Part shown: positions 1 through 64,000 of the stretch, piece after piece
Layout of the letters: the number at the start of each line of letters is the position of its first letter
Numbering within the stretch: the first letter of the stretch is position 1
Assembly (NCBI GenBank): GCA_947646735.1
Contig: CANTFK010000983.1
Location: 971,568-1,035,567 of the forward strand
Reading direction: 5' to 3'
DNA length: 64,000 bases
Origin: Peronospora farinosa
Taxonomy: Eukaryota; Oomycota; Peronosporomycetes; Peronosporales; Peronosporaceae
Position numbers and translations under genes: made by a program
The notes under the pieces: generated by a model
What the model saw: the letters and a program-made list of their open reading frames with translations, nothing else
The model's database searches: none
What the model was told of the DNA's origin: nothing

Positions 1-554
1 AATCGAGGAGGAGTGTTGGAAGTTGAGTCTGAAGCGTTATAAAATTGTTTTTGTAGTTGCACTCGTGCAAAGTTAGTAAAAAGTAGAAAAGGAAATATGG
101 TTAGTGTTAACTCCTTACGTTTACTCCATACAACATGTGATCTTCCTGGAGCGCAACTTGACCTGGTCAAGTTGCAGATTGTCGTGCATCCATTCCGCAC
201 GTCTTATATGCAGGTCCCACATGTCGATTGTCTCTCCCGGTTCATCTCTTTGTCATTTTGGTTGTCCCATGTGGCGTCCGTCTCTCTTCGTCCAAACTGT
301 CACGTTGCATAATTACGAAAAATCAGGTTACGTTGGACATTACCTGTAACAGGTCTTAAAGTTGGCGCTTGAACGCTTGACAACATGTAAGAAAGTGACA
401 CCTTCTAACATGAAGATCTTGAGTTGCGATTAGTGCCAGCCGTCATCTGATCATGGATGGTCAGTGCAAGCGGGTAGTACACAAGTTGACTAGCAATCAT
501 CTATATCGAGATGGTTGGAGCACAGAGGAATTGGGAAAGAGTGGCTAGGAGACA
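1..554 (+). mobile_element. 3' edge of a second Copia-type element plus flank
   Basis: Bases 1-13 (tcgaggaggag context) match the purine tract that precedes the 3' LTR of the Copia element at 23716-23725, and TGTTGG at 14 looks like an LTR start. The window therefore seems to open at the 3' end of another Copia element. Its LTR end cannot be placed because the partner LTR lies outside the window. No coding potential is convincing up to 549; the short open frames here are not supported. Confidence 0.4.
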
Positions 555-843
555 TGTTAAACACGATCGTTTTTTTTTGACAGGTTGCAAGGTGTTGAAG
601 GCAAGGGCTATACCCTGTGCCCGGTAAGTTGCGACCGCACCCGAATTGGCTAATGTTGTGACATCTTAACAGATGTGGCGAAGCGGGATAGACGAACTAC
701 AGACTTGACATGGTATATTCGCAGTTGACTCTATCGTACATGTTAAAGCACTAGCGAAGGAGAGTAGTTAATGCTTAATATATTTTACTTTTACTTCTAC
801 CTCTACGTGCACAAGTGCACCACTACTTCACTCCACTCTTACA
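555..843 (+). repeat. Copia 5' LTR
   Basis: 289 bp, TGTTAAAC...CTTACA, nearly identical to 23726-24014. Differences include the T-run near 573-582, a 2-bp indel near 695, and substitutions near 706, 718 and 801. Should carry the promoter of the element. Confidence 0.93.
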
Positions 844-857
844 GGGCTATGAGCCCA
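844..857 (+). promoter_or_regulatory. Copia primer-binding site, probably iMet anticodon-half type
   Basis: Immediately after the 5' LTR the sequence reads gggctatgagccca. Its complement has the form of an initiator-Met anticodon stem-loop (GGG-CTCATAG-CCC, anticodon CAT central). Drosophila copia primes from an internally cut initiator tRNA in the same way; the match here is an inference. The gag ATG (849-851) lies inside this site. Confidence 0.6.
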
Positions 858-1689
858 ACGGAACGTGTTGTGGGCAAGCCCAAACAGGATGTGCCTAACG
901 TGGCAATCGGCGACCTTAATCGATTTAACGACGACCACCTCGAAAAAAAGTCGTCAGTGCCTGATGCGGCACTGGGCAAGGTGCTTGTCATGCTCGGAGA
1001 CTTATCTGATTGGCTGAATCGGATGGAGGTCTCCCAGAAGGAGCATGACGGTGGACACCAGAAGGACTCTGCGGAGTCAAGCGTCTTTGGTTCGGCTCTG
1101 GGAGCGGGTGGAGGGATGAATATCCAGGCTTTGGAATTTACCCCTCCCCGGAAGGGGTCACCGGACGACGTGTCGCCGGCTACGTACTTTGGATCCAGGA
1201 GACACTACGAAGCTGATGATGCAAATCATCAAGCAGGCCATGTTGCAGCAGACCGCAACATGGGATAAGCACCGGAACCTGCATATTTTATGGCAGGGGT
1301 GCCAGGCTATTACCCCGACGCGGGTATGCCGAACGTGATGCATGCCAACCCGAGAAAACAGGTTGTGGGGATTCCATACGCGCAACGTTAGAAGCTTGCA
1401 CTACAACCTTTTGATGGGAAGGAACTATACCATGGCCTTGGTAGTGGTTTCCTCGGATGGGGCAAGGAATTTGTGCGTCAAGTTGGTTTTGCCGAGCGTG
1501 CGTGTGGATTCACGTGGCCGGAAGACATCAAGGTGGATGTCTTAGGACAACACCTGGCCAGTAAGGCACAGACGTACTATCGTCGTCAAGTGGAGACTTG
1601 GTGGTGTGAAAGTCAAACCCTGGAGCATGCTATGCAAGGCTGCTTCAGACCTTCAGCACCAAAATCACGCCTGCCCAAAGCATGAAATT
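849..1689 (+). pseudogene. Copia gag, 5' half (interrupted)
   Basis: The reading frame starts at ATG 849 inside the primer-binding site and runs to a stop at 1266. Gag-like sequence continues in other frames to about 1689, including a stretch rich in Trp/Gln/Glu (1473-1640) typical of oomycete Copia gag. The Gypsy A insertion starts at 1694. The frame resumes at 20027, where the coding sequence rejoins across the GTTT duplication. At least one frameshift lies between 1266 and 1473. Product: the structural capsid protein of the element, now non-functional. Confidence 0.75.
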
Positions 1690-1693
1690 GTTT

Positions 1694-2992
1694 TGTGGTA
1701 AAGTCGATTAGAGAATTTTGGCTAAGTCCATACAATAATTTTCTCGATAAATCCGGAGCCGAGTTGCTGGGATTTTTCTCTTTAACGGTTGAATCCCTTT
1801 CCCATAACGGCGAGAGTCTTTCCCATAACGGTCGGATTCCTTTCTCATAAAGTTCGGATCCCTTTCTCATAACGGTTGTATCCCTCTCCCCCATTAAGTC
1901 ACTTACTAAAATGACTTATTGGGTGTGATGAAGTCGATCTCAATTCATGGACGATCGAATGGAAAAGCACCGTTGATCCAAGATTGTTTATTTGTTTGTT
2001 CAATAAAACGAATGAAGAAGGGATCAATGGTATCGAAGACGATGATGATATGGATTGAAACATACTTAAAGTGAAGACACATGGCATGATCACATTTCCG
2101 AATTATATTGAATAATCATGGAATAGGACACCGTTTGGATTATACTGGATTCCAGTATCGGTTGATCCAATTAGATGGATTGATTATAAAAGGATTATAC
2201 GTGAATGTGGAATAGTGGAATTTCGCAAAATGTGGATCGCGACTGTGGAGAAGCGAATGAGCATTATTTCGCAAAGTGTGATCACATGTTTTCGGTTAAG
2301 TCCGAAATGGCCAATATTGATGAGTCACGATCTCGCAGAAAGGTTTCGAGATGACGTCAAATGGGATGGAAAACAGTGAATGGTGTAGTTTGCAGTTCTA
2401 TGTGGGGTCAAATATGGCCTAGAAACTACGCTATTGCGATCTCCAGTATTTCCTATGGCGATCCGCGTGAACGCGATCGCTAAGAAGGAGGATGGGTACA
2501 TCCAAGTATGTGGAAGACGGTCTGGTGTGGATCACGTCGCTATGGAGGACTGGAATGGTGGACATGACATGTCACATAGATGGACCATCTCACATGACCT
2601 GAGAAACGGTGAAGAGGATAAGTCGTGATCCGGCGGATCGCGATCCGATGCTAATTATTAGTATCGCGATCCGATATTACTTATTAGTATCGCGATCCGA
2701 TACTAAAATAAGTACCGCGATCCGATACTAATTATTTAGTAACGCGATCCGATACTAATTATTTAGTACCGCGATCCGATACTAAAATACGTACCGCGAT
2801 TCGATACAAAAATGGTATTAGATCCAAGCGAGGTAGCGATCCAGATCGTGGCGATATTGGAGTGGACCACATTACAAGATCTGATTTCTCCGAAAGGGCG
2901 ATACGTGGCAATAGATCCTGAGCTACAGATAGTCAAGATCATAGGTTTTGGTATTTGATTGGTTAATATTAACACAGAGCTCAATTTGCTTC
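1694..2992 (+). repeat. Gypsy A 5' LTR, left part
   Basis: Aligned with 18210-19485 of the 3' LTR. It stops exactly at the GCTTC duplication (2988-2992) made by element B; the rest of the same LTR continues at 11162. It contains the CGCGATCCG tandem array. Confidence 0.92.
2635..2815 (+). repeat. Tandem array of quasi-palindromic CGCGATCCG units in the LTR
   Basis: About seven imperfect copies, 25-31 bp apart, of a unit built on agtatcgcgatccgatacta followed by an AT-rich spacer (attatt or aaaata). The core is nearly self-complementary. The 3' LTR copy of the array (19146-19305) has fewer units and different spacers, which explains most of the LTR length difference. Confidence 0.85.
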
Positions 2993-3452
2993 TGTAACGG
3001 GGCACCCTCCGACTATACTGATTACAGTATAGTCTACTTTCACTGATTACAGTGAAAGCAGGTGCCTCAATTACCTCTCTTACACAAGAGGCAGAGGAAG
3101 CTTTACTTCTAAACAAACGCTTAGAAGTAGAGGAAAAGAAAACTGTATTTAATATAGTTAACTATCTTAATAAAACTAATCTGTTATAACCTATGTTAAC
3201 TATATTAAACTACAACTATGTATGTTGACGACTTGCCCTCCACTCATTGCGCGCGTCCATCGGTCATTGGTCAGCGCGTTGGTTGATATGATGGCCCATA
3301 TCAACCAATAAGATGGCATCTCCAACTTCAAGGAGATCTACGAAAAATATTATAAGAAAAGGTAATATTGTCAAAATATTATTAGTTATAATAATATTTT
3401 ATTGACACTTCATATAAGTGTCAATATTATGTAACGGGCTCGCCCCGTTACA
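2993..3452 (-). repeat. Gypsy B 3' LTR (minus orientation)
   Basis: 460 bp, two differences from 10697-11156. Internal stem-loops: gactatact/agtatagtc and ctttcact/agtgaaag, both with the loop gattac; ggttgatatg/catatcaacc; ttgacactt/aagtgtcaa. The two ends pair as TGTAACGGG and CCCGTTACA. Confidence 0.93.
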
Positions 3453-3466
3453 TCACCCCCCCCCTC
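3453..3466 (-). promoter_or_regulatory. Gypsy B polypurine tract
   Basis: Reads tcacccccccccct on the plus strand, i.e. an A/G-only tract on the minus strand abutting the 3' LTR. That is where the plus-strand primer of a minus-oriented element belongs. Confidence 0.75.
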
Positions 3467-3530
3467 AACCAACAGTCACATTAGTGAATGTTTAGTGACT
3501 ATGGGAAAAGAGAACTTGTTGAATTTTCTT

Positions 3531-3543
3531 TCATTCAACAATT
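3531..3543 (+). promoter_or_regulatory. Initiator-like core promoter of the antisense gene
   Basis: TCATTCAACAATT closely fits the oomycete core promoter (Inr plus flanking region, consensus TCATTYYNCAWTT). It lies on the plus strand 6 bases before ATG 3549 and about 80 bases inside the LTR. It points in the antisense direction relative to gag-pol. Confidence 0.5.
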
Positions 3544-3548
3544 ACGCT

Positions 3549-4476
3549 ATGACAAAGTCAATGCGCGTCGCTGCTAAGGCAGCCAAGAGCTAGGCTGCAC
3601 GCCTGTGTGCAGCCGCTACTGAGGCTTCACAGCCTCAGCCAGTAGACACTAATGTGTCTGCTGGAAGTCAACATCAGCCTGCAACGCCTGTTGCAGGTTC
3701 ACGTAGCGCTTCGCCACGTGAAGATGTTGACCCAGAGTTAGTCGTTGACTACTCTGGTGAGTCGGATGACGCATCCGGCTCAAAGTCACCTGTGTCACTC
3801 CCGGGCTCTCCCCGGGGTGATACCTCGTCGTCTAATGCTACGAAGAGGGATCGTGGTACATTGAGTGAATCAATGTACCGTGAAATGTTCGGGTCGTCTG
3901 ATTCATCAGACGACCCGCCAAACGAGTCGAAGGATAGTGACTCGGGTGGGGACCGTAAGGGTGATGTCAGTGCTTCTACTGACATCAATGCTCATATTGT
4001 TTGTACTTCTGTTGACACTAATGCTCGTGGTGTCGGTACTTCTGTTGACACCACGCAGGAGGCTTTAGACCGCAACGTAATGCGTCTTGCTCCTGATCGC
4101 AAGCCATGGATGCTACCTAAGCATCTGCTTGATCGTTGGTCTGGAAAGACCAACGAACGGTTCCCCATACCGTTGTTTGATGCGTCAAAGCTTCATGGCC
4201 TTGACGCCAGTGCGAAGAACTTTCGCACTGAGAACGATTATTACATCGATGTGTTCCTTGAACATCGATGGTCATGGCCCACACAAGAAGCGTGAGGCCG
4301 ACGCGTTCCTCCAATCTTGGAACGCGTTTATTACCAACGTTTTAAACGTTGGGAAAGAGGCTTGGTTTCAAAGACTTTTTGCTAGCCGCAATAAGTTTGA
4401 GAAACGAAGTACGTCCGGTGCATGCTATCGTTTGCATCGGTTATCTAGAGAGGCAGGCCTGTTATGCATCTCTTAG
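3549..4476 (+). pseudogene. Antisense accessory gene of Gypsy B, N-terminal and central part (broken)
   Basis: Plus-strand frame from ATG 3549, with an in-frame TAG near 3591, then open to 4295; a second frame continues the similarity-free but protein-like sequence to 4476. The N-terminal part is Ser/Asp/Pro-rich and acidic. The central part is globular and rich in aromatic residues (W, F, Y). No sense ORF covers 3549-4509, so this frame is not a shadow of pol there. Function unknown; I recognise no family. It appears to continue, with at least one frameshift, into the coiled-coil frame at 4854-5270. Antisense ORFs between pol and the 3' LTR are known in some plant Gypsy elements. Confidence 0.5.
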
Positions 4477-4509
4477 GGCGACCCATGACCGGGGTGCCTA
4501 AGCACATCG

Positions 4510-7248
4510 TCAAGATCGCCTAAGGAGGCGTACCTCCTTACTGAGCCCTGGTGGAGGGCTCGCATCTCTTCTGAAATGCGTGAAGGGATTGCTACTTTGC
4601 AATCCCTTTACGAGCGCGCTGGGCGCTCGTTTCCGATGGTCCTTCTTCACCATCGGGTGTATCTTGTCGTACTGTTCGACAAGGCCGGGAACGTCGGCCA
4701 TCAGTTGGGCCCGAGGTTCCCAGCTATCCGCCGAAGGCGGATAGCCACGCCACCGGACGAGATAACTCGTCCGACGTCCCTTCACCTCGCGATGCTTTAG
4801 TAAGCGTTCCACGAGGAAGCGCTTCCCACCATGGGAGTCCACCAGCGGATGCGGTGGTGGAGGAAAACCCCTGTCCGATTCTTTTATCGTACTTGGCTGC
4901 TGAGTTAGACGGGTTTGCCCGTGTAACTCGTGAGCTACGTTGTGATGTTGATCACGAACGGGATAAGCGTCGCCGCTTAGAGGACATTGTGCGACAGCTT
5001 GGGTTTGACCATGAGAAGTCTCGGACAAACAATGCTGTCGCACTATTGGAGAATGAACGGCGGCTTCATTCTTTAAGTAACGAGCTGGCGACAGCTCGTC
5101 AGAAGATTGTCCAATATCATGGGACGATCTCATCTCTACACTACCAGATATCGAATCTGGTTCGTGACAACAAGAATCTGAAGGGGATTCTTGAGAATAA
5201 CGGCTATCTTCGTCGTTCGAAGAAGCCGCGTACTGAAAGTACGGACGAAGACGTCCCACGTAAAACGTAGGATGCGTACGCATCCTGCGTGGCAACTCGA
5301 TCGTGTATGCGTTGCCTAGGCGGCGCAATACACGGAACGGGCCGATGTACTTGGGCAACAATTTATTGCTGCATAATTTAGTCACTATGTGTTTAGGTAG
5401 GTTTACTGTTGACAGTAAAACTAAATCACCTTCAATAAATGTTTGAGCATTTGCCCTTCCATTATTGTCTGCGTTTCGCTTTTGCTTATCCACCGCTTCT
5501 GCGATGGAGTCTTGCACGAAACGGAATACCGCTTCACGAGTCAGCAGGAAATCCTCAGCTGACTCGTTGCTTTTGGCTGCAGTACATTGTGAATGCACTG
5601 CAGAGATATCGGTTACTAATTCAGCGAGAACATTACTGTTCTCACTTGTGATAACTCGAACGATGCTGATATCTTCAGCATCGTTGTCAGTAAGAGCGTC
5701 ATCGCTCTTACTTTCTTCCTCTTCACCGAAGTCGAATGGTACGACTTCAGTTACTTTCGCGTCGACCATAACGTCGTCGCGTGATGAGCAAGAGCCAGAT
5801 TGGTTCTCGCTCGAGCGAGTTCCTCCCCCCCTTGAATTAGAGTCACCTTCTACTAAGGTGGGGACACGTGGATGGCGAAGGCCATTCACGTAGAACGGTG
5901 TATGCGTCGTGGACGCATGCACGGAGTTGTTGATGGCGAATTCGACCATCGACAAGAACTCACTCCAACTCGTAAACGAGTGGACGTACCCTCGAAGAAT
6001 CTCTTCGAGGACGCGATTGGCGCGTTCAGTCTGACCATCGGTTTCTGGATGGTCAGAAGTAGACATTGTGAGCCGTGTTTGGAACACGGAACGCCAAAAC
6101 TCAGCCGTGAACCGGGGGTCCCTATCGGACACAAGTTCACGGGGTAAACCGTGCAATCGAAAGATTGTATCGATTAACACTCGAGCACAGCCCTCTGCTG
6201 TGATCGAATCAGGTACAGCAACAAGATGTACCATCTTGCTGAACCTGTCCACAAACACGAGAATACCATTATTTCCGTGAGCGTCTTTGGAAAACCCAAA
6301 GACGAAGTCCATTGATACGGACTCCCAGCACTCTGTCAGAACAGGTAGAGGCTGCAATGGTGCGCGGAGTGAAGGACTAGGCCTCACTCGTTGACACACC
6401 TCGCAAGCACGCACGTACTTGCGCACAAACTTATACTGGCGTGGCCAGTAAAAGTCGCGACTGACCGTGAGGTAAGTCTTCTCACGGCCGCGATGCCCAC
6501 TTATTGGTGCATCGTGACATTCAAACATGATCCGTAACCTGAGATCATGTTGTGGCGGTACAACGACACGAGGCGTGTCGTTGTTGATGGCTGTGTAGTA
6601 CAGTAAGCCGTCCCGCTGGGTGTATCGATCTAGAAAAGATCGATACATGGCAGGCAAGCGCTTCTTAGCTTGCGTGTATGGGTCCTTGAGGTACTCCATC
6701 AGGCGTACAAGATCATTATCTTGTGCGCATGCCATTCTAATGTCGTCGAGTAAGCTCGACGACAAGACGCTGGTACTCAGCGTGGCGACAGTGGTGTTCA
6801 CATCACTGTCGGATTGCACAATCGGCTCTAGGTCAGGCCGACGTGAAAGAGCATCGGCGACGACGTTAAGTCGTCCCGGCTTATACTCCACGGAGAAGTT
6901 GTACTCCGCGAAGAACGACAACCATCTCGCCATTCGTTGCGAGAGGTGTGGACTATTTACAGCCGTGCGTAGTGACACATGGTCTGTATATACAATGAAC
7001 GGTCTATCTCCTAAGAGATAGACGCGAAACTTAGCCAGTGCATACTTCATGGCAAGGAGTTCCTTGTCATGCACCGGGTAATTGCGCTCAGCCGGTTGCA
7101 GCTGACGCGATTGATAACAGACGATACGCTCGGCGCCGTCTGTATCATATTGCATCAGTGCGCAGCCGATTGCAAAATCACTGGCGTCACAGACCACATG
7201 AAATGGTCTGTCTTGATCGGCAATCGTTAATACTGGCGATTGCATCAA
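4510..7248 (-). CDS. Gypsy B pol: RNase H, integrase, chromodomain
   Basis: 912 codons, open from the RT/RNase H junction (7248, no ATG; follows a 1-nt frameshift). RNase H (residues about 1-140) has the VCDASDFAIG motif. Integrase has an HHCC zinc site (H-GH then CEVC) at about 250-300 and a D,D,E core (SMDF; SDRDPRF; TERANRVLEE) at about 320-440. A GPY/F-like module and a long low-complexity linker follow. The chromodomain (about 795-850; FLVERLLKHR, YLVRWRGY, SWEP) is expected to direct integration to marked chromatin. The linker is antisense to the coiled-coil ORF at 4854-5270. Confidence 0.85.
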   Translation of the reverse strand: MMQSPVLTIADQDRPFHVVCDASDFAIGCALMQYDTDGAERIVCYQSRQLQPAERNYPVHDKELLAMKYALAKFRVYLLGDRPFIVYTDHVSLRTAVNSPHLSQRMARWLSFFAEYNFSVEYKPGRLNVVADALSRRPDLEPIVQSDSDVNTTVATLSTSVLSSSLLDDIRMACAQDNDLVRLMEYLKDPYTQAKKRLPAMYRSFLDRYTQRDGLLYYTAINNDTPRVVVPPQHDLRLRIMFECHDAPISGHRGREKTYLTVSRDFYWPRQYKFVRKYVRACEVCQRVRPSPSLRAPLQPLPVLTECWESVSMDFVFGFSKDAHGNNGILVFVDRFSKMVHLVAVPDSITAEGCARVLIDTIFRLHGLPRELVSDRDPRFTAEFWRSVFQTRLTMSTSDHPETDGQTERANRVLEEILRGYVHSFTSWSEFLSMVEFAINNSVHASTTHTPFYVNGLRHPRVPTLVEGDSNSRGGGTRSSENQSGSCSSRDDVMVDAKVTEVVPFDFGEEEESKSDDALTDNDAEDISIVRVITSENSNVLAELVTDISAVHSQCTAAKSNESAEDFLLTREAVFRFVQDSIAEAVDKQKRNADNNGRANAQTFIEGDLVLLSTVNLPKHIVTKLCSNKLLPKYIGPFRVLRRLGNAYTIELPRRMRTHPTFYVGRLRPYFQYAASSNDEDSRYSQESPSDSCCHEPDSISGSVEMRSSHDIGQSSDELSPARYLKNEAAVHSPIVRQHCLSETSHGQTQAVAQCPLSGDAYPVRDQHHNVAHELHGQTRLTQQPSTIKESDRGFPPPPHPLVDSHGGKRFLVERLLKHREVKGRRTSYLVRWRGYPPSADSWEPRAQLMADVPGLVEQYDKIHPMVKKDHRKRAPSALVKGLQSSNPFTHFRRDASPPPGLSKEVRLLRRS
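4854..5270 (+). CDS. Antisense accessory gene of Gypsy B, coiled-coil C-terminal part
   Basis: 138 codons, plus strand, opposite the pol linker. Residues about 12-115 form a heptad-patterned coiled coil (RRLEDIVRQL, LENERRLHSLSNELA, ISNLVRDNKNL). The C-terminus is basic (RRSKKPRTE) and nuclear-signal-like. The frame reads open upstream of the GTG/ATG start region, so it is probably the tail of the longer antisense gene beginning at 3549, separated by frame breaks between 4295 and 4850. The part opposite the chromodomain (4576-4800) is the least certain. Function unknown; a self-associating nuclear factor is only a guess. Confidence 0.45.
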   Translation: MVEENPCPILLSYLAAELDGFARVTRELRCDVDHERDKRRRLEDIVRQLGFDHEKSRTNNAVALLENERRLHSLSNELATARQKIVQYHGTISSLHYQISNLVRDNKNLKGILENNGYLRRSKKPRTESTDEDVPRKT

Positions 7249-8208
7249 GCTTTGCTTAATCGTTCAAAGGAACGCTGGCAGTCAGCGTTCCAATTCCACT
7301 TTACATTTTTCTTGAGTAAACAAGAAAGATGTACTGTCATTTCGGCGTAGTTGCGCGAGTACTTGTGCAAGTACGCCGCTAGCCCAAGGAACTTCCTTAG
7401 TCCCTTGACATCGACTGGCACTGGCCAGTCGGTGATCGCCTTGATCTTTTCTGGATCAGGGCGTACGCCGTTCTTTCCGACGATGAACCCAAGAAGTGGT
7501 ATTTCACTAGCTGCGAATATACACTTCTTGAGGTTGGCGTACAACTTATGCTCGCGCATAAGTGTAAGAACCTTACGGACGTGGAGTCTATGGACTTCCA
7601 CGTCTGTTTTCCCGTCCATAGCTCGACTATGGACGAACACATCATCGAAGTAACTCGGTGCGAATTCGCGCACCGGTCTCAATACATCTATTGAATGTGG
7701 CTGGTGCATTACTAAGCCCTTGCGGCATCACCAACCATTCCCAGAGCATACCACTGGTAGTGCTCACTGCTGTGTACGGGATGTCCCGTTCACGCATTAG
7801 GATCTGATAGAAACCATCCATCAGATCCATGGACGAAAAGATGGTACTCTTAGACATACCATCTATGATTACTTCCTTTCTCGGTATCGGCGTTTGCGCC
7901 GGTATCGTTGCAGCGTTCAACTTATTGAACGCGTGCACTATCCGCCACCCTCCTGTGTCCTTGCGCACACAGAAGGTCGGAGAGCTGTGAGGTGAGGTTG
8001 ACTCCCTCACATGACCCGCTGCTAGGCGATCGGCAAAGAACTTGTCGATCGCCTCGACCTGTTCCCGAGGCAGTGGCCACTGCTTCATGACACAATATTT
8101 TGTGCCAGGAACAAGGTCGATCTCGTGTCGAGTACCTTTATCCTTAGGCAACTCGCACGGAACGGATTCAGGGAATACATCCTTGAATTCGACCAAATCC
8201 TTATACAA
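7245..8208 (-). pseudogene. Gypsy B reverse transcriptase (frameshifted)
   Basis: Two overlapping minus frames. 7642-8208 holds RT fingers and palm (HEIDLVPGT; MDLMDGFYQI; MPQGLSNAPATF). 7245-7709 continues with the YFDDVFVHSR catalytic box and the thumb/connection (LLGFIVGKNGVRPDPEK; LRKFLGLAAYLHKY). A frameshift near 7690 and another near 7248 separate them from each other and from RNase H. The catalytic YFDD is intact. Confidence 0.82.
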
Positions 8209-8214
8209 AGGATT

Positions 8215-9310
8215 TTACTTCAGCGACTCCCAGGATTGCGATGTATATCGTTCAATCCGAGTCTTCTCATCAAGGACACTTTCGTCTATTGATGAGCTGC
8301 TGAGAACCCGTTCGTTCTCGGCAAAAACTGTTGCTGACCGAATGTCAGTCATGTACTCGTCCTCTGCGACGAGCAAACAGATCTGCTTGACTTTGCCACT
8401 ACGCAGATCACGCAAGAACCTTTTAGGTTCTAGCGTAGGCAACTGAGTTATCTTCGAAGTTAACTTCGGAGGCGCGATCAGATCAAGCGTATAAGCGCCT
8501 ACGTTTGATCCGTCATTAACCAAGACGTTCAACGTCTCGGTTACTTCCTGGGGACTTATTCCCTCAGGGCATTGGGGACTTATTCCCTCAGTGATTATTT
8601 CCTGGGGACTTATTCCCGCAGGCTCGATGAAACTTGTTCCATCGACTTCCTCTAGCTGTGGTGGCGCAACCACAGCGAGATCCTCTACGATCAACTCTCC
8701 AGTTGATCTAGGATTACCGTGTTGCCGCTTCTGGGCAACCGATTTACTCTTCGGTGAATGCTGCCCTCTAGGCGAGCATTCATGTCCCGATCCACTCGAC
8801 TTATTCGAGTGGTGTACCTTCGGCGCTGCCTGTGCTTGTGCACAGCCGCCGGCAGCTTGCTCCACAGCGTGACTGTCTGTCACGCTGAGTTCTTGTGCAG
8901 TCGTACTAACGGCCGAACCACAATTGAGGCCATCACACTCACTCGTAGAACATTCACACGCTTTTGAACGCTCCAAGACGTTCATCAGATGGCCATCTGA
9001 TGAACAAGCGGCAGGCATCTTCACGGTTCGATGCTGCCAGCTGACCCATGGCTCGTACCTTCTGAGCCATGGTAATCCTAGGATGACATCAAATTTGTCA
9101 TCCAGATCAAGTACGATAAAATCCTCATCGTACTTTTTGCCTTCAAGCGTGTAGTGAATTCCCACTACACGTTTCTTTACTGTTACGGATGCGCCCGTTG
9201 CAAGGCGCACCGTCATCCTCGTTGGAGGGGTCTCGCGCTCAACATATATTGAGCCTACGATCATCTAGCGATTGGCGTCGAACAAAGTTGTTCGAAGCCC
9301 CACAATCAAC
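8215..9310 (-). pseudogene. Gypsy B aspartic protease and linker (broken)
   Basis: The active-site motif DCGAS is encoded at 9307-9293 in one frame. The rest of the protease (VILGLPWLRRYEPWVSW) lies in another frame, 8215-9264, so there is a frameshift near 9260. A low-complexity linker with three copies of a GISPQE-type repeat (8545-8635) follows. An in-frame TAA (8217-8215) separates this frame from RT; the frame continues open beyond it. Confidence 0.75.
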
Positions 9311-9464
9311 TATGACATGTTCTTTGTCACTTCGATCTTCAATGTGATGAGGGATACCTCATCACTGGGAGCGGCAACACACAGTGACTGTGTGTTGGGA
9401 GCAACCTTCGTCAAGAGTCCCGCGAACTCTCTTGACGTTGCTGGATCAGTAGGACGCTCCGCCC

Positions 9465-10649
9465 CTACTGACCCCGACCGTTTTTTGATGGTCCACCACG
9501 TTGTGGCGATTTCGCAGCAACGTGGGACCCACGTCTCTGGCCCTTCTTGGCAGACGGTCGATCGTCACTCCCAGTGTTACGAGACACTGGGCGTGGGGCA
9601 CTACACTCATAAGCGTAGTGGCCCAACTTCTGACTGCGATTGCACTTTTGCAATCGCTTGTACCCTGGAGAGCGAGGTCGCTCGCTCTCTACATAGGAGA
9701 GGTCCATTGGTTCTGGACCTCCGCCCTCCTGTCGTCTCGGTGGACGATAGGATCCCGAGTGGACGTGAGCCTGCTGTAGGCTAAAGTCCTCCTGTTCCGC
9801 TGCAGAGATCGCTTGATCCAGCGATTCTAGTTCCAAGCGGAACAGGTGGGTCTTGACAGGACCATATGTCAGACCCTTGATGAACACAGTAACCTGCGTG
9901 TGTTCATCGATGGGGTTCAGTACGATACAACTAACGAGGTATCGCACGTGTTGGACGTAAGCGTGTATATCACGCTTACCCTGTTTCAAATCCAGGAGCT
10001 CAGCCCGAGCCCTGAATTCGGCGCGAGGCGGTTCAAACGTGTGTTTGAGCCGCGCCTTGAAGACGTCATACGTTGGGAAAACGTATGGGTCGTGCAGTTT
10101 GCGCCTTAAGGCCCAAGCTTTGGCACGTCCTGCCAAGTTCGACATGGCGAACTTGACCTTCATCGCATTGTCATCGATGCGACGAGCCTCAATGGCATCG
10201 TCGAGCTCGACGAACCATCTCAACAAGGAGTCGCTTTCGACTGCCTTGTACTTGGAGACATCAATCTTCAAGGACTCGGGTCGACGTGCATACGTCGACC
10301 CGGCAGCAACAGCACTAGCCTGCTGTTGTCTCAACAGTTCAGACTGTTGAGCACCCTGCTGCATCAACAAGTCAGCTTGTTGAGCGCCTTGTTCTCTCAA
10401 CAGTTCAACCTGTTGAGAACCTTGCTTCTCTAGCAAGGTGAGTTTCTTTACAACTTCGTCAAGTTCATGTTGTATGAACTTAGCAATGGTTGCATGTTGG
10501 TCGTCTCCGCTAAGAGAGAGCAACATGGCACCAACGGTAGGGTTGCCGATGGTTTCAGCCATACGCTGAACCGCATTCCATTCGAGGTCACTCAAATGGC
10601 GGAAATCATCACGCGTTGCGTGATGACGTTCATCACCCGCTGATTTCAT
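9465..10649 (-). CDS. Gypsy B gag, zinc knuckle damaged
   Basis: Likely starts at ATG 10649 (an upstream in-frame GTG exists at 10682). A coiled N-terminal segment has a tandem LLREQGAQQAD-type repeat of about 3.5 copies (10310-10440). It is followed by a capsid-like helical domain (LRWFVELDDAIEARR; VYPTYD-like). The C-terminal knuckle reads C-x2-S-x4-H-x4-C (CNRSQKLGHYAYEC), so the second Cys is Ser. A basic RG-rich tail follows. It packages element RNA; with the knuckle altered, binding may be weakened. Confidence 0.8.
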   Translation of the reverse strand: MKSAGDERHHATRDDFRHLSDLEWNAVQRMAETIGNPTVGAMLLSLSGDDQHATIAKFIQHELDEVVKKLTLLEKQGSQQVELLREQGAQQADLLMQQGAQQSELLRQQQASAVAAGSTYARRPESLKIDVSKYKAVESDSLLRWFVELDDAIEARRIDDNAMKVKFAMSNLAGRAKAWALRRKLHDPYVFPTYDVFKARLKHTFEPPRAEFRARAELLDLKQGKRDIHAYVQHVRYLVSCIVLNPIDEHTQVTVFIKGLTYGPVKTHLFRLELESLDQAISAAEQEDFSLQQAHVHSGSYRPPRRQEGGGPEPMDLSYVESERPRSPGYKRLQKCNRSQKLGHYAYECSAPRPVSRNTGSDDRPSAKKGQRRGSHVAAKSPQRGGPSKNGRGQ

Positions 10650-10680
10650 AGCGGGTGGTGCGGTGGTCGCTGAACGGACC

Positions 10681-10694
10681 ACGAAGTGCTACCA
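10681..10694 (-). promoter_or_regulatory. Gypsy B primer-binding site
   Basis: The plus strand reads acgaagtgctacca, like a tRNA 3' acceptor end with CCA. On the minus strand it begins TGGTAGCAC two bases after the 5' LTR, the expected position for a tRNA primer site. The tRNA identity is not fixed. Confidence 0.65.
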
Positions 10695-10696
10695 GG

Positions 10697-11156
10697 TGTA
10701 ACGGGGCACCCTCCGACTATACTGATTACAGTATAGTCTACTTTCACTGATTACAGTGAAAGCAGGTGCCTCAATTACCTCTCTTACACAAGAGGCAGAG
10801 GAAGCTTTACTTCTAAACAAACGCTTAGAAGTAGAGGAAAAGAAAACTGTATTTAATATAGTTAACTATCTTAATAAAACTAATCTGTTATAACCTATGT
10901 TAACTATATTAAACTACAACTATGTATGTTGACGACTTGCCCTCCACTCATTGCGCGCGTCCATCGGTCATTGGTCAGCGCGTTGGTTGATATGATGGCC
11001 CATATCAACCAATAAGATGGCATCTCCAACTTCAAGGAGATCTACGAAAAATATTATAAGAAAAGGTAATATTGTCAAAATATTATTAGTTATAATAATA
11101 TTTTATTGACACTTCATGTAAGTGTCAATATTATGTAACGGGCTCGCCCCATTACA
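10697..11156 (-). repeat. Gypsy B 5' LTR (minus orientation)
   Basis: 460 bp; differs from 2993-3452 at two sites (the hairpin loop in ttgacactt-catgt, and CATTACA versus CGTTACA at the end). Followed by the GCTTC target duplication at 11157-11161. Confidence 0.93.
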
Positions 11157-11161
11157 GCTTC

Positions 11162-11698
11162 TAAGTACACGTGTAGAATTCTCTTCCGGGTTGGATTCTT
11201 TGGCCTCCCGACGTCTCAAGGAAGTCTACATACTACACAGGTCATATCCCTGGATTGTTTGGCCAGGGATTACAAGAACTCTCAAAACAAACAACTTCCC
11301 CTGCGATTGGACGCAGCACAACAAGAAAAGGACAAGGTACAAGATCGCGAGACGGCTCAAGTGGTCAGAAGATCAAGTATATCAAGTGGATCAAGTATCT
11401 ACATTTTTGGACAAGGCGATCTCAAGAGAGATCAGGGCGACTCAAATAGAGCACCCCAAGAACAACTGCGATCGTGTGAGGAATTCCACTCGATCGTCCC
11501 CCACCTATCCCTAACACAATCAAGTTCAACATCGACTCAAGTTTACTGAGAAGAGAGCAACCCACCCTACCGACGGGTACACAAGGTGAGGAAGGCTATA
11601 CACACGGAATCGGGGTACCCCCTCCGTTAGTTGGTCGTCCGGGCGCCAGTGAAGAGTTGGGATCGCATCAGCAATTTTGCGAATCCCACTCCACCACA
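11162..11698 (+). repeat. Gypsy A 5' LTR, right part
   Basis: Continuation of the LTR cut at 2992. It aligns to 19486-20022 with about a dozen transitions, several of them clustered in the last 60 bases. Confidence 0.92.
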
Positions 11699-13759
11699 AT
11701 GGTGCGCGTGCCCGGATCTTCTGGTGACTCGGGATTACATCGTGAGTCCCTGAGAGAATATGTAAAGGTCAAAATTGAACCTGGGATTGAAGCGCCAGCG
11801 GCAAAGGAGTCACCGCAGACGTGTGAAGAAAAAAGATCTCCGGATCATCAGCGTTTTGGATGGGGCACAGATGAAAAGAAAACCAAAGAGGAAGATCAAG
11901 AAATTGATCTGGAAGAAAAACCTCTACCCCCTCCCCAGGTCCTTTCAAGGACCCCTGCGGATCGCGTTGTAAAACGCGATCCACTGGATATTAATCCTTC
12001 GGTTATAACCGAAGTTGATTGGATCGTGCGAGGACCAATTCTAGCTCCCATTCCGACACCGAACCAGTTGGAAGCGATCCGTCGGCTTATGAAGTTGCTC
12101 CAAAACGCTGAATCACCGCTGGAGATTTTGACGCTTAGGAGCTGTTGAAATGCGATCATGATCGAGTGATCCAAGCAGGGCGATCTCTATTTTCGAAGCT
12201 AGTTCCGCTAACTGGAGAGCTCGATCCGGTGGACCAGGCGATCCAGCCGATCGTAGATATATCAAAAGGATATCATACTGGATCTTCGCAGTATATGTCA
12301 GCGGAATTCGAACGGGAGTCGGACGACTCGATTAATATGCAGCGAATGTCACTTGGATCGGCTGGTGCAGTGCATATTCGCGAACGACTGGAACCGATTA
12401 AGGCCAGAGAACAATCGACGACGTCACTCACAGCTGAAGACATGAATGTGACTGGATCAGGTCAATTGCAATCCTATTTTGAAGCTGCTATGAGAAAGTA
12501 CGAGCAGGATCAAGCTCGCATGATCGCCAGTCGATCCGCGATCCCCACAAACACTTCAAAAGTTTGCATTTTGGATGTGGATATGGAATCGACCGGATCG
12601 CGTCAATCGCGATCCAATAATTACGATCCAGACGATTTGGGGTTGGAGGATCTAAGACGGCCACAAGTCGAAAGTGCAGGCGCTGTACCTAATGGTGGAC
12701 TTGTCACGCAGCGGATTCGAATGTCTGCGATCGCAGATCTAAAAGAATTTACAGGACGGGACAAGGATGAAGATCGAGCGAGAAGTTGGGTCAACAAGGC
12801 CAAGTCGGCGTTCTTACGCGATCAAGCCCTGGATGATGAAAAATGCCTAGTATTTGGTGATTTACTTACGGGGCCGGCACGAAATTGGTATAGCCAGTTA
12901 AGTCGATCCACTCGGAACTCTTGGAAGTCGTTGTTGGAAACCTTCATGATCCAGTATTGTGGATATGGTATGTCTGTCGGGAGACAATACTATCATGCGA
13001 AGAAGCGATCCGATGAAACGCCATTGGAATATTTGTATCGGCTGAATGTAGCCGCGATCCGAGCAAAAATTCCCATTCGGGAGGAATCGCCCTCAATTCG
13101 CCCAGAGCATGTGGAACATTTCATTTGTACACTGGATGATCGCGATCTGGCTAAGCAGTTGACGTTGTTACGCCTTGGAGACGCCGATGATATGGAAGAA
13201 ACTCTGCGAACATATCAACGCATGGAGGGAAGACAGTATCCGAGTGCAATTGGGTCGAGCAAATTTCGTCAGCAATCTGCGTCGGCATCCACTCCGGCAC
13301 CCTCGAAACCAACTCGCGCCGTGAGAGCAATTCGTCTGGAAGGCAGTAGCAGTGAGTCAGACTCGGATAGTAGTGGATCAGATGCCGAAACAGATCGACG
13401 CAACCTATGTGTGGCCACAGTACCAGATCGCGTGAAGAAACATAGTGATAAACGCGCGGGATCGGACCATTTGGATCAAGATCGCGGTCCAGATCGCGTG
13501 GTGAATCAGAAGGCTTGTACCCATTGTGGGTCGAAGAAACACGATGATCGTAGATGCTGGAAGAGACTAACGTGTCAGAAGTGTGGTCGTAAGGGACATC
13601 CTTCGGACAAGTTTTTTTTACACCTGTGCTGCCTGCGGAGATATCCATGAGCATGGAAAATGTCGAATGGAAGAATTCTACAACATGATACGCAAGTGGT
13701 ATGTTCCAACCAAGCATGCTGGAATGCTTCCGCCGAAGGCTGAAGAAATGTTAAACTAG
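11699..13759 (+). pseudogene. Gypsy A gag (two frameshifts)
   Basis: The first frame runs from ATG 11699, which overlaps the primer-binding site, to 12148. The main frame covers 12145-13650 with the capsid domain of oomycete Gypsy gag (LKEFTGRDKDEDRARSWV; GPARNWYSQLSRSTR). Two zinc knuckles follow: C-x2-C-x4-H-x4-C at about 13518, and CQKCGRKGH at 13580. A T-run at 13611-13618 shifts the frame; the second knuckle region and tail continue in another frame to TAG 13757-13759. Structural protein of the element. Confidence 0.82.
11700..11715 (+). promoter_or_regulatory. Gypsy A primer-binding site
   Basis: tggtgcgcgtgcccgg, one base after the LTR end. TGG at the start is complementary to a tRNA CCA end; the tRNA is not identified. 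Confidence 0.65.
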
Positions 13760-14056
13760 GACGCTCGCCAGGTTGGAATCTGGTACGAGCCGAGCGTTCT
13801 AGGCTCTGCATTTATGCATTTGTGGAAAGAAGATCGACAGATCAAAGTGTTAACACTCGGATCGACCCGACTAATACATGTGAAGATTAAAAAAAATTGC
13901 GCTCATATATCAAGCGTCGTAAGAGTTGATGAATATGCACGATCGCCTGTAAAAATGAAGCTCGACTTAGCACCAGGTGAATCACGGGGATATTGGAAAT
14001 ATCATACCCAAGGAAAATGGTTCAAACAAGCCAAGGCAACGGGCAAGATCAACAAT

Positions 14057-14890
14057 GTTAAAAACAACTATGCTATTTGATTCTGGAGCCGAAGTCTCAA
14101 TCGTCGACACCACCTTTGCTCGTAAGGTAGGATGTGTCATTGACGAGAGTCAGAAGCAAGAATGTGTTGGGATTGGTGAGAACACATACATCGTACAAGA
14201 ATCAAGATTACGCTGAATGGATCGCTAGTCTATTATTTCGATGCTTGGGTAGGAAATCAAGTAGGTTAATACGCGATCCTAGGAATGGATTTCATGGTCC
14301 CAGCTGGAATACGCCTGGATTTAGCAGATGGAAAGCTTTGTTTGCCTGATGAGGTCAGGATACTTCCGAATGGACGAAGACCTCCTTATCGGTCGACCAT
14401 ACAAGCGATCACAATTCCAGATCAATATGTGGTGATTCCCGTGAGTAAATCGACCGAAGTGAAGATCGGAGTTAGTACTCCTAAAGCCAAGATCTGGGTG
14501 AGGCGCGATCCGAAGTGGGTACCTCCAGTAACTACGGGACCGGGTCAGATCAAGTATCTACAGCTAACTAATATCGGCGATCAAGAAGTTATTTTAATTC
14601 ATGGACCGCCATTAGTCTGGTGGATGGTCGCTGATATGATACCTCGGTCCCCAGGATATGTCTCGGTGGGATCGCGTCGGTATAACGAATGGCAGACATT
14701 AGCGCTCGAGGCAAAAACGGATCGGGAAGAAGAACTACTGGAAGAATATACCGGACCGCTAGTGGATCATCCTTCGTACCCTACGCCGAAGAGGATCTTA
14801 ACACGCTTAAAAGAGGAAGCAGAAAAAAGGATTACGGAAACGGTGAAACTTACGACACGACCTAATGAAGAATGCGATGCGATAAAATAA
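14057..14890 (+). pseudogene. Gypsy A aspartic protease and pol linker (frameshifted)
   Basis: The active-site motif LFDSGAEVSIVD is at about 14073-14108. The flap and C-terminal part (GMDFMVPAGIRLDLADGKL) are in another frame starting 14285, after a break near 14215. The frame then stays open to 14890 with the pre-RT linker of oomycete Gypsy pol. Confidence 0.78.
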
Positions 14891-14917
14891 ATCGGTGGCA
14901 ACAATTTAAAAGATCGG

Positions 14918-16723
14918 GTGATCGAAGGTGAAAGTGAACAACTAGCGCCATCTTCAAGGGTGATCAATGCGATCCGAGGGATGTCAAATGTCGATCACGC
15001 GCAAGGGCCTTGGGGTGAAGAAAATTACACTTACAATAACTACACACAGGAATGTATGGAGCGTGATTCGACAACTAATGACCGTGATCTGGCTGACCTG
15101 GTACTTAATGACCGCGATCTGGACGATCCGGTAGTTAATGACCGCGATCTGGCCGATCCGGTAGTTGATGACCGCGATCTGGCCGATCCGGTAGTTGATG
15201 ACCGCGACTTGGCCGATCTGGTAAGTAAGGACCGCGATCTGGCCGATCTGGTAAGTAAGGACCGCGATCTGGCCGATCCGGTAATTAATGACCGCGATCC
15301 GGCCTATCTGTATCGTGGTCTGCGAGAACAAGAGCAAGCTAGTGATATTACGACTATCATCGACGAATGTAATTTAGCCGGACGAAGTGTAAAGATGAAG
15401 CCTAAAGACTCGATGTATTATCACGAGAGTGGGGAATTGTATGCCGAAGACGTGGATCATCATATGGCTGTCTTGCCTGAGATTGTGTCATCCACCGAAG
15501 AAGTTACGATTGATGATATCCAACTGAGCGATCCGGGAGTTCCTCTAACCAAAGACCAAGAAGGTCTACGGAAATTGATTTGGGTGAAACGACACTTACT
15601 CATCGGCAAAGGAAATGCGCTTCCTCCTGCAGCTCGAGGAGCAGTATGTGATATCGATGTTGGTGGAGCACACCCCCGATCGCACAACGAGTACGACCGG
15701 TCGCTCCTAAATTTCGCGAGAAGCTAGCTGACCTCATCAAAGGATTACTATCAGCCAGGATTATCCAGCCGTCAACATCACATGGACTTCGCCGATTGTG
15801 GTAATTATGAAAAAGAATAGTGTCGACATTCGTTTGTGTATTGACTATCGGCGGGTGAATCAACTCACGAGATTAATGGTGTATCCTATGCCGCTGTTAA
15901 GCGAATTATTGCAAGATATAAATAAGCTATGTGGTATTGTTCGTTGGATATGGCCAGTGGATTTTGGGTCGTGGATATGACCGAGCGAGCAAGGATGATT
16001 TCTGCTTTTATCACGCCGTCAGGCTTATTCGAGTGGTTACGAATGCCGTTTGGGTTAAAAAACGCTCCGCAGATTTACCAACGTCTAATTGATAATGCAC
16101 TGTATGTATACCTCAAGATCGGTACGGATCCAAACGCAATTGCCACAGGATCACTCGACTCCGCTGATACGGTAACGGGATCGCTAAAGCTGGTGGATGT
16201 ATTCACTGAAGGCGAACCGGATACTAGCCAGAAGCCATCTGTGCTCGGCCGAAGGTCATATATTGATGACATACTAATTCCAGCAACATCGTGGGCCTCC
16301 TTATATGATAAGGTAAAGCGATTGTTAGAAGTATGCAATGAATGGAATTTGTCGATCAGTCTCGCTAAAGGTTTTTGGGGACGACGTAAGGTGGACTACA
16401 TGGGTCATCAAGTCTCACTTGCAGGAATAGAAGCTCATCTAAAGGATTTGGGATCGCTGGTGAATATTATGGTCCCAAAAACGTTGCAATCGATGCAATC
16501 GTTTCTGGGAAGCTTGAATTACTATAGTCGATTTGTCGAAGACTTTGTGATTTATGCGTCAGTGCTATATGAATTACGGGAAGCAGATTTCCACGAAATC
16601 CGCTGTTCTGACAAGATGAATGCATCGGATTCGAATATCGCCACCAGGAATGATTCGGATCAAAATTTTGATGTTGGGGACGACCCAGATCCAGAAGAAC
16701 GGACTCGATGGGAAAAGCGATGA
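14918..16723 (+). pseudogene. Gypsy A reverse transcriptase (several frame breaks)
   Basis: 14918-15727 is a linker containing the DRDLADPVV repeat, then the RT N-terminus (LPPAARGAVCDIDV). The frame shifts near 15650. Fingers and palm follow in 15798-15980 (IRLCIDYRRVNQLT), and then in 15929-16723 (WVVDMTERARMISAFITPSG; MPFGLKNAPQIYQRLIDNAL; YIDDILIPATSW, where YIDD is the catalytic box). An acidic insert sits between LKIG and YIDD, as in related oomycete elements. Confidence 0.82.
15079..15310 (+). repeat. 30-bp minisatellite encoding a decapeptide repeat
   Basis: About eight copies of gaccgcgatctggccgatcc plus a variable tail, encoding DRDLADPVVN/D/K-type decapeptides. Unit length is a multiple of three, so the frame is kept. 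Each unit carries two GATC sites. The minus strand shows a mirror ORF that is only a shadow. Confidence 0.9.
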
Positions 16724-17908
16724 TCGCATTTACCATGTTGAAGGCCAAGATTGCTAATACCCCTATCCTCAAAAACTTCGATCCAGATCGGCCTCCGGTA
16801 ATTGTCGTATATGCGAGTAAATGGGCAGTTTCAGCAGCTTTGTTGCAGGAGTATGATGGCATATACTGGCCAGTTACTATTAAAAGCCGAACGCTGAAGC
16901 CGAACGCTGAAGCCGAATGAGATCAATTACGGAATGGCCGAGAAGGAGATATTAGCTTTACTTTGGATTTTGGATATATGTTATTGCATGCTAGTCTCGC
17001 GAGAGATTAAAGTTCTTACGCGTTTCTTGACGATGGCCTGGTTGGTGCAATCCTCCGGTCTCGATGGCAGACTAGGTAGGTGGTCCGCATTATTATCTAC
17101 TTGGACGTTGGAGATCAAGAAATGTGTAAAGGGCGAAGATGAAATACTTGGTGCCCTGGCTGCAAGTGTGAATCCCCGTGAAGAAGTCGATGAAGTGTTG
17201 ATCGCAATCAGCCCCCGGAAACAGCCAAGGCAAACTTTTAGTATGCCACCGCCTACGGTGGAAGAAGATGAAAGTCTTTTGGTCGTCAGTTTCGATGGAT
17301 CGGCACGAACCAAGCAAAAGGGTGGATCATACAGTGCGATAATATGGAAACTTCCGGAGTGGACTATTGTGGCTGCTGCATCGGAATATGCAACGGACTT
17401 AACAGTTAACGAAGCCGAATATCGGGGTTTACTATTAGGCTTTGATCTGTTGGAGTATCAGACTAGGGGATGCGTTATTATTTGTGGCGTCTCCAACCTA
17501 GTGATTCGACAGATGAAGGGTGAAATCGATTGCAAGGCTCCTGGACTGCAGTTGTTGCGACAGAAAGCAATGGAGAAGCTTCGATCATGGCCGATCCATG
17601 AGTTCTTTCATATGAAGCGCGACTGGAACCAAAGTGCAGATCGACTGGCGAGTACTGCTTTACAGAAGGAACAAGGTGCGGTCATCACTTTGGAAGGAGA
17701 TCGCCAAGATCTCATTACCCTTAATAGACTGGATGAGTTGTTGAAGTCGAAGCAGACCGAATCGGTGGTTAAAGTTGCTGCGATTACCAGATCAACTAGG
17801 AGAAGACGTCAACCACCCGAGGTTTTGCAAGAATTTGAGCGCGAACAAGTTCGTCGTAATCGTTTCGAAGTAATGCAGTCTCATGAAGAGGAAAAAGCTG
17901 AAGATTAG
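16724..17908 (+). CDS. Gypsy A dual RNase H (RT-linked plus extra RNase HI), integrase missing
   Basis: The RT-linked RNase H (16708-17150) reads VIVVYASKWAVSAALLQEYD. A second, archaeal/plant-like RNase HI spans about 17275-17680: SFDGSART (first Asp), NEAEYRGLLLGFD (Glu), CGVSNLVIRQ (the expected third Asp is Val) and NQSADRLAST (last Asp). Dual RNase H Gypsy elements are described in oomycetes and plants. The frame ends at 17908, where integrase would begin. Only 301 bp remain before the LTR, so integrase is deleted. Confidence 0.8.
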
Positions 17909-18209
17909 TGATTTGGTTATTTCGCTTACGGAGAGTGAAAATGGCTGTACAAGATGGTTGTCTAGCTGGGGAACTAGAATATATGTGAATTTGAGTGTCG
18001 ATCGAAGGTCTGAAAGACCATATCGCGGCTGAAAAGCCCAGAAAGAAGACAGTTTCGGAGATGATTAAAGAAATGGAGTGACAAAAATGGAATTGTATTG
18101 AACGACTGAGATGTGTTACTAGTACACAAACACCGCGAGGAATATTAATCGAACAGATGGTGCACAACCAGATTGACACTGTATGTCGCCTACCGGTGCA
18201 GGGGACGAT

Positions 18210-20022
18210 TGTGGTAAAGTCGATTAGAGAATTTTGACTAAGTCCATACAATAATTTTCTCGATAAATCCGGAGCCGAGTTGCTGGGATTTTTCTCTTTA
18301 ACGGTTGAATCCCTTTCCCATAACGGCGAGAGTCCTTTCCCATAACGGTCGGATTCCTTTCTCATAAAGTTCGGATCCCTTTCTCATAACGGTTGTATCC
18401 CTCTCCCCCATTAAGTCACTTACTAAAATGACTTATTGGGTGTGATGAAGTCGATCTCAATTCATGGACGATCGAATGGAAAAGCACCGTTGATCCAAGA
18501 TTGTTTATTTGTTTGTTCAATAAAACGAATGAAGAAGGGATCAATGGTATCGAAGACGATGATGATATGGATTGAAACATACTTAAGGTGAAGACACATG
18601 GCATGATCACATTTCCGAATTATATTGAATAATCATGGAATAGGACACCGTTTGGATTATACTGGATTCCAGTATCGGTTGATCCAATTAGATGGATTGA
18701 TTATAAAAGGATTATACGTGAATGTGGAATAGTGGAATTTCGCAAAATGTGGATCGCGACTGTGGAGAAGCGAATGAGCATTATTTCGCAAAGTGTGATC
18801 ACATGTTTTCGGTTAAGTCCGAAATGGCCAATATTGATGAGTCACGATCTCGCAGAAAGGTTTCGAGATGACGTCAAATGGGATGGAAAACAGTGAATGG
18901 TGTAGTTTGCAGTTCTATGTGGGGTCAAATATGGCCTAGAAACTACGCTATTGCGATCTCCAGTATTTCCTATGGCGATCCGCGTGAACGCGATCGCTAA
19001 GAAGGAGGATGGGTACATCCAAGTATGTGGAAGACGGTCTGGTGTGGATCACGTCGCTATGGAGGACTGGAATGGTGGACATGACATGTCACATAGATGG
19101 ACCATCTCACATGACCTGAGAAACGGTGAAGAGGATAAGTCGTGATCCGGCGGATCGCGATCCGATGCTAATTATTAGTATCGCGATCCGATATTAATTA
19201 TTAGTATCGCGATCCGATACTAATTATTTAGTACCGCGATCCGATACTAATTATTTAGTACCGCGATCCGATACTAATTATTAGTACCGCGATCCGATAC
19301 TAAAATGGTATTAGATCCGAGCAAGGTAGCGATCCAGATCGCGGCGATATTGGAGTGGACCACATTACAAGATCTGATTTCTCCGAAAGGGCGATACGTG
19401 GCAATAGATCCTGAGCTACAGATAGTCAAGATCATAGGTTTTGGTATTTGATTGGTTAATATTAACACAGAGCTCAATTTGCTTCTAAGTACACGTGTAG
19501 AATTCTCTTCCGGGCTGGATTCTTTGGCCTCCCGACGTCTCAAGGAAGTCTACATACTACACAGGTCATATCCCTGGATTGTTTGGCCAGGGATTACAAG
19601 AACTCTCAAAACAAACAACTTCCCCTGCGATTGGACGCAGCACAACAAGAAAAGGACAAGGTACAAGATCGCGAGACGGCTCAAGTGGTCAGAAAATCAA
19701 GTATATCAAGTGGATCAAGTATCTACATTTTTGGACAAGGCGATCTCAAGAGAGATCAGGGCGACTCAAATAGAGCACCCCAAGAACAACTGCGATCGTG
19801 TGAGGAATTCCACTCGATCGTCCCCCACCTATCCCTAACACAATCAAGTTCAACATCGACTCAAGTCTACCGAGAAGAGAGCAACCCACCCTACCGACGG
19901 GTACACAAGGTGAGGAAGGCTATACACACGGAATCGGGGTACCCCCTCCGTTAGTTGGTCGTCCGGGCGCCAATGGAGAGTTAGGATCGCATCAGCAATT
20001 TTGCAAATCCCGCTCCGCCGCA
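18210..20022 (+). repeat. Gypsy A 3' LTR
   Basis: 1813 bp, uninterrupted, TGTGGTAAAG...CCGCCGCA, preceded by a purine-rich tract (aggggacga, 18200-18208). Followed by GTTT (20023-20026), the target duplication. Confidence 0.92.
19146..19305 (+). repeat. Tandem CGCGATCCG array, 3' LTR copy
   Basis: About six units, allelic to 2635-2815 but one unit shorter and with homogenised attattta spacers, as expected from slippage. Confidence 0.85.
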
Positions 20023-20026
20023 GTTT

Positions 20027-21729
20027 ACGGCGCCCAAGGCACCTCACAGAAGTTGGACGGACCATTTCCTGTACCTGACGGCAGTCAGTGATGCCTGCGG
20101 AGGGGCGGTTACCCTGGTGTTGGATAACATCGTCCATTACGCGGACCCGCATATGTGAATGACCATGATGTCCAGGATGGACATTCATCGGACCGACTGC
20201 TTGCGTCAAGCCGAGAAATTGGCACAGTTCGCCCAGTCAACGGAGATTGACAACCACGCGAAGCATGTCGGAAGTGACGTGGTCAATGCTGTTGAACCAA
20301 GGAAGGAGCCAAGAGACAAAGTCAAGCACAAGGTGCTGAAGAAATCGAATGACAATGACCAACGGACGTGCTACAGGTGCGGCGAGGTGGGACATATCAA
20401 GCCGATGTGCCCCAAGAGACAGATGTCCAAGGTCTCAGACCAAGTTTCACATTTGCGATCGACAATGGTGATCGTCTCCAAGAAAATCACTGGATACTCG
20501 ACAGTGGGTCGAGCAGACACCTTGTCAACGACTTGTCTCTGATCGTCAACCCGAGCGACTGTCGAAACGAATGCTTGACAGCCGCAACGGATCGAGGTGT
20601 GCTCCGGACAACTTCAATGTTGACACTCCCTTGCTTAATAATCACCAAGACAAGGGAGTGTCAACATTGAAGTTGTTGCACTCGGGTTTGTGAATACTAT
20701 CCAACTCCTCGATGTACAGTACGCCGCGAACCTCGAGCGAAACATCACTTCGTATGGTAAGCTCGAGGCTAAGGGATGTGTACTTGAGTACCGAGGAGGG
20801 AGACGTGTGTTAACCTCTGGGTTTGGAGGTGCACAGGTTATGGATGTGGGTTGCAACAACAATGTGCTAGTTGTTGCAGTGACAGGACCATGCAACAAGA
20901 CCTCACATTTACCACCAAGGGAGATGACGGCTGCGATCAATTCACCTGAATATAAATCCGATTCGGATGTTCAGAGTGGTACCTTGATGCAGTTCCATCT
21001 TCGCTTGAGTCACCTGGGTTACGACACGATCATCAAGATGGCCAAAGACCCGGCATCTGGTATTAGGCTGACTGACACGAGGCGCATGCATTGCTTGGCC
21101 TGTGCACAAGGCAAGCAAACCAGGGCATCACAGTCAAGGAAAGACGCAGGCCAAAATTCTCCCATCGATGTGATCGGTGGAGTAATTTGCTCCGACCTCA
21201 AGGGCCCGATGACTCCAAGGGATCGTCTGGGTAACCGTTACCTGGTCAATTTCATTGACCACAGGTCAAATTATTGCCGTGTGTTCTTGGCCAGATCCAA
21301 GGATGCTGCTGCCCTCAAGTTCAAGCACTTCCTGGTGAGCTTAGAACGAAAGTTCAATTGCAAGATCCACGTACTATATACGGACGGAGGTGGTGAATAC
21401 AAGACCTTGAACGTGTTTTGTAAGGCAACTAGAGTCTCGCGTTAAGTCAGTGAAGCCAGAAATTGGGCAAGTAACGGCAAGGCTGAACGGATGCATCGGA
21501 CAATTATGAACATGGTACAAAGCATGGTGTTTGCTTCAAACCTGCCTTTGCATTTCTGGGGCGACGCTGATGAGTATGCAACATACATACTTAACAGAAG
21601 CAGGACCAAGTCGAATCCAGGTGGGGTGTTTCCGATGGAATTTCTGACCACGAAGGTGCCAAACCTGAACGACATCGTGGTGTTCGGCTCCACGTGCACC
21701 GTGCACGTGGATGCAAGGAACAAATCACT
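20027..21729 (+). pseudogene. Copia gag C-terminus, protease and integrase (broken)
   Basis: Gag resumes in frame directly after the GTTT duplication. Knuckle CYRCGEVGHIKPMC is at about 20370. Protease WILDSGSSRHLVND is at about 20492-20533. Integrase follows: zinc site with FHLRLSHLGY and CLACAQGK (20990-21110), core DHRSNYCRV, YTDGGGEY, then NGKAERMHR near 21480. Stops or frameshifts lie near 20157, 20545, 20680, 21443 and 21734. Confidence 0.8.
20608..20676. repeat. Perfect 26-bp inverted repeat inside Copia protease region
   Basis: Arms 20608-20633 and 20651-20676 are exact reverse complements around a 17-base spacer. The right arm reads in the frame of the conserved downstream coding (ends in NIEVVALGFVNT). 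The left arm therefore looks like a fold-back copy that replaced or inserted into the original sequence. Confidence 0.9.
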
Positions 21730-22078
21730 TGGATAGCGAGGAAAGGCGGCCATCATCATTGGAAAAAGTGATGAGACGAAGGGGTACAAGTGTACATCCC
21801 CAAGGACAAGGTGGTCGTGGTAACGCAGCACGTACGCAACATCGAAACACTGTCGGATGGGCGTAACGGTCAAGACGACTTGTACACCGAAAGGATTGAA
21901 CATCAGGAGGAAATACCGAACGATGATCAACCGAAGGTTCAAGTACCTACAAGTGGCGGCGAAAGACCGAAGTGGCCGTAAGTCCGGATGGACTAGGGAG
22001 CGACACGGCACAAGGTCAACGAGCAGACGTGCTGAGGAAGTTGTTGGTGAATGCCCTGCTGAACGACAGGATGTCGTG

Positions 22079-23731
22079 AATGCAGTCATCACTCAAGATC
22101 CAAAGCATTATGGTGAAGCCATCCGAAGTGGTGATCGCCAGAAATGGACCACGGCTATGACTGAAGAGTTGGATGCTCTAAAGTCAAACGGCGTGTGGAC
22201 GGTTGTACTACCACCAAAAGGTGCACACGTCTTGCACAACAAGTGAATCTATAAGACCAAGAATGATGCAAACGGGGACGTGGAGAGGTACAAGGCTCGC
22301 CTGGTGGTCTGTGGGAACGAGCAAGTGTTTGGTGTCGATTATACCCTCACGTTTGCTGCCGTCATGGATTTGGGAACGGTAAAGTTGATTTTGGTGCTCT
22401 CCGGCGTTGGAACGTGCCTGCCCGACATGGTGACGTACCCAATGCCTACGTCAAGGCTGAAAAGGAGGAGCACCTTGACATATACATGAAGTTGCCCAAG
22501 GGCATGGTTTTGAGTGACCAAGAGCTTATGTCGCACGGCGTGCGAACATCAAGTGACCTGGTTCTCCTGTTGAAGAAGTCACTGTACGGGCTCAAGCAGG
22601 CTGGAAGGCTCTGGAGTAAATTAATTGATTTAAAGCTACGTCAAGGTGGTTTTTAGCAATGCACCACGGATATGTGCCTGTACTACAAGTACAAGGGTGA
22701 GACGTGCACGGTGGTTGGCGTCTACGTGGACGACCTATTGGTTACAGGGACTGAACAAGGGGCCGTGGATAAATTTTTCATGGAGATGAGCTCGCTGTCC
22801 ATCAAGGACCTAGGCGTCGTCAGCAAGTTTCTTGGTTTACGAATCGATTTGAACGACGTGACAGGATACGTTCTGGACCAATAAGTCATGATCGACCTCC
22901 TGTTGAAGGAGTTCGGACTGGATTCAGCTAATGGGGTGAGGACCCCAATCGGGGACGAGTGCAATGCAGACGACGAGGACACTGTGGAATGCCTTCCTGC
23001 GAAGGGTGCAAATGGCGAGCCAAGTGTGAAGTCGTTCCAGTCGCTGGTTGGGAGCCTGCTGTAGATAGCAAGGTGCACGCGTCCTAATATCTGCTTTGCT
23101 ATTTACAAGGCAACTAGGCAGAAACACAAGCCTACGACAAAGGACTGGAAGATCGCAAAACGTATTGCAAGATACCTGAAGATGTCGAAGGGCTTGAAGT
23201 TGCACCTCAATGGTGTCGGACCTACATCCAATGATGTTCGGGTCGAATGTTGGAGCGATGCCGATTTCGCTGCCGACAATTCTGATCGCAAGTCAGTCTC
23301 CGGGTGTGTCCTCACTATGGACGGAGCCGTCGTGATGTGGACGTGCAAGAAACAGCCGGGGTGTCGTTGAGCACGATGGAAGCGGAGTTCATCTCTGCGT
23401 CACAAGCGGGACGTGAATTGCTGGGCCTACGGGAAGTACTCGGCGAATTGAAGCTGAAGATAAGCGAGCCCATGCCGATGTGGTTGACAACCAAGCGGCA
23501 ATCAATCAACTCGAGTCCGAGAAGAGTACCTCAAGCGCGAAGCATGTGGACATCCGTTTCAAGTTCATACTCCACCATGTGCGTGAAGGTGTCGTGCAAC
23601 CAAAATTTATCAAGTCTGAGGACTTGATGGCGGACATGTTGACCAAGGCGTTATCGGCACCAAGAATGAAAGACCTGCGAACGATGTTCAAGTTGAAGAC
23701 CATCCAGGATGCAGTCGAGGAGGAGTGTTAA
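22079..23731 (+). pseudogene. Copia reverse transcriptase and RNase H (many breaks)
   Basis: RT begins at about 22079 (YKARLVVCGNEQ at 22285). It continues with LLKKSLYGLKQAGRLWSKL at 22564-22625 and the catalytic YVDDLLVTGTEQG at about 22722. RNase H has CWSDADFAAD at 23249, STMEAEFISASQAGREL at 23371 and VDNQAAINQLES near 23480, ending VEEEC* at 23731 across the LTR start. Stops and shifts at 22244, 22656, 22882, 23063, 23367 and 23470 rule out function. Confidence 0.82.
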
Positions 23732-24014
23732 ACACGATCGTTTTTCTGACAGGTTGCAAGGTGTTGAAGGCAAGGGCTATACCCTGTGCCCGGTAAGTTG
23801 CGACCGCACCCGAATTGGCTAATGTTGTGACATCTTAACAGATGTGGCGAAGCGGGATAGACGAAGACTACAGACTAGACATGGTATAGTCGCAGTTGAC
23901 TCTATCGTACATGTTAAAGCACTAGCGAAGGAGAGTAGTTAATGCTTAATATATTTTACTTTTACTTCTGCCTCTACGTGCACAAGTGCACCACTACTTC
24001 ACTCCACTCTTACA
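23726..24014 (+). repeat. Copia 3' LTR
   Basis: 289 bp, partner of 555-843. The purine tract gtcgaggaggag abuts its start. Followed by agaga (24015-24019), matching agaca at 550-554 with one change. Confidence 0.93.
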
Positions 24015-24320
24015 AGAGAGGTAGACTAAAAGACAAAGAAAGCAATGTGCAGACTCTTATCGTCTTCCTACTGCAACAAGCTTACTTGCCAACAATGAGC
24101 TTTGGCGTAGTTTTCAGCAATACGTAACGCACAAACAAGACTTAGGATCGACAATTTTGGCCACATTTCGATCATCTTCAACGAATAAAATTGGTCGAAT
24201 TAGCAAATAAGTTTTTTGCTGTCAATAAAAACATCAATATGTATATTGCAATATTTTCCTTCTTCGACGAATTTGACATTAGGGTCAGGGTCACCATTTC
24301 ATTTTTGACGTAACCAAGTC
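24015..24320. other. Junction between the repeat block and host genes
   Basis: 306 bp after the Copia LTR with no supported ORF. It should include the promoter of the ubiquitin protease gene. No clear initiator motif was seen. Confidence 0.4.
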
Positions 24321-25946
24321 ATGACCGATCGACCGACACTTGGTGTCTCACGACTGCGTATTCAATCATCCAAGGTCGCGTGGTTGCTTCTATTCTGGTG
24401 GACAAAGACGACGTTTTGGCTGCGTTACTGGATTAAAATCTGGTTGCAAAAGCCTCTTATGCGACTAGGAATTGGGTCTCAAGATGACGACGACGACGTT
24501 GAAAGTGTCAAAAATGAAATAGTCGATGACGACGCGTCGTCACGTGACGATACTGTCAAAAACCAGCTGGATAGTGCAATACCATATGGTCTGGGCAATA
24601 ATGGCAATTTATGTTTTGTAAACGCTGTATTGCAATGTCTCGCTAGAGTTCCTGCCTTTCTGGAAAGTGTGGACCGAGCGTTACGTACGTGTACACAACT
24701 GCAAATGGTGCACCAAGCAGACAATGTTCACGTACAAAAAGTGCTATTAGCAGAGACACTTGTGAGTGTATTAAGAGGAATTTGTCAAGAGGAGAAGCTG
24801 GATTTAGAGTTGGAAGTTAAAGCAAAACAGGATCGAGTGAGAGATATTCGAGATAATAACCAACAAAAGATGAGAAAGTTTCGGTCAGTAGCAAGTCAAT
24901 GTACCTACTTGGTATCAAGTGCAGCCTCAAGACAGGAACAACAGGATGCAGAAGAGTTTCTTTCATTCTTGCTGGAATTGCTACATAATCTGCTGCGGGC
25001 TCCAGCAATTCAGCCGGAACGACATGAAGAAGAACGTCAGCACTTTTTGCAATCGGAAAAAAGGTTTTTGAAAAAAATGCAATGCTACGACCCGAACGAT
25101 CCTCGATCGTACGTGCATGCAGTGGGTGCGTGGAGCTTGGATGTGATGGTAGAGAATGGCGGCTGGACTGAGTTTTATGTTGGTATGATTGTGTATAGCA
25201 AACCTTGGTGAAGTGAGATGGAATCACTTTTTGCGACAGAATGCGTCGGTGATCACCGATCTTTTTTCAGGGCAGACTGTGCGAGGCTCTCAGTGCTGTA
25301 GCTGTGCAAACCTTACGTGTCATCATGAAGAACAACGGTGAGTTTGATTTTGATGGACAATGTACATAACTGACTAATCGTAGTATTTGTTGTTGTGTGC
25401 AGTATCATCTCTCTTACGATCGCCTCAGAAAAAGGCGACCAGACGCTGGCAGACTGTCTAGAGCATTATCGTCATCCAGAACAACTTAGTGGAGAGAACC
25501 GTGTGTACTGCGATGGCTACTGTCGCGTTAAGACTACTCGTCTCACGCAGATTCTTCTGCAGCGTGTGCCACCAGTGCTAGTATTCCGACTGCAACGATT
25601 TAAGCACACGTCGTTCAGGGGTCGAATAGAGAAAGTGGATACCCCGGTGAGCTTTCCATGTGGTAGAGATGATCTCCTGGATATTACAATGAACGCTTTC
25701 TTCCGGGAGGAAGAGAAACGCGCCACATTCAAGCTGATCGCAGTGTGTGCTCATCTTGGCAGTTCCATTGACTCTGGTCACTACGTTGCATATGTGCGGC
25801 ATCAAGACTCACGACGAGATGCTACACCTTTCGATCAGTGGCTTCGGATCGATGATGAAGTAGTCACCGTAATTGATGAAGCAATGCTACGAAAGGAGAC
25901 GCTGTCCTCTGCATACCTGCTCTTTTACGCTCAAGTGTGCAGGTAA
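24321..25946 (+). CDS. Membrane-anchored ubiquitin-specific protease (USP30-like)
   Basis: Exons 24321-25125, 25199-25337, 25403-25946; introns of 73 bp (GTGCGT..TATAG) and 65 bp (GTGAGT..GCAG). The phases join to 495 aa. It removes ubiquitin from proteins. The Cys box GLGNNGNLCFVNAVLQCL (residues about 91-108; Cys in NLCF rather than NTCF) and the His box GSSIDSGHYVAYVR (about 435) identify a peptidase C19 domain; a QQDAEEF box is at about 212. Residues about 19-45 form a Trp/Leu-rich hydrophobic segment before an acidic spacer, the layout of mitochondrial-outer-membrane USP30. USP30 orthology and location are inference; the USP fold is firm. An unspliced read would stop at 25211. Confidence 0.85.
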
Positions 25947-26429
25947 AAAAAAGTCATGAAACAATATGCGTAGTTGCCCAAAACCAGACAAGTGATTGCA
26001 AGTGAATGGTGAATTTCAAGTGATTGCAAGTGAATGGTGAATTTCGAGCAACTTTCGTCAAAGCAAAGCTTACCATGTAATGCCTGTATGCGCTGACCAC
26101 GTACGTAAAGTGCTTCACTTTCGCCACCATGGAGTTGCTCGATCATCCTCACTGTAGTATCTTTCCAAGTGACGGACCACGAAAGCAAGTCGACTTTTCC
26201 TGCGGACTTTGAAGTGCACCCGAGCCTAAGACGGGAAATAGCATTCTTGATCGTGTGCTTGACGACTATACTGCTAGATAGTTCCAGACTGAAAGCTTCA
26301 GAACATGTTGTTCATTCTCTTTTGCACGATCACATGCCATTCTAGGATAAAAATAATAACAAGACGGTTGAATGGATCTTGTGCAAATAATCTTGAAGAT
26401 CAAAAAGTCTGTCAGGTGGTAATAGAGAT
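25947..26429. other. Intergenic, convergent 3' ends, with a 28-bp direct repeat
   Basis: Lies between the USP stop and the PEX16 stop. 25989-26016 and 26017-26044 are two identical tandem 28-bp copies (caagtgattgcaagtgaatg plus eight bases). No gene seen. Confidence 0.6.
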
Positions 26430-28160
26430 CTACGATGCCGACGTGTAGAAGTAGAAGTCGTGATAATAGTCCAGTATAGCAGTTGTTCCGAAACGGAAGA
26501 GCTTGCCCACCCCTGGCACGTAGTCCAGAACATTTGCAGTCTGCAAAACATACGTGACACCACATATTGAGTATGTATAGCATCATGTACGAAACGAAAA
26601 GAAAAAAGGTACCTTTCCAGCCACGGGCTTCGTGACAGTCGCGAACACTGGGTCGCGAAGCAAGTAGAGAAGAAGAGTCATCTGCAGCAAATACACCATT
26701 GCGCGTTATTACCCGTTAATGGAGAGTCCTCGGCAGCTATCGCTAAGACTGTACAAGATGCATTCAAAACCTTCCGCGCTGCAATCTCGTCCCCAGCCTT
26801 GTCTGTGAAGACAGCCTTTGTTGGCTCCGTTGGTTTAACAGCCGCAGCAGATAACGCCAAGCTACCAAAGCGCACAAAGCACGGTAAGATATCACGTGAA
26901 CGACGACCAACTTGTAGCCAACACAGTAAAAACGCACCCTGAAAGTTCCACGAGAAGTGACACAACAACGGGAGTCCACGACGTTTCCGATCGGCGATGA
27001 CGCAGCAACGCATACATGACGGGCCGCAAAATGTGGCAGACCTCTCCAGCTACAAGAAGATCCTCACGCGATGCTTCCACGACTTCGCTTGTCGCATCCT
27101 AAGACATCATACAACAACAAATATAACCACACAAAACCATAAGCACCATATCACCTCGCACCTATCTTTGCTTTGCTCTGCTTACTTCGAATGTCATTTT
27201 GCTGCACGCTTTATCAACACTCGTTTTCGTCGATGGCTCAGGCTCCGACGCCGTAGCTACTCGAACGCAACAGCAGAAACAAAATAATGAGATGAAACCC
27301 AGCACTTATCACGCCCAAGACTGACCCGAACCTTTTCCAAAAGTCTTGCCCGTGCGAGCACCAGGCTGCTTGGTCTTTTGAAACCGCGCGAATACCGATG
27401 GTTGAGGATCTGATTCTTCACCCTTGTACTGTTCAAAAACATAAAAAATACAAGTCATGAGTCGGTTCTTTACCTTCAGCATCACTGAATTCTGACACAC
27501 CTTTCCTCCATTCCTGAGCATGACACGACGTCGTTGAGCCAGAAGCATAAGACGTAGCACGCCCTTAACTGTTTCCACCCACACAATTAAACGCCACTTG
27601 CCTACGTCACCTCCAACTTTACGAGCCACAACTTCTGCCAGTACTTGCACGTGCATAATCAGTGACAACGGCACACGAATCAAGCGGGTCAATCTGTCAA
27701 TAATAAACAATAAAGCATCGATCCACTTGACCCATTAACTTCTTTCTAGTTTGTAGCCAAATATCAAGTGCAATGCCACGCACTTTTGACAATTGGTCAG
27801 CAGCAGCTCCACCTTGTCATTCTTTTCTTTCTTCCATAGTACGTAATCATGGTATAAATGTAGAAGACCTATTAACGAGTAGCTCAAATGCGATGCTATC
27901 TCAGGTTCCATCACATTTTTCTGATACATTCAAACAACACGCTGTCAATAAACTGAAGACCTGTCAAAATCATGTCCTATTTCGTCAAAAATGTCAATCC
28001 ACATCACCGGGATCAGCTGTGGTGCAACGTAAAGTGTGGTCTCCACATTACGAGCCAAGCCTTTGTGGTTTCCCACCCACGTCTCGTACGTTGCAAGAAG
28101 AGATGTAGTTTTACAGGTAGATGAGGCTTCCAAACCGTCCTTATTGGTCTCATCCGCCAT
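26430..28160 (-). CDS. PEX16: Peroxisomal membrane protein PEX16
   Basis: Nine exons on the minus strand: 28008-28160, 27784-27920, 27501-27693, 27326-27428, 27186-27256, 26938-27098, 26771-26861, 26613-26681, 26430-26540. All phases join to 362 aa, near the usual 336-370. Exon 4/5 borders are the least certain. Family blocks: LATYETWVGNH (N-term), LIGLLHLYHDYVLWK, KWRLIVWVETVKGVLRL, EVCHILRPVMYALL with SWTPVVVSLLVEL, and LLLYLLRDPVFATVTKP near the end, tail YYHDFYFYTS. PEX16 is the ER/peroxisome receptor for PEX3 and early peroxisome membrane assembly. It is divergent from SEN34, with start codons 136 bp apart. No single long ORF exists, so ORF-based annotation would miss it. Confidence 0.9.
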
Positions 28161-28296
28161 CTTTAAAGTACTGTAATTAGTTAAGTACCGATCAATAACG
28201 AGATGTTTTTAAACCTAAATTATCAGATCGTAGGAAAACCTAAAACCTGAAGCATTCTTCGAAAACCTACGCGTGACCTACGAAACAACCTACAGC

Positions 28297-29176
28297 ATGG
28301 TCAATTGCTATGCAGTAGCGACGGTGATAGTGTCCTCAGAGCCTAACGCGACCTACGCGCTGGTAAATGACCCTCAACATGTGGTTTTCTTACAGCACAA
28401 ATGTCGCATTTATGGCTCGTCTGAAGTCTCCATTGCTACTGCATCTACAGCACCTACACGATTGCGTTTAGCACTCGAAGAGATGGCGGTCGGAGTCGCG
28501 AAAGGGTTTCTTCGTCTAGAAGCAGCAGTAAATTGTGATGATAGTACAACGATATGTGACAAAGAAGGACAAGCACTAGTGAAACAAATGACACAGGAGC
28601 TAGCAGGCGATATGACGCGCAGGGGACCTTGGAGATTATGTAAGGCGTTGCCTGATAAAGTGAAGAGATATCGCACCATTTTGTGGGGCAAATAGATACC
28701 TTAACTAGTCGATTTGTGTTTACTGTAGCACTGCGACGCCACATTCGCCTGCGCGTCTACAGGGACCTGTGGGAGCGAGGTTACGTTGTGACCTTTGGCT
28801 CCAAATTTGGCGCCGATTTTCTCATCTACAAAGGTCCAAAACAGTTATTGTTACTGATACACTCAATGAGAACGATACACATGTGCTTACACTGTGCTTG
28901 GACTATACAGACAATCCCGAACGTGCTCATGCTGAGGCTATAATCATAGTAAAAGATTACGAAGAGGAATTTGCACGCGTCGACATTGTGAGCTTCTGTC
29001 GTCTGGCCAAAATGGTGAAGAAACAGTTTTTATTTGCGAGTGTCCAAGCTATTGAAGGAAACGAGAGCAACGACGAGCAGAAGGATGGTAACAAAGTAGC
29101 TATGAAAAGTGTTGTGTACATTTCCTTAACGCACGCACTACTAGTATCACGTCAAGAAGAAAGAGATTCGGCATGA
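28297..29176 (+). CDS. SEN34: tRNA-splicing endonuclease catalytic subunit SEN34
   Basis: Exons 28297-28639, 28729-28833, 28911-29176 (introns 89 and 77 bp), 237 aa. The C-terminal nuclease fold has the SEN2/SEN34 signature: VYRDLWERGYVVTFGSKFG, then ADFLIYK with the catalytic Tyr, RAHAEAII with the catalytic His, and KKQFLFASV with the Lys. It cuts the 3' splice site of intron-containing pre-tRNA as part of the SEN tetramer. The N-terminal 110 residues are weakly conserved. ATG 28297 is preferred over the in-frame GTG 28273. Confidence 0.88.
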
Positions 29177-29311
29177 AGACATTCCAGGAAATAGTCTGGC
29201 TAGCTGAATAGCGGGTATCTAAGTCTTTATATTACTTCATACTCAAATGGCATTCTCTTTCCGTCCTTAATTGGGCGATTGAGCTGGATTTCTACCGCGC
29301 TATGGTTGCTG

Positions 29312-31946
29312 ATGAAAAGTCTCCGCATTGAGCCCAACTTCAACTTGGAATTTCAGAGTGATGGTCCTTTGGTTTCCCTTTGGATACCGCAATCATTTTT
29401 GCATTCCGCATTCGAAGGAGCCTTTAAGATGGAGAAGCTCCGTTCGGACAAAGCAAGCGTCAAGTCGACCTTTGTGGAGGACGAAATTGGCGAATTGCGC
29501 AGATACATCGGTGGGGTTGCCCTTGTTCATCCTCCCTTCTGCGTCTTATCCTGACACCGCTCTTGTATTTCAGTCGAGATGATGCACGCCGAGATGGAAC
29601 TCATGGAGAGCATCAAGCTGAATGAAAGCAAAGTTGCAGCTGCGAACGCCCGAATTAAACACTGCAAGGTGCGTATACAAGGGATCCACAGCGATACTGC
29701 TTAGGATCAAACTAAGACGAATGTTACCTGTACGCAGGAACTAATCACTAAAGAACGTCATCGCTACAAAACGCTAAGGCAGGAGTTGGAAGAAGATACG
29801 AACGAGCTTAGAAGTCTCGAGGAGAAGCAAATTGGTAGGGCGAGGTGCTATCATTCGTAGTATAATAATCAGTGCGGCTGACTCTTACATCCTGAGCAGC
29901 TGCTGAAGCAAAGCATCGGCAGTTCCGAGGTAGGTGACATCAGTTTGTCATTTCCGTTTCATCTAGCTAATTCATCTTGTAGACGCTGTGGTCGAACGGG
30001 AGAACGAGGTGCAAGTGCTTCGCGCACAATTTCAGCACCAGCGCACCGCTATGCTCAGCTTGAGGTGCCAGATCTTGAATGCTACTACGCAATTAGAAAC
30101 GCTTTCGTCAATGAATGATTCTGTCGAGAAGGAGGCGCACAACGGTACGCGCATTGTGAGCGACGTCTACAATGGGAACAAGTACTGGGTATATGAAATG
30201 TTGATTGGTTATTGTATGGGTTGGTAAACAGTCTCTGCCGCCATGGACAAGTGCGAAGAGCTGACACCACAGCGGATCGCTCGTCAGAAGATTCGTGCCA
30301 AGACGAGACATATCCAGCAGTTTATTGCGCAAATGGAGCATGAAACCAATCAGCTTGTCGAAAAGAGGACGAAAACCGAAGCCGAAGTCCTAAAGTGCGA
30401 GCAGGAGGTTCACAAGCTGCGTGAACTCGTTTGTAACAAGGAAAAAGAAGCGGATATCCTGTTCGCTCGTCTTCGCCAAGACACCCTACGTATCATCCGA
30501 GAAAATGGTGCTCTTGTTTTTTGTTATTCTTTGCGATAACTTGTTGAAGCTTAAGTATCGTGTTTGGATCTGTTCAGATAAGATTGAAGGCAAGTTGAAA
30601 ACCAAGCGCAGGAAGTTTCGGCTTAAATCTAAGAACGAGATAAGTTCACTTAAGCGTAGGATCTCCTTCGTCACTTCAGGTAAAACTTTACATCGTCCAG
30701 TTTAACTTAAATCGTGGGTCTGACGTCTCGCCATGCATGAATAGAGCTTGAAAAATGTCAGATGACGAACGAGGACGCGTTGTCAAAAATCGGCGCTTTG
30801 AGCACCAAGCGTGAAGAGCTAGAAAAGAGGTGCCCCAACTTTTACTCTTTTCTTTGCTGAGAGTATATTGTCGCCACTTATTTAGCACTGCTTAATTCAG
30901 ACTACGCGAGCGTGAGGAGCGAGTAGCTGGTGTAAAGGTAGGGTATCCTCCAATTGTAGAAATTGCACCTTTACTAATGTCTTGTTGCGTACAGCGCATC
31001 ATTACTGAGCTATCTACAGCACTCGCTACCGTAGGCCGAGCCGAAGCAAACTTTGACACGTCATCTCTTCAAAAAGAGTTAGCTACAAAGCAAATAGCTG
31101 CAACGAGTGCTCAACAAAAGCTGGAGGCAAAACAGGTGCGTGTGGAAGAGCATTCGTGTCAATAAGCGTTATAACATGTATTTCGGATTAGGATCTGCTC
31201 AAGGTGTTGGAGGACGACCACACACAAGTCAGTATGCTCTTCTAGTCACTGCATTGTTAGAGTGATACTGAGCTCGCTTTGCAGCTAAATGCGACCATGG
31301 AGGACATTGATATCCATATTGTAGAAGCAAAGAATACTGCCACAGCCCTGGACAGTGAGATCGCCGCTCTGATGAAAGATATTGAAGAGCACGAGACAAG
31401 AATTGAATATTTGCGTGCATCTGCAAACGGTGCAGAGAAGAAAAATGCTGACCTTCAGGCCCAATTTCAAGAGTATCAACGCCAGAACAAAAGCATTGCC
31501 AAGATGAAAGCAAAGCTTCGCCGTCAGAAAACCACACTGATCAAGCAGAAAGAAGATATGACATTGGAGCTTCGTAAAATTGAAGATCTAAGTAAGGTCT
31601 TAGCTGAAGGCATTAAGGTTTGTACAGTTCGCATGATGTCCTTTGGGTGCTTCTGATGGTAACTGATTTACGTCTACTCTGGTAGCATGGAACAGAACAA
31701 GCTCAACACTTTCGCGCAGCCAAAACACAGGGTGAAAGCAGCCAAAAACGCATTGAATTTGAACTTCGTCGCCAAGAGCTTAGCTTGCAGCAGCAATGCG
31801 CGCAGGAAGAGAACGACCTCCAAGCAGAGGTCATCGCTTGGGATAACAAGGTATGTTAATTAGTTTAGAGTCTGTGTTACTTGTATTCACAGTAGTATGT
31901 GAGCGAGCAGATCAAACGAGTGGAACAAGAACTTCTTAGTATTTAA
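29312..31946 (+). CDS. Long coiled-coil protein, 14 exons, unknown function
   Basis: Exons: 29312-29510, 29574-29668, 29738-29834, 29900-29929, 29983-30144, 30232-30507, 30578-30679, 30745-30829, 30901-30937, 30995-31135, 31192-31227, 31285-31617, 31686-31850, 31911-31946. Every junction is GT-AG and keeps phase, giving 597 aa. After a short globular start (about 60 residues) almost the whole chain is heptad-patterned, Glu/Lys/Gln-rich coiled coil. Examples: KERHRYKTLRQELEED, QKIRAKTRHIQQFIAQMEHE, KAKLRRQKTTLIKQKEDM. I recognise no named family; a cytoskeletal, centrosomal or flagellar role is only possible. An additional upstream exon cannot be excluded. Confidence 0.75.
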
Positions 31947-33091
31947 GAAGCACAGTCGCGGAATCGAAGAAGCGAGTGCTGTGGGCATGCCATGCAGTAC
32001 CTCAAATATGCAAGTCTAGTAGGACCTTAACTGTCGGGTCACAAGCCAATAGTAGTCGACTCACATTGTCATTCTCACTTTTTAGTTTTCCCTTTCGCGC
32101 CAAGGACAACCTAAACGAAGGTCATTTTCTTTTCTATTCCAGTTTTATTCATGGTGTAAATGGCAATGCACGCCACCTCTGTCAACTGTTGCTAACAAAA
32201 AGCAAATTGAATGTTTGTTGTCGTTGCATTGTCAAAACGTCTACAACGAGGTAGTAAATGTTTTGACGATGATGACGCCGGAGACGTGGACGATATCGGT
32301 GGTGTCGGTGGTGTCGGTGGTCTTGTCGGCGTCAGTGGTGTTGGTGGTCTTGGCGGTCTTGTCGGTCTTGTCGGCGTCAGTGGTGTTGGTGGTCTTGGCG
32401 GTCTTAGTGGTCTTGGCGATGTCGGTGGTGTTGGCGTTTTTTTGTTGTAATGTCGCTCTTGAGGTGAGCTAGTGCTGTGTCCCCTGTGTCCCTGATCGAG
32501 CAGGACAATACCGGCGCGTAACTTATGACACAAAACACAACATGTGCTTAGCTTGGCTGTAGACGACTTACCGGCGCTTTGCACTTTTCAGACTGAGCAC
32601 TTAATGCATGCCCACTTTGCTACGAATGCCCGTTTGTTGACTCGTCCCGTAGCTGGTAGGGCCTGGCAGAAGCCGTTCCTATGAAGTACGAGCAAACTAC
32701 TTCAACGAAGGTCTTGACTGTTTCAACTGCTAACAGAGTATCAGCTAGGAGATTGCAACATATTTGGGGGGGGGGCTTGGCGATGTCGATGGTGTTGGCA
32801 GGCTTAGCGATGCCGGCGGGCTTGGTAGTTCTGATAGGCTTCGTGGGGTGGGTGCTTACACGTGTGGTATGTGGCACCAATGAGGGCAGTATGAACTCAA
32901 CACTGAATCAGCTGGAGGCTGCTCGTGAAGATTCAAAAAGGTAGTGCCATTAAACAGCAATGAAGAAATGGAACAGATAGGGTAGAATACGCTTTACGAT
33001 TCATTTTTAACCGCATGAATATTCTTGCCACGCTTCCTTGAACTCTTCTCATGTGTGTGTCTTCCAAAAAAACGACGAAAACTGTCATCAT
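31947..33091. other. Intergenic, G/T-rich repeats
   Basis: Contains the minisatellite at 32295-32437 and a second G/T-rich stretch with a G10 run near 32765-32850. An open frame at 32681-32944 encodes a Gly/Leu/Val-rich hydrophobic stretch but has no recognisable relatives by eye; I do not call it a gene. Confidence 0.5.
32295..32437 (+). repeat. G/T-rich minisatellite of 9-bp subunits (45-bp higher-order unit)
   Basis: Subunits such as ggtgtcggt, ggtcttggc and ggtcttgtc are arranged in a 45-bp higher-order unit (32321-32365 and 32366-32410, nearly identical). It is open in several frames on both strands because of its 3-bp structure; the apparent Gly/Val and Pro/Thr proteins are artefacts. 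Confidence 0.85.
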
Positions 33092-33534
33092 TTACTCAAT
33101 CTTGAGCAGTTCAACCTCGAAAATGAGCACCGAGTTGGGCTGAATCGTACACTTCATCAACACACAATTCACAATTAAGAAAATCTAACAACGTACAATA
33201 TCACGAAATAATATGTGTAAAGACATTCAATATCACTATGAAAAGGATATCCCCAGGCCGGAAAACCACCCGCGCCGTACGCATAGTCAGGCGTACACGT
33301 AAGTCGGGCCGTCTCTCCGAGCTTCATACCCAGCACACCTTCATCCCATCCCTTGATCACTTGCTGGAGTCCGATATTAAACGTAAAGGGCGTCTGACCA
33401 GGGTCTTTGGTGCTCCAGAACTTTTCCTGCAGGTCACGATTCTTACCGTAACCCGTACAATGCACCGTCACAGATGCGCCCTTGGTGGGCGTCGGCCCAG
33501 TACCTGCCGATAGAATCTCCTTTGTCACGCCCAT
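33092..33534 (-). CDS. FKBP-type peptidyl-prolyl isomerase with an AT-AC intron
   Basis: Exon 1 33251-33534, exon 2 33092-33146; 112 aa, the size of FKBP12. Motifs: VTVHCTGYGKN, FTFNIGLQQVIKGWDEGV, GMKLGETARLTC, YAYGAGGFPAWG, then IQPNSVLIFEVELLKIE. It catalyses proline cis-trans isomerisation in the cytosol. The 104-bp intron (33147-33250) starts ATATCCTTTT and ends GTAC, with TTTTCTTAAT as branch site. These fit U12-type AT-AC introns, and no GT-AG choice restores the conserved frame. Without splicing the frame runs into 18 unrelated residues. Start 181 bp from the stop of the next gene, same strand. Confidence 0.88.
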
Positions 33535-33715
33535 TTGATTGGATATTTAATTGTATTAGTGCCACCGAAAACTCGTTTTGATGTGAACCACGTAAGATAA
33601 ACGCATCTCGAGTTTACAATCACGCATGGTGGTCAATCATCGAGGTCTGAGTAATCTGATACCAAAAAGATAGGAAAATTGGACTCCAATACTTGCAATA
33701 TCGCTTTAATAAGTC

Positions 33716-35536
33716 TCAACTACCACACCCTGAACCTCCAACCATACGGAGGCAAGACGTCTTCTCGAAAAGCGACAACACGCTCACGACCGTCAAGTAC
33801 ATAAGAGCACTCAACAGCACAAGAATCACAATCCACCCCGCTGATGTACTGTAGCCTCCATAGTAACGCAACTGCTGCACCTCGAGCTTCTGGCGTGGAA
33901 GCAACCCGATGAATGCGAGACTCATAAGCTGGAAAGCCCATCCAATAGCGAACGTGTAAATGACTTGTAGCCGCGTAAAGTCAGAGTCACGATACACGTC
34001 CTCACTTGAGATGGAGAAATACGAGTCAATGGCTTTGTACGCTATTACACCAAACGGGATGGCCATATTGCGAAATGAATTCACGAGACCATAAGTGGTA
34101 CCCTCAATTCCGCGCGGTACAAGCTCAACAATCGGGAATAAGAGAACCAGATAGCGTAGCGCCACTGCTGGTGCCGCAAGCACTTGCATGTACAGCCAAA
34201 AGTTTCGATTTCTTATGACATTAAACACCGTGCATGCCACTCGAATCACATCGATGCCAACCGTCCAGACAGTCGCAGCGCAATAAATATGTCTCCATGC
34301 CGAATGTAAGAGAAAGAGCCGAGTAAGAAACAACCCACCCATAAAAGCCAAACTCCACACTGCTGCCGCGACTGTTTTTGGCCAGATCTGTATATCGACC
34401 CAGTTCACTTCAATCGCCGTTTTTGCATTTGAATCGATCGTCAAGCAAAAGCTTGCAACAAGCTCAAACATTAAAAGCTGCCACATTGTGCGACTTTGCA
34501 TCAGTCTCAAAATGAGCTGACAGCGCGCGCGAAAATCCAGGGATGGGTCGAGGGGGGCTGTATCAGGCTGATAGCGTTGCGGCGCTACGGAACATGATGC
34601 CATATTGGAGAAGGAGTAAATCGGTACCGTTTGAGCTGTTGGGTCTTCATGCAAGAACCAAATGGATCCTACAAGCGGCATCATCGTACACGCTGCAAGA
34701 ATGAGGATGACCTGATCCAAACTTAACGACCACATAAAGCTTCCTCCATACTCCGGTCCATTGAGCGTCCCAGTTACAAAAAGGCTCATGATGATCATGC
34801 CAGCCGTTTTCGCCGCGTAAATGATCACCTGCGTATGCCCTCGTGTCGGTAAAGGTTCCCGTTGTGCTATGTCTACGACAATAGCATCAGCCGTTACATT
34901 CGCAAGAATACATCCAAGCGTCCCAAGCGTCATTAAGATTACATATCTCCATACTTCGTGTGTCTTCCCAGCCCTGGGTATCTCGGACGTTCCGAGAAAT
35001 AGCAGACTTGTGATACACAATGTCCATCCAATAATCAAGTATGGTTTCCTTCTATACCTGCGTATTTTTACACTATCTGTCAATACTCCTAAGAAAAATT
35101 TGAAGCTCCATGCCATATTGATTAACATAGATGTAGCTCGAGTCTGGGATTGTTGCAACTTCAGGTGCCGATTCAGGAAAGGCACAAGAGCAATGTTGAT
35201 GCCTCCATAGAGAGCACCAATAGCTACGTAATTCAATAATAACCCGATTCTTCGTCGGGTCAATAGGGATACCTGTCCCCCAGGTCGTAGAGCTCCATCT
35301 TGCTCAAGTCCATAAAAAGCATACTCCTGTAGCTCGCCCAGTGTGCACGGATTCGATGACAACGGGGGACGTAAATCCAATGGATCACCACGAAGCTCCG
35401 GTGGCATTGAGTCCATACTTAAGGAGAGTGATTCACACGACAGTGACGAAGTGCTTTTGAGCCAAATGCCCGAGGACTTGAAGGAGGCCATGAAAACGTC
35501 AAAATTAATGTAGTGACTTAGCAAAACTTCATTCAC
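33716..35536 (-). CDS. Folate-biopterin transporter family protein
   Basis: Single exon, 606 aa. About 12 hydrophobic segments follow a soluble N-terminal tail. Family features of FBT/BT1 transporters (MFS clan): LLLNYVAIGALYGGI, WSFKFFLGVLTDSVKIRRYR after TM2, LANVTADAIVVDIAQRE in TM4-5, and LVPRGIEGTTYGLVNSFRN near TM10. Predicted to import folates/pterins across the plasma membrane; the family is strongly expanded in oomycetes. Start could be Met16 (35491) or Met42 rather than 35536. Confidence 0.88.
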   Translation of the reverse strand: MNEVLLSHYINFDVFMASFKSSGIWLKSTSSLSCESLSLSMDSMPPELRGDPLDLRPPLSSNPCTLGELQEYAFYGLEQDGALRPGGQVSLLTRRRIGLLLNYVAIGALYGGINIALVPFLNRHLKLQQSQTRATSMLINMAWSFKFFLGVLTDSVKIRRYRRKPYLIIGWTLCITSLLFLGTSEIPRAGKTHEVWRYVILMTLGTLGCILANVTADAIVVDIAQREPLPTRGHTQVIIYAAKTAGMIIMSLFVTGTLNGPEYGGSFMWSLSLDQVILILAACTMMPLVGSIWFLHEDPTAQTVPIYSFSNMASCSVAPQRYQPDTAPLDPSLDFRARCQLILRLMQSRTMWQLLMFELVASFCLTIDSNAKTAIEVNWVDIQIWPKTVAAAVWSLAFMGGLFLTRLFLLHSAWRHIYCAATVWTVGIDVIRVACTVFNVIRNRNFWLYMQVLAAPAVALRYLVLLFPIVELVPRGIEGTTYGLVNSFRNMAIPFGVIAYKAIDSYFSISSEDVYRDSDFTRLQVIYTFAIGWAFQLMSLAFIGLLPRQKLEVQQLRYYGGYSTSAGWIVILVLLSALMYLTVVSVLSLFEKTSCLRMVGGSGCGS

Positions 35537-37375
35537 GTAGTGACTGATCGCTGAGCTGGTGACGTGGGAGATGAAGGAGGAAGGAGGGAGGAAGGGGGAT
35601 TAATAAATGGGGATTGGGGGTTGACGGACGAAGTACCTTGCACTATCATCACCAGGTGTTGTGGCTCTCCAAGGACTGGGGACAAAGACATTTCAAATAG
35701 CGTTATAGAAGGTTTCCAAGCGAAAAGATGAGGGATGTGCTACGGTATGCATCAACTGTATGGTCAGACAGAGAGAAGCGCAAAACATCCGATCTTGATT
35801 CCATGTCGAAAGCCAAGGAAGCGCTAGCTTGACTTGGTGTAGGCACGGCCACACTTGGTTGGATCCAGCATTCGTTTTAGCAAAAGTCGACGGGTGTTTA
35901 AGGAACCGGCACAGTACTTGCTTTTTACAGTGTCATGGGGTTGTTCTCATTTAGTGATGCAAAGCTCCACGAAAGCAAATGATAGTCATACTTTTGCACA
36001 TGGAAGCTGCACCTGTTCGCTGCTTCTTGTTTTGTTGTAGTATTGATAGACGTTTCATCTTTAGATGTATCTATGCACCTTGTCCGACTGTAGTCATCGA
36101 GAGAAACTCTCTCGTATGGACGCAGCCATGTCTCAGGCGCAGTAAGCTCTGTGAATTCGGTGGTAACGTGATGCTGACTTGCACGTGCTTCAATCCTGTG
36201 AATGATTGAAGATGTGGGAATGCAGGCTTTACTTTTTTTCGCGTCGATTGATATACAGAGAGAGGTTGTAGATTGCTTGAAGCTCGAGGGGAGAATGGCT
36301 CTGTCGAGGAAAACATTGAAGGTTATGGGGTCTCTTACCATTTTCGTGAACAAATTTCGCATTACTTGCTACGCATGATACGATTACGGCTTGTCAAGAT
36401 GGTGGTAGTCCTGCATTGAGTAAGGGGATGCTTGACTAGGATCGAGATACATGAGAATGGCCCATTGATCTGGGCTGGGTACCATTTGAATCGTAGCAGC
36501 GTCAGGCACTTTTCAATTGGATTCGTACGGTCTACAACCTCTTCTCGTTCCCGTTTCGGATTTTTACGAGTTCGTCTGGGCAAAGATATTGATCGATACA
36601 CACTCAACATATGAGCTACTACGGACAAGGTGTTACAATTAAGCGGTTCGGGATTATGGCCAAAGCCCCAACTTATCCACTACAAGTAAGCAAACTCCCG
36701 TCCAAGTAACGGAGATAGCCGAAAAATAGTCATGCCGAAGAGCAAGAAGCCTCAAGTGAGGCATGTGGAGAAAGAAAAGTGTCCTGGTATGATGATGGAG
36801 AATGAGCTCAAAAAGAGCAATGACTACTGTAGCATTATCTGTCGACTCAACACATATCCGTGTTTGAAAGAAGAGACTCGGGCATGCGATAGAATGGATC
36901 CAGATGGAGGCGTGTCATCTCGTAACCTGCACACAAGATACAACTGGTAGTCAACGCTGCGGCATAATGGCATGCAAGCGTCTGCGTCTTTCCTTGCAAA
37001 TCACGTTTGGACATTCGGTAGCGATCCCACCATGAAAGAAAAGAGGCGTGTGCTACGATTCGTAGCACGCCTAGTATCGTACGTAGCCTACCATGCTTGA
37101 CGAGACGGAGATTGTAAGAGCTTTGTGGGATGTGATGAAAGCTCTGTAGATGCGAGATGTTTTTCACACGAGATGGCGTCAGGATGAAAATGGGTCTAAA
37201 CGAGAAGGAAGAGCGAGTGTTTTCATTATTTCCTGTGTCCATGAGGGAAGACGTGAGAAACTGAAGGCATTTAGAAGAACGCGAGACCTGATTTGAGGAC
37301 ATAACACTGTGCAATTGTCAATACCCGACGCTATACGACAGTACTGCTAATCGTGACGAACAAATCACTAGTAAG
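35537..37375. other. Intergenic, no supported gene
   Basis: About 1.8 kb with only short, unconvincing frames. Contains a near-perfect hairpin at 37050-37068 (gtgctacga-t-tcgtagcac). Promoters of the transporter (left) and the DHHC gene (right) should lie here. Confidence 0.45.
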
Positions 37376-38495
37376 ATGCAGTCGCGTCGTCTGTGCCAAG
37401 CCAGCCACGTGTTGTGGTTCGTATGGGACCCTCCAGGCATCGCGATCGCCTTGTTCGCTGGCCTCCTTGTCTTGGGTTTGTTGGTGGCGGTACTCATGTC
37501 CATCTCGGAATGGGTGGGGCTCCTGTCGCCAATGGGAATGACAGAGAGCATCTGGTTTACAGGACTCTTTGGTATGTGTCTCTGGAGCCACGTTGTGGTG
37601 GTTACTAGCAACCCGGGCACGGTACCGTCCAAGCTCAAGGGAATAATGCCATTTGTAGAGATTGAGAAGGAAAGAACCAAGGATGACGATGAGATGGAAG
37701 AAGTGGAGGAGGAAATCTCACTCAATGAATTCGAAGAATGTGAAGACGATGGCTCGCTTCTCTTCTACTGCGACGAGTGTGAGATCTACCGTCCACTCAG
37801 GTACGTTGCAAGGTGAACGTGCAACTGAGAGACTGAGCTGAAATCTATCTGACCTGTGAGTTGCAATTTTCCAGAGCTCTGCATTGTCACACTTGTAACC
37901 GATGCATTGTCTTACAAGATCATCACTGGTAAGTGGGACACTGTCAACTACAAGAAGCTCCGTTTTCTAGTGTATGAGGACGGCTGACTAATGAACTGAA
38001 ATGTACTCTTGTATTCTGTGCAGTCCCTGGGTGAATAATTGCGTAGGAATTGGTAACCTCAAGGCCTTTTTGTTGTTGCTCTTGTACGTCACAGTTACAA
38101 GTGTTCAAGTGGCATTGCTAGTGATGATGCAGTACATTATGTGCACACGTGGCAAATATTCCTGTGGATTTGAGACAGACCAATTTCCAGGCAAATTTGG
38201 CGGTTGGATTCTGGCTGCAGCTGCTGTCTTTGGACTATTTTGTTCCCTTATGTTGGCTATGGAGCTCTTTAATATTTATCAAGATCCACTATTTACACTA
38301 ATTGCTGGTCAACTTGCAGCTCGTCGTGGTGGAGACAAGTCCAAGTCGACGCTGGAACGTCATCTAAGTGTCATTTGTGGGACGGATGGTATGAGAACGT
38401 CCTGGTGTTTTCCTCCGCCTGAACGACGTTCACTGCATGATGAGGAGATTATACAGGGGTTCCGATGTCAGGAGGACGATGGAGGGATCTGTTAA
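37376..38495 (+). CDS. DHHC palmitoyltransferase
   Basis: Exons 37376-37800, 37875-37928, 38024-38495; introns 74 and 95 bp; 316 aa. Attaches palmitate to Cys of membrane proteins. Two TM segments (about 20-75) precede an acidic cytosolic loop. The zinc-binding CRD is CDECEIYRPLR, HCHTCNRCIVLQ, DHHCPWVNNCVG, with the catalytic DHHC split by intron 2 (C of DHHC on the junction). Two further TMs follow (LKAFLLLLLYVTVTSV; FGGWILAAAAVFGLF). The short middle exon carries the CRD core. Confidence 0.92.
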
Positions 38496-38936
38496 CGTTT
38501 GCGAGAGAATGCACAAAGTAACACAGTAGAATGTCCTTGGTTAAGTATACGTTGACGACGGTGTTACTTCATGAAGTAGGTTCTTGTAGTTCGACTTTTT
38601 TAGTTTACTTCAAGGTGTCCTACGATTACTACAATTTGCATGTAGGCCCTGGTAGGACGAAACACAGCTGGGATCCTGAAACACCTACCCACATCCTTAC
38701 TACAAGCATATTCCTATTATGATGCATATACAATCAGATTATGTTTATACTTTAATCGCTATCTTGGTAATCCTCCGTTAAATAATAAACCTATTGTTTA
38801 CAGCATCCGTTTTAGTCGTCTCATTTTTCGACCATTTCTAGACGTAATCAGTGTCTCCACAGCCCTATTTTCTCCATCTGCATTTGTATTTTTTCCTCCA
38901 GACAGTAATAACAACTCAAAACAGAGGCCTCAATCC
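38496..38936. other. Intergenic with an initiator-like site
   Basis: No gene. 38821-38838 (tcatttttcgaccatttc) resembles the oomycete Inr plus flanking element, about 100 bp before the lipid kinase ATG. Confidence 0.45.
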
Positions 38937-40959
38937 ATGGCGACACTATTAACGCACGATACAGATGACGATCTGTATATCGGACCCGTGAAGACCATTG
39001 AAGATGAAAACCAGCTGTTTGAAGCCATAGAACTGGACGAGAACGATGACAAGTTGACTCCTGTGAAGATCAAGCGTTTATCCGGCACCACAATTACAAG
39101 CAGCGACGGCGAGGCGCTCATAGGAGAAGAACGAGACCATATTCATGAGATGCACAATCGTCTCATGCTGGTTCCTACCAGTTGCTTGACACTGTCACCA
39201 ATTAAGAACCACTTTCGACGAGCTACGACTGTAGCCGTGCCAACGCAAGGTCTTTTGCCCAAGACTGAGACGTTTGAGATTAATGCCGACAGTGACAGTG
39301 AGAACAGTGATATATCAACAAGTACGAGACTTATGCGGTCCAAGAGCTGGTCCGGAAGCTCTCAACGTGTCGCGGCTATAAAGGCGATCGAAAACCGTCA
39401 AGTGCGTTTTCGTTTCTCGACAGCTGCGTCGGCGCGTGAGACTGTACGTGAAATGTATTCTCATCGACTTCGAGAATTCCCTGAGGAATGTATGATGACG
39501 GCACAAATGGAGATGCAAGTTGGTGCCGTATGGCGCACGATGACAATGGAGGTGGATCGTGATGGTATCAATTGCCAACGGTTGTCGCTTTTTCGTAGAA
39601 AGACCAAGGAGTTTCAAATTGCCAAGGATGATCTACTTGCTGCAGCCCTTACGTTTGGAAATAAGTGCAGTGTGGACGTGCATTATATGCTTCCAGGAAA
39701 GGGAAAGCAGCATCGCCGACTTTTGCGCCGCTACCGCAGCGTGACTTTTCGCTTTAGTGATAAAACGATTGCTACCAAGCTAGTGGCTTCAGTGCAGCTA
39801 TTTGTGAAATGGATGGCTCGTGTGCCGGAAAATATGACACGCCGCATCAAAGTGGTGGTGAACCCGTACTCGGGCAAACGTCGAGGACGCCAGGTCTGGG
39901 AACACTGGAGACCGCTGCTGGAGCTCGCCGACATCCACTGCGACGTGGAGGAGACAGAGCATAGTGGACACGCACGCGAAATTGGTGCGGCGTTTGACTT
40001 GAAGATGAAATACGAGGCTATTGTGTTTGTCGGTGGTGACGGCACAGTGAACGAGTTTATGAACGGCGTGTTTACTCGAGAGGAGAGTATGTGGCGTACC
40101 CTGGTTGCCACGACCCCGGTCTCGCTGTTCTGTGCCGGTACCGATAACGCCTTCGGTAGGGGCGTGGGTACCCCGACTCATGCTTCGTCGGTGTTCTGCA
40201 TCATTAAGCGCAAGATTCGCCCACTGGACGTATTGGCGTGCCAGGCCAGCAATGAAGATGGCACTACTCGTCTAGAATTTGCCTGCACGGGTGTGAGCTA
40301 TGGCATCGGCTCGGATATTGCCGTAGAGTCCGAGACCACGCGATGGCTTGGCGTATATCGTTACTTTTATCTGAAGGTTAAGCGTGGCCTTATTGCACCG
40401 CGCAAGCACGAGGCCAAGATCAGCTACGTCTTGTCGGACAACACGCCGGTCGATCCCGAGACGGGCGAGCAAATTCTACGCACGTACTATGAGATAATGG
40501 ATGAGACTGCTGGGGACCAACATCATGTGGAGCGCTGCAGTATCTATGAAAACTCAGACCCGGCGGTTAAGCAGTGGGAGGGTGACGCCGAGACCATCTT
40601 CCATCCTGCTAGGGAAGAAAAGTACGCGGGTCAATGGCAGAGTTTCTCGTCCGAGTTGACGTCTGCTGGCGGCTCGAACGTGTACTTTGAGACAAAGTAT
40701 ATACACCCGTCGGATGGTAATTTTGACCTCATCTATTCGCGCAAGGGCAACGTCAAGCAGACACTCGAGATTACGGTGCGCTACCTTTCCAACACATTTC
40801 TCAACTCGGAGCTAGTGGGCTATTACAAGGTGAAAGGCAATGGTGATTGAGCCAATAGTGGAAGATGTACTGAACGTTGACGGCGAAGTATTTGTGGGCC
40901 CGGGTCCGTTCCGCGTGGAGGTCGTACCCCAATTGCTGTGTGTGCTATCTGAAAAGTAA
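38937..40959 (+). CDS. Sphingosine/ceramide-kinase family lipid kinase, frameshift near the 3' end
   Basis: The first frame is open from 38937 to a TGA at 40850. Codons for a conserved-looking tail (GEVFVGPGPFRVEVVPQLL) continue one frame over to TAA 40957-40959, as if one extra A sits in gaaagg near 40833. An N-terminal regulatory region of about 300 residues precedes a DAGK catalytic domain: KVVVNPYSGKRRGRQVW (about 305), FVGGDGTVNEFMNG (about 363), AGTDNAFGRGVGTP (about 402). It phosphorylates a long-chain base, ceramide or diacylglycerol; the substrate cannot be read. The frameshift is either real, removing about 37 residues, or a base-call error. Confidence 0.85.
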
Positions 40960-43127
40960 GTGACTATGCGAGAATGCAGCAGAGGACGAGATCGTTTTTG
41001 ATGAAATGACAACGGGTGGCTACAAAGGTTTTGAACGAAAGTACATATTGTTTGAGCCAGTGATGCAGCAGATGACGAGTGTACGTTATAAGGTCGCTAC
41101 CGATCAAAAACCTGTTGCTACGTGCTTCAAGTCCATGTATATGGGTACATTATAAGCTAGCATTAATTAGTACAAAAGTATCCGGTATTGATGAGCATGC
41201 GTGACAAGAGTCGTCCGAATGTGATTGCTGCTTCGGACAACATTTTCTGGAGTCACAACGCGACAAGATCTTGCTGACTCTTTTGAAGAAAAGACGTACC
41301 CATTTTTATATTATCGCCTGTATCTAACAAAGTAGTTTGCACAAATTGCAAACTTTATGGTCGGGACTGGTACTTTCTTGGTCGTTTTTTTCTGTCAGTG
41401 TAGGCACTACAGGCTAGCAAGTTTTAGCAACATTATATATGGGTGCGTTTCACATAAAAAGACGCTTTCAATCTTTTTCACTTGTTAAAACAACGAGCTC
41501 CAAAAATATTTAGAGATCGGAGGATGATAAAAAAAACTTTGCACATGAAAAAGAGAAAGTCAAAAAGCCGATAACTTACCATGCCTTTGATAATCATTAC
41601 ATGGTATCACGACTCTTTATATCATAGACACTCTGTATTTCCAATTTTTTTGTACAATCTCAAATAGAGCACGGTAACTCCGCTTTGCCTATAAATATAT
41701 ATATCTATTTCTCGGGCGTTTTAAATGTACATTAGCAATTATAGGTGTCACGTAATGGCGCCAGTAATCAGAAAATGTGCGTGTTAGTTACACAAGATAA
41801 TTATAGAAGATAAAGCCAGCATATTTGTGAACCATTTGCATGGTAACAATGGCATTGGAATTACTTGTATCCAATTGCCGAAAGACGTACATTCCCGTGC
41901 GATGATATGTAGTATATGTTTTTCATTTGCATTTGTTCTCATGTTACCTTCTGTTTTATACGTAGGTACGTGTGCAACATGAAATGTTTTTGATTACCAC
42001 CGGCTTTGTCAAACAAAATGCGTCTTGCCTCGAGTATTTGGCAAGCTTGACTCCATTGATAGAGATTCATATGATATAAAGTTAGCAAAAGGTCCCGTCA
42101 AGTGCATCCACAAGTGTTTATCAACGCATCATGATAACGCAATTGCACCGATCAAGTTTTCATCTTTTAGTGAATATCGGTATGTTATCATTCACTGCAA
42201 CAGGATGAGCTCAGTATGTACTGGACTGCGTTTCTCTCTACCACTGTCGTCAGTCGCATGGAGTCGTCACCGTTTTATCTATTGGTAATATTACTACACG
42301 CTAATTCTATGCAAAAATATAAAACGCCACTTGGTCCGTTTTGATATTCTCTCTTTATGGTATTCTATATCTGTATATATGAGCTCTTATTGTCATTATG
42401 GTCTTGTGTTTTTACTAAAAATCATATCAAGCTTTGTCCATCTGTTTTTTATTTACTTAAAGTCCTCAAATTGGTTTAAAAAATGGGTAAAATCCACTTT
42501 CTTCCGAAACGCAGCTTGTCTTTTTTCAAAAGGCGGGGCGCGCCAGTGATGTCGTCTTTTTTCTAGCGCAAATCGTCGCGTTGTTCTTGTCTGCTCCAAT
42601 GAAATTGCAGTATTTGCAGTAGGGGTAGGGGGGTGCTCAGAACGACAACACGAGGGGGCCAAAGTCAAGAGGACGAGGCCTCGATAGACGGACGTCCAGT
42701 TCAAATTGTTGCGCAGGCCATACGTAACCATCCGTGAGGTGAAAAAAAGAAGAAAAAAAGCACATAAAAGTAGGAGATCTTCTTTGTCCGTTGGCTACTA
42801 CGACATCAGGTGTACGTCGTCGCAGTAGTTCAGAGTTTCTCTCCTCGCTCGGCAAGAACAAGGTCGTTCGTTGTTTAAACAAAAACACGTACGCAAAAAA
42901 AAAAACTTTATCTGAAACACCCCATTCTCTAACGCTCTTTCTCTCTATCCGTCTCTAACGTTCGTCGTCCACAGTCTTTTCAACACGTCGGTACTCTTTT
43001 CAGGTACACTCTTTTTTTCATCACCATGTCCCCTGTCGCTTTACGCCAAAACATGGTCACTTCATTCATTCTCTAACCTTTGCTTTTCTCCTATCCATTG
43101 TTTCCTATTTTTCACTAGATTTCCACC
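40960..43127. other. Long AT-rich intergenic region
   Basis: About 2.2 kb, many A/T runs, no protein-like frame on either strand. The right end is pyrimidine-rich (42935-43080), as expected of the kinase 5' region. I see nothing else. Confidence 0.5.
43066..43080 (+). promoter_or_regulatory. Initiator-like sequence before the Arb2-FYVE-kinase gene
   Basis: tcattctctaacctt, within a pyrimidine-rich tract about 50 bp before the ATG, resembles oomycete Inr elements. Weak evidence on its own. Confidence 0.35.
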
Positions 43128-45827
43128 ATGTCGTTTCGATTTCCACGATGGGGACGCAAAAAGGATAAACATAAAGAACCCATTATAGGGGGAACAAAAT
43201 ATTACCCAAATGGAACTGAAAATAATGGGAATAATGGGATTCCACGTCCTCCTCCTTCTGCTCCTGGACGTACTTATAGTACTGGTTCTGGATCTGATTC
43301 TCATCAAACATGGCAAGCATCCAATGGAACGACAACCATGCCACCCCTTTCCAATGCAAAAGAACGTCCACCACCAGCACCTCCAATTTCTTCATCAAAT
43401 CGAAAAGCTCCTCTTCCATTTTCTCATCCACTTTATGCTATGGATAAAGAAGGAATGGTTCATTTAAAAGCTACGGGAAAAGGACTGGATGATTCGGATT
43501 TAGCTGTACATCAAGATGAAATCATTAATACCGTGGTCAAGTATGTACAAGATTCCATGCGAAAAGAATTGGGGTTTCGAGAAGTTTATATTCCAGCAAC
43601 GAGTTTACCTGATGCACCAGTGAAAGCAAATATCTTTGTTTCGCAGAATTATGAGACATGTAAAAAGTTACTCGTGTTTGTAGCAGTTAGTCGTGGTCTG
43701 TATCCTGGTCTCTGGAGTCGAGGATTGATATTACATGCTGGTGTCAAGAGTGGAAGTATGTTGGAGTATTTTCGAAAAGCGATCGATGAAGGATATGGAA
43801 TTATTGTCGCCAATCCAAACAAAAATGTCATTGTCATGCGGGACGGAAAGCAGAGATTGCAAATTCCTGGCTCGTCCAGTCCAGAAGAACATATGGATTC
43901 CTTGTGGGATTCCTATGTGGCAGGATCAGCAGCTCGACGTGTGTACTTTTTGGGATACTCTTATGGTGGAGTGTTGATTAAGTATCTATTGCAATCCCGT
44001 GGTGATCAGCTTATGCGGCGCAATGGTGCCATTGCATTGATAGAGTCGAGTCATCGGATTGAAGATGGTGATTCGCAATCGGTCAAGTCGATTCTTGCAC
44101 ATCGTACGATGTACTGGGAAAGCAATGATCAACCTTTTCAAACCAAGTTGGACGGTGATGCGCCACATCGTACGGGTTGTACGTGTTTGTCAGCTGGTAG
44201 ACCACCTCGTGCTCACGCAAATCATTACTACGTCACTGCCTTTTGCATTAATAAGATTGAGGAAGCGCTGTTCCGCTTCTTGGACACGCGGGATGCTACG
44301 ACCTACGTGGCTGGTGAGAAACCTGTTCCTGAACCGCCTGCTTCGGCCCCGGCAGTGATTAACAATGGTGTCAGTGGCCTTACTGCTCCACAGCTGCAGC
44401 GTCAAGAGTCTGCCCGGCGTGAAGGAAACAACTCCAAGATGGGCAACAGTGAAAAACACTGCAATCTGTGTCTATTCCACTTTACGCTGTTTGACCGTCG
44501 TCACCACTGCCGTATGTGCCACCGTGCGGTTTGCAACGCCTGCTCGCGTGACCGGCTCTTCTTGCCGGGATCCAGTACGGCTCAGCGAGTATGTACTGAG
44601 TGTGCCACGGAAGGACCTCGTGCGAACCAGGCCCCCACGAATCCCCCTCCGAGCTACCCGCGCTTGAACCGTACCACTAGTGACGCTATGACGACTACAA
44701 ACGCCTCGACGGATACGTCATCACAAACGCGTAATCGTTCGGACACGCAGATGTCGAACCAGGGTCGATCTGAGTCAAATGCTCAGCCTCCTGGGAACTC
44801 GAAACTGAGTGTGGAGGATTTCGATCTGCTGAAGGTTATTGGTAAAGGTGCTTTCGGTAAGGTAATGCTTGTACGCAAGAAGGTTCCCGATGCATTAGCG
44901 AACCCGAACGCGATCTACGCCATGAAGGTGCTGAAGAAGGCATCTGTGTTTGCGAAGAACCAGGTAGAACACACCAAGTCGGAGCGCCGTATCCTCCGTG
45001 ACATTGATCATCCGTTTGTGGTGCGTCTGCGGTACGCGTTCCAGAACGAGGACAAGCTGTACCTAGTTATGGATTACTACAACGGTGGTTCGCTCTTCTT
45101 CCACTTGCGCAAGTCACGCAAGTTTTCGGAGAAGCGCGCTCGTTTTTACGCTGCACAATTACTGATGTCTATGTCTCACTTGCACGAGCTCAACATCGCC
45201 TACCGTGATTTGAAGCTCGAGAATATTTTGATGGACGACAAGGGTTTTATCGCCCTGACGGATTTCGGTTTATCGAAGGAGAACGTGGACGTGCCTGATG
45301 GTGCCAAGACTTTCTGTGGTACGGCCGAGTACATTGCGCCTGAACTGTTGAAGGGCTTGCCTTACGGCAAGGCTGTCGACTGGTGGGGCTTTGGTACGCT
45401 ACTGTATGAAATGATGACTGGACAGACGCCGTTCTTTGATCGCAACCGAAAGCGCATGTTCCACAACATTCTCCACCGGGACGTTGTTTTCACTCAGGCT
45501 TTTTCGGAAGACGCCAAGGACCTGTTGACGGGTCTGCTTCGCCGAGATCCGGCGAAGAGATTAGGCTCCGGCCCGTCGGGCGTACAGGAAATCATGGATC
45601 ATCCGTTTTTTGCTAGTATCGACTTTGACAAGCTGTTGAAGCGCGAGATAGAGCCACCGTTTAAGCCTGTGGTGAACAGCGAAGCCGACACTGGTAACGT
45701 TGCCAACATCTTCACGCGTGAAATGGCGCGCGACTCACCAGTCACGCAGGAGCTAGGAGCTACGCATCGTGCGCAAGCGCACTTTGACGGTTTCACCTAT
45801 ATGCCCGGCAACGAGCACTTTAACTAA
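43128..45827 (+). CDS. Arb2 - FYVE - AGC protein kinase fusion
   Basis: Single exon, 899 aa. Residues 1-100: basic start then Pro/Ser-rich linker. About 105-405: Arb2-like alpha/beta-hydrolase fold (IFVSQNYETCKKLLVFV; GSMLEYFRKAIDEGYGIIV; nucleophile elbow FLGYSYGGVL intact). About 440-500: FYVE zinc finger with RHHCRMCHRAVC, binding PtdIns3P on endosomes. About 562-830: AGC kinase (IGKGAFGKV; AMKVLKK; YRDLKLEN; DFG; TFCGTAEYIAPE). The C-tail has a hydrophobic motif FDGFTYM (about 886). Likely an endosome-recruited serine/threonine kinase. I know of no such three-domain protein outside oomycetes. The 5' third is more A/T-rich than the rest. Confidence 0.9.
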   Translation: MSFRFPRWGRKKDKHKEPIIGGTKYYPNGTENNGNNGIPRPPPSAPGRTYSTGSGSDSHQTWQASNGTTTMPPLSNAKERPPPAPPISSSNRKAPLPFSHPLYAMDKEGMVHLKATGKGLDDSDLAVHQDEIINTVVKYVQDSMRKELGFREVYIPATSLPDAPVKANIFVSQNYETCKKLLVFVAVSRGLYPGLWSRGLILHAGVKSGSMLEYFRKAIDEGYGIIVANPNKNVIVMRDGKQRLQIPGSSSPEEHMDSLWDSYVAGSAARRVYFLGYSYGGVLIKYLLQSRGDQLMRRNGAIALIESSHRIEDGDSQSVKSILAHRTMYWESNDQPFQTKLDGDAPHRTGCTCLSAGRPPRAHANHYYVTAFCINKIEEALFRFLDTRDATTYVAGEKPVPEPPASAPAVINNGVSGLTAPQLQRQESARREGNNSKMGNSEKHCNLCLFHFTLFDRRHHCRMCHRAVCNACSRDRLFLPGSSTAQRVCTECATEGPRANQAPTNPPPSYPRLNRTTSDAMTTTNASTDTSSQTRNRSDTQMSNQGRSESNAQPPGNSKLSVEDFDLLKVIGKGAFGKVMLVRKKVPDALANPNAIYAMKVLKKASVFAKNQVEHTKSERRILRDIDHPFVVRLRYAFQNEDKLYLVMDYYNGGSLFFHLRKSRKFSEKRARFYAAQLLMSMSHLHELNIAYRDLKLENILMDDKGFIALTDFGLSKENVDVPDGAKTFCGTAEYIAPELLKGLPYGKAVDWWGFGTLLYEMMTGQTPFFDRNRKRMFHNILHRDVVFTQAFSEDAKDLLTGLLRRDPAKRLGSGPSGVQEIMDHPFFASIDFDKLLKREIEPPFKPVVNSEADTGNVANIFTREMARDSPVTQELGATHRAQAHFDGFTYMPGNEHFN

Positions 45828-47985
45828 GCGCCGAATGAAACCATGAAACGCCGACACAGGGCAGAATGCTAGCCGACTACTACGACGACGAAGTCAAAGC
45901 AGAAGTGACCTGCATGGGGAATGCTGCCAAGTCGAGTCAATAACAAGATCATCATGAAACTGTATACCGCCGAGCGTGGTCGTCTCGGCCAACATAGCTT
46001 TGTTGGAAGGCTCCGTAAGCCGTGTCGATGTGTACGAGAAGAAGAAAGGGAAGAGGATCAAGAGCTTAGCGAGTTGACGAGAGGATCCTGCTTTGGAGCC
46101 TCATAGTATTGAAGAGCTCGGCAAAGCGGAGATGCTACGCACTCTCATGCTAGTGAACTCGCCACTTTAGTTTTAGCATTGCGAGACGAAAAAAAGAGAA
46201 ATGAATATCCATGCTGCTCATTCAACGGCTTAACGCCATAATGTCTTTCGTACAGAAATGACGAAGTTGCTTGGATACGTTGTCCAACGTCACATGTCAA
46301 CTCCACTCCATTAATTATAACAAGCAATTTCGAGAAAATGTTTCTCAATCGATCATCTTGGCTGCATATTCTTCGCGACCTATTGCTTTGTAAGTTGCAA
46401 CTTGCGTCACCTTTGACTTCACGTAACGAGCACAAAATCCTGGCAGCTTCACTAGAATATTGATAAGTCTCTCCCAAATCAAACCAACATAGTGTTCTGC
46501 TTTGCCATAACGGCTGCCTCTTGTTCTCAGGTTTTCAGTTTTTACCAACGTGATAAGCCCAGAATTTGCTCTTCGGCTCGCCGTAAAACTTTCAGTAACG
46601 ATAAACACATCATCGAGCTCATTCCATTTGGTGGTATCGTCAAGCTGTAGACCAATTCGGCTTTTGTAGGTATCAATCCGCCGATCCCCAATGGGCGAAG
46701 AATGAACATCCAAGTGGGAATGACAAGACTCGCTCCAACTACGGTGACGAAGGGTCTTAGCCTTTCATTGTGGACAATAATCGTATCTGCAAGTGTGCCG
46801 ACTCACATCGTCCAACCCAAAAGTGATACGACGGGTGGTATAGTCACTTGCACCGACAAGGGTAAGACCCTCGCTTTCAACTTCCACCGTGCGGTCGATG
46901 CAAAAGGCAATCCCTAGCCGAGACGCACAAGTACGTCAAGAATCCACAAGTCCATCGCTCCAATTGAAGGCGCTCGTGTTGGTCTCCACTTCAGCCCGGC
47001 CAAGATGGGCGAACTTGGCATGCCGAGCATTTACAGCAACCAATGATCGAAAATCGATGCCATGAGCTCCCATGCGAAGTGTACGAAGATTCCGACTGTC
47101 ACTCCAGCTTCCATGTTTACGATGACATAACCTGTGAAGGCTAGCAAGGTTGAGCGCGAAAAGACCGAGCCTGAGACCCCAAAGATGAAAGCATTAAAGA
47201 GCGATTTTACCAACCGGCGAGTGCTCGTGAGCGAGTGACCTAAGGCTTCGTCTGCGTCGTCTTTTACGAAGACAGCTTGCCAGTAAGTCGAGTGCAATTT
47301 TTGCTAATGCTTCGCTCTTCTCACCAACAGCGGCAAATAATAATCCTGCACCTGGCATCGTCCAAGGCAACAGCGTTACTCGCAGGTCAAAGGGTTCTTG
47401 AGCGAGCACGACCCGATACTTTCCAGTTATGTAATTGCAGCACGTGGCAGCGCGCTTTATCGCCTCTGCGATTTTGGCAATGTCACAATTGTCCGCATCG
47501 TCGGTAACTAGGACGCAGCATACACGGCAAAGTGTTAGTATGCATTTCTTAATTCCTCAGCTGGCAAACCAATGCACTTACCTGCCTTACTCAATCCAGA
47601 AATCAATGACCAACCATTGAAACAGCGCTGCTTTTACAAGACAAAGAAACCTAAGACACAAAAGAGACGAATCAAAGGGCAAAGGCGACTCGTGTTTGTG
47701 TTCGGACATATCATGACGGAAGCAAGGGAAGGTCTTGCCATGTGTGTCGCGTCTCGATAGCTTGTTCATATCAGGCGCTTGTTCTGGATAATCTGTGTGG
47801 TCTTTCTCTTGTTTCCGTGGTCAGCTGAGTCGTGTGTGTTTTCGCTCGTTTATTGTGTATGTGTGTGGTCTAGTAGCCCGGTATGTATCACTTCTCATCG
47901 CCATTTTGCCTTCAATTCACTGTGCGACGTGTCTGTGACAGCGCTAGCACCATCTCCCCTCCTTTAATAGCACCAGCCTCGTTGT
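45828..47985. other. Unassigned region with protein-like fragments
   Basis: No complete gene could be built. Minus-strand frames at 46345-46713 (contains WNELDDVFIVTESFTAS) and 47194-47520 (contains AGLLFAAVGEKSEALA) look protein-like. A plus-strand frame at 46702-46917, with fragments to 47043, also looks plausible and overlaps them. Either a multi-exon minus-strand gene between 47730 and 46330 or a decayed gene. No family recognised. Confidence 0.3.
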
Positions 47986-50713
47986 CTAGCTATTGTTGAT
48001 AAGCGAACTCGACAGATATGTATCACCGCCAAAGTCGCTATTCATACGAAGACGTTCACTTTCGCTGTCACTGGGGGCCATCGAGCTCGAAGAATGCAAG
48101 CCGTAGAAGCTGCTTGAGAATCCATTTAGTGACTGTGGCACAAGGGCCGGGTCATAGAACGATGGCACACTCGATTCTCGCCGAGAGTCGGACTGTCCAT
48201 CAAAGCCAAAAGAGCTAAGACTTCCACCGTCCCATGAATCCGGCGAAACCGAATTGTTACCAGTACTATGGCTGCGCTCGAACAGTCGACGTCCTGCGCT
48301 CGAACTGCGAGCAGGTGTCGCCGCTGCATCGACCCCACTTGATCCTGGACCAGATAGGCTAGGAAAGTCACCTCCAAGGCTGATGTTCACATTCGGCAGC
48401 ATTTGCTGAAGAAAAGCGAGCCCACTGGGCTCCCCGGCTAGTGCGCCACTACCGCTAAGTGGCGGCTCACCGTTGCGAAAGTCGCCACCAAACGAACACC
48501 TGGAAGGATGCGGCGGCAGTGGCACATGATGCCGTTTCGGTTGGGAGCTTTCAAGTGGAGCGAAGCCGGACCCATCTGTGGGTGAAAGAAACCCTGAAGA
48601 TACTGACGGAGCATTTCCGGCACGAGCAGCGTCAAACCCGCCAAACGAGCGACAGTTGTTGACAGTCGTTCCATCGAGCAACTCATAGCGAGCTGATTTT
48701 TGCTGCATACCACCACGACCAACGTCTGCAAGATTCGCGAAAGAAAAGCGCGATATGTGTTCATCCTTAGGTGGCACTGTCAAAGGCACACCATGCGCCA
48801 TTGGGTTGGAATCCAACTGGACGCCGAGCAGCCCCGCAAGTGCCTCTGTCGAGTCGTTTCGCTGACTGAATATCGCATCGATTGATGCAAACGACGATGA
48901 GGAGCTCCTAGAAGCAGTCATTGTTGCGGCGGCAGACGGGAACGAGCTGAGGTTACTGTCTGACGCGTTTGAGGATCCCCACACGCTGCCAGGCACTGCT
49001 GAGTTCGACATGAGATCTGTGACACTACTGGCGCGACGAATGCCACCTTCAAAGCCAAGCCCAAACGGACTATAAACGCCTGCTGCAGTGCTAGTGCTGG
49101 TGGCAGTACTCGTAGCTGTAGCCTGCTCTTCCCTTTCGCTTTGGGATACTGACGGAATAGGGAATGGTTGTGCCCATGCTGGTTGTTCAGTTGACGACCC
49201 TGTCGCTAGTTTAAGTACCTCTAATGGGCTCACCTCAGCCCCCACAGTATGTGTTGCGTCTTCTTCCCGTGATGTGTCTACCCACAGCTGTGGTTTTATG
49301 CTTTGTATATCATCCGGTAAAGTCTTTGCTGCCTCATTTGCGTGACTGCTATTTGGTCCCCCAGCGACAATTTTGCTGTACGAATTTTCTCGTGCCATAG
49401 GTGGACATTCTGTGCTGTGTGTTCGTGTTCCGCCGGCATGATCCTGCGACAAAGACCTTGAACTATTGTTGATATCACCTGACGCTTGTCTGAGTTTCGA
49501 TATTGCCGCTGCGCTCTGTGCATGTCGCTGTGTATCTCCGTAGACTTCTTCGTTGTGTGATCTGACTAATGAAGTTGCTTTTGCTGGAGATGAAGCTCTT
49601 GCACTAGCAGATGTACCTGTCCTAGAGGAGGCTGCGCTAGGTCTGTGCGGTGGCGGGAACTGTGATCCTGCCCGATCTTCTGTCTCTCCACTCGCCATCG
49701 CCGTATCCCGGAACGCCGCCTTCCCAGAATGCAAAGCTATACGAAAAGAGCCGCACACGACAACAAACAGACACAAAACAAAGTCAGCCACGTCATCTGT
49801 ACTTCATGCTAGCAATACACCATACCCGCTTGCATCTCTTCTTTTGTAAAACTATCTTCCTCTTCACCCAGTTTGTGCAGGTATAAACAGTCGGGGTTGT
49901 TACACTGCATATTCCGAAGAAAAAAATTACAATACTTGGTCGTTCCAAACGAAGCTCTATCACAAAGAAAACAAAGAGCAAAAAAAAGCATCCCAATATT
50001 GTCAATTACATCAATATTCTCCCTCAAAAAAGACAGCAAAAAAGACAACAACACAAACTCTTCTCCTCTCACCGCAATACACTACCGTCTAGATAGTATC
50101 CATCAATGGCCAAAATACAGCACAGTGCGTCCTCCTTGTTTGCAAATGTAATGTACGCACTTGCCGTCGCGTTGCTTCTATCGGCACTTAAGTGCGACTT
50201 GTTCACCACCGCTTTAATAATTTTTCCATATTGACCAAAACACTCATTTGAGCGTAAAATGTCCTCATGGGCAAATTGTACGGGCAATCCAATGACGTAC
50301 ACCAAGTTTCGTTGCATAACCCGTACATTTTGTAAACTTTTACGGGGTATCGTCGAGTGTCTCGTCTGCGTCGCCGATCGTCGTTCGTGTTTTTCCTTTT
50401 GTTTACGCTGTTTGGTCCGGCGTACGACCCTGTGAAAACAGATATGAAGTATTAATACATCACATTAAGGTACAATACACGAAACACAAGCAACCACGCA
50501 CTCGTCCCGATCAAGTGGATTCTTTTGCTTTGAGAGCTCGGCATAAGGCTGACGACAAGCTGGACAGAGACCATTGTATTCATTTTTGATCTGATGCCAG
50601 CACCAGAGACATACTTGATAGCCACATGGACAAGCATTGAAAGTCTGATCAGTGAGGTCTAATTCTTCCATACAGAGTGGACAATAATCATTTTCTTCAT
50701 TCTTCTCGGCCAT
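47986..50713 (-). CDS. NOT4: NOT4/CNOT4 E3 ubiquitin ligase of the CCR4-NOT complex
   Basis: Exons 50502-50713, 50073-50429, 49826-49956, 47986-49736 (introns 72, 116, 89 bp); 816 aa. Residues 9-60: C4C4 RING (CPLCMEELDLTDQTFNACPC; GYQVCLWCWHQIKN; CPACRQPY). About 75-110: basic coiled linker (KQRKQKEKHERR). About 120-195: RRM (RNLVYVIGLPVQ; ASAYITFANKEDAL). About 200-235: C3H finger (GTTKYCNFFLRNMQCNNPDC) and SFTKEEMQAG, a NOT4 hallmark. The last exon is a long Ser-rich, low-complexity tail. Acts in ribosome-linked quality control and mRNA turnover. The tail alone would otherwise look like a separate ORF. Confidence 0.92.
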
Positions 50714-51081
50714 CGTAAGTCTCTACAACGAAGAGAATGATTGGTAACGAATGAATAAGTACGTATAAAGCCTCAGGAAGGGGAGGGAAAGACGTACTGA
50801 GGTGTGTTAATTCTTGTGCGCGTAATTGGTTTCTATCCTGTCATTGACCGTGGTCCTATGAAATGGCATCAAGTAGGCAATTCAATAGGTTGTCGCTTGT
50901 TCTGTGATTATGGGTTCATTTTCCACCATGGGCAGGGGTGGGGTGGGTGGTGCCCCGTGACTGTTCTTTTTTTTACCAAGGTAAAGTTGAAGTGGTGTGA
51001 CTATCCGTTATAAGAACTCTTTCATTCATTATACTCTCACACATCTCCCTCGACAAGAACACACCTGTCCGCCCTTTCGCA
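50714..51081. other. Divergent promoter region
   Basis: 368 bp between the divergent starts of NOT4 (-) and the 230-aa gene (+). TCATT-type initiator-like sequences occur on both sides: near 51023 (tcattcattatac) on plus, and near 50745 on minus. Confidence 0.45.
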
Positions 51082-51774
51082 ATGCAGCCATTTGCCAATT
51101 TCTTGCACCTCGACGGCACGACCATCACTCTGGGTGTAGCCATGCACCCGACCTCGACGGCCTCGTTCTTTCCCACGGCCAAAGAGCTCTCAAGTGGTGT
51201 CCAATGGTTTAAAGACCATCCAGTGCTGGCTGCTGCTGCCGCAACCGCCGTGTCCGTCATCACGTACCTTAACACGCTCGAGCTGGCTGAAAAAAACAAC
51301 GACGTTCAGCTCGTCGACGACGACGTTGCAGCTGCTGCTGCTGTTGGTATTTCTAATCGACACAGAAAAAGGACGTTGAATCGACGGAAAGGATTCTCTG
51401 GAGTAGCCAGTGATTGCAAACTATCGGCTGCTGTGAGCTGGTGCGACGAACACGGTGGAAGCTTAACGCAAGTGTTTGAGAACGATTTATCTGTGCCTCA
51501 TAACCGAGAGAAACGCTTGGATGACACTGATAGTGACGACGAAGCACGTGACGACGTACCGGAGAGCATTTACGACACTTTTCAGCAACATAGAGCGACA
51601 CTTGCCGGTGGATTGACTAAAAGCGTAACGACACAGCAGTTGGACGCAGTGACGGCGGCCGCTATGGGGAACGATTCAGACGTAGACGCAGTGCAGACAG
51701 ATAGCCCCCAATGGGGATGGTATGTCCCTATTACACCGCCTCAAGATCAGTTTTACGTCGTAGGACACGACTAG
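51082..51774 (+). CDS. Unknown 230-aa protein with one membrane segment
   Basis: Single exon, ATG 51082. Residues about 47-65 (PVLAAAAATAVSVITYL) could span a membrane. An acidic/Ala-rich stretch, a basic cluster (RHRKRTLNRRK), and an acidic Asp-rich tail follow. The very end is aromatic (WGWYVPITPP, FYVV), which often marks a conserved short motif. No family recognised. Good codon use and a plausible promoter support it as real. It is divergent from NOT4. Confidence 0.65.
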   Translation: MQPFANFLHLDGTTITLGVAMHPTSTASFFPTAKELSSGVQWFKDHPVLAAAAATAVSVITYLNTLELAEKNNDVQLVDDDVAAAAAVGISNRHRKRTLNRRKGFSGVASDCKLSAAVSWCDEHGGSLTQVFENDLSVPHNREKRLDDTDSDDEARDDVPESIYDTFQQHRATLAGGLTKSVTTQQLDAVTAAAMGNDSDVDAVQTDSPQWGWYVPITPPQDQFYVVGHD

Positions 51775-52358
51775 CAGTTGCTGAAGCAAACAATTTCCTC
51801 CAGTGACTTGATTACGGATTCTTCTTGTGCTTTTCTGCTCCACTTTCAATCACTTCTTGATTGCTGGCTATGAAAGCTACCGTCTTCGTCTGGTTAATGT
51901 AGTGTATGTCATTGCCGTTGATCGAGAATTTCTTTTATCCGACAAATGTAAAGTATACTCCGTAATAGATCGGTCTCTTGAAGATGTTGGCACGGGTGAT
52001 GCAGTCTGGTCCAGTCCAATCTACCTCAATGCTCCATTGTTCCTGCTCACAAGGGTGTCTAAATCCTCGCAAGCCCAGTATTGACAATCTGATCAATTGA
52101 CAGCATCCAATCTTTTCCCTAAGGCATTTGGTCTCCGCTTCATGCCTTCGGCACCAAATCGGCGAATGCTGTCGAAGATACCACCACAAGCTTTGACTTA
52201 CCAGTACGCCACCTAAACGCGATTATACAATCCCTGCACCTACCATCACAACATCAATAACAACGAAAAAGTCTTGAGCACGAACCTCTCTCTCCATCAT
52301 CCTCTTGATTTCACACTTTGCAATCATTCCATGCGTACGGTCCTACTAAGAACCTCGT
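51775..52358. other. Intergenic, convergent 3' ends
   Basis: Between the 230-aa gene and the ataxin-2 stop. Short frames only; nothing supported. Confidence 0.5.
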
Positions 52359-54578
52359 CTACTTTTTCTTCAAAGCCGATACCATTTGTTTCGAGCGTGC
52401 AGGAACAGATTCTACTTCCGCGAGAAGAGCGACACTAGCAGGAGATTCACTGAGAGACTCATTGCCGCTAGGCGTTGGGGGTAGAGGGGGCTGATGACCT
52501 ACACCTCCGGGCATACCTGGGTCACCTATGTACGGTAAACTGGCTCCGGGATGGCCACCGTTCGGCGGCGAGTAGTACCCTTGAGGGTTGTATCCCTGCT
52601 GCTGGTAACCACCGTAATTGCTGCGTTGACCACTCATCACGCCCATGTTGTGCTGCATCATCATAGGAGGGTACATCATAGGAACTCCGTTAGGTCCCAT
52701 AGGCACCGTGTAGCAGCCCTGCATGTAAAGAGGCATGCCCATCTCGCCACCTTCTTCACCGCCCATGGCACCATCATACGCCCATTCCTCTTGTATTGGC
52801 AGAGAATAACCTACGCCAGGATGTGGATAAGGCATGTGGACTGGTGAGCTGCCGCAGTATGGCGACGACGTCTGCTCTTTCGGCACCGCGAAGGTTGGCG
52901 TAAACGCGGCTGCGGAAGCACTCAGCTTGAACTCCTTCGCATTCGGGTTCAATGCCTTTTTGGAAGTTGCCATCGGTGTCTCACTCTTTGTCAGCTGTTT
53001 AGTTGTCGTCGACGAAGATGAAGACGATGACAAGCTATGAGTCTTGTGTTCAAACTTGCTCTCTATCCTCTGCTCTTGTCCACTAGCTGCATCTTTTTTC
53101 TTCGGGGTAGTTCTCTTTGACTTTGTAGAAGTGGTCTTTATGCCCTTATCATTTACCTGCAAAGATGCCTCCGCTATATGCGGAGAAGCAGCTCCTTTCA
53201 TTTCTTCTGGCTGGCTTTTAGGGGATGCTTTAGGCGCGGCCTCCGGGGTTGCAGCAACAGCGGATCGACCAGTGACAGCTTCGCTAAAGGATAGCGGCTT
53301 TGGCGCAATTGGGGCAATTGCAGTTGGGGACGCCGCAGGAGCCGACACTGAATCTGGAGGAGACGGAGTTGCGGCATCGGCTGGTACGATAGTCGGTAGC
53401 GCTTTGCTCGTCCTGTCCTGCGACTTGTCAGCGCTAGATTGACCTCGCGCTTTCCGTAGAGCCGGCGGCACATATGTGTTTTCACCAAAGCTGTCTGGAG
53501 CTCTGCGGTCTACTGAGCTGTACCGTGCCTCCTCGTCCAAGTCATTCAAATGTTTTCCGCCACGCCAATTCTGTCCGCGTTCTTCCTGCAAATGGAAATT
53601 TCCAGCAGCTGACTGTTGCTCAATTTCTTGTGCCAATTTCTCAGCCGTGCGTGACTGCTCGGTGGAGATCTTGGACTTGTCCAACTTGGTCGTATAAATA
53701 TTCTCATCATAAGTCGACACGACGCCAAACAGCTTTTCATTCGCTTCAAACTGATTCCATCCAGCTTTGCCCTGATTCTTACTATAACGTCGGCCGTTTG
53801 GAACCGAATTTTCCAGCGCGCCCGTGTCCAACGCCGGGTCCAGCCATGAGCTCGCTGCCTCCAGTTCACGTCCAAATAAATGCTCTTCCTTGCGTCCGCT
53901 AATCTCCGTGTCTGTTCGAAATCCAGCGGAAACTGTAGACGTCCCCGACGCAAACACACCATCTGTATAATTGACCGTACCGTCTGCCACCAACTGTGCG
54001 AGCTGGTGACGTTTAAAGATCACCGTGCTGCCGTCCACAAAAGGTATGGCATCGGATTTACTACTCAGCCGCTTGGCATTCTTGAGCACAACTGAGAAGT
54101 CGTCCGGGTCCACACAATCTAAAATGCCAGCGTATCGTTCATCCGAGTCCACGAGCTGCAGTTCGACTGCTTTGCCTACTAAGAAGCGGAAAGCAAACAA
54201 AGCACGGTGTCGTAGTAATCTCACATGTGCATCTAAAGTAACACACAAAAACCATGTCAGACTGTACGTACATTCCTCATCTACTTTGAGATACAAATGT
54301 CATTTTCAAACTCTCGGGAACTTACCACTAAAAGAAGATTTCAATGGACTCGAAGCAAATCCCGGTGGGGGTGCATTATTTGCAGGGGCTGTAGGATTAC
54401 CCCATGGTCCAGAAACAGGTGGTGGGGCTACAGGACGTGGACCCACAGGTCGCTCCTTGTTATTGCCATGACTCTTGGGCGACTTTTTCTTCTTGTTTTG
54501 ACTCTTGGAATAGCTGCCGTTGTTGCTCTTGCGGGGTGCTGTTACTTGACCAAGTGGTTTTGAAGTTGTAGTTTGCAT
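52359..54578 (-). CDS. Ataxin-2 / PBP1-like RNA-granule protein
   Basis: Exon 1 54326-54578 (start MQTTTSK), exon 2 52359-54232; 93-bp intron; 708 aa. Exon 1 is basic and Pro/Asn-rich. The exon border opens the LSm domain (FLVGKAVELQLVDSDERYAG; FSVVLKNAKRL). LsmAD follows (FGVVSTYDENIYTTKLDKSK; AEKLAQEIE). PAM2 at about 52930 reads LNPNAKEFKLSASAAAF and binds poly(A)-binding protein. The C-terminus is Met/Pro/Gly-rich and prion-like. Promotes translation of target mRNAs and stress-granule assembly. An upstream in-frame ATG (54641) lies in a pyrimidine-rich stretch and is less likely. Confidence 0.9.
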
Positions 54579-55294
54579 TGGTGTGGATAAAAGAGAAGCG
54601 AAAGGAAAAGAAGAGAGAGAAAGGAAGAGGGCAGACGGCACCTGACACCTTGGGGTCGCTTAAAAGCCTTTTTTGGCTGGCGGCTCTATCTTCCAATTGC
54701 AGTGTTGCAAGTTAAGGGTCAAGACATACGTTGGAAGGTTGTGGACCACACGTTATCTTAAGTTTCAACCACGGTATTTTTATATGTATTTTATAAAGTG
54801 GTAACTCGGCTGCGAATGTTGAGGCGTTGTTGTTGTTGTTGGTCATGTAGTAATAGTATGTATGGTTCGTTATTGCTTTGGCAACAAAGATTATTGTCTT
54901 GCAAGATTCTCTATTGTGAAAGCGAAGCGAAATGAACTGATATTGAGATTAATGTATACACTTCTGAAGGTAGATTGTGCATACTAATTTCTATAACTAA
55001 GTCAAGCTGCGTTTGCCTACATGTGCAAGTGCTTGGGTCTTTAGATCAAGCATATTCATCAAGAAGTATCTAGAAAGTTACACCTGTGCAAAAGCACATG
55101 TAGAATGCATTCTAAGTTAAAGCCCTGTTGAGAATGCTTGCGCATGCGTCACTTTGATTCAGTCATTGGTACTTCAATCCTTGTGAAAGCTCGATTATAA
55201 GTGCAGGAGGCGACTCTCTCCAACGCTAGTCTTCTCTCTGCTAGCAAGAATGTTTCACCACTTGTACATATATTCATGCTATCTCGTTTTGCTT
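54579..55294. other. Intergenic with a GTT microsatellite
   Basis: A short (gtt)n tract at about 54826-54842. The left end is the ataxin-2 5' region (pyrimidine-rich on the minus strand). No gene seen. Confidence 0.5.
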
Positions 55295-55576
55295 CTAATT
55301 GGATTCCGACTCTGACATGGGTCTATTCTTTCTCGTTATGGCGATAAGCAATTTCGCATCACGTTGCAGCACTCGGTATACGTTCAGAGCGTCATGGCCC
55401 TCCGTCAAGTGCGTCTGGATGCGCACGGCACTGCACTCGTGCTGTCGCAGACGTAGTAACTCGCGCGCGTTGTATTGTAGTTTGCGGCCCATACTGCGAT
55501 CAGGAAAGCTCCTCGCAACGCGGAGTGCGTCTCGGTAGAGCGCCAACACCTCGCGTCTTAGGCCAAAACCCGTCAT
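55295..55576 (-). CDS. LYR-motif (Complex1_LYR) protein
   Basis: 93 aa from Met at 55576 (in-frame upstream Mets at 55663 and 55624 would add a hydrophobic segment). The core LRREVLALYRDALRVARSFP has the L-Y-R tripeptide and following Arg/Phe typical of the family, and RELLRLRQ follows. LYR proteins are small mitochondrial factors that help insert Fe-S clusters or assemble respiratory complexes. Which LYRM type is not clear. Confidence 0.75.
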   Translation of the reverse strand: MTGFGLRREVLALYRDALRVARSFPDRSMGRKLQYNARELLRLRQHECSAVRIQTHLTEGHDALNVYRVLQRDAKLLIAITRKNRPMSESESN

Positions 55577-56770
55577 GTAAGCTTTTATCCGTCGAATTGA
55601 CCGAAAAATCAAGAATAAGCACATTCTAAGCAACGGAATTGGAGAACTGGAGGGATGTCTCAAGAATGTTTACTGCATTGGTGGCGATTGCTATGATCCA
55701 GAAGAGAGAGTATGCGTGCAAAGTGGATGCTGAAGATCTGACTTGCTGGAGGGTCAGTAAAACTGAAGAATTGCATTAGTCTCTGTGCACCAGCGCTTTT
55801 ACGCTTATAGTACTGTTGTTCTATATGTCTTACTAATATTCTGGGCCTGAAGGTAGCTATGAGCTTTTACTCATGATGGCGATGTCATTATTTGGATCAA
55901 TCGCAAGTGCCCATGATTTAAGCATTAGCTGGAGAAGTATGGGGGGATTCCTATCCTTTGTTTTGAAACATCTTCCTTTCAGTAATGTGATCATGTGCCG
56001 TCCTGGTAAAAGATAGACTACCAGGTCAAAGCTGTCGTTCATTAAATAAGCAATATTTGACTTGGACTCTTGACGCGGCTTCGTCGCGATCAAAGCTGTA
56101 TGGTTGCGTTCAAGCCTTGAACAACAGGAATCAAGCTTTGGCGTCTGGTTATATGAGAACCAAATACGAATTGACAAAGATTGTGAAGTAGCAATCTTTG
56201 TACTTTGATAGCGCTGAATTCTACCAAAAGAAGCGACAAAGGACAACACCGATGCGTCTGCTGATCCCTTTTACTTCACTGTAAGCTGTCAGTATCAATG
56301 TTTTTTTTATCGGACCAATTTGAAACATTACTGAGATGGAAATTCAAGGAATGAAATTTCATCAAAAGCTGCAAATTTGCTAGTGTGAATCAAAACAAAT
56401 AGATGGTATTACTAGCAAGTTAGTAGTCTGCGAACACGCGAGGAAGCTTCAATGAGAACGGGCATGCTGTAAGATTTGTCACATATTCGCATAGAATATA
56501 ATCGCACAAGAAGTCGCTAGCGAAAACGCATTTCTTTTTTACCGCACCCTCTCGTTTTTGTTGCCAATATTACTATTGTCAGCCCTTTTATTATTATTAC
56601 AACATTATGTAATATATTAACAGCGTAAATGCATCAATAGTACCCATATTAATATGCCAAAAGTATCATCAAGGCGATCCTGTTACTACTCTTAACTCTC
56701 ATATTATTAATCTCCTCGAAAGGTCGCATTCCAAAATATAAGTCCTGGTTACATAACGGCTCTCAAGTGC
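55577..56770. other. Intergenic; one doubtful minus-strand frame
   Basis: A 130-codon minus frame at 55857-56249 has a protein-like second half (FDLVVYLLPGRHMITLLKG) but no start context, neighbour exon or known family. I leave it unassigned. Confidence 0.35.
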
Positions 56771-58312
56771 ATGAAATCTATACGACTCAAGGAGGCGCGC
56801 TCATCAGCGATGGTACCGACGTTTCAATGGCCCGCTTTTAATCTGAAAAAGAACTACCAGCAGCAGCAACAACAATATCAGAGTGAGGATAGAAATAGCA
56901 TGAGAATGGTGGAGAGGTTGAGCACATTGAGGTCTTTCACTCAGAAAGAGACCCTTGATGCCATGACGAGACCATATGTACCGCCTCCAAGATGGTCCCT
57001 GGCAATGAATTGTCGACTATGTGCTGCTACGTTTGGATACTTTAAGATAAGACACCATTGCCGCCATTGTGGCGCGTCGGTGTGTGGACGACACTCAAGA
57101 TTGCGTGTGCCGTTAAAGCATCTTGGACTCGTGCAACCTCAAAGAGTGTGTAGATGTTGCTTCGACGAGCTTCAGAAACAAGTTATTGTGCGAGGGTTGG
57201 AACGTGTCACTTCCATGGAAGGAGCAGACCCGGACATTGACAATGGTGAATCAAATAGCATTTATTCGATCAACTCGATGCGTATGCGCGCTCGCTACCG
57301 ACGGCGTAGTAAATCTGTTTATAGTGAGCCGGTGCAATACCAAAGGCCGACTCAGTGGCGCGATGACTATGATAAAGATAGCGAGATCAGTATGAATGGC
57401 TTTACTCCGGTCGCAGCATCATGGCATCGGAGTACTGCATCTTCGGCAGCTGTCGAGTCCCTGCAACCGAAAATGGGCTCCATGTTCGTGTCTATGGCAC
57501 CTCTGCAGCTGACAGTCCTCGAACACCGACATTTATCTCGAGAGCAGCCCAGACAGTCAATGAAAACGGAGTCTACTCGACGGAAGGGTATACAACGGAG
57601 ATCTCGGCCACATTCGTCCGCTCTAGACACGTCGCTGCATGTGCAACGATTATGCGAGGTTAAGTCTAGGTGCAAAAGCGACGAGCAGGAGATGAAACAG
57701 CGCGTAAAACAATTGGCAGCTGCTAGGCGCGAGTTTGGTGAGATTCCGTGGCGCGATGAGAACAACGTTTCTTGGACAGAACGCGAAAAGCTTGAGCTGG
57801 ATGGTGTTACCAACAAGCACTAAAGAAAGAGGTGTTGTAGTCCCCGAGAAGACGAAGATGAGGATGAGGAGGCAGAAATTGCGGCGACTCTTGCTTTTAT
57901 GAATGGTGGTAGAAGAATGAGCTGCACTGCAGACCTTCTTGGAAATCTCGAACCACCACTCGATTTGGCTGTCGTGCATTATAAACTGGGTGAAACGCTT
58001 CTGCGGGATGGAGAATTTGCTGAGGCTGTTGTAGAATTGCGCCTTAGCGTTGAGGTTTGCAACAACAATGCAGTCACGTGGCTCTCGTTAGCAAAAGCCT
58101 TGGACGGCTCGAGGACGGATAGCAAAGCTGCTGAGGAAGCTGTTTGCCGCGCCCTGGAATTGGAACCAGCCTCAGTCGGTGCGCTGTCGCTTTTAGGTAA
58201 GCTGCTGCATTTACGTGGAGAACATGACGACGCCATTCGAGTCTTTCGTCAAGCGCTGAAGCTGCAGTGCATAACTAGTAATCCTCCTGGTCATGCAGCG
58301 GAAATGGCATAA
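56771..58312 (+). CDS. FYVE-TPR protein, in-frame stop between the two domains
   Basis: The first frame, 56771-57823, encodes a FYVE-type zinc finger (about residues 75-135: CRLCAATFGYFKIRHHCRHC, GASVCGRHSRL, QRVCRCC) and a basic, Ser-rich region. After TAA (57821-57823) the same frame stays open to 58312. That part reads an acidic run, then TPR-like helices (LAVVHYKLGETLLRDGEFAE; ALELEPASVGALSLLGKLL; HDDAIRVFRQALKLQ). Identical phase and the lack of a promoter-sized gap suggest one gene of about 513 codons broken by a single stop, or two adjacent genes. No GT-AG intron removes the stop in phase. FYVE would target endosomal PtdIns3P. Confidence 0.7.
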
Positions 58313-58592
58313 TGGCTTTAGACGTACTATTTACAGTACATATCACTCATATTACTTTTGAGCCGTCAAAAGCTTCTTGCGCAACGTTGGCTTGGCATGC
58401 GAATGAAAAATGAAGTTGGCTCTGTGAAATGCCTGCGACTCTAGAATTGCGAAGTTTTAGTTGTTTGGTTTGTACACGTTCGCCAGGGTCTCAGTGATGT
58501 TCCGACGTCACATGAGATGCATTGAGAGCATATTGTTGTAAGGTCCATATCTATTTACCGGCTGCCGAAGTAGTCATTGGAGAATGATGACG

Positions 58593-59988
58593 CTACTGCT
58601 CGGTATTGAAGCGTACGCTACCTCGGCGAACTAAGTACTCGCATAAACGACGTATCCTATCCATCGAAACCATAGCTTCTTTCCCATTGCTAAGCTCAAC
58701 CTTCAGCTCATGCCCAGTGTCTCCCGCCGATATCGCCTTTACAAGTTCTCCCTCATCAATAAATCTTGGCGCTGAGTTGGGATAGCACCACACTAGCTCA
58801 CCGGGACAAATTGTTTCTCGTACCCCCAACCTGTTTGGCCATGTCAATACAATTGCATGCAGCTGACCAGTGTATCCCCGACGTTTTCCACGGTAAGTGA
58901 ACTTGGAACACTCAGCAGCAAGCTGTAAAGGTAGATTAATGCCTGAGAGGCCCGACACAGGAGCCAAATCGTCCGAAGAGACGAGCAACGACGTTGATAT
59001 GTCTGAATGTGCTCGACTTGGCGATAGCTGTTCATCGAGTTCCAAAGCATCCACTTCATTCCCTTCTTTTTCACAGGTCATTCGGTGAGCCTCCTTCTCC
59101 TCTATGTCCTCTTTATCTTCTACTTCGTCTCCCAAATTGTCTTCTTGTTCATCGAACGAGTCTCTCAACGCTGTTGGTGAATTTCCAGCTGCTCCTGTGC
59201 TTTGTCGTTGTAGTTCTTGCCTCCACTAACAACGTAAAACAATCAAAAGCTAGATAAAAATAAACGTAGACCTCACGATATCTAACGAAGATGAGCCAAA
59301 CCTCCAGATCAGCAGATTCTTGCAGTTTGACGCCATCCTCAGCATCCGATGCTGACCCATCTAGCTGATGCAGTTTTCGCTTACCTCCAAGCTGATCGAC
59401 ACACCACACGACCATTTTTTCAATCCTATTCCGTCCAAAATACTACAGCACTACTACTGCAATTGACTCTTTACCATTTTGGCGAATATCGACGATGTCG
59501 CTGCACTTGGCTACATGACACAATTCAATCAGCTGTCTACTAACACTTTCAAACCACTTCAAGTGCCGTACCATTTGTACACTCGGTCGACCGACTGCTT
59601 GCTCTGAAGTAGTTTCAGAGTCAGAAGAGGAACTCGACGATGACGATGATGTGGACGATGATTCGTCACTCACGTGTTCACTTTCAGTCGAGGACTCGAT
59701 CACCAAAACGTCGTCCTCATCTGCCAATGCATGAAAAGGCTCTTGCTTTCCCGTGTATAACCTCAATGTTTCCTGCCATTTCTATGGCAGCATTTTTATC
59801 CTCACAATGAGACCAACAGAATGACTGGAGGAGAAACTTGAACGAACCTGCTGTAGTCGAGCAATGGCTTCGTCTGAGGGCGACTCGCTTTCATTTTGAT
59901 ACAAAGAACACACGCGATGTATGACACGGACGTAAAATGCTTCCACCGTCGCTTTGTGGGTATCCTTTGCTTGTCTATTGTCATGCAT
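58593..59988 (-). CDS. Protein with a TFIIA-large-subunit-like N-terminus
   Basis: Exons 59848-59988, 59515-59781, 59302-59442, 58593-59225; introns 66, 72 and 76 bp; 393 aa, all in phase. The N-terminal 50 residues (FYVRVIHRVCSLYQNES ... DEAIARLQQKWQETL) match the pattern of the TFIIA alpha/beta helical start. A Ser/Glu/Asp-rich run follows, then a helical Trp-containing segment (HLKWFESVSRQLIEL; KMVVWCVDQLGGKRKL) and an unknown C-terminal domain (GQLHAIVLTWPNRLG; LVWCYPNSAPRFIDEGELV). The usual TFIIA beta C-terminus is not seen. Function: possibly transcription-linked; not established. Confidence 0.65.
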
Positions 59989-60375
59989 TATCAGGAGACG
60001 AAAGAAAACTATCACGCACCATGTCAAGTACGATGTGATACCTGTTCCATGACAAGTATAAATTATTGATTTAGACAGTGCTACAAGTTCTGGGAAAGAA
60101 GGTTTGATTCAGTATTGACAAGTGCAACTTTTAATCATGTTCACCCGTCGACACGGCCACCTTTTATTCATTCAATGAGGAGTAATACCGATAGCCACGA
60201 GCTTTATCTATCCATGCAATCTTGACGACATGACTATTATTAGTCTCCTTCACGTCCTTCATCTTGTCCATTTTACTGACGAAAGTTGCCTGGAATGCCA
60301 TTGTGCCCATCACGTTTACGCTGTCAACATACACATAGTAAGATCATTGCAGCCACTAGCAGAGGCATTTAATCC
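59989..60375. other. Intergenic
   Basis: 387 bp between the TFIIA-like gene start and the stop of the small mitochondrial gene. Nothing supported. Confidence 0.5.
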
Positions 60376-60751
60376 TCAAGCAGACGACATATAGCCCCGT
60401 ACACGCTCGTCGGAGCCCAGGACGTAATAGAGCGTAAAAGGAAAGATTCCCCCGGCCGCCAGATATGTGAAGAAATGGCCGTTGAATTTGAAACGCTTTT
60501 CCGAGTCTCCTCGCCAATTGTTCCAGTTCTACAAGGCAAATAAGTATGAAAGGTAGTATTAATTGTAACAGACTTATGAGCTTTTTCACATGATTTCAAG
60601 GCAGTTTGAGAGTGTAAAAAGACATTCGGATACACACCTCAACATGTTTATTCTTGCTGACTGAACCGCCATGACGACGTTGACTCTGTAGCAGCGCGAG
60701 CGCGCGCTGTGAGGCCGTTGTACGGCGCAGCGTCGTGGTCAGCATTGTCAT
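60376..60751 (-). CDS. Small mitochondrial inner-membrane protein (respiratory-subunit-like)
   Basis: Exons 60638-60751 and 60376-60528, 109-bp intron, 88 aa. The N-terminus (MTMLTTTLRRTTASQ then RALALLQSQRRHGG) is a classic mitochondrial presequence: Arg/Ser/Thr, no acids. After WNNWRGDSEKRFKFN comes one TM segment (FFTYLAAGGIFPFTLYYVLG) and a short polar tail. Size and layout fit an accessory subunit of complex I or IV, but I cannot name it. Divergent from SDHC, starts 254 bp apart. Too small per exon to be seen by simple ORF calling. Confidence 0.75.
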
Positions 60752-61005
60752 GAGGTCTGTGGATCACCCAAAACCGTTTTCTTCACGACATTGGCTGAAA
60801 CGTACGTATATTTAACCAATCATATCAGCCATCAGAACTTTCATTATCTTTTACTTCGAATCTTGCAACGATGTGTTGATAAGAGATACTATTTTTGACA
60901 GGTGCTAGATCAAGTAAAATACATATTCATCACGATTCCAAACGGCATGTATTTCTGGAACTGCAGTTTCAACACAGCCAGCGTCATTCCCGAATCATAC
61001 AAATA

Positions 61006-61485
61006 ATGAGTCTTCAGGTACTGAGCAAGAAGCTAGCGAGTCGCGCCGTGACGCCGACACTCGCACGCGCTGTGAGTACAGAGAACTACTCATCTAGACA
61101 GGAAGCATTGGGTCGTCCCATCTCGCCTAATGTGACCATCTACAAGTTTCCCGTGAGCGCCATTTCGTCCATTGCAAACCGTTTCTCGGCCGTCGGCATG
61201 TCGTTTGCCTTGGTAGGTGGCAGTGCACTGGGCTTCGTGGGCGCTGACGTACCTGGACTCATCTACATGGCGCAAGACACCATCCCTTTCTTTGCGCCGG
61301 CCTCTAAGCTGCTCGTGGCATTTCCTGCGAGCTATCACGTGCTCTGCGCGGTGCGTCACAGCCTCTGGACGTACAAACCCGAGCTCATTAACAATGTGGA
61401 GGGACCTTCAAGCTCATACGCGGTCTTTGCTGCGGCTGGAGTTATCAGTTTGGGCGCTGCTGCTTACACTATCAAGTCACCATAA
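61006..61485 (+). CDS. SDHC: Succinate dehydrogenase cytochrome b560 subunit
   Basis: 159 aa from ATG 61006 (an in-frame upstream start at 60895 is less likely). Residues 1-28 are a mitochondrial presequence (KKLASRAVTPTLARAVS). RPISPNVTIYKFPVSAISS is the SDHC signature loop; SIANRFSAVGM carries the Ser/Arg of the quinone site; SYHVLCAVRHSLW carries the heme His in TM2. Three TM helices. Anchors complex II and passes electrons to ubiquinone. Confidence 0.93.
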   Translation: MSLQVLSKKLASRAVTPTLARAVSTENYSSRQEALGRPISPNVTIYKFPVSAISSIANRFSAVGMSFALVGGSALGFVGADVPGLIYMAQDTIPFFAPASKLLVAFPASYHVLCAVRHSLWTYKPELINNVEGPSSSYAVFAAAGVISLGAAAYTIKSP

Positions 61486-61803
61486 GAGACATGAAGAAAG
61501 AGGTCAAGGATGTTTTCTTCAGTTCAGGGTCTAGATGGATCCCATGTTCCCGATGTGTATCTGGAAGAAGACGTGATGAGAAAGAGAACGGCGATTGCAG
61601 TCGATATTGTAAGCGAGCATATAATTAGTGAAGAAGAAAGACAAAATGTTCATATCTAGCATTATGACCAATCAAATGTCGATAAATTTGAGAAGATGAG
61701 CTCCTTAGACAAGACCACTGTTTTTTATATAGTTGACGTTGTCCACACCATCTTTAGTACTCTTTTGACTGGGCTCAATTAATTTGCAGCCAAGTAATTG
61801 AAT
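61486..61803. other. Intergenic
   Basis: 318 bp between SDHC and the zinc protein gene, same strand. No motif stands out. Confidence 0.5.
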
Positions 61804-62611
61804 ATGAGTTCGCAGCGTGGTAATATGAAGAAACGTGCGCCCAAGCATCAGAATTCGTTTGCATTCAAGCACAATCCTAAGTCTAAAAAGACGGAGCGTA
61901 TTATGTTGATGCCTATCCATGGACTTTGTGAGAAATGCCATCAACAAATCGAGTGGCGCAAGAAGTATCGCAAATACAAGCCTCTTACTCAACCAGGCTC
62001 CTGGTACACCACTGCCTTTGATCTACTTTAATTACTGTATTACACCTGAGTAGTAGGGTGGAGAGACTAAACAATGTTGTTATTGTTGATACTGTTGCAA
62101 TGTGTCCATGATTGTAGCATTTTCTGTCATCAAAAGAACGTGACGTCTGCCTATCATTCTTCCTGTGATTCATGTGCCAAGGTTCATCTTTATACACTAC
62201 TGACAATGTAAATTGTAGCTTTGCAATGAAATACAAAGGTAGCTGACAATTTGTTGATTGATTTGTTGATTGTAGGAACGAGATATCTGTGCTAAATGCT
62301 GTTTGACCAAGGAGATCGTTGCAAGGTGCGTCTAAATACAATAAGAAGCTGCTATTGCTCATGCTGCAGTCGATTAACTATTGCGTCATTGTGCTTCTTG
62401 TTGCACTTTTAGTGAACAAGAATTGCTAGCAGAACATGAGAAGAAGGAGCGAGAATTTGAAAGCTCATTGGAAGGAATGCGTGAACGTGATCGTCGTGCT
62501 TACGTACGCAAGTTGGACAAGGAAAAAGAGGCAATTACGACCGGACAAGGGGCTCTGACCATAGACGAGGCGAGAGATGCAGTAGACCCGCTTTTGAATT
62601 TTGATCAATAA
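61804..62611 (+). CDS. C9orf85-family (DUF2039) zinc-binding protein
   Basis: Exons 61804-62003, 62118-62181, 62276-62325, 62413-62611; introns 114, 94, 87 bp; 170 aa. Start NMKKRAPKHQNSFAFKHN, then CEKCHQQIEWRKKYRKYKP, then (after intron 1) CIFCHQKNVTSAYHSSC, CDSCAKERDICAKCC across introns 2-3: a set of CxxC pairs spaced as in the family. The C-terminus is charged coiled coil (ERDRRAYVRKLDKEKEAI). Molecular role unknown in any organism that I recall. The stop sits in the first copy of the 30-bp repeat below. Confidence 0.88.
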
Positions 62612-62690
62612 GACGTTGTATATCTGGTTTTTTAACCAATAAGACACTGTGAATACTATTTTTGACCAATAAGACGTTAGGAATATCACT
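62601..62690 (+). repeat. Three tandem copies of a ~30-bp unit after the C9orf85-like gene
   Basis: Units start near 62601, 62632 and 62662 with the shared core tt-a/g-accaataagac (first copy gatcaataagac). The first overlaps the last codons and stop of the upstream CDS; the last ends about 20 bp before the next ATG. Confidence 0.75.
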
Positions 62691-62712
62691 TTGTATCAAA
62701 ATATTCACCTTA

Positions 62713-64000
62713 ATGGCCTCGCAGTCGACACACGAAGCGTGGGATCACTGGTGGCGTGAGACTAAAAGTGGTAGCATCAACACCTATGTCTCTGTCATTC
62801 TCTTCTTTCTATCGACTGTATTGGCCAATTCCATTGCTCGCTGTCTCTTCTGGATCGTCCGTAAAGCTTGCCCCAATAAATGGATGTATGTATCGTATAA
62901 TCTTATACCCTGTGTAATTGCATACATTCTAAGAATTAATGATAACCTCTGTAGCTGGCCAAACGAAGCTCGACAAATGATGATGTGGCAGACATCACTT
63001 ATGTGTCGAGTCGGACTGTTATGGATCACGATTCTTGTGTCTCGTCTGTCCCTCTTACTCGATGATTGGCCAGCATGGGGTTTTGGGGTTTGCTTTCTTA
63101 TCTGGTTGGACGCTGGAGGAAATGTACTGCGAGAAGTTATTGTTCGGAATGGTGTGGTAGGGTATAAAAACGACGAGAAATCCGGTCGGATGACATTGTT
63201 GTACGAAGGTAGCACATTGGCCAAAATGCTGCTACTGGTGCTTATTGTATACACGTATTACATTACTCCTTGGATTGAAGGATCAAGGGAGCTCAAGTTG
63301 CTGTTCTCGGTAGGGTTTTATGTATCCATTGCATTGGCTACATTACCATTGGTACAGAGTATAAATGTTTTTGGAAGGGTATTAATTCATAAGAGTTTAT
63401 GTACTAACATGTGCGATTATTATTTGATATGATATTATTATGTTTCACAGTTACGCAATGTCATGGGTGCACACTACATGTTTCTGACCAATATGTTGCA
63501 TCTCGACTCAAGAATTTATTTGCACGGCTCAAGAAAAGGAAAAATTTGTGATGCACCACTGGGTTTCATTGTACTGGCTACACGTGACAATACCAAGACA
63601 TTCATTCCTGCAGGCGGTACAGTTGGCAACACAACTGAGGTATTTCACAAGTTTCTGTGGCCACTTCGACTGGATGTTCGGCTACCAACAGATCTCCCGG
63701 CCAAGCGTGTGCGCGAGCTTGTACAGGACATGGATCGGTTACTTTTGTGGAATCCAGTGGTTGCCATCGCACCCGATGGAAGTGCCACTTTAGATGTAGG
63801 AGAAACTTCTTCATTCATTGATGCGTCGACACCACACGAAAGTGTGTCTGTATCTGGATTCACAAACACGGCGGCATCTGAAACCGTTACCAAACTATTG
63901 TTTGATAAGAACCAACAGGAAGAAGAGAGTATTATACAGCGCGCGCGAGGCAACGAGGGGTTTGTGGCATTGGAGCCTGATAAGCGATGGGTCATTCAGT
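62713..64000 (+). CDS. Multi-pass membrane protein (partial, runs off window)
   Basis: Exon 1 62713-63378, intron 63379-63450 (72 bp, GTATTA..ACAG), exon 2 from 63451 open to the window end. At least 410 aa. Exon 1 has about six hydrophobic helices (VSVILFFLSTVLANSIARCLF; SYNLIPCVIAYILRI; GLLWITILVSRLSLLL; MLLLVLIVYTYYITPWI). Exon 2 is soluble with beta-rich sequence (ICDAPLGFIVLATRDNTKTF) then helical and polar. The order (helices then a beta-rich soluble part) recalls MscS-like channels, but that is weak. Confidence 0.7.

What the first reader, a model, noticed from the sequence alone, without database searches (positions are those of the whole stretch)
2993..11156. Gypsy B is saturated with short perfect stem-loops along its whole length
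Reading the element shows perfect inverted repeats every few dozen bases, in gag, pol, the antisense region and the LTRs. Hand-checked examples (arm length, loop): 3855-3879 (10,5), 3891-3916 (11,4), 3963-3986 (9,6), 4134-4155 (9,4), 6621-6647 (11,5), 6741-6764 (10,4), 10277-10302 (11,4), 8980-9005 (a 26-bp perfect palindrome), 5269-5286 (18-bp perfect palindrome inside a 26-bp one). I found well over 20 with arms of 8 bp or more and loops up to 12. Chance predicts about one in 8 kb of random sequence. Elements A and Copia and the host genes do not look like this. Possible explanations: selection for a highly structured genomic RNA (packaging, hiding from silencing, blocking host factors), or repeated fold-back templated copying by the element's RT. 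Either would be a new property for a retroelement as far as I know.
Basis: partly seen in the sequence, partly recalled or inferred. Interest (0 to 1): 0.93.

Follow-up and report, generated by a model that had tools for sequence, protein, structure and literature searches.

The report
Retrotransposons built out of tiny hairpins
A jumping gene in a downy-mildew genome is written almost end to end as short fold-back hairpins, far more than chance or its protein code can explain, and its sister families show the same habit with differently shaped hairpins.

Summary
Element B (2993-11156) holds 92 perfect stems (arm >=8, loop <=12); dinucleotide shuffles give about 0.5 per 4 kb. Codon-preserving shuffles rule out the protein code: pol frame 24 vs 0.8, gag 18 vs 0.6, protease frame 10 vs 0.5. 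Excess folding energy (MFED) in these frames is 35-51% on either strand; a quoted record for vertebrate RNA viruses is 23.4%. All 20 other B copies fetched are stem-rich. Four related Gypsy families in this genome (Peronospora farinosa, inferred) also show it, each with its own geometry: F2/F3 mainly 7-10 bp perfect stems, F4 4-5 bp stems with 3-4 nt loops, F5 short helices broken by single-nucleotide bulges (39 vs 2.6 expected). Copia (14 loci) lacks it; the highest of 42 loci from other genomes has 18.5%. I favour selection for genome-wide folding, possibly a family-specific shape code. Templated fold-back copying stays a serious rival: a few copies carry exactly inverted hairpin loops. The acting strand is unresolved.

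The parts
2993..11156 (-). Element B, Ty3/Gypsy chromovirus, nested in what I infer to be the LTR of element A; 92 perfect stems of arm >=8, loop <=12
2988..2992 (.). target-site duplication GCTTC, left
11157..11161 (.). target-site duplication GCTTC, right
10697..11156 (-). 5' LTR (sense), 460 bp; 32 perfect 8-pair matches vs 0.7 expected (overlapping counts)
   Evidence: LTRs differ at 2 of 460
2993..3452 (-). 3' LTR (sense)
10688..10694 (-). probable primer-binding site TGGTAGC (motif recalled, not tested)
9468..10688 (-). gag frame (Retrotrans_gag); 18 stems vs 0.6 in codon shuffles
8218..9264 (-). protease frame (RVP_2) with long linker; 10 stems vs 0.5
7264..8217 (-). reverse transcriptase region, frame broken in this copy
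4513..7263 (-). RNase H - integrase - SH3 - chromodomain frame, 917 aa; 24 stems vs 0.8
3594..4295 (+). antisense open frame, homologous to annotated P. effusa proteins; shorter here than in four other copies; 12 stems in this frame with 60 bp on each side
3456..3464 (-). probable polypurine tract, nine G (motif recalled, not tested)
3890..3917 (.). stem-loop, arm 13, loop 2
8980..9005 (.). 26-bp perfect palindrome
6621..6647 (.). stem-loop, arm 11, loop 5, inside the pol frame
10277..10302 (.). stem-loop, arm 11, loop 4, inside gag
3279..3308 (.). stem-loop, arm 12, loop 6, in LTR (repeated at 10983-11012)
5659..5685 (.). stem-loop, arm 11, loop 5, inside the pol frame

Best explanation
B is a chromovirus whose whole sequence has been rewritten, largely within the freedom that its proteins leave, so that its single-stranded form folds into a string of local hairpins. 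The most likely cause is natural selection for that folding, a retroelement counterpart of genome-scale ordered RNA structure. Each related family in the genome has settled on its own hairpin geometry, which suggests that shape rather than stability alone is read. The proposed reader is the element's own machinery, such as Gag during packaging, so that each family compacts and recognises its own RNA among many co-resident relatives. Shown: the hairpins, their excess over codon-preserving controls, their presence in all B copies fetched, their making by substitution, and the family-specific geometry. Inferred: that selection made them, that RNA is the folding molecule, and who reads them.
For: Codon-shuffle excess in three frames of B and MFED 35-51%; 88-89% of 135 windows of 120 nt at z < -2 on either strand. 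Same in non-coding parts: LTR 32/0.7 and 3' region 28/0.7 perfect 8-pair matches. F5 reaches MFED 27-41% (L055 and L059, 2 of 12 loci tested) with few perfect long stems, through 1-nt-bulged helices: 92 bulges vs 30 in shuffled folds, 39 vs 2.6 in pol and 33 vs 2.5 upstream by sequence alone. F4: arm 5 with loop 3-4, 28 vs 4.0. F2 and F3: excess mainly at arms 7-10. Six of 21 F2 stems sit at the same place in F3, three of them with both-sided base-pair changes. F5 and F4 near-stems favour sense G.U over A.C (28 vs 12, background about 2 each; 49 vs 30, background 24.5 vs 19.9). B residues in arms are not rare among 114 homologues (3/147 vs 20/765). Perfect pairs are broken among 20 B copies (window's included) less often than background rates predict (163 vs 214); of 7 cells changed on both sides, 4 still pair, though 5 of the 7 lie in one copy, L095, where the alignment is doubtful.
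Against: In B, F2 and F3 stems with one wobble do not favour sense G.U (31 vs 36, 4 vs 13, 6 vs 11); interior mismatches of B near-stems are even more often sense A.C (16 vs 4 strict, 22 vs 14 loose), which is G.U on the other strand. Arms are not GC-rich and no loop sequence recurs more than twice. Both strands fold equally well in B; in F4 the antisense folds better. Both-sided changes between F2 and F3 are few overall (10 of 173 pairs). Within families only 0 of 365 (B, eight copies), 3 of 140 (F2) and 3 of 100 (F3) pairs show two Watson-Crick types; transversions that break pairs are hardly reduced (70 vs 78.5). Residues in arms are less conserved than outside (0.56 and 0.59 vs 0.67, one-sided shift test 0.04). 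The geometries overlap: B also has a bulged-stem excess (22 vs 4.3) and an arm-5 excess (18 vs 5.2), and F4's upstream part has some 8-pair stems (7 vs 1.6). Exactly inverted loops in single copies show that fold-back events do happen on these hairpins.
Confidence: 0.45

Rival explanations
1. Templated fold-back copying. During reverse transcription the nascent strand snaps back and copies its own arm, turning chance quasi-palindromes into perfect ones; repeated over many cycles this fills the element with hairpins without any function (self-maintaining palindromes).
For: Perfect Watson-Crick stems without GC or loop preference; loop sizes fall off from 4 nt as fold-back kinetics would; near-stem mismatches are mainly transitions of either kind (31 vs 36); dense in LTRs and the antisense region; arms less conserved in protein. 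Single copies with the loop exactly reverse-complemented between intact arms: one each in B (L095), F2 (L010) and F3 (L049) among 21, 26 and 19 copies, none in F4 (5), F5 (12) or Copia (9), and one more in B seen where only four copies overlap. Several point mutations at once are an unlikely cause; a strand switch inside the hairpin is a likely one. Precedent: quasi-palindrome mutation and nematomorph coding palindromes.
Against: F5 is filled with bulged stems across open frames, which copying of one arm should not make without shifting the frame, and showed no loop inversion. Arm polarity is inconsistent: at DNA level the 3' arm of B is the more diverged from four families (0.554 vs 0.606), at protein level the 5' arm is the more diverged from the nearest homologues (0.71 vs 0.84, P0008). 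Where a B copy alone has a perfect stem, one base makes the difference, not a block in one arm (the inverted-loop copy apart). Mismatch repairs are not in clear excess (16 vs 11.7). Near-perfect stems are plentiful, not binary. Copia in the same genome lacks the pattern.
Confidence: 0.32
2. Shielding: the folded form hides the element's RNA from small-RNA silencing or dsRNA sensing; geometry differs by family only because any folding that stays below a length limit will do.
For: B stems stop at 13 bp; F5 has few helices of 8 bp or more (3 vs 7 in shuffles); virus GORS has been proposed to shield RNA and its pairing positions are poorly conserved, as here.
Against: Does not by itself predict classes such as arm 5 with loop 3-4 in F4 or bulges in preference to 1x1 mismatches in F5. 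No small-RNA data were available.
Confidence: 0.18
3. Artefact or chance: low complexity, codon usage, assembly or amplification error.
For: None found.
Against: Codon- and dinucleotide-preserving controls; stem-rich copies on many contigs, the same centres in eight compared; a protein of an independently sequenced species, P. effusa P0004, is 98.8% identical to the frame of copy L005.
Confidence: 0.01

Closest known systems
Genome-scale ordered RNA structure (GORS) of positive-strand RNA viruses (PMC7642675, passages read)
   Same: Genome-wide excess folding energy from consecutive stem-loops in coding sequence; pairing positions poorly conserved between relatives
   Different: Here in an LTR retrotransposon; 35-51% in B's frames against about 15% in SARS-CoV-2, 7.5-10.7% in HCV and a stated record of 23.4% (longer fragments and another shuffle there); short stereotyped hairpins of family-specific geometry; equal on both strands in B
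Coding palindromes of nematomorph mitochondria (PMC6649704, abstract and passages read)
   Same: Inverted repeats inside conserved protein genes, dynamic between species, arms kept complementary
   Different: Theirs reach 284 bp with nearly binary perfect identity; here about 90 per element, arms up to 13, many near-perfect, also in non-coding parts and in a mobile element
Dispersed RNA packaging signals of small RNA viruses (PMC6281560, PMC7612645, search listing only)
   Same: Many dispersed stem-loops along the genome
   Different: A loop motif read by the core protein is described for hepatitis B virus; no recurring loop found here
Quasi-palindrome template-switch mutation (PMC3820800, search listing only)
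   Same: Makes perfect inverted repeats out of imperfect ones; a few inverted loops here look like strand switches
   Different: Predicts one-sided blocks and no bulged grammar

Membership tests
Ty3/Gypsy chromovirus | LTRs, target duplication, gag, protease, RNase H, integrase, chromodomain | tested here: met
   for B; RT frame broken in this copy; chromodomain not tested in F2-F5
Genome-scale ordered RNA structure | Folding energy below sequence-order controls over most of the genome | tested here: met
Genome-scale ordered RNA structure | Pairing positions poorly conserved between relatives | tested here: met
   3 of 39 B stems have a stem at the same centre in F2 or F3; F2 and F3 share 6 of 21
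Genome-scale ordered RNA structure | Structure forms in the genomic RNA itself | not testable with these tools
   no probing or RNA data; strand tests disagree between families
Genome-scale ordered RNA structure | Genome of a positive-strand RNA virus | tested here: not met
   LTR retrotransposon
Nematomorph-type coding palindromes | Binary perfect identity, no excess of near-perfect repeats | tested here: not met
   near-perfect stems abundant
Nematomorph-type coding palindromes | Perfect inverted repeats inside conserved coding sequence | tested here: met
Dispersed packaging signals | Common recognition motif in loops | tested here: not met
   no loop sequence occurs more than twice among the listed loops of 76 stems (inspection, no formal motif test)
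Dispersed packaging signals | Capsid protein binds the stem-loops | not testable with these tools
   needs binding assay
Template-switch quasi-palindromes | One arm overwritten from the other, with consistent polarity | tested here: inconclusive
   searches point opposite ways
Template-switch quasi-palindromes | Excess of mismatch-to-match changes among copies | tested here: inconclusive
   16 vs 11.7 expected
Template-switch quasi-palindromes | Loop inversions between intact arms | tested here: met
   one copy each in B, F2 and F3; none in F4, F5, Copia; one more

The most novel reading that the evidence does not exclude
The hairpin geometry is a family-specific shape code: each co-resident Gypsy family writes its whole genome in one preferred kind of hairpin (perfect stems up to 13 bp, 7-10 bp, 4-5 bp with tri/tetraloop, or singly bulged), read by its own proteins to package or copy its own RNA and not that of its relatives.
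Probability: 0.22. Interest if true: 0.95.

Novelty: new variant of a known kind. Interest (0 to 1): 0.82.

Why it matters
If the folding is selected, it would extend genome-scale ordered structure from RNA viruses to LTR retrotransposons at about twice the strongest level quoted in the paper I read, in a genome where several related families can be compared side by side. Family-specific geometry would turn the open question of what genome-wide structure is for into a testable one: does each Gag, reverse transcriptase or host factor prefer its own family's hairpin shape? If instead it is templated copying, it would be the densest case of mutationally driven palindromes in coding DNA that I know of (recalled), caught with inverted loops as traces.

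Tried and rejected
Insertion of palindromic mini-elements: rejected, 28 of the 32 B stems (arm >=7, copy L005) that have aligned relatives align without gaps; seven have no aligned relative. Protein or codon usage as cause: rejected. Recurring loop or GC-rich stems: none seen. Known RNA family: none in Rfam at gathering scores. Ancestral or stemless B copies to date stem birth: none among the 12 lower-scoring copies fetched, which are 93.9-97.7% identical to L005 and stem-rich; only 62 of 4805 candidates were scored. Covariation among F5 copies: too young, 93.6-97.8% identical to L055. Arm polarity: contradictory. Relatives in viral contigs: none. Forty-two chromovirus-like loci in prokaryote genome records served as controls (the longest open frame of each, cut at 3 kb, was used and not checked to be pol). 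An excess of B-specific residue changes in arms against four families (12/54 vs 28/293) did not hold as rare residues against 114 homologues, though a milder measure did (8/73 vs 20/443, p 0.03). After the first attempt to file, a recheck showed inverted loops; one search tested them, and I lowered selection from 0.5 to 0.45 and raised copying from 0.25 to 0.32 for that reason.
Full report
Setting. The window lies in a 46.85-Mb eukaryote assembly. A contig of 681,134 bases has the same length as the contig listed for two Peronospora farinosa proteins (P0002; P0129), so I infer that species; no tool names it. Element B is coded on the minus strand: LTRs 2993-3452 and 10697-11156 differing at 2 of 460 bases, target duplication GCTTC, gag, protease, a broken RT region, and one 917-aa frame with RNase H, integrase, SH3 and chromodomain. 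It is a Ty3/Gypsy chromovirus inserted in what the repeats suggest is an LTR of element A.

The observation. Perfect stems of arm >=8 and loop <=12 number 92 in 8.16 kb; dinucleotide shuffles give 0.3-1.2 per 4 kb, and the 13 tiles without B hold 0-5. All nine hand-checked examples are there. Loops peak at 4-5 nt and fade by about 14. Against 200 codon-preserving shuffles: pol frame 24 vs 0.80 (largest 4), gag 18 vs 0.60 (largest 2), protease frame 10 vs 0.51 (largest 3); four host frames and A's gag hold 0-1. Excess folding energy (MFED) against codon shuffles, sense/antisense: 45/48% (pol), 44/39% (gag), 37/35% (protease frame) in the window copy (30 shuffles), 51/51% and 51/50% in copies L005 and L002 (12 shuffles). 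In 120-nt windows against dinucleotide shuffles B has 42.7/43.9%, with 88-89% of 135 windows at z < -2; host sequence 36001-44000 has 0.4/3.6%, A 7.0/9.0%, the Copia stretch 6.5/7.7%. The LTR has 48/86% and the 3' non-coding region 54/53%.

Copies. Twenty other B copies were fetched in part: L002-L008 and L062 (8.1-10.3 stems/kb) and L086-L097 (5.0-9.4/kb). In eight copies (window's included; mean pairwise identity 0.982) stem columns vary as much as others (0.063 vs 0.060), as expected of decay after insertion; 38 of 46 stem centres occur in six or more of the eight. In 20 copies (window's included, L062 not), perfect pairs are broken 163 times against 214 expected from background rates: sense A.C 49 vs 79, G.U 44 vs 57, other 70 vs 78.5; mismatched pairs are repaired 16 times against 11.7. 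Seven cells are changed on both sides, of which four still pair; five of the seven lie in L095, where the alignment is doubtful.

Relatives in the same genome. Clustering by similarity gave F2 (26 loci, mean 3.64 stems/kb), F3 (15, later 19 loci, 3.34/kb at first count), F4 (5 loci, 0-0.8/kb) and F5 (12 loci, 0.4-1.5/kb) besides B; representatives share 56-64% of residues with B where aligned. By codon shuffles F5 nevertheless has MFED 38.5/40.7% (L055) and 27/28% (L059), F4 12/23% (L051) and 8/13% (L048), F2 8-10/10-11% (L022, L023), F3 6-11/7-10% (L029, L041, L064); fourteen Copia loci lie between -4.6 and 5.0% in sense, with 0-2 stems each. Each family has a preferred geometry. F2 and F3 have their excess mainly at arms 7-10, with only a weak one at arm 5 (9 vs 4.5 and 12 vs 4.8 for loops 3-4); F4 has excess at arms 4-5 with loops 3-4 (arm 5: 16 vs 2.1 at loop 3, 12 vs 1.9 at loop 4) and few longer; B has excess from arm 5 upward. 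F5 is made of 3-5 bp helices interrupted by single-nucleotide bulges: 92 bulges in the sense fold vs about 30 in shuffled folds, 1x1 mismatch loops depleted, 13 vs 31. A count free of any energy model agrees: 4 bp + 1-nt bulge + 4 bp, 39 vs 2.6 in pol and 33 vs 2.5 upstream, mismatch versions 4 vs 1.1 and 2 vs 1.2. The classes overlap: B also has bulged stems (22 vs 4.3), F5 some perfect ones (5 vs 1.6), and F4's upstream part some 8-pair stems (7 vs 1.6) with MFED 31/36%.

Other genomes. Forty-two chromovirus-like loci found in prokaryote genome records, presumably eukaryotic contaminants, gave sense MFED from -5.3 to 18.5% (13 of 42 above 8%) and at most 6 stems of arm >=8 in the frame examined, against 50.7% and 28 for B. 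Modest ordered structure may thus be common in such elements; the level in B and F5 is not.

How the stems arose. In a codon alignment of one open copy each of B, F2, F3, F4 and F5, 28 of the 32 B stems with aligned relatives show no gap: they were made by substitution; seven more have no aligned relative. Most are private to a family. Six of 21 F2 stems sit at the same centre in F3, three of these with both-sided changes (four pairs, my count from the listing). Over all F2 stems both-sided paired changes number 10 of 173, not clearly above what divergence alone would give (rough estimate 7-8, not computed). Residues in B's arms are not rare among 114 homologues (3/147 vs 20/765) but less conserved (0.56 and 0.59 vs 0.67 outside; one-sided shift test 0.04).

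Which mechanism. For selection: the strong folding of F5 without long perfect arms, the family-specific classes, the retained stems between F2 and F3, the deficit of pair-breaking changes, and a sense G.U preference in F5 (28 vs 12; 76 vs 55 by a looser count) and F4 (49 vs 30). For templated fold-back copying: B, F2 and F3 near-stems show no such preference (31 vs 36, 4 vs 13, 6 vs 11; interior mismatches in B lean to sense A.C, 16 vs 4), arms are not GC-rich, no loop recurs more than twice and loop sizes fall off as fold-back would. Most telling, some single copies carry the loop exactly reverse-complemented between intact arms: L095 in B, L010 in F2, L049 in F3 (among 21, 26 and 19 copies), none in F4, F5 or Copia (5, 12, 9 copies), and one more B case where only four copies overlap. 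These look like strand switches inside the hairpin, during reverse transcription or later. The polarity test is contradictory. I give selection 0.45, copying 0.32, and treat packaging, self-recognition and shielding as functions not yet separable; both forces may act together. The antisense frame at 3594-4295 has homologues in P. effusa (83-87% identity for the three best) and in environmental contigs (56-86%, often over part of the length), and is longer in four other copies, so an antisense transcript is plausible and could be a second folding molecule (inference).

Known kinds. The nearest are genome-scale ordered RNA structure of RNA viruses (about 15% in SARS-CoV-2, 7.5-10.7% in HCV, record 23.4%; PMC7642675, passages read), which used longer fragments and another shuffling method, so the comparison is approximate; and coding palindromes of nematomorph mitochondria (PMC6649704, abstract and passages read). 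Five searches for a retroelement case (listings only) listed none in the held library, which lacks most subscription journals.

Noticed in passing
window 3594-4295 (+): An antisense frame between pol and the 3' LTR has annotated homologues in P. effusa (three best 236-375 aa, 83-87% identity) and in environmental contigs; the window copy is shorter than four others. The region carries 12-14 stems per 0.8 kb.
   Followed up: partly
L095, L010, L049: Single copies of B, F2 and F3 have one hairpin loop exactly reverse-complemented between intact arms, as a strand switch would leave it.
   Followed up: yes
L055, L098 (F5) and L051, L099 (F4): Two other Gypsy families have their own hairpin styles: single-nucleotide-bulged helices in F5, 4-5 bp micro-hairpins in F4.
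   Followed up: yes
window 2681-2812 and 19173-19304: A 27-bp tandem minisatellite sits in both copies of the inferred LTR of element A, next to where B inserted.
   Followed up: no
window 15035-15334: A 30-bp tandem repeat spanning 300 bp inside element A.
   Followed up: no
window 9618-9644 (-): The gag zinc knuckle of this copy is degenerate, while the P. effusa homologue P0004 keeps a canonical one.
   Followed up: partly
P0006 against B copies: A Peronospora matthiolae protein matches the best B copies at up to 79% over residues 1-370 but about 57% after that, an abrupt change that may mark recombination.
   Followed up: no
L100-L141: Forty-two chromovirus-like pieces lie in genome records labelled as bacteria or archaea, probably eukaryotic contamination; some show modest ordered structure (up to 18.5% MFED).
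   Followed up: partly
window 43119-45824 (+): A host frame of 902 aa joins an Arb2 domain, a FYVE finger and a protein kinase with its C-terminal domain.
   Followed up: no
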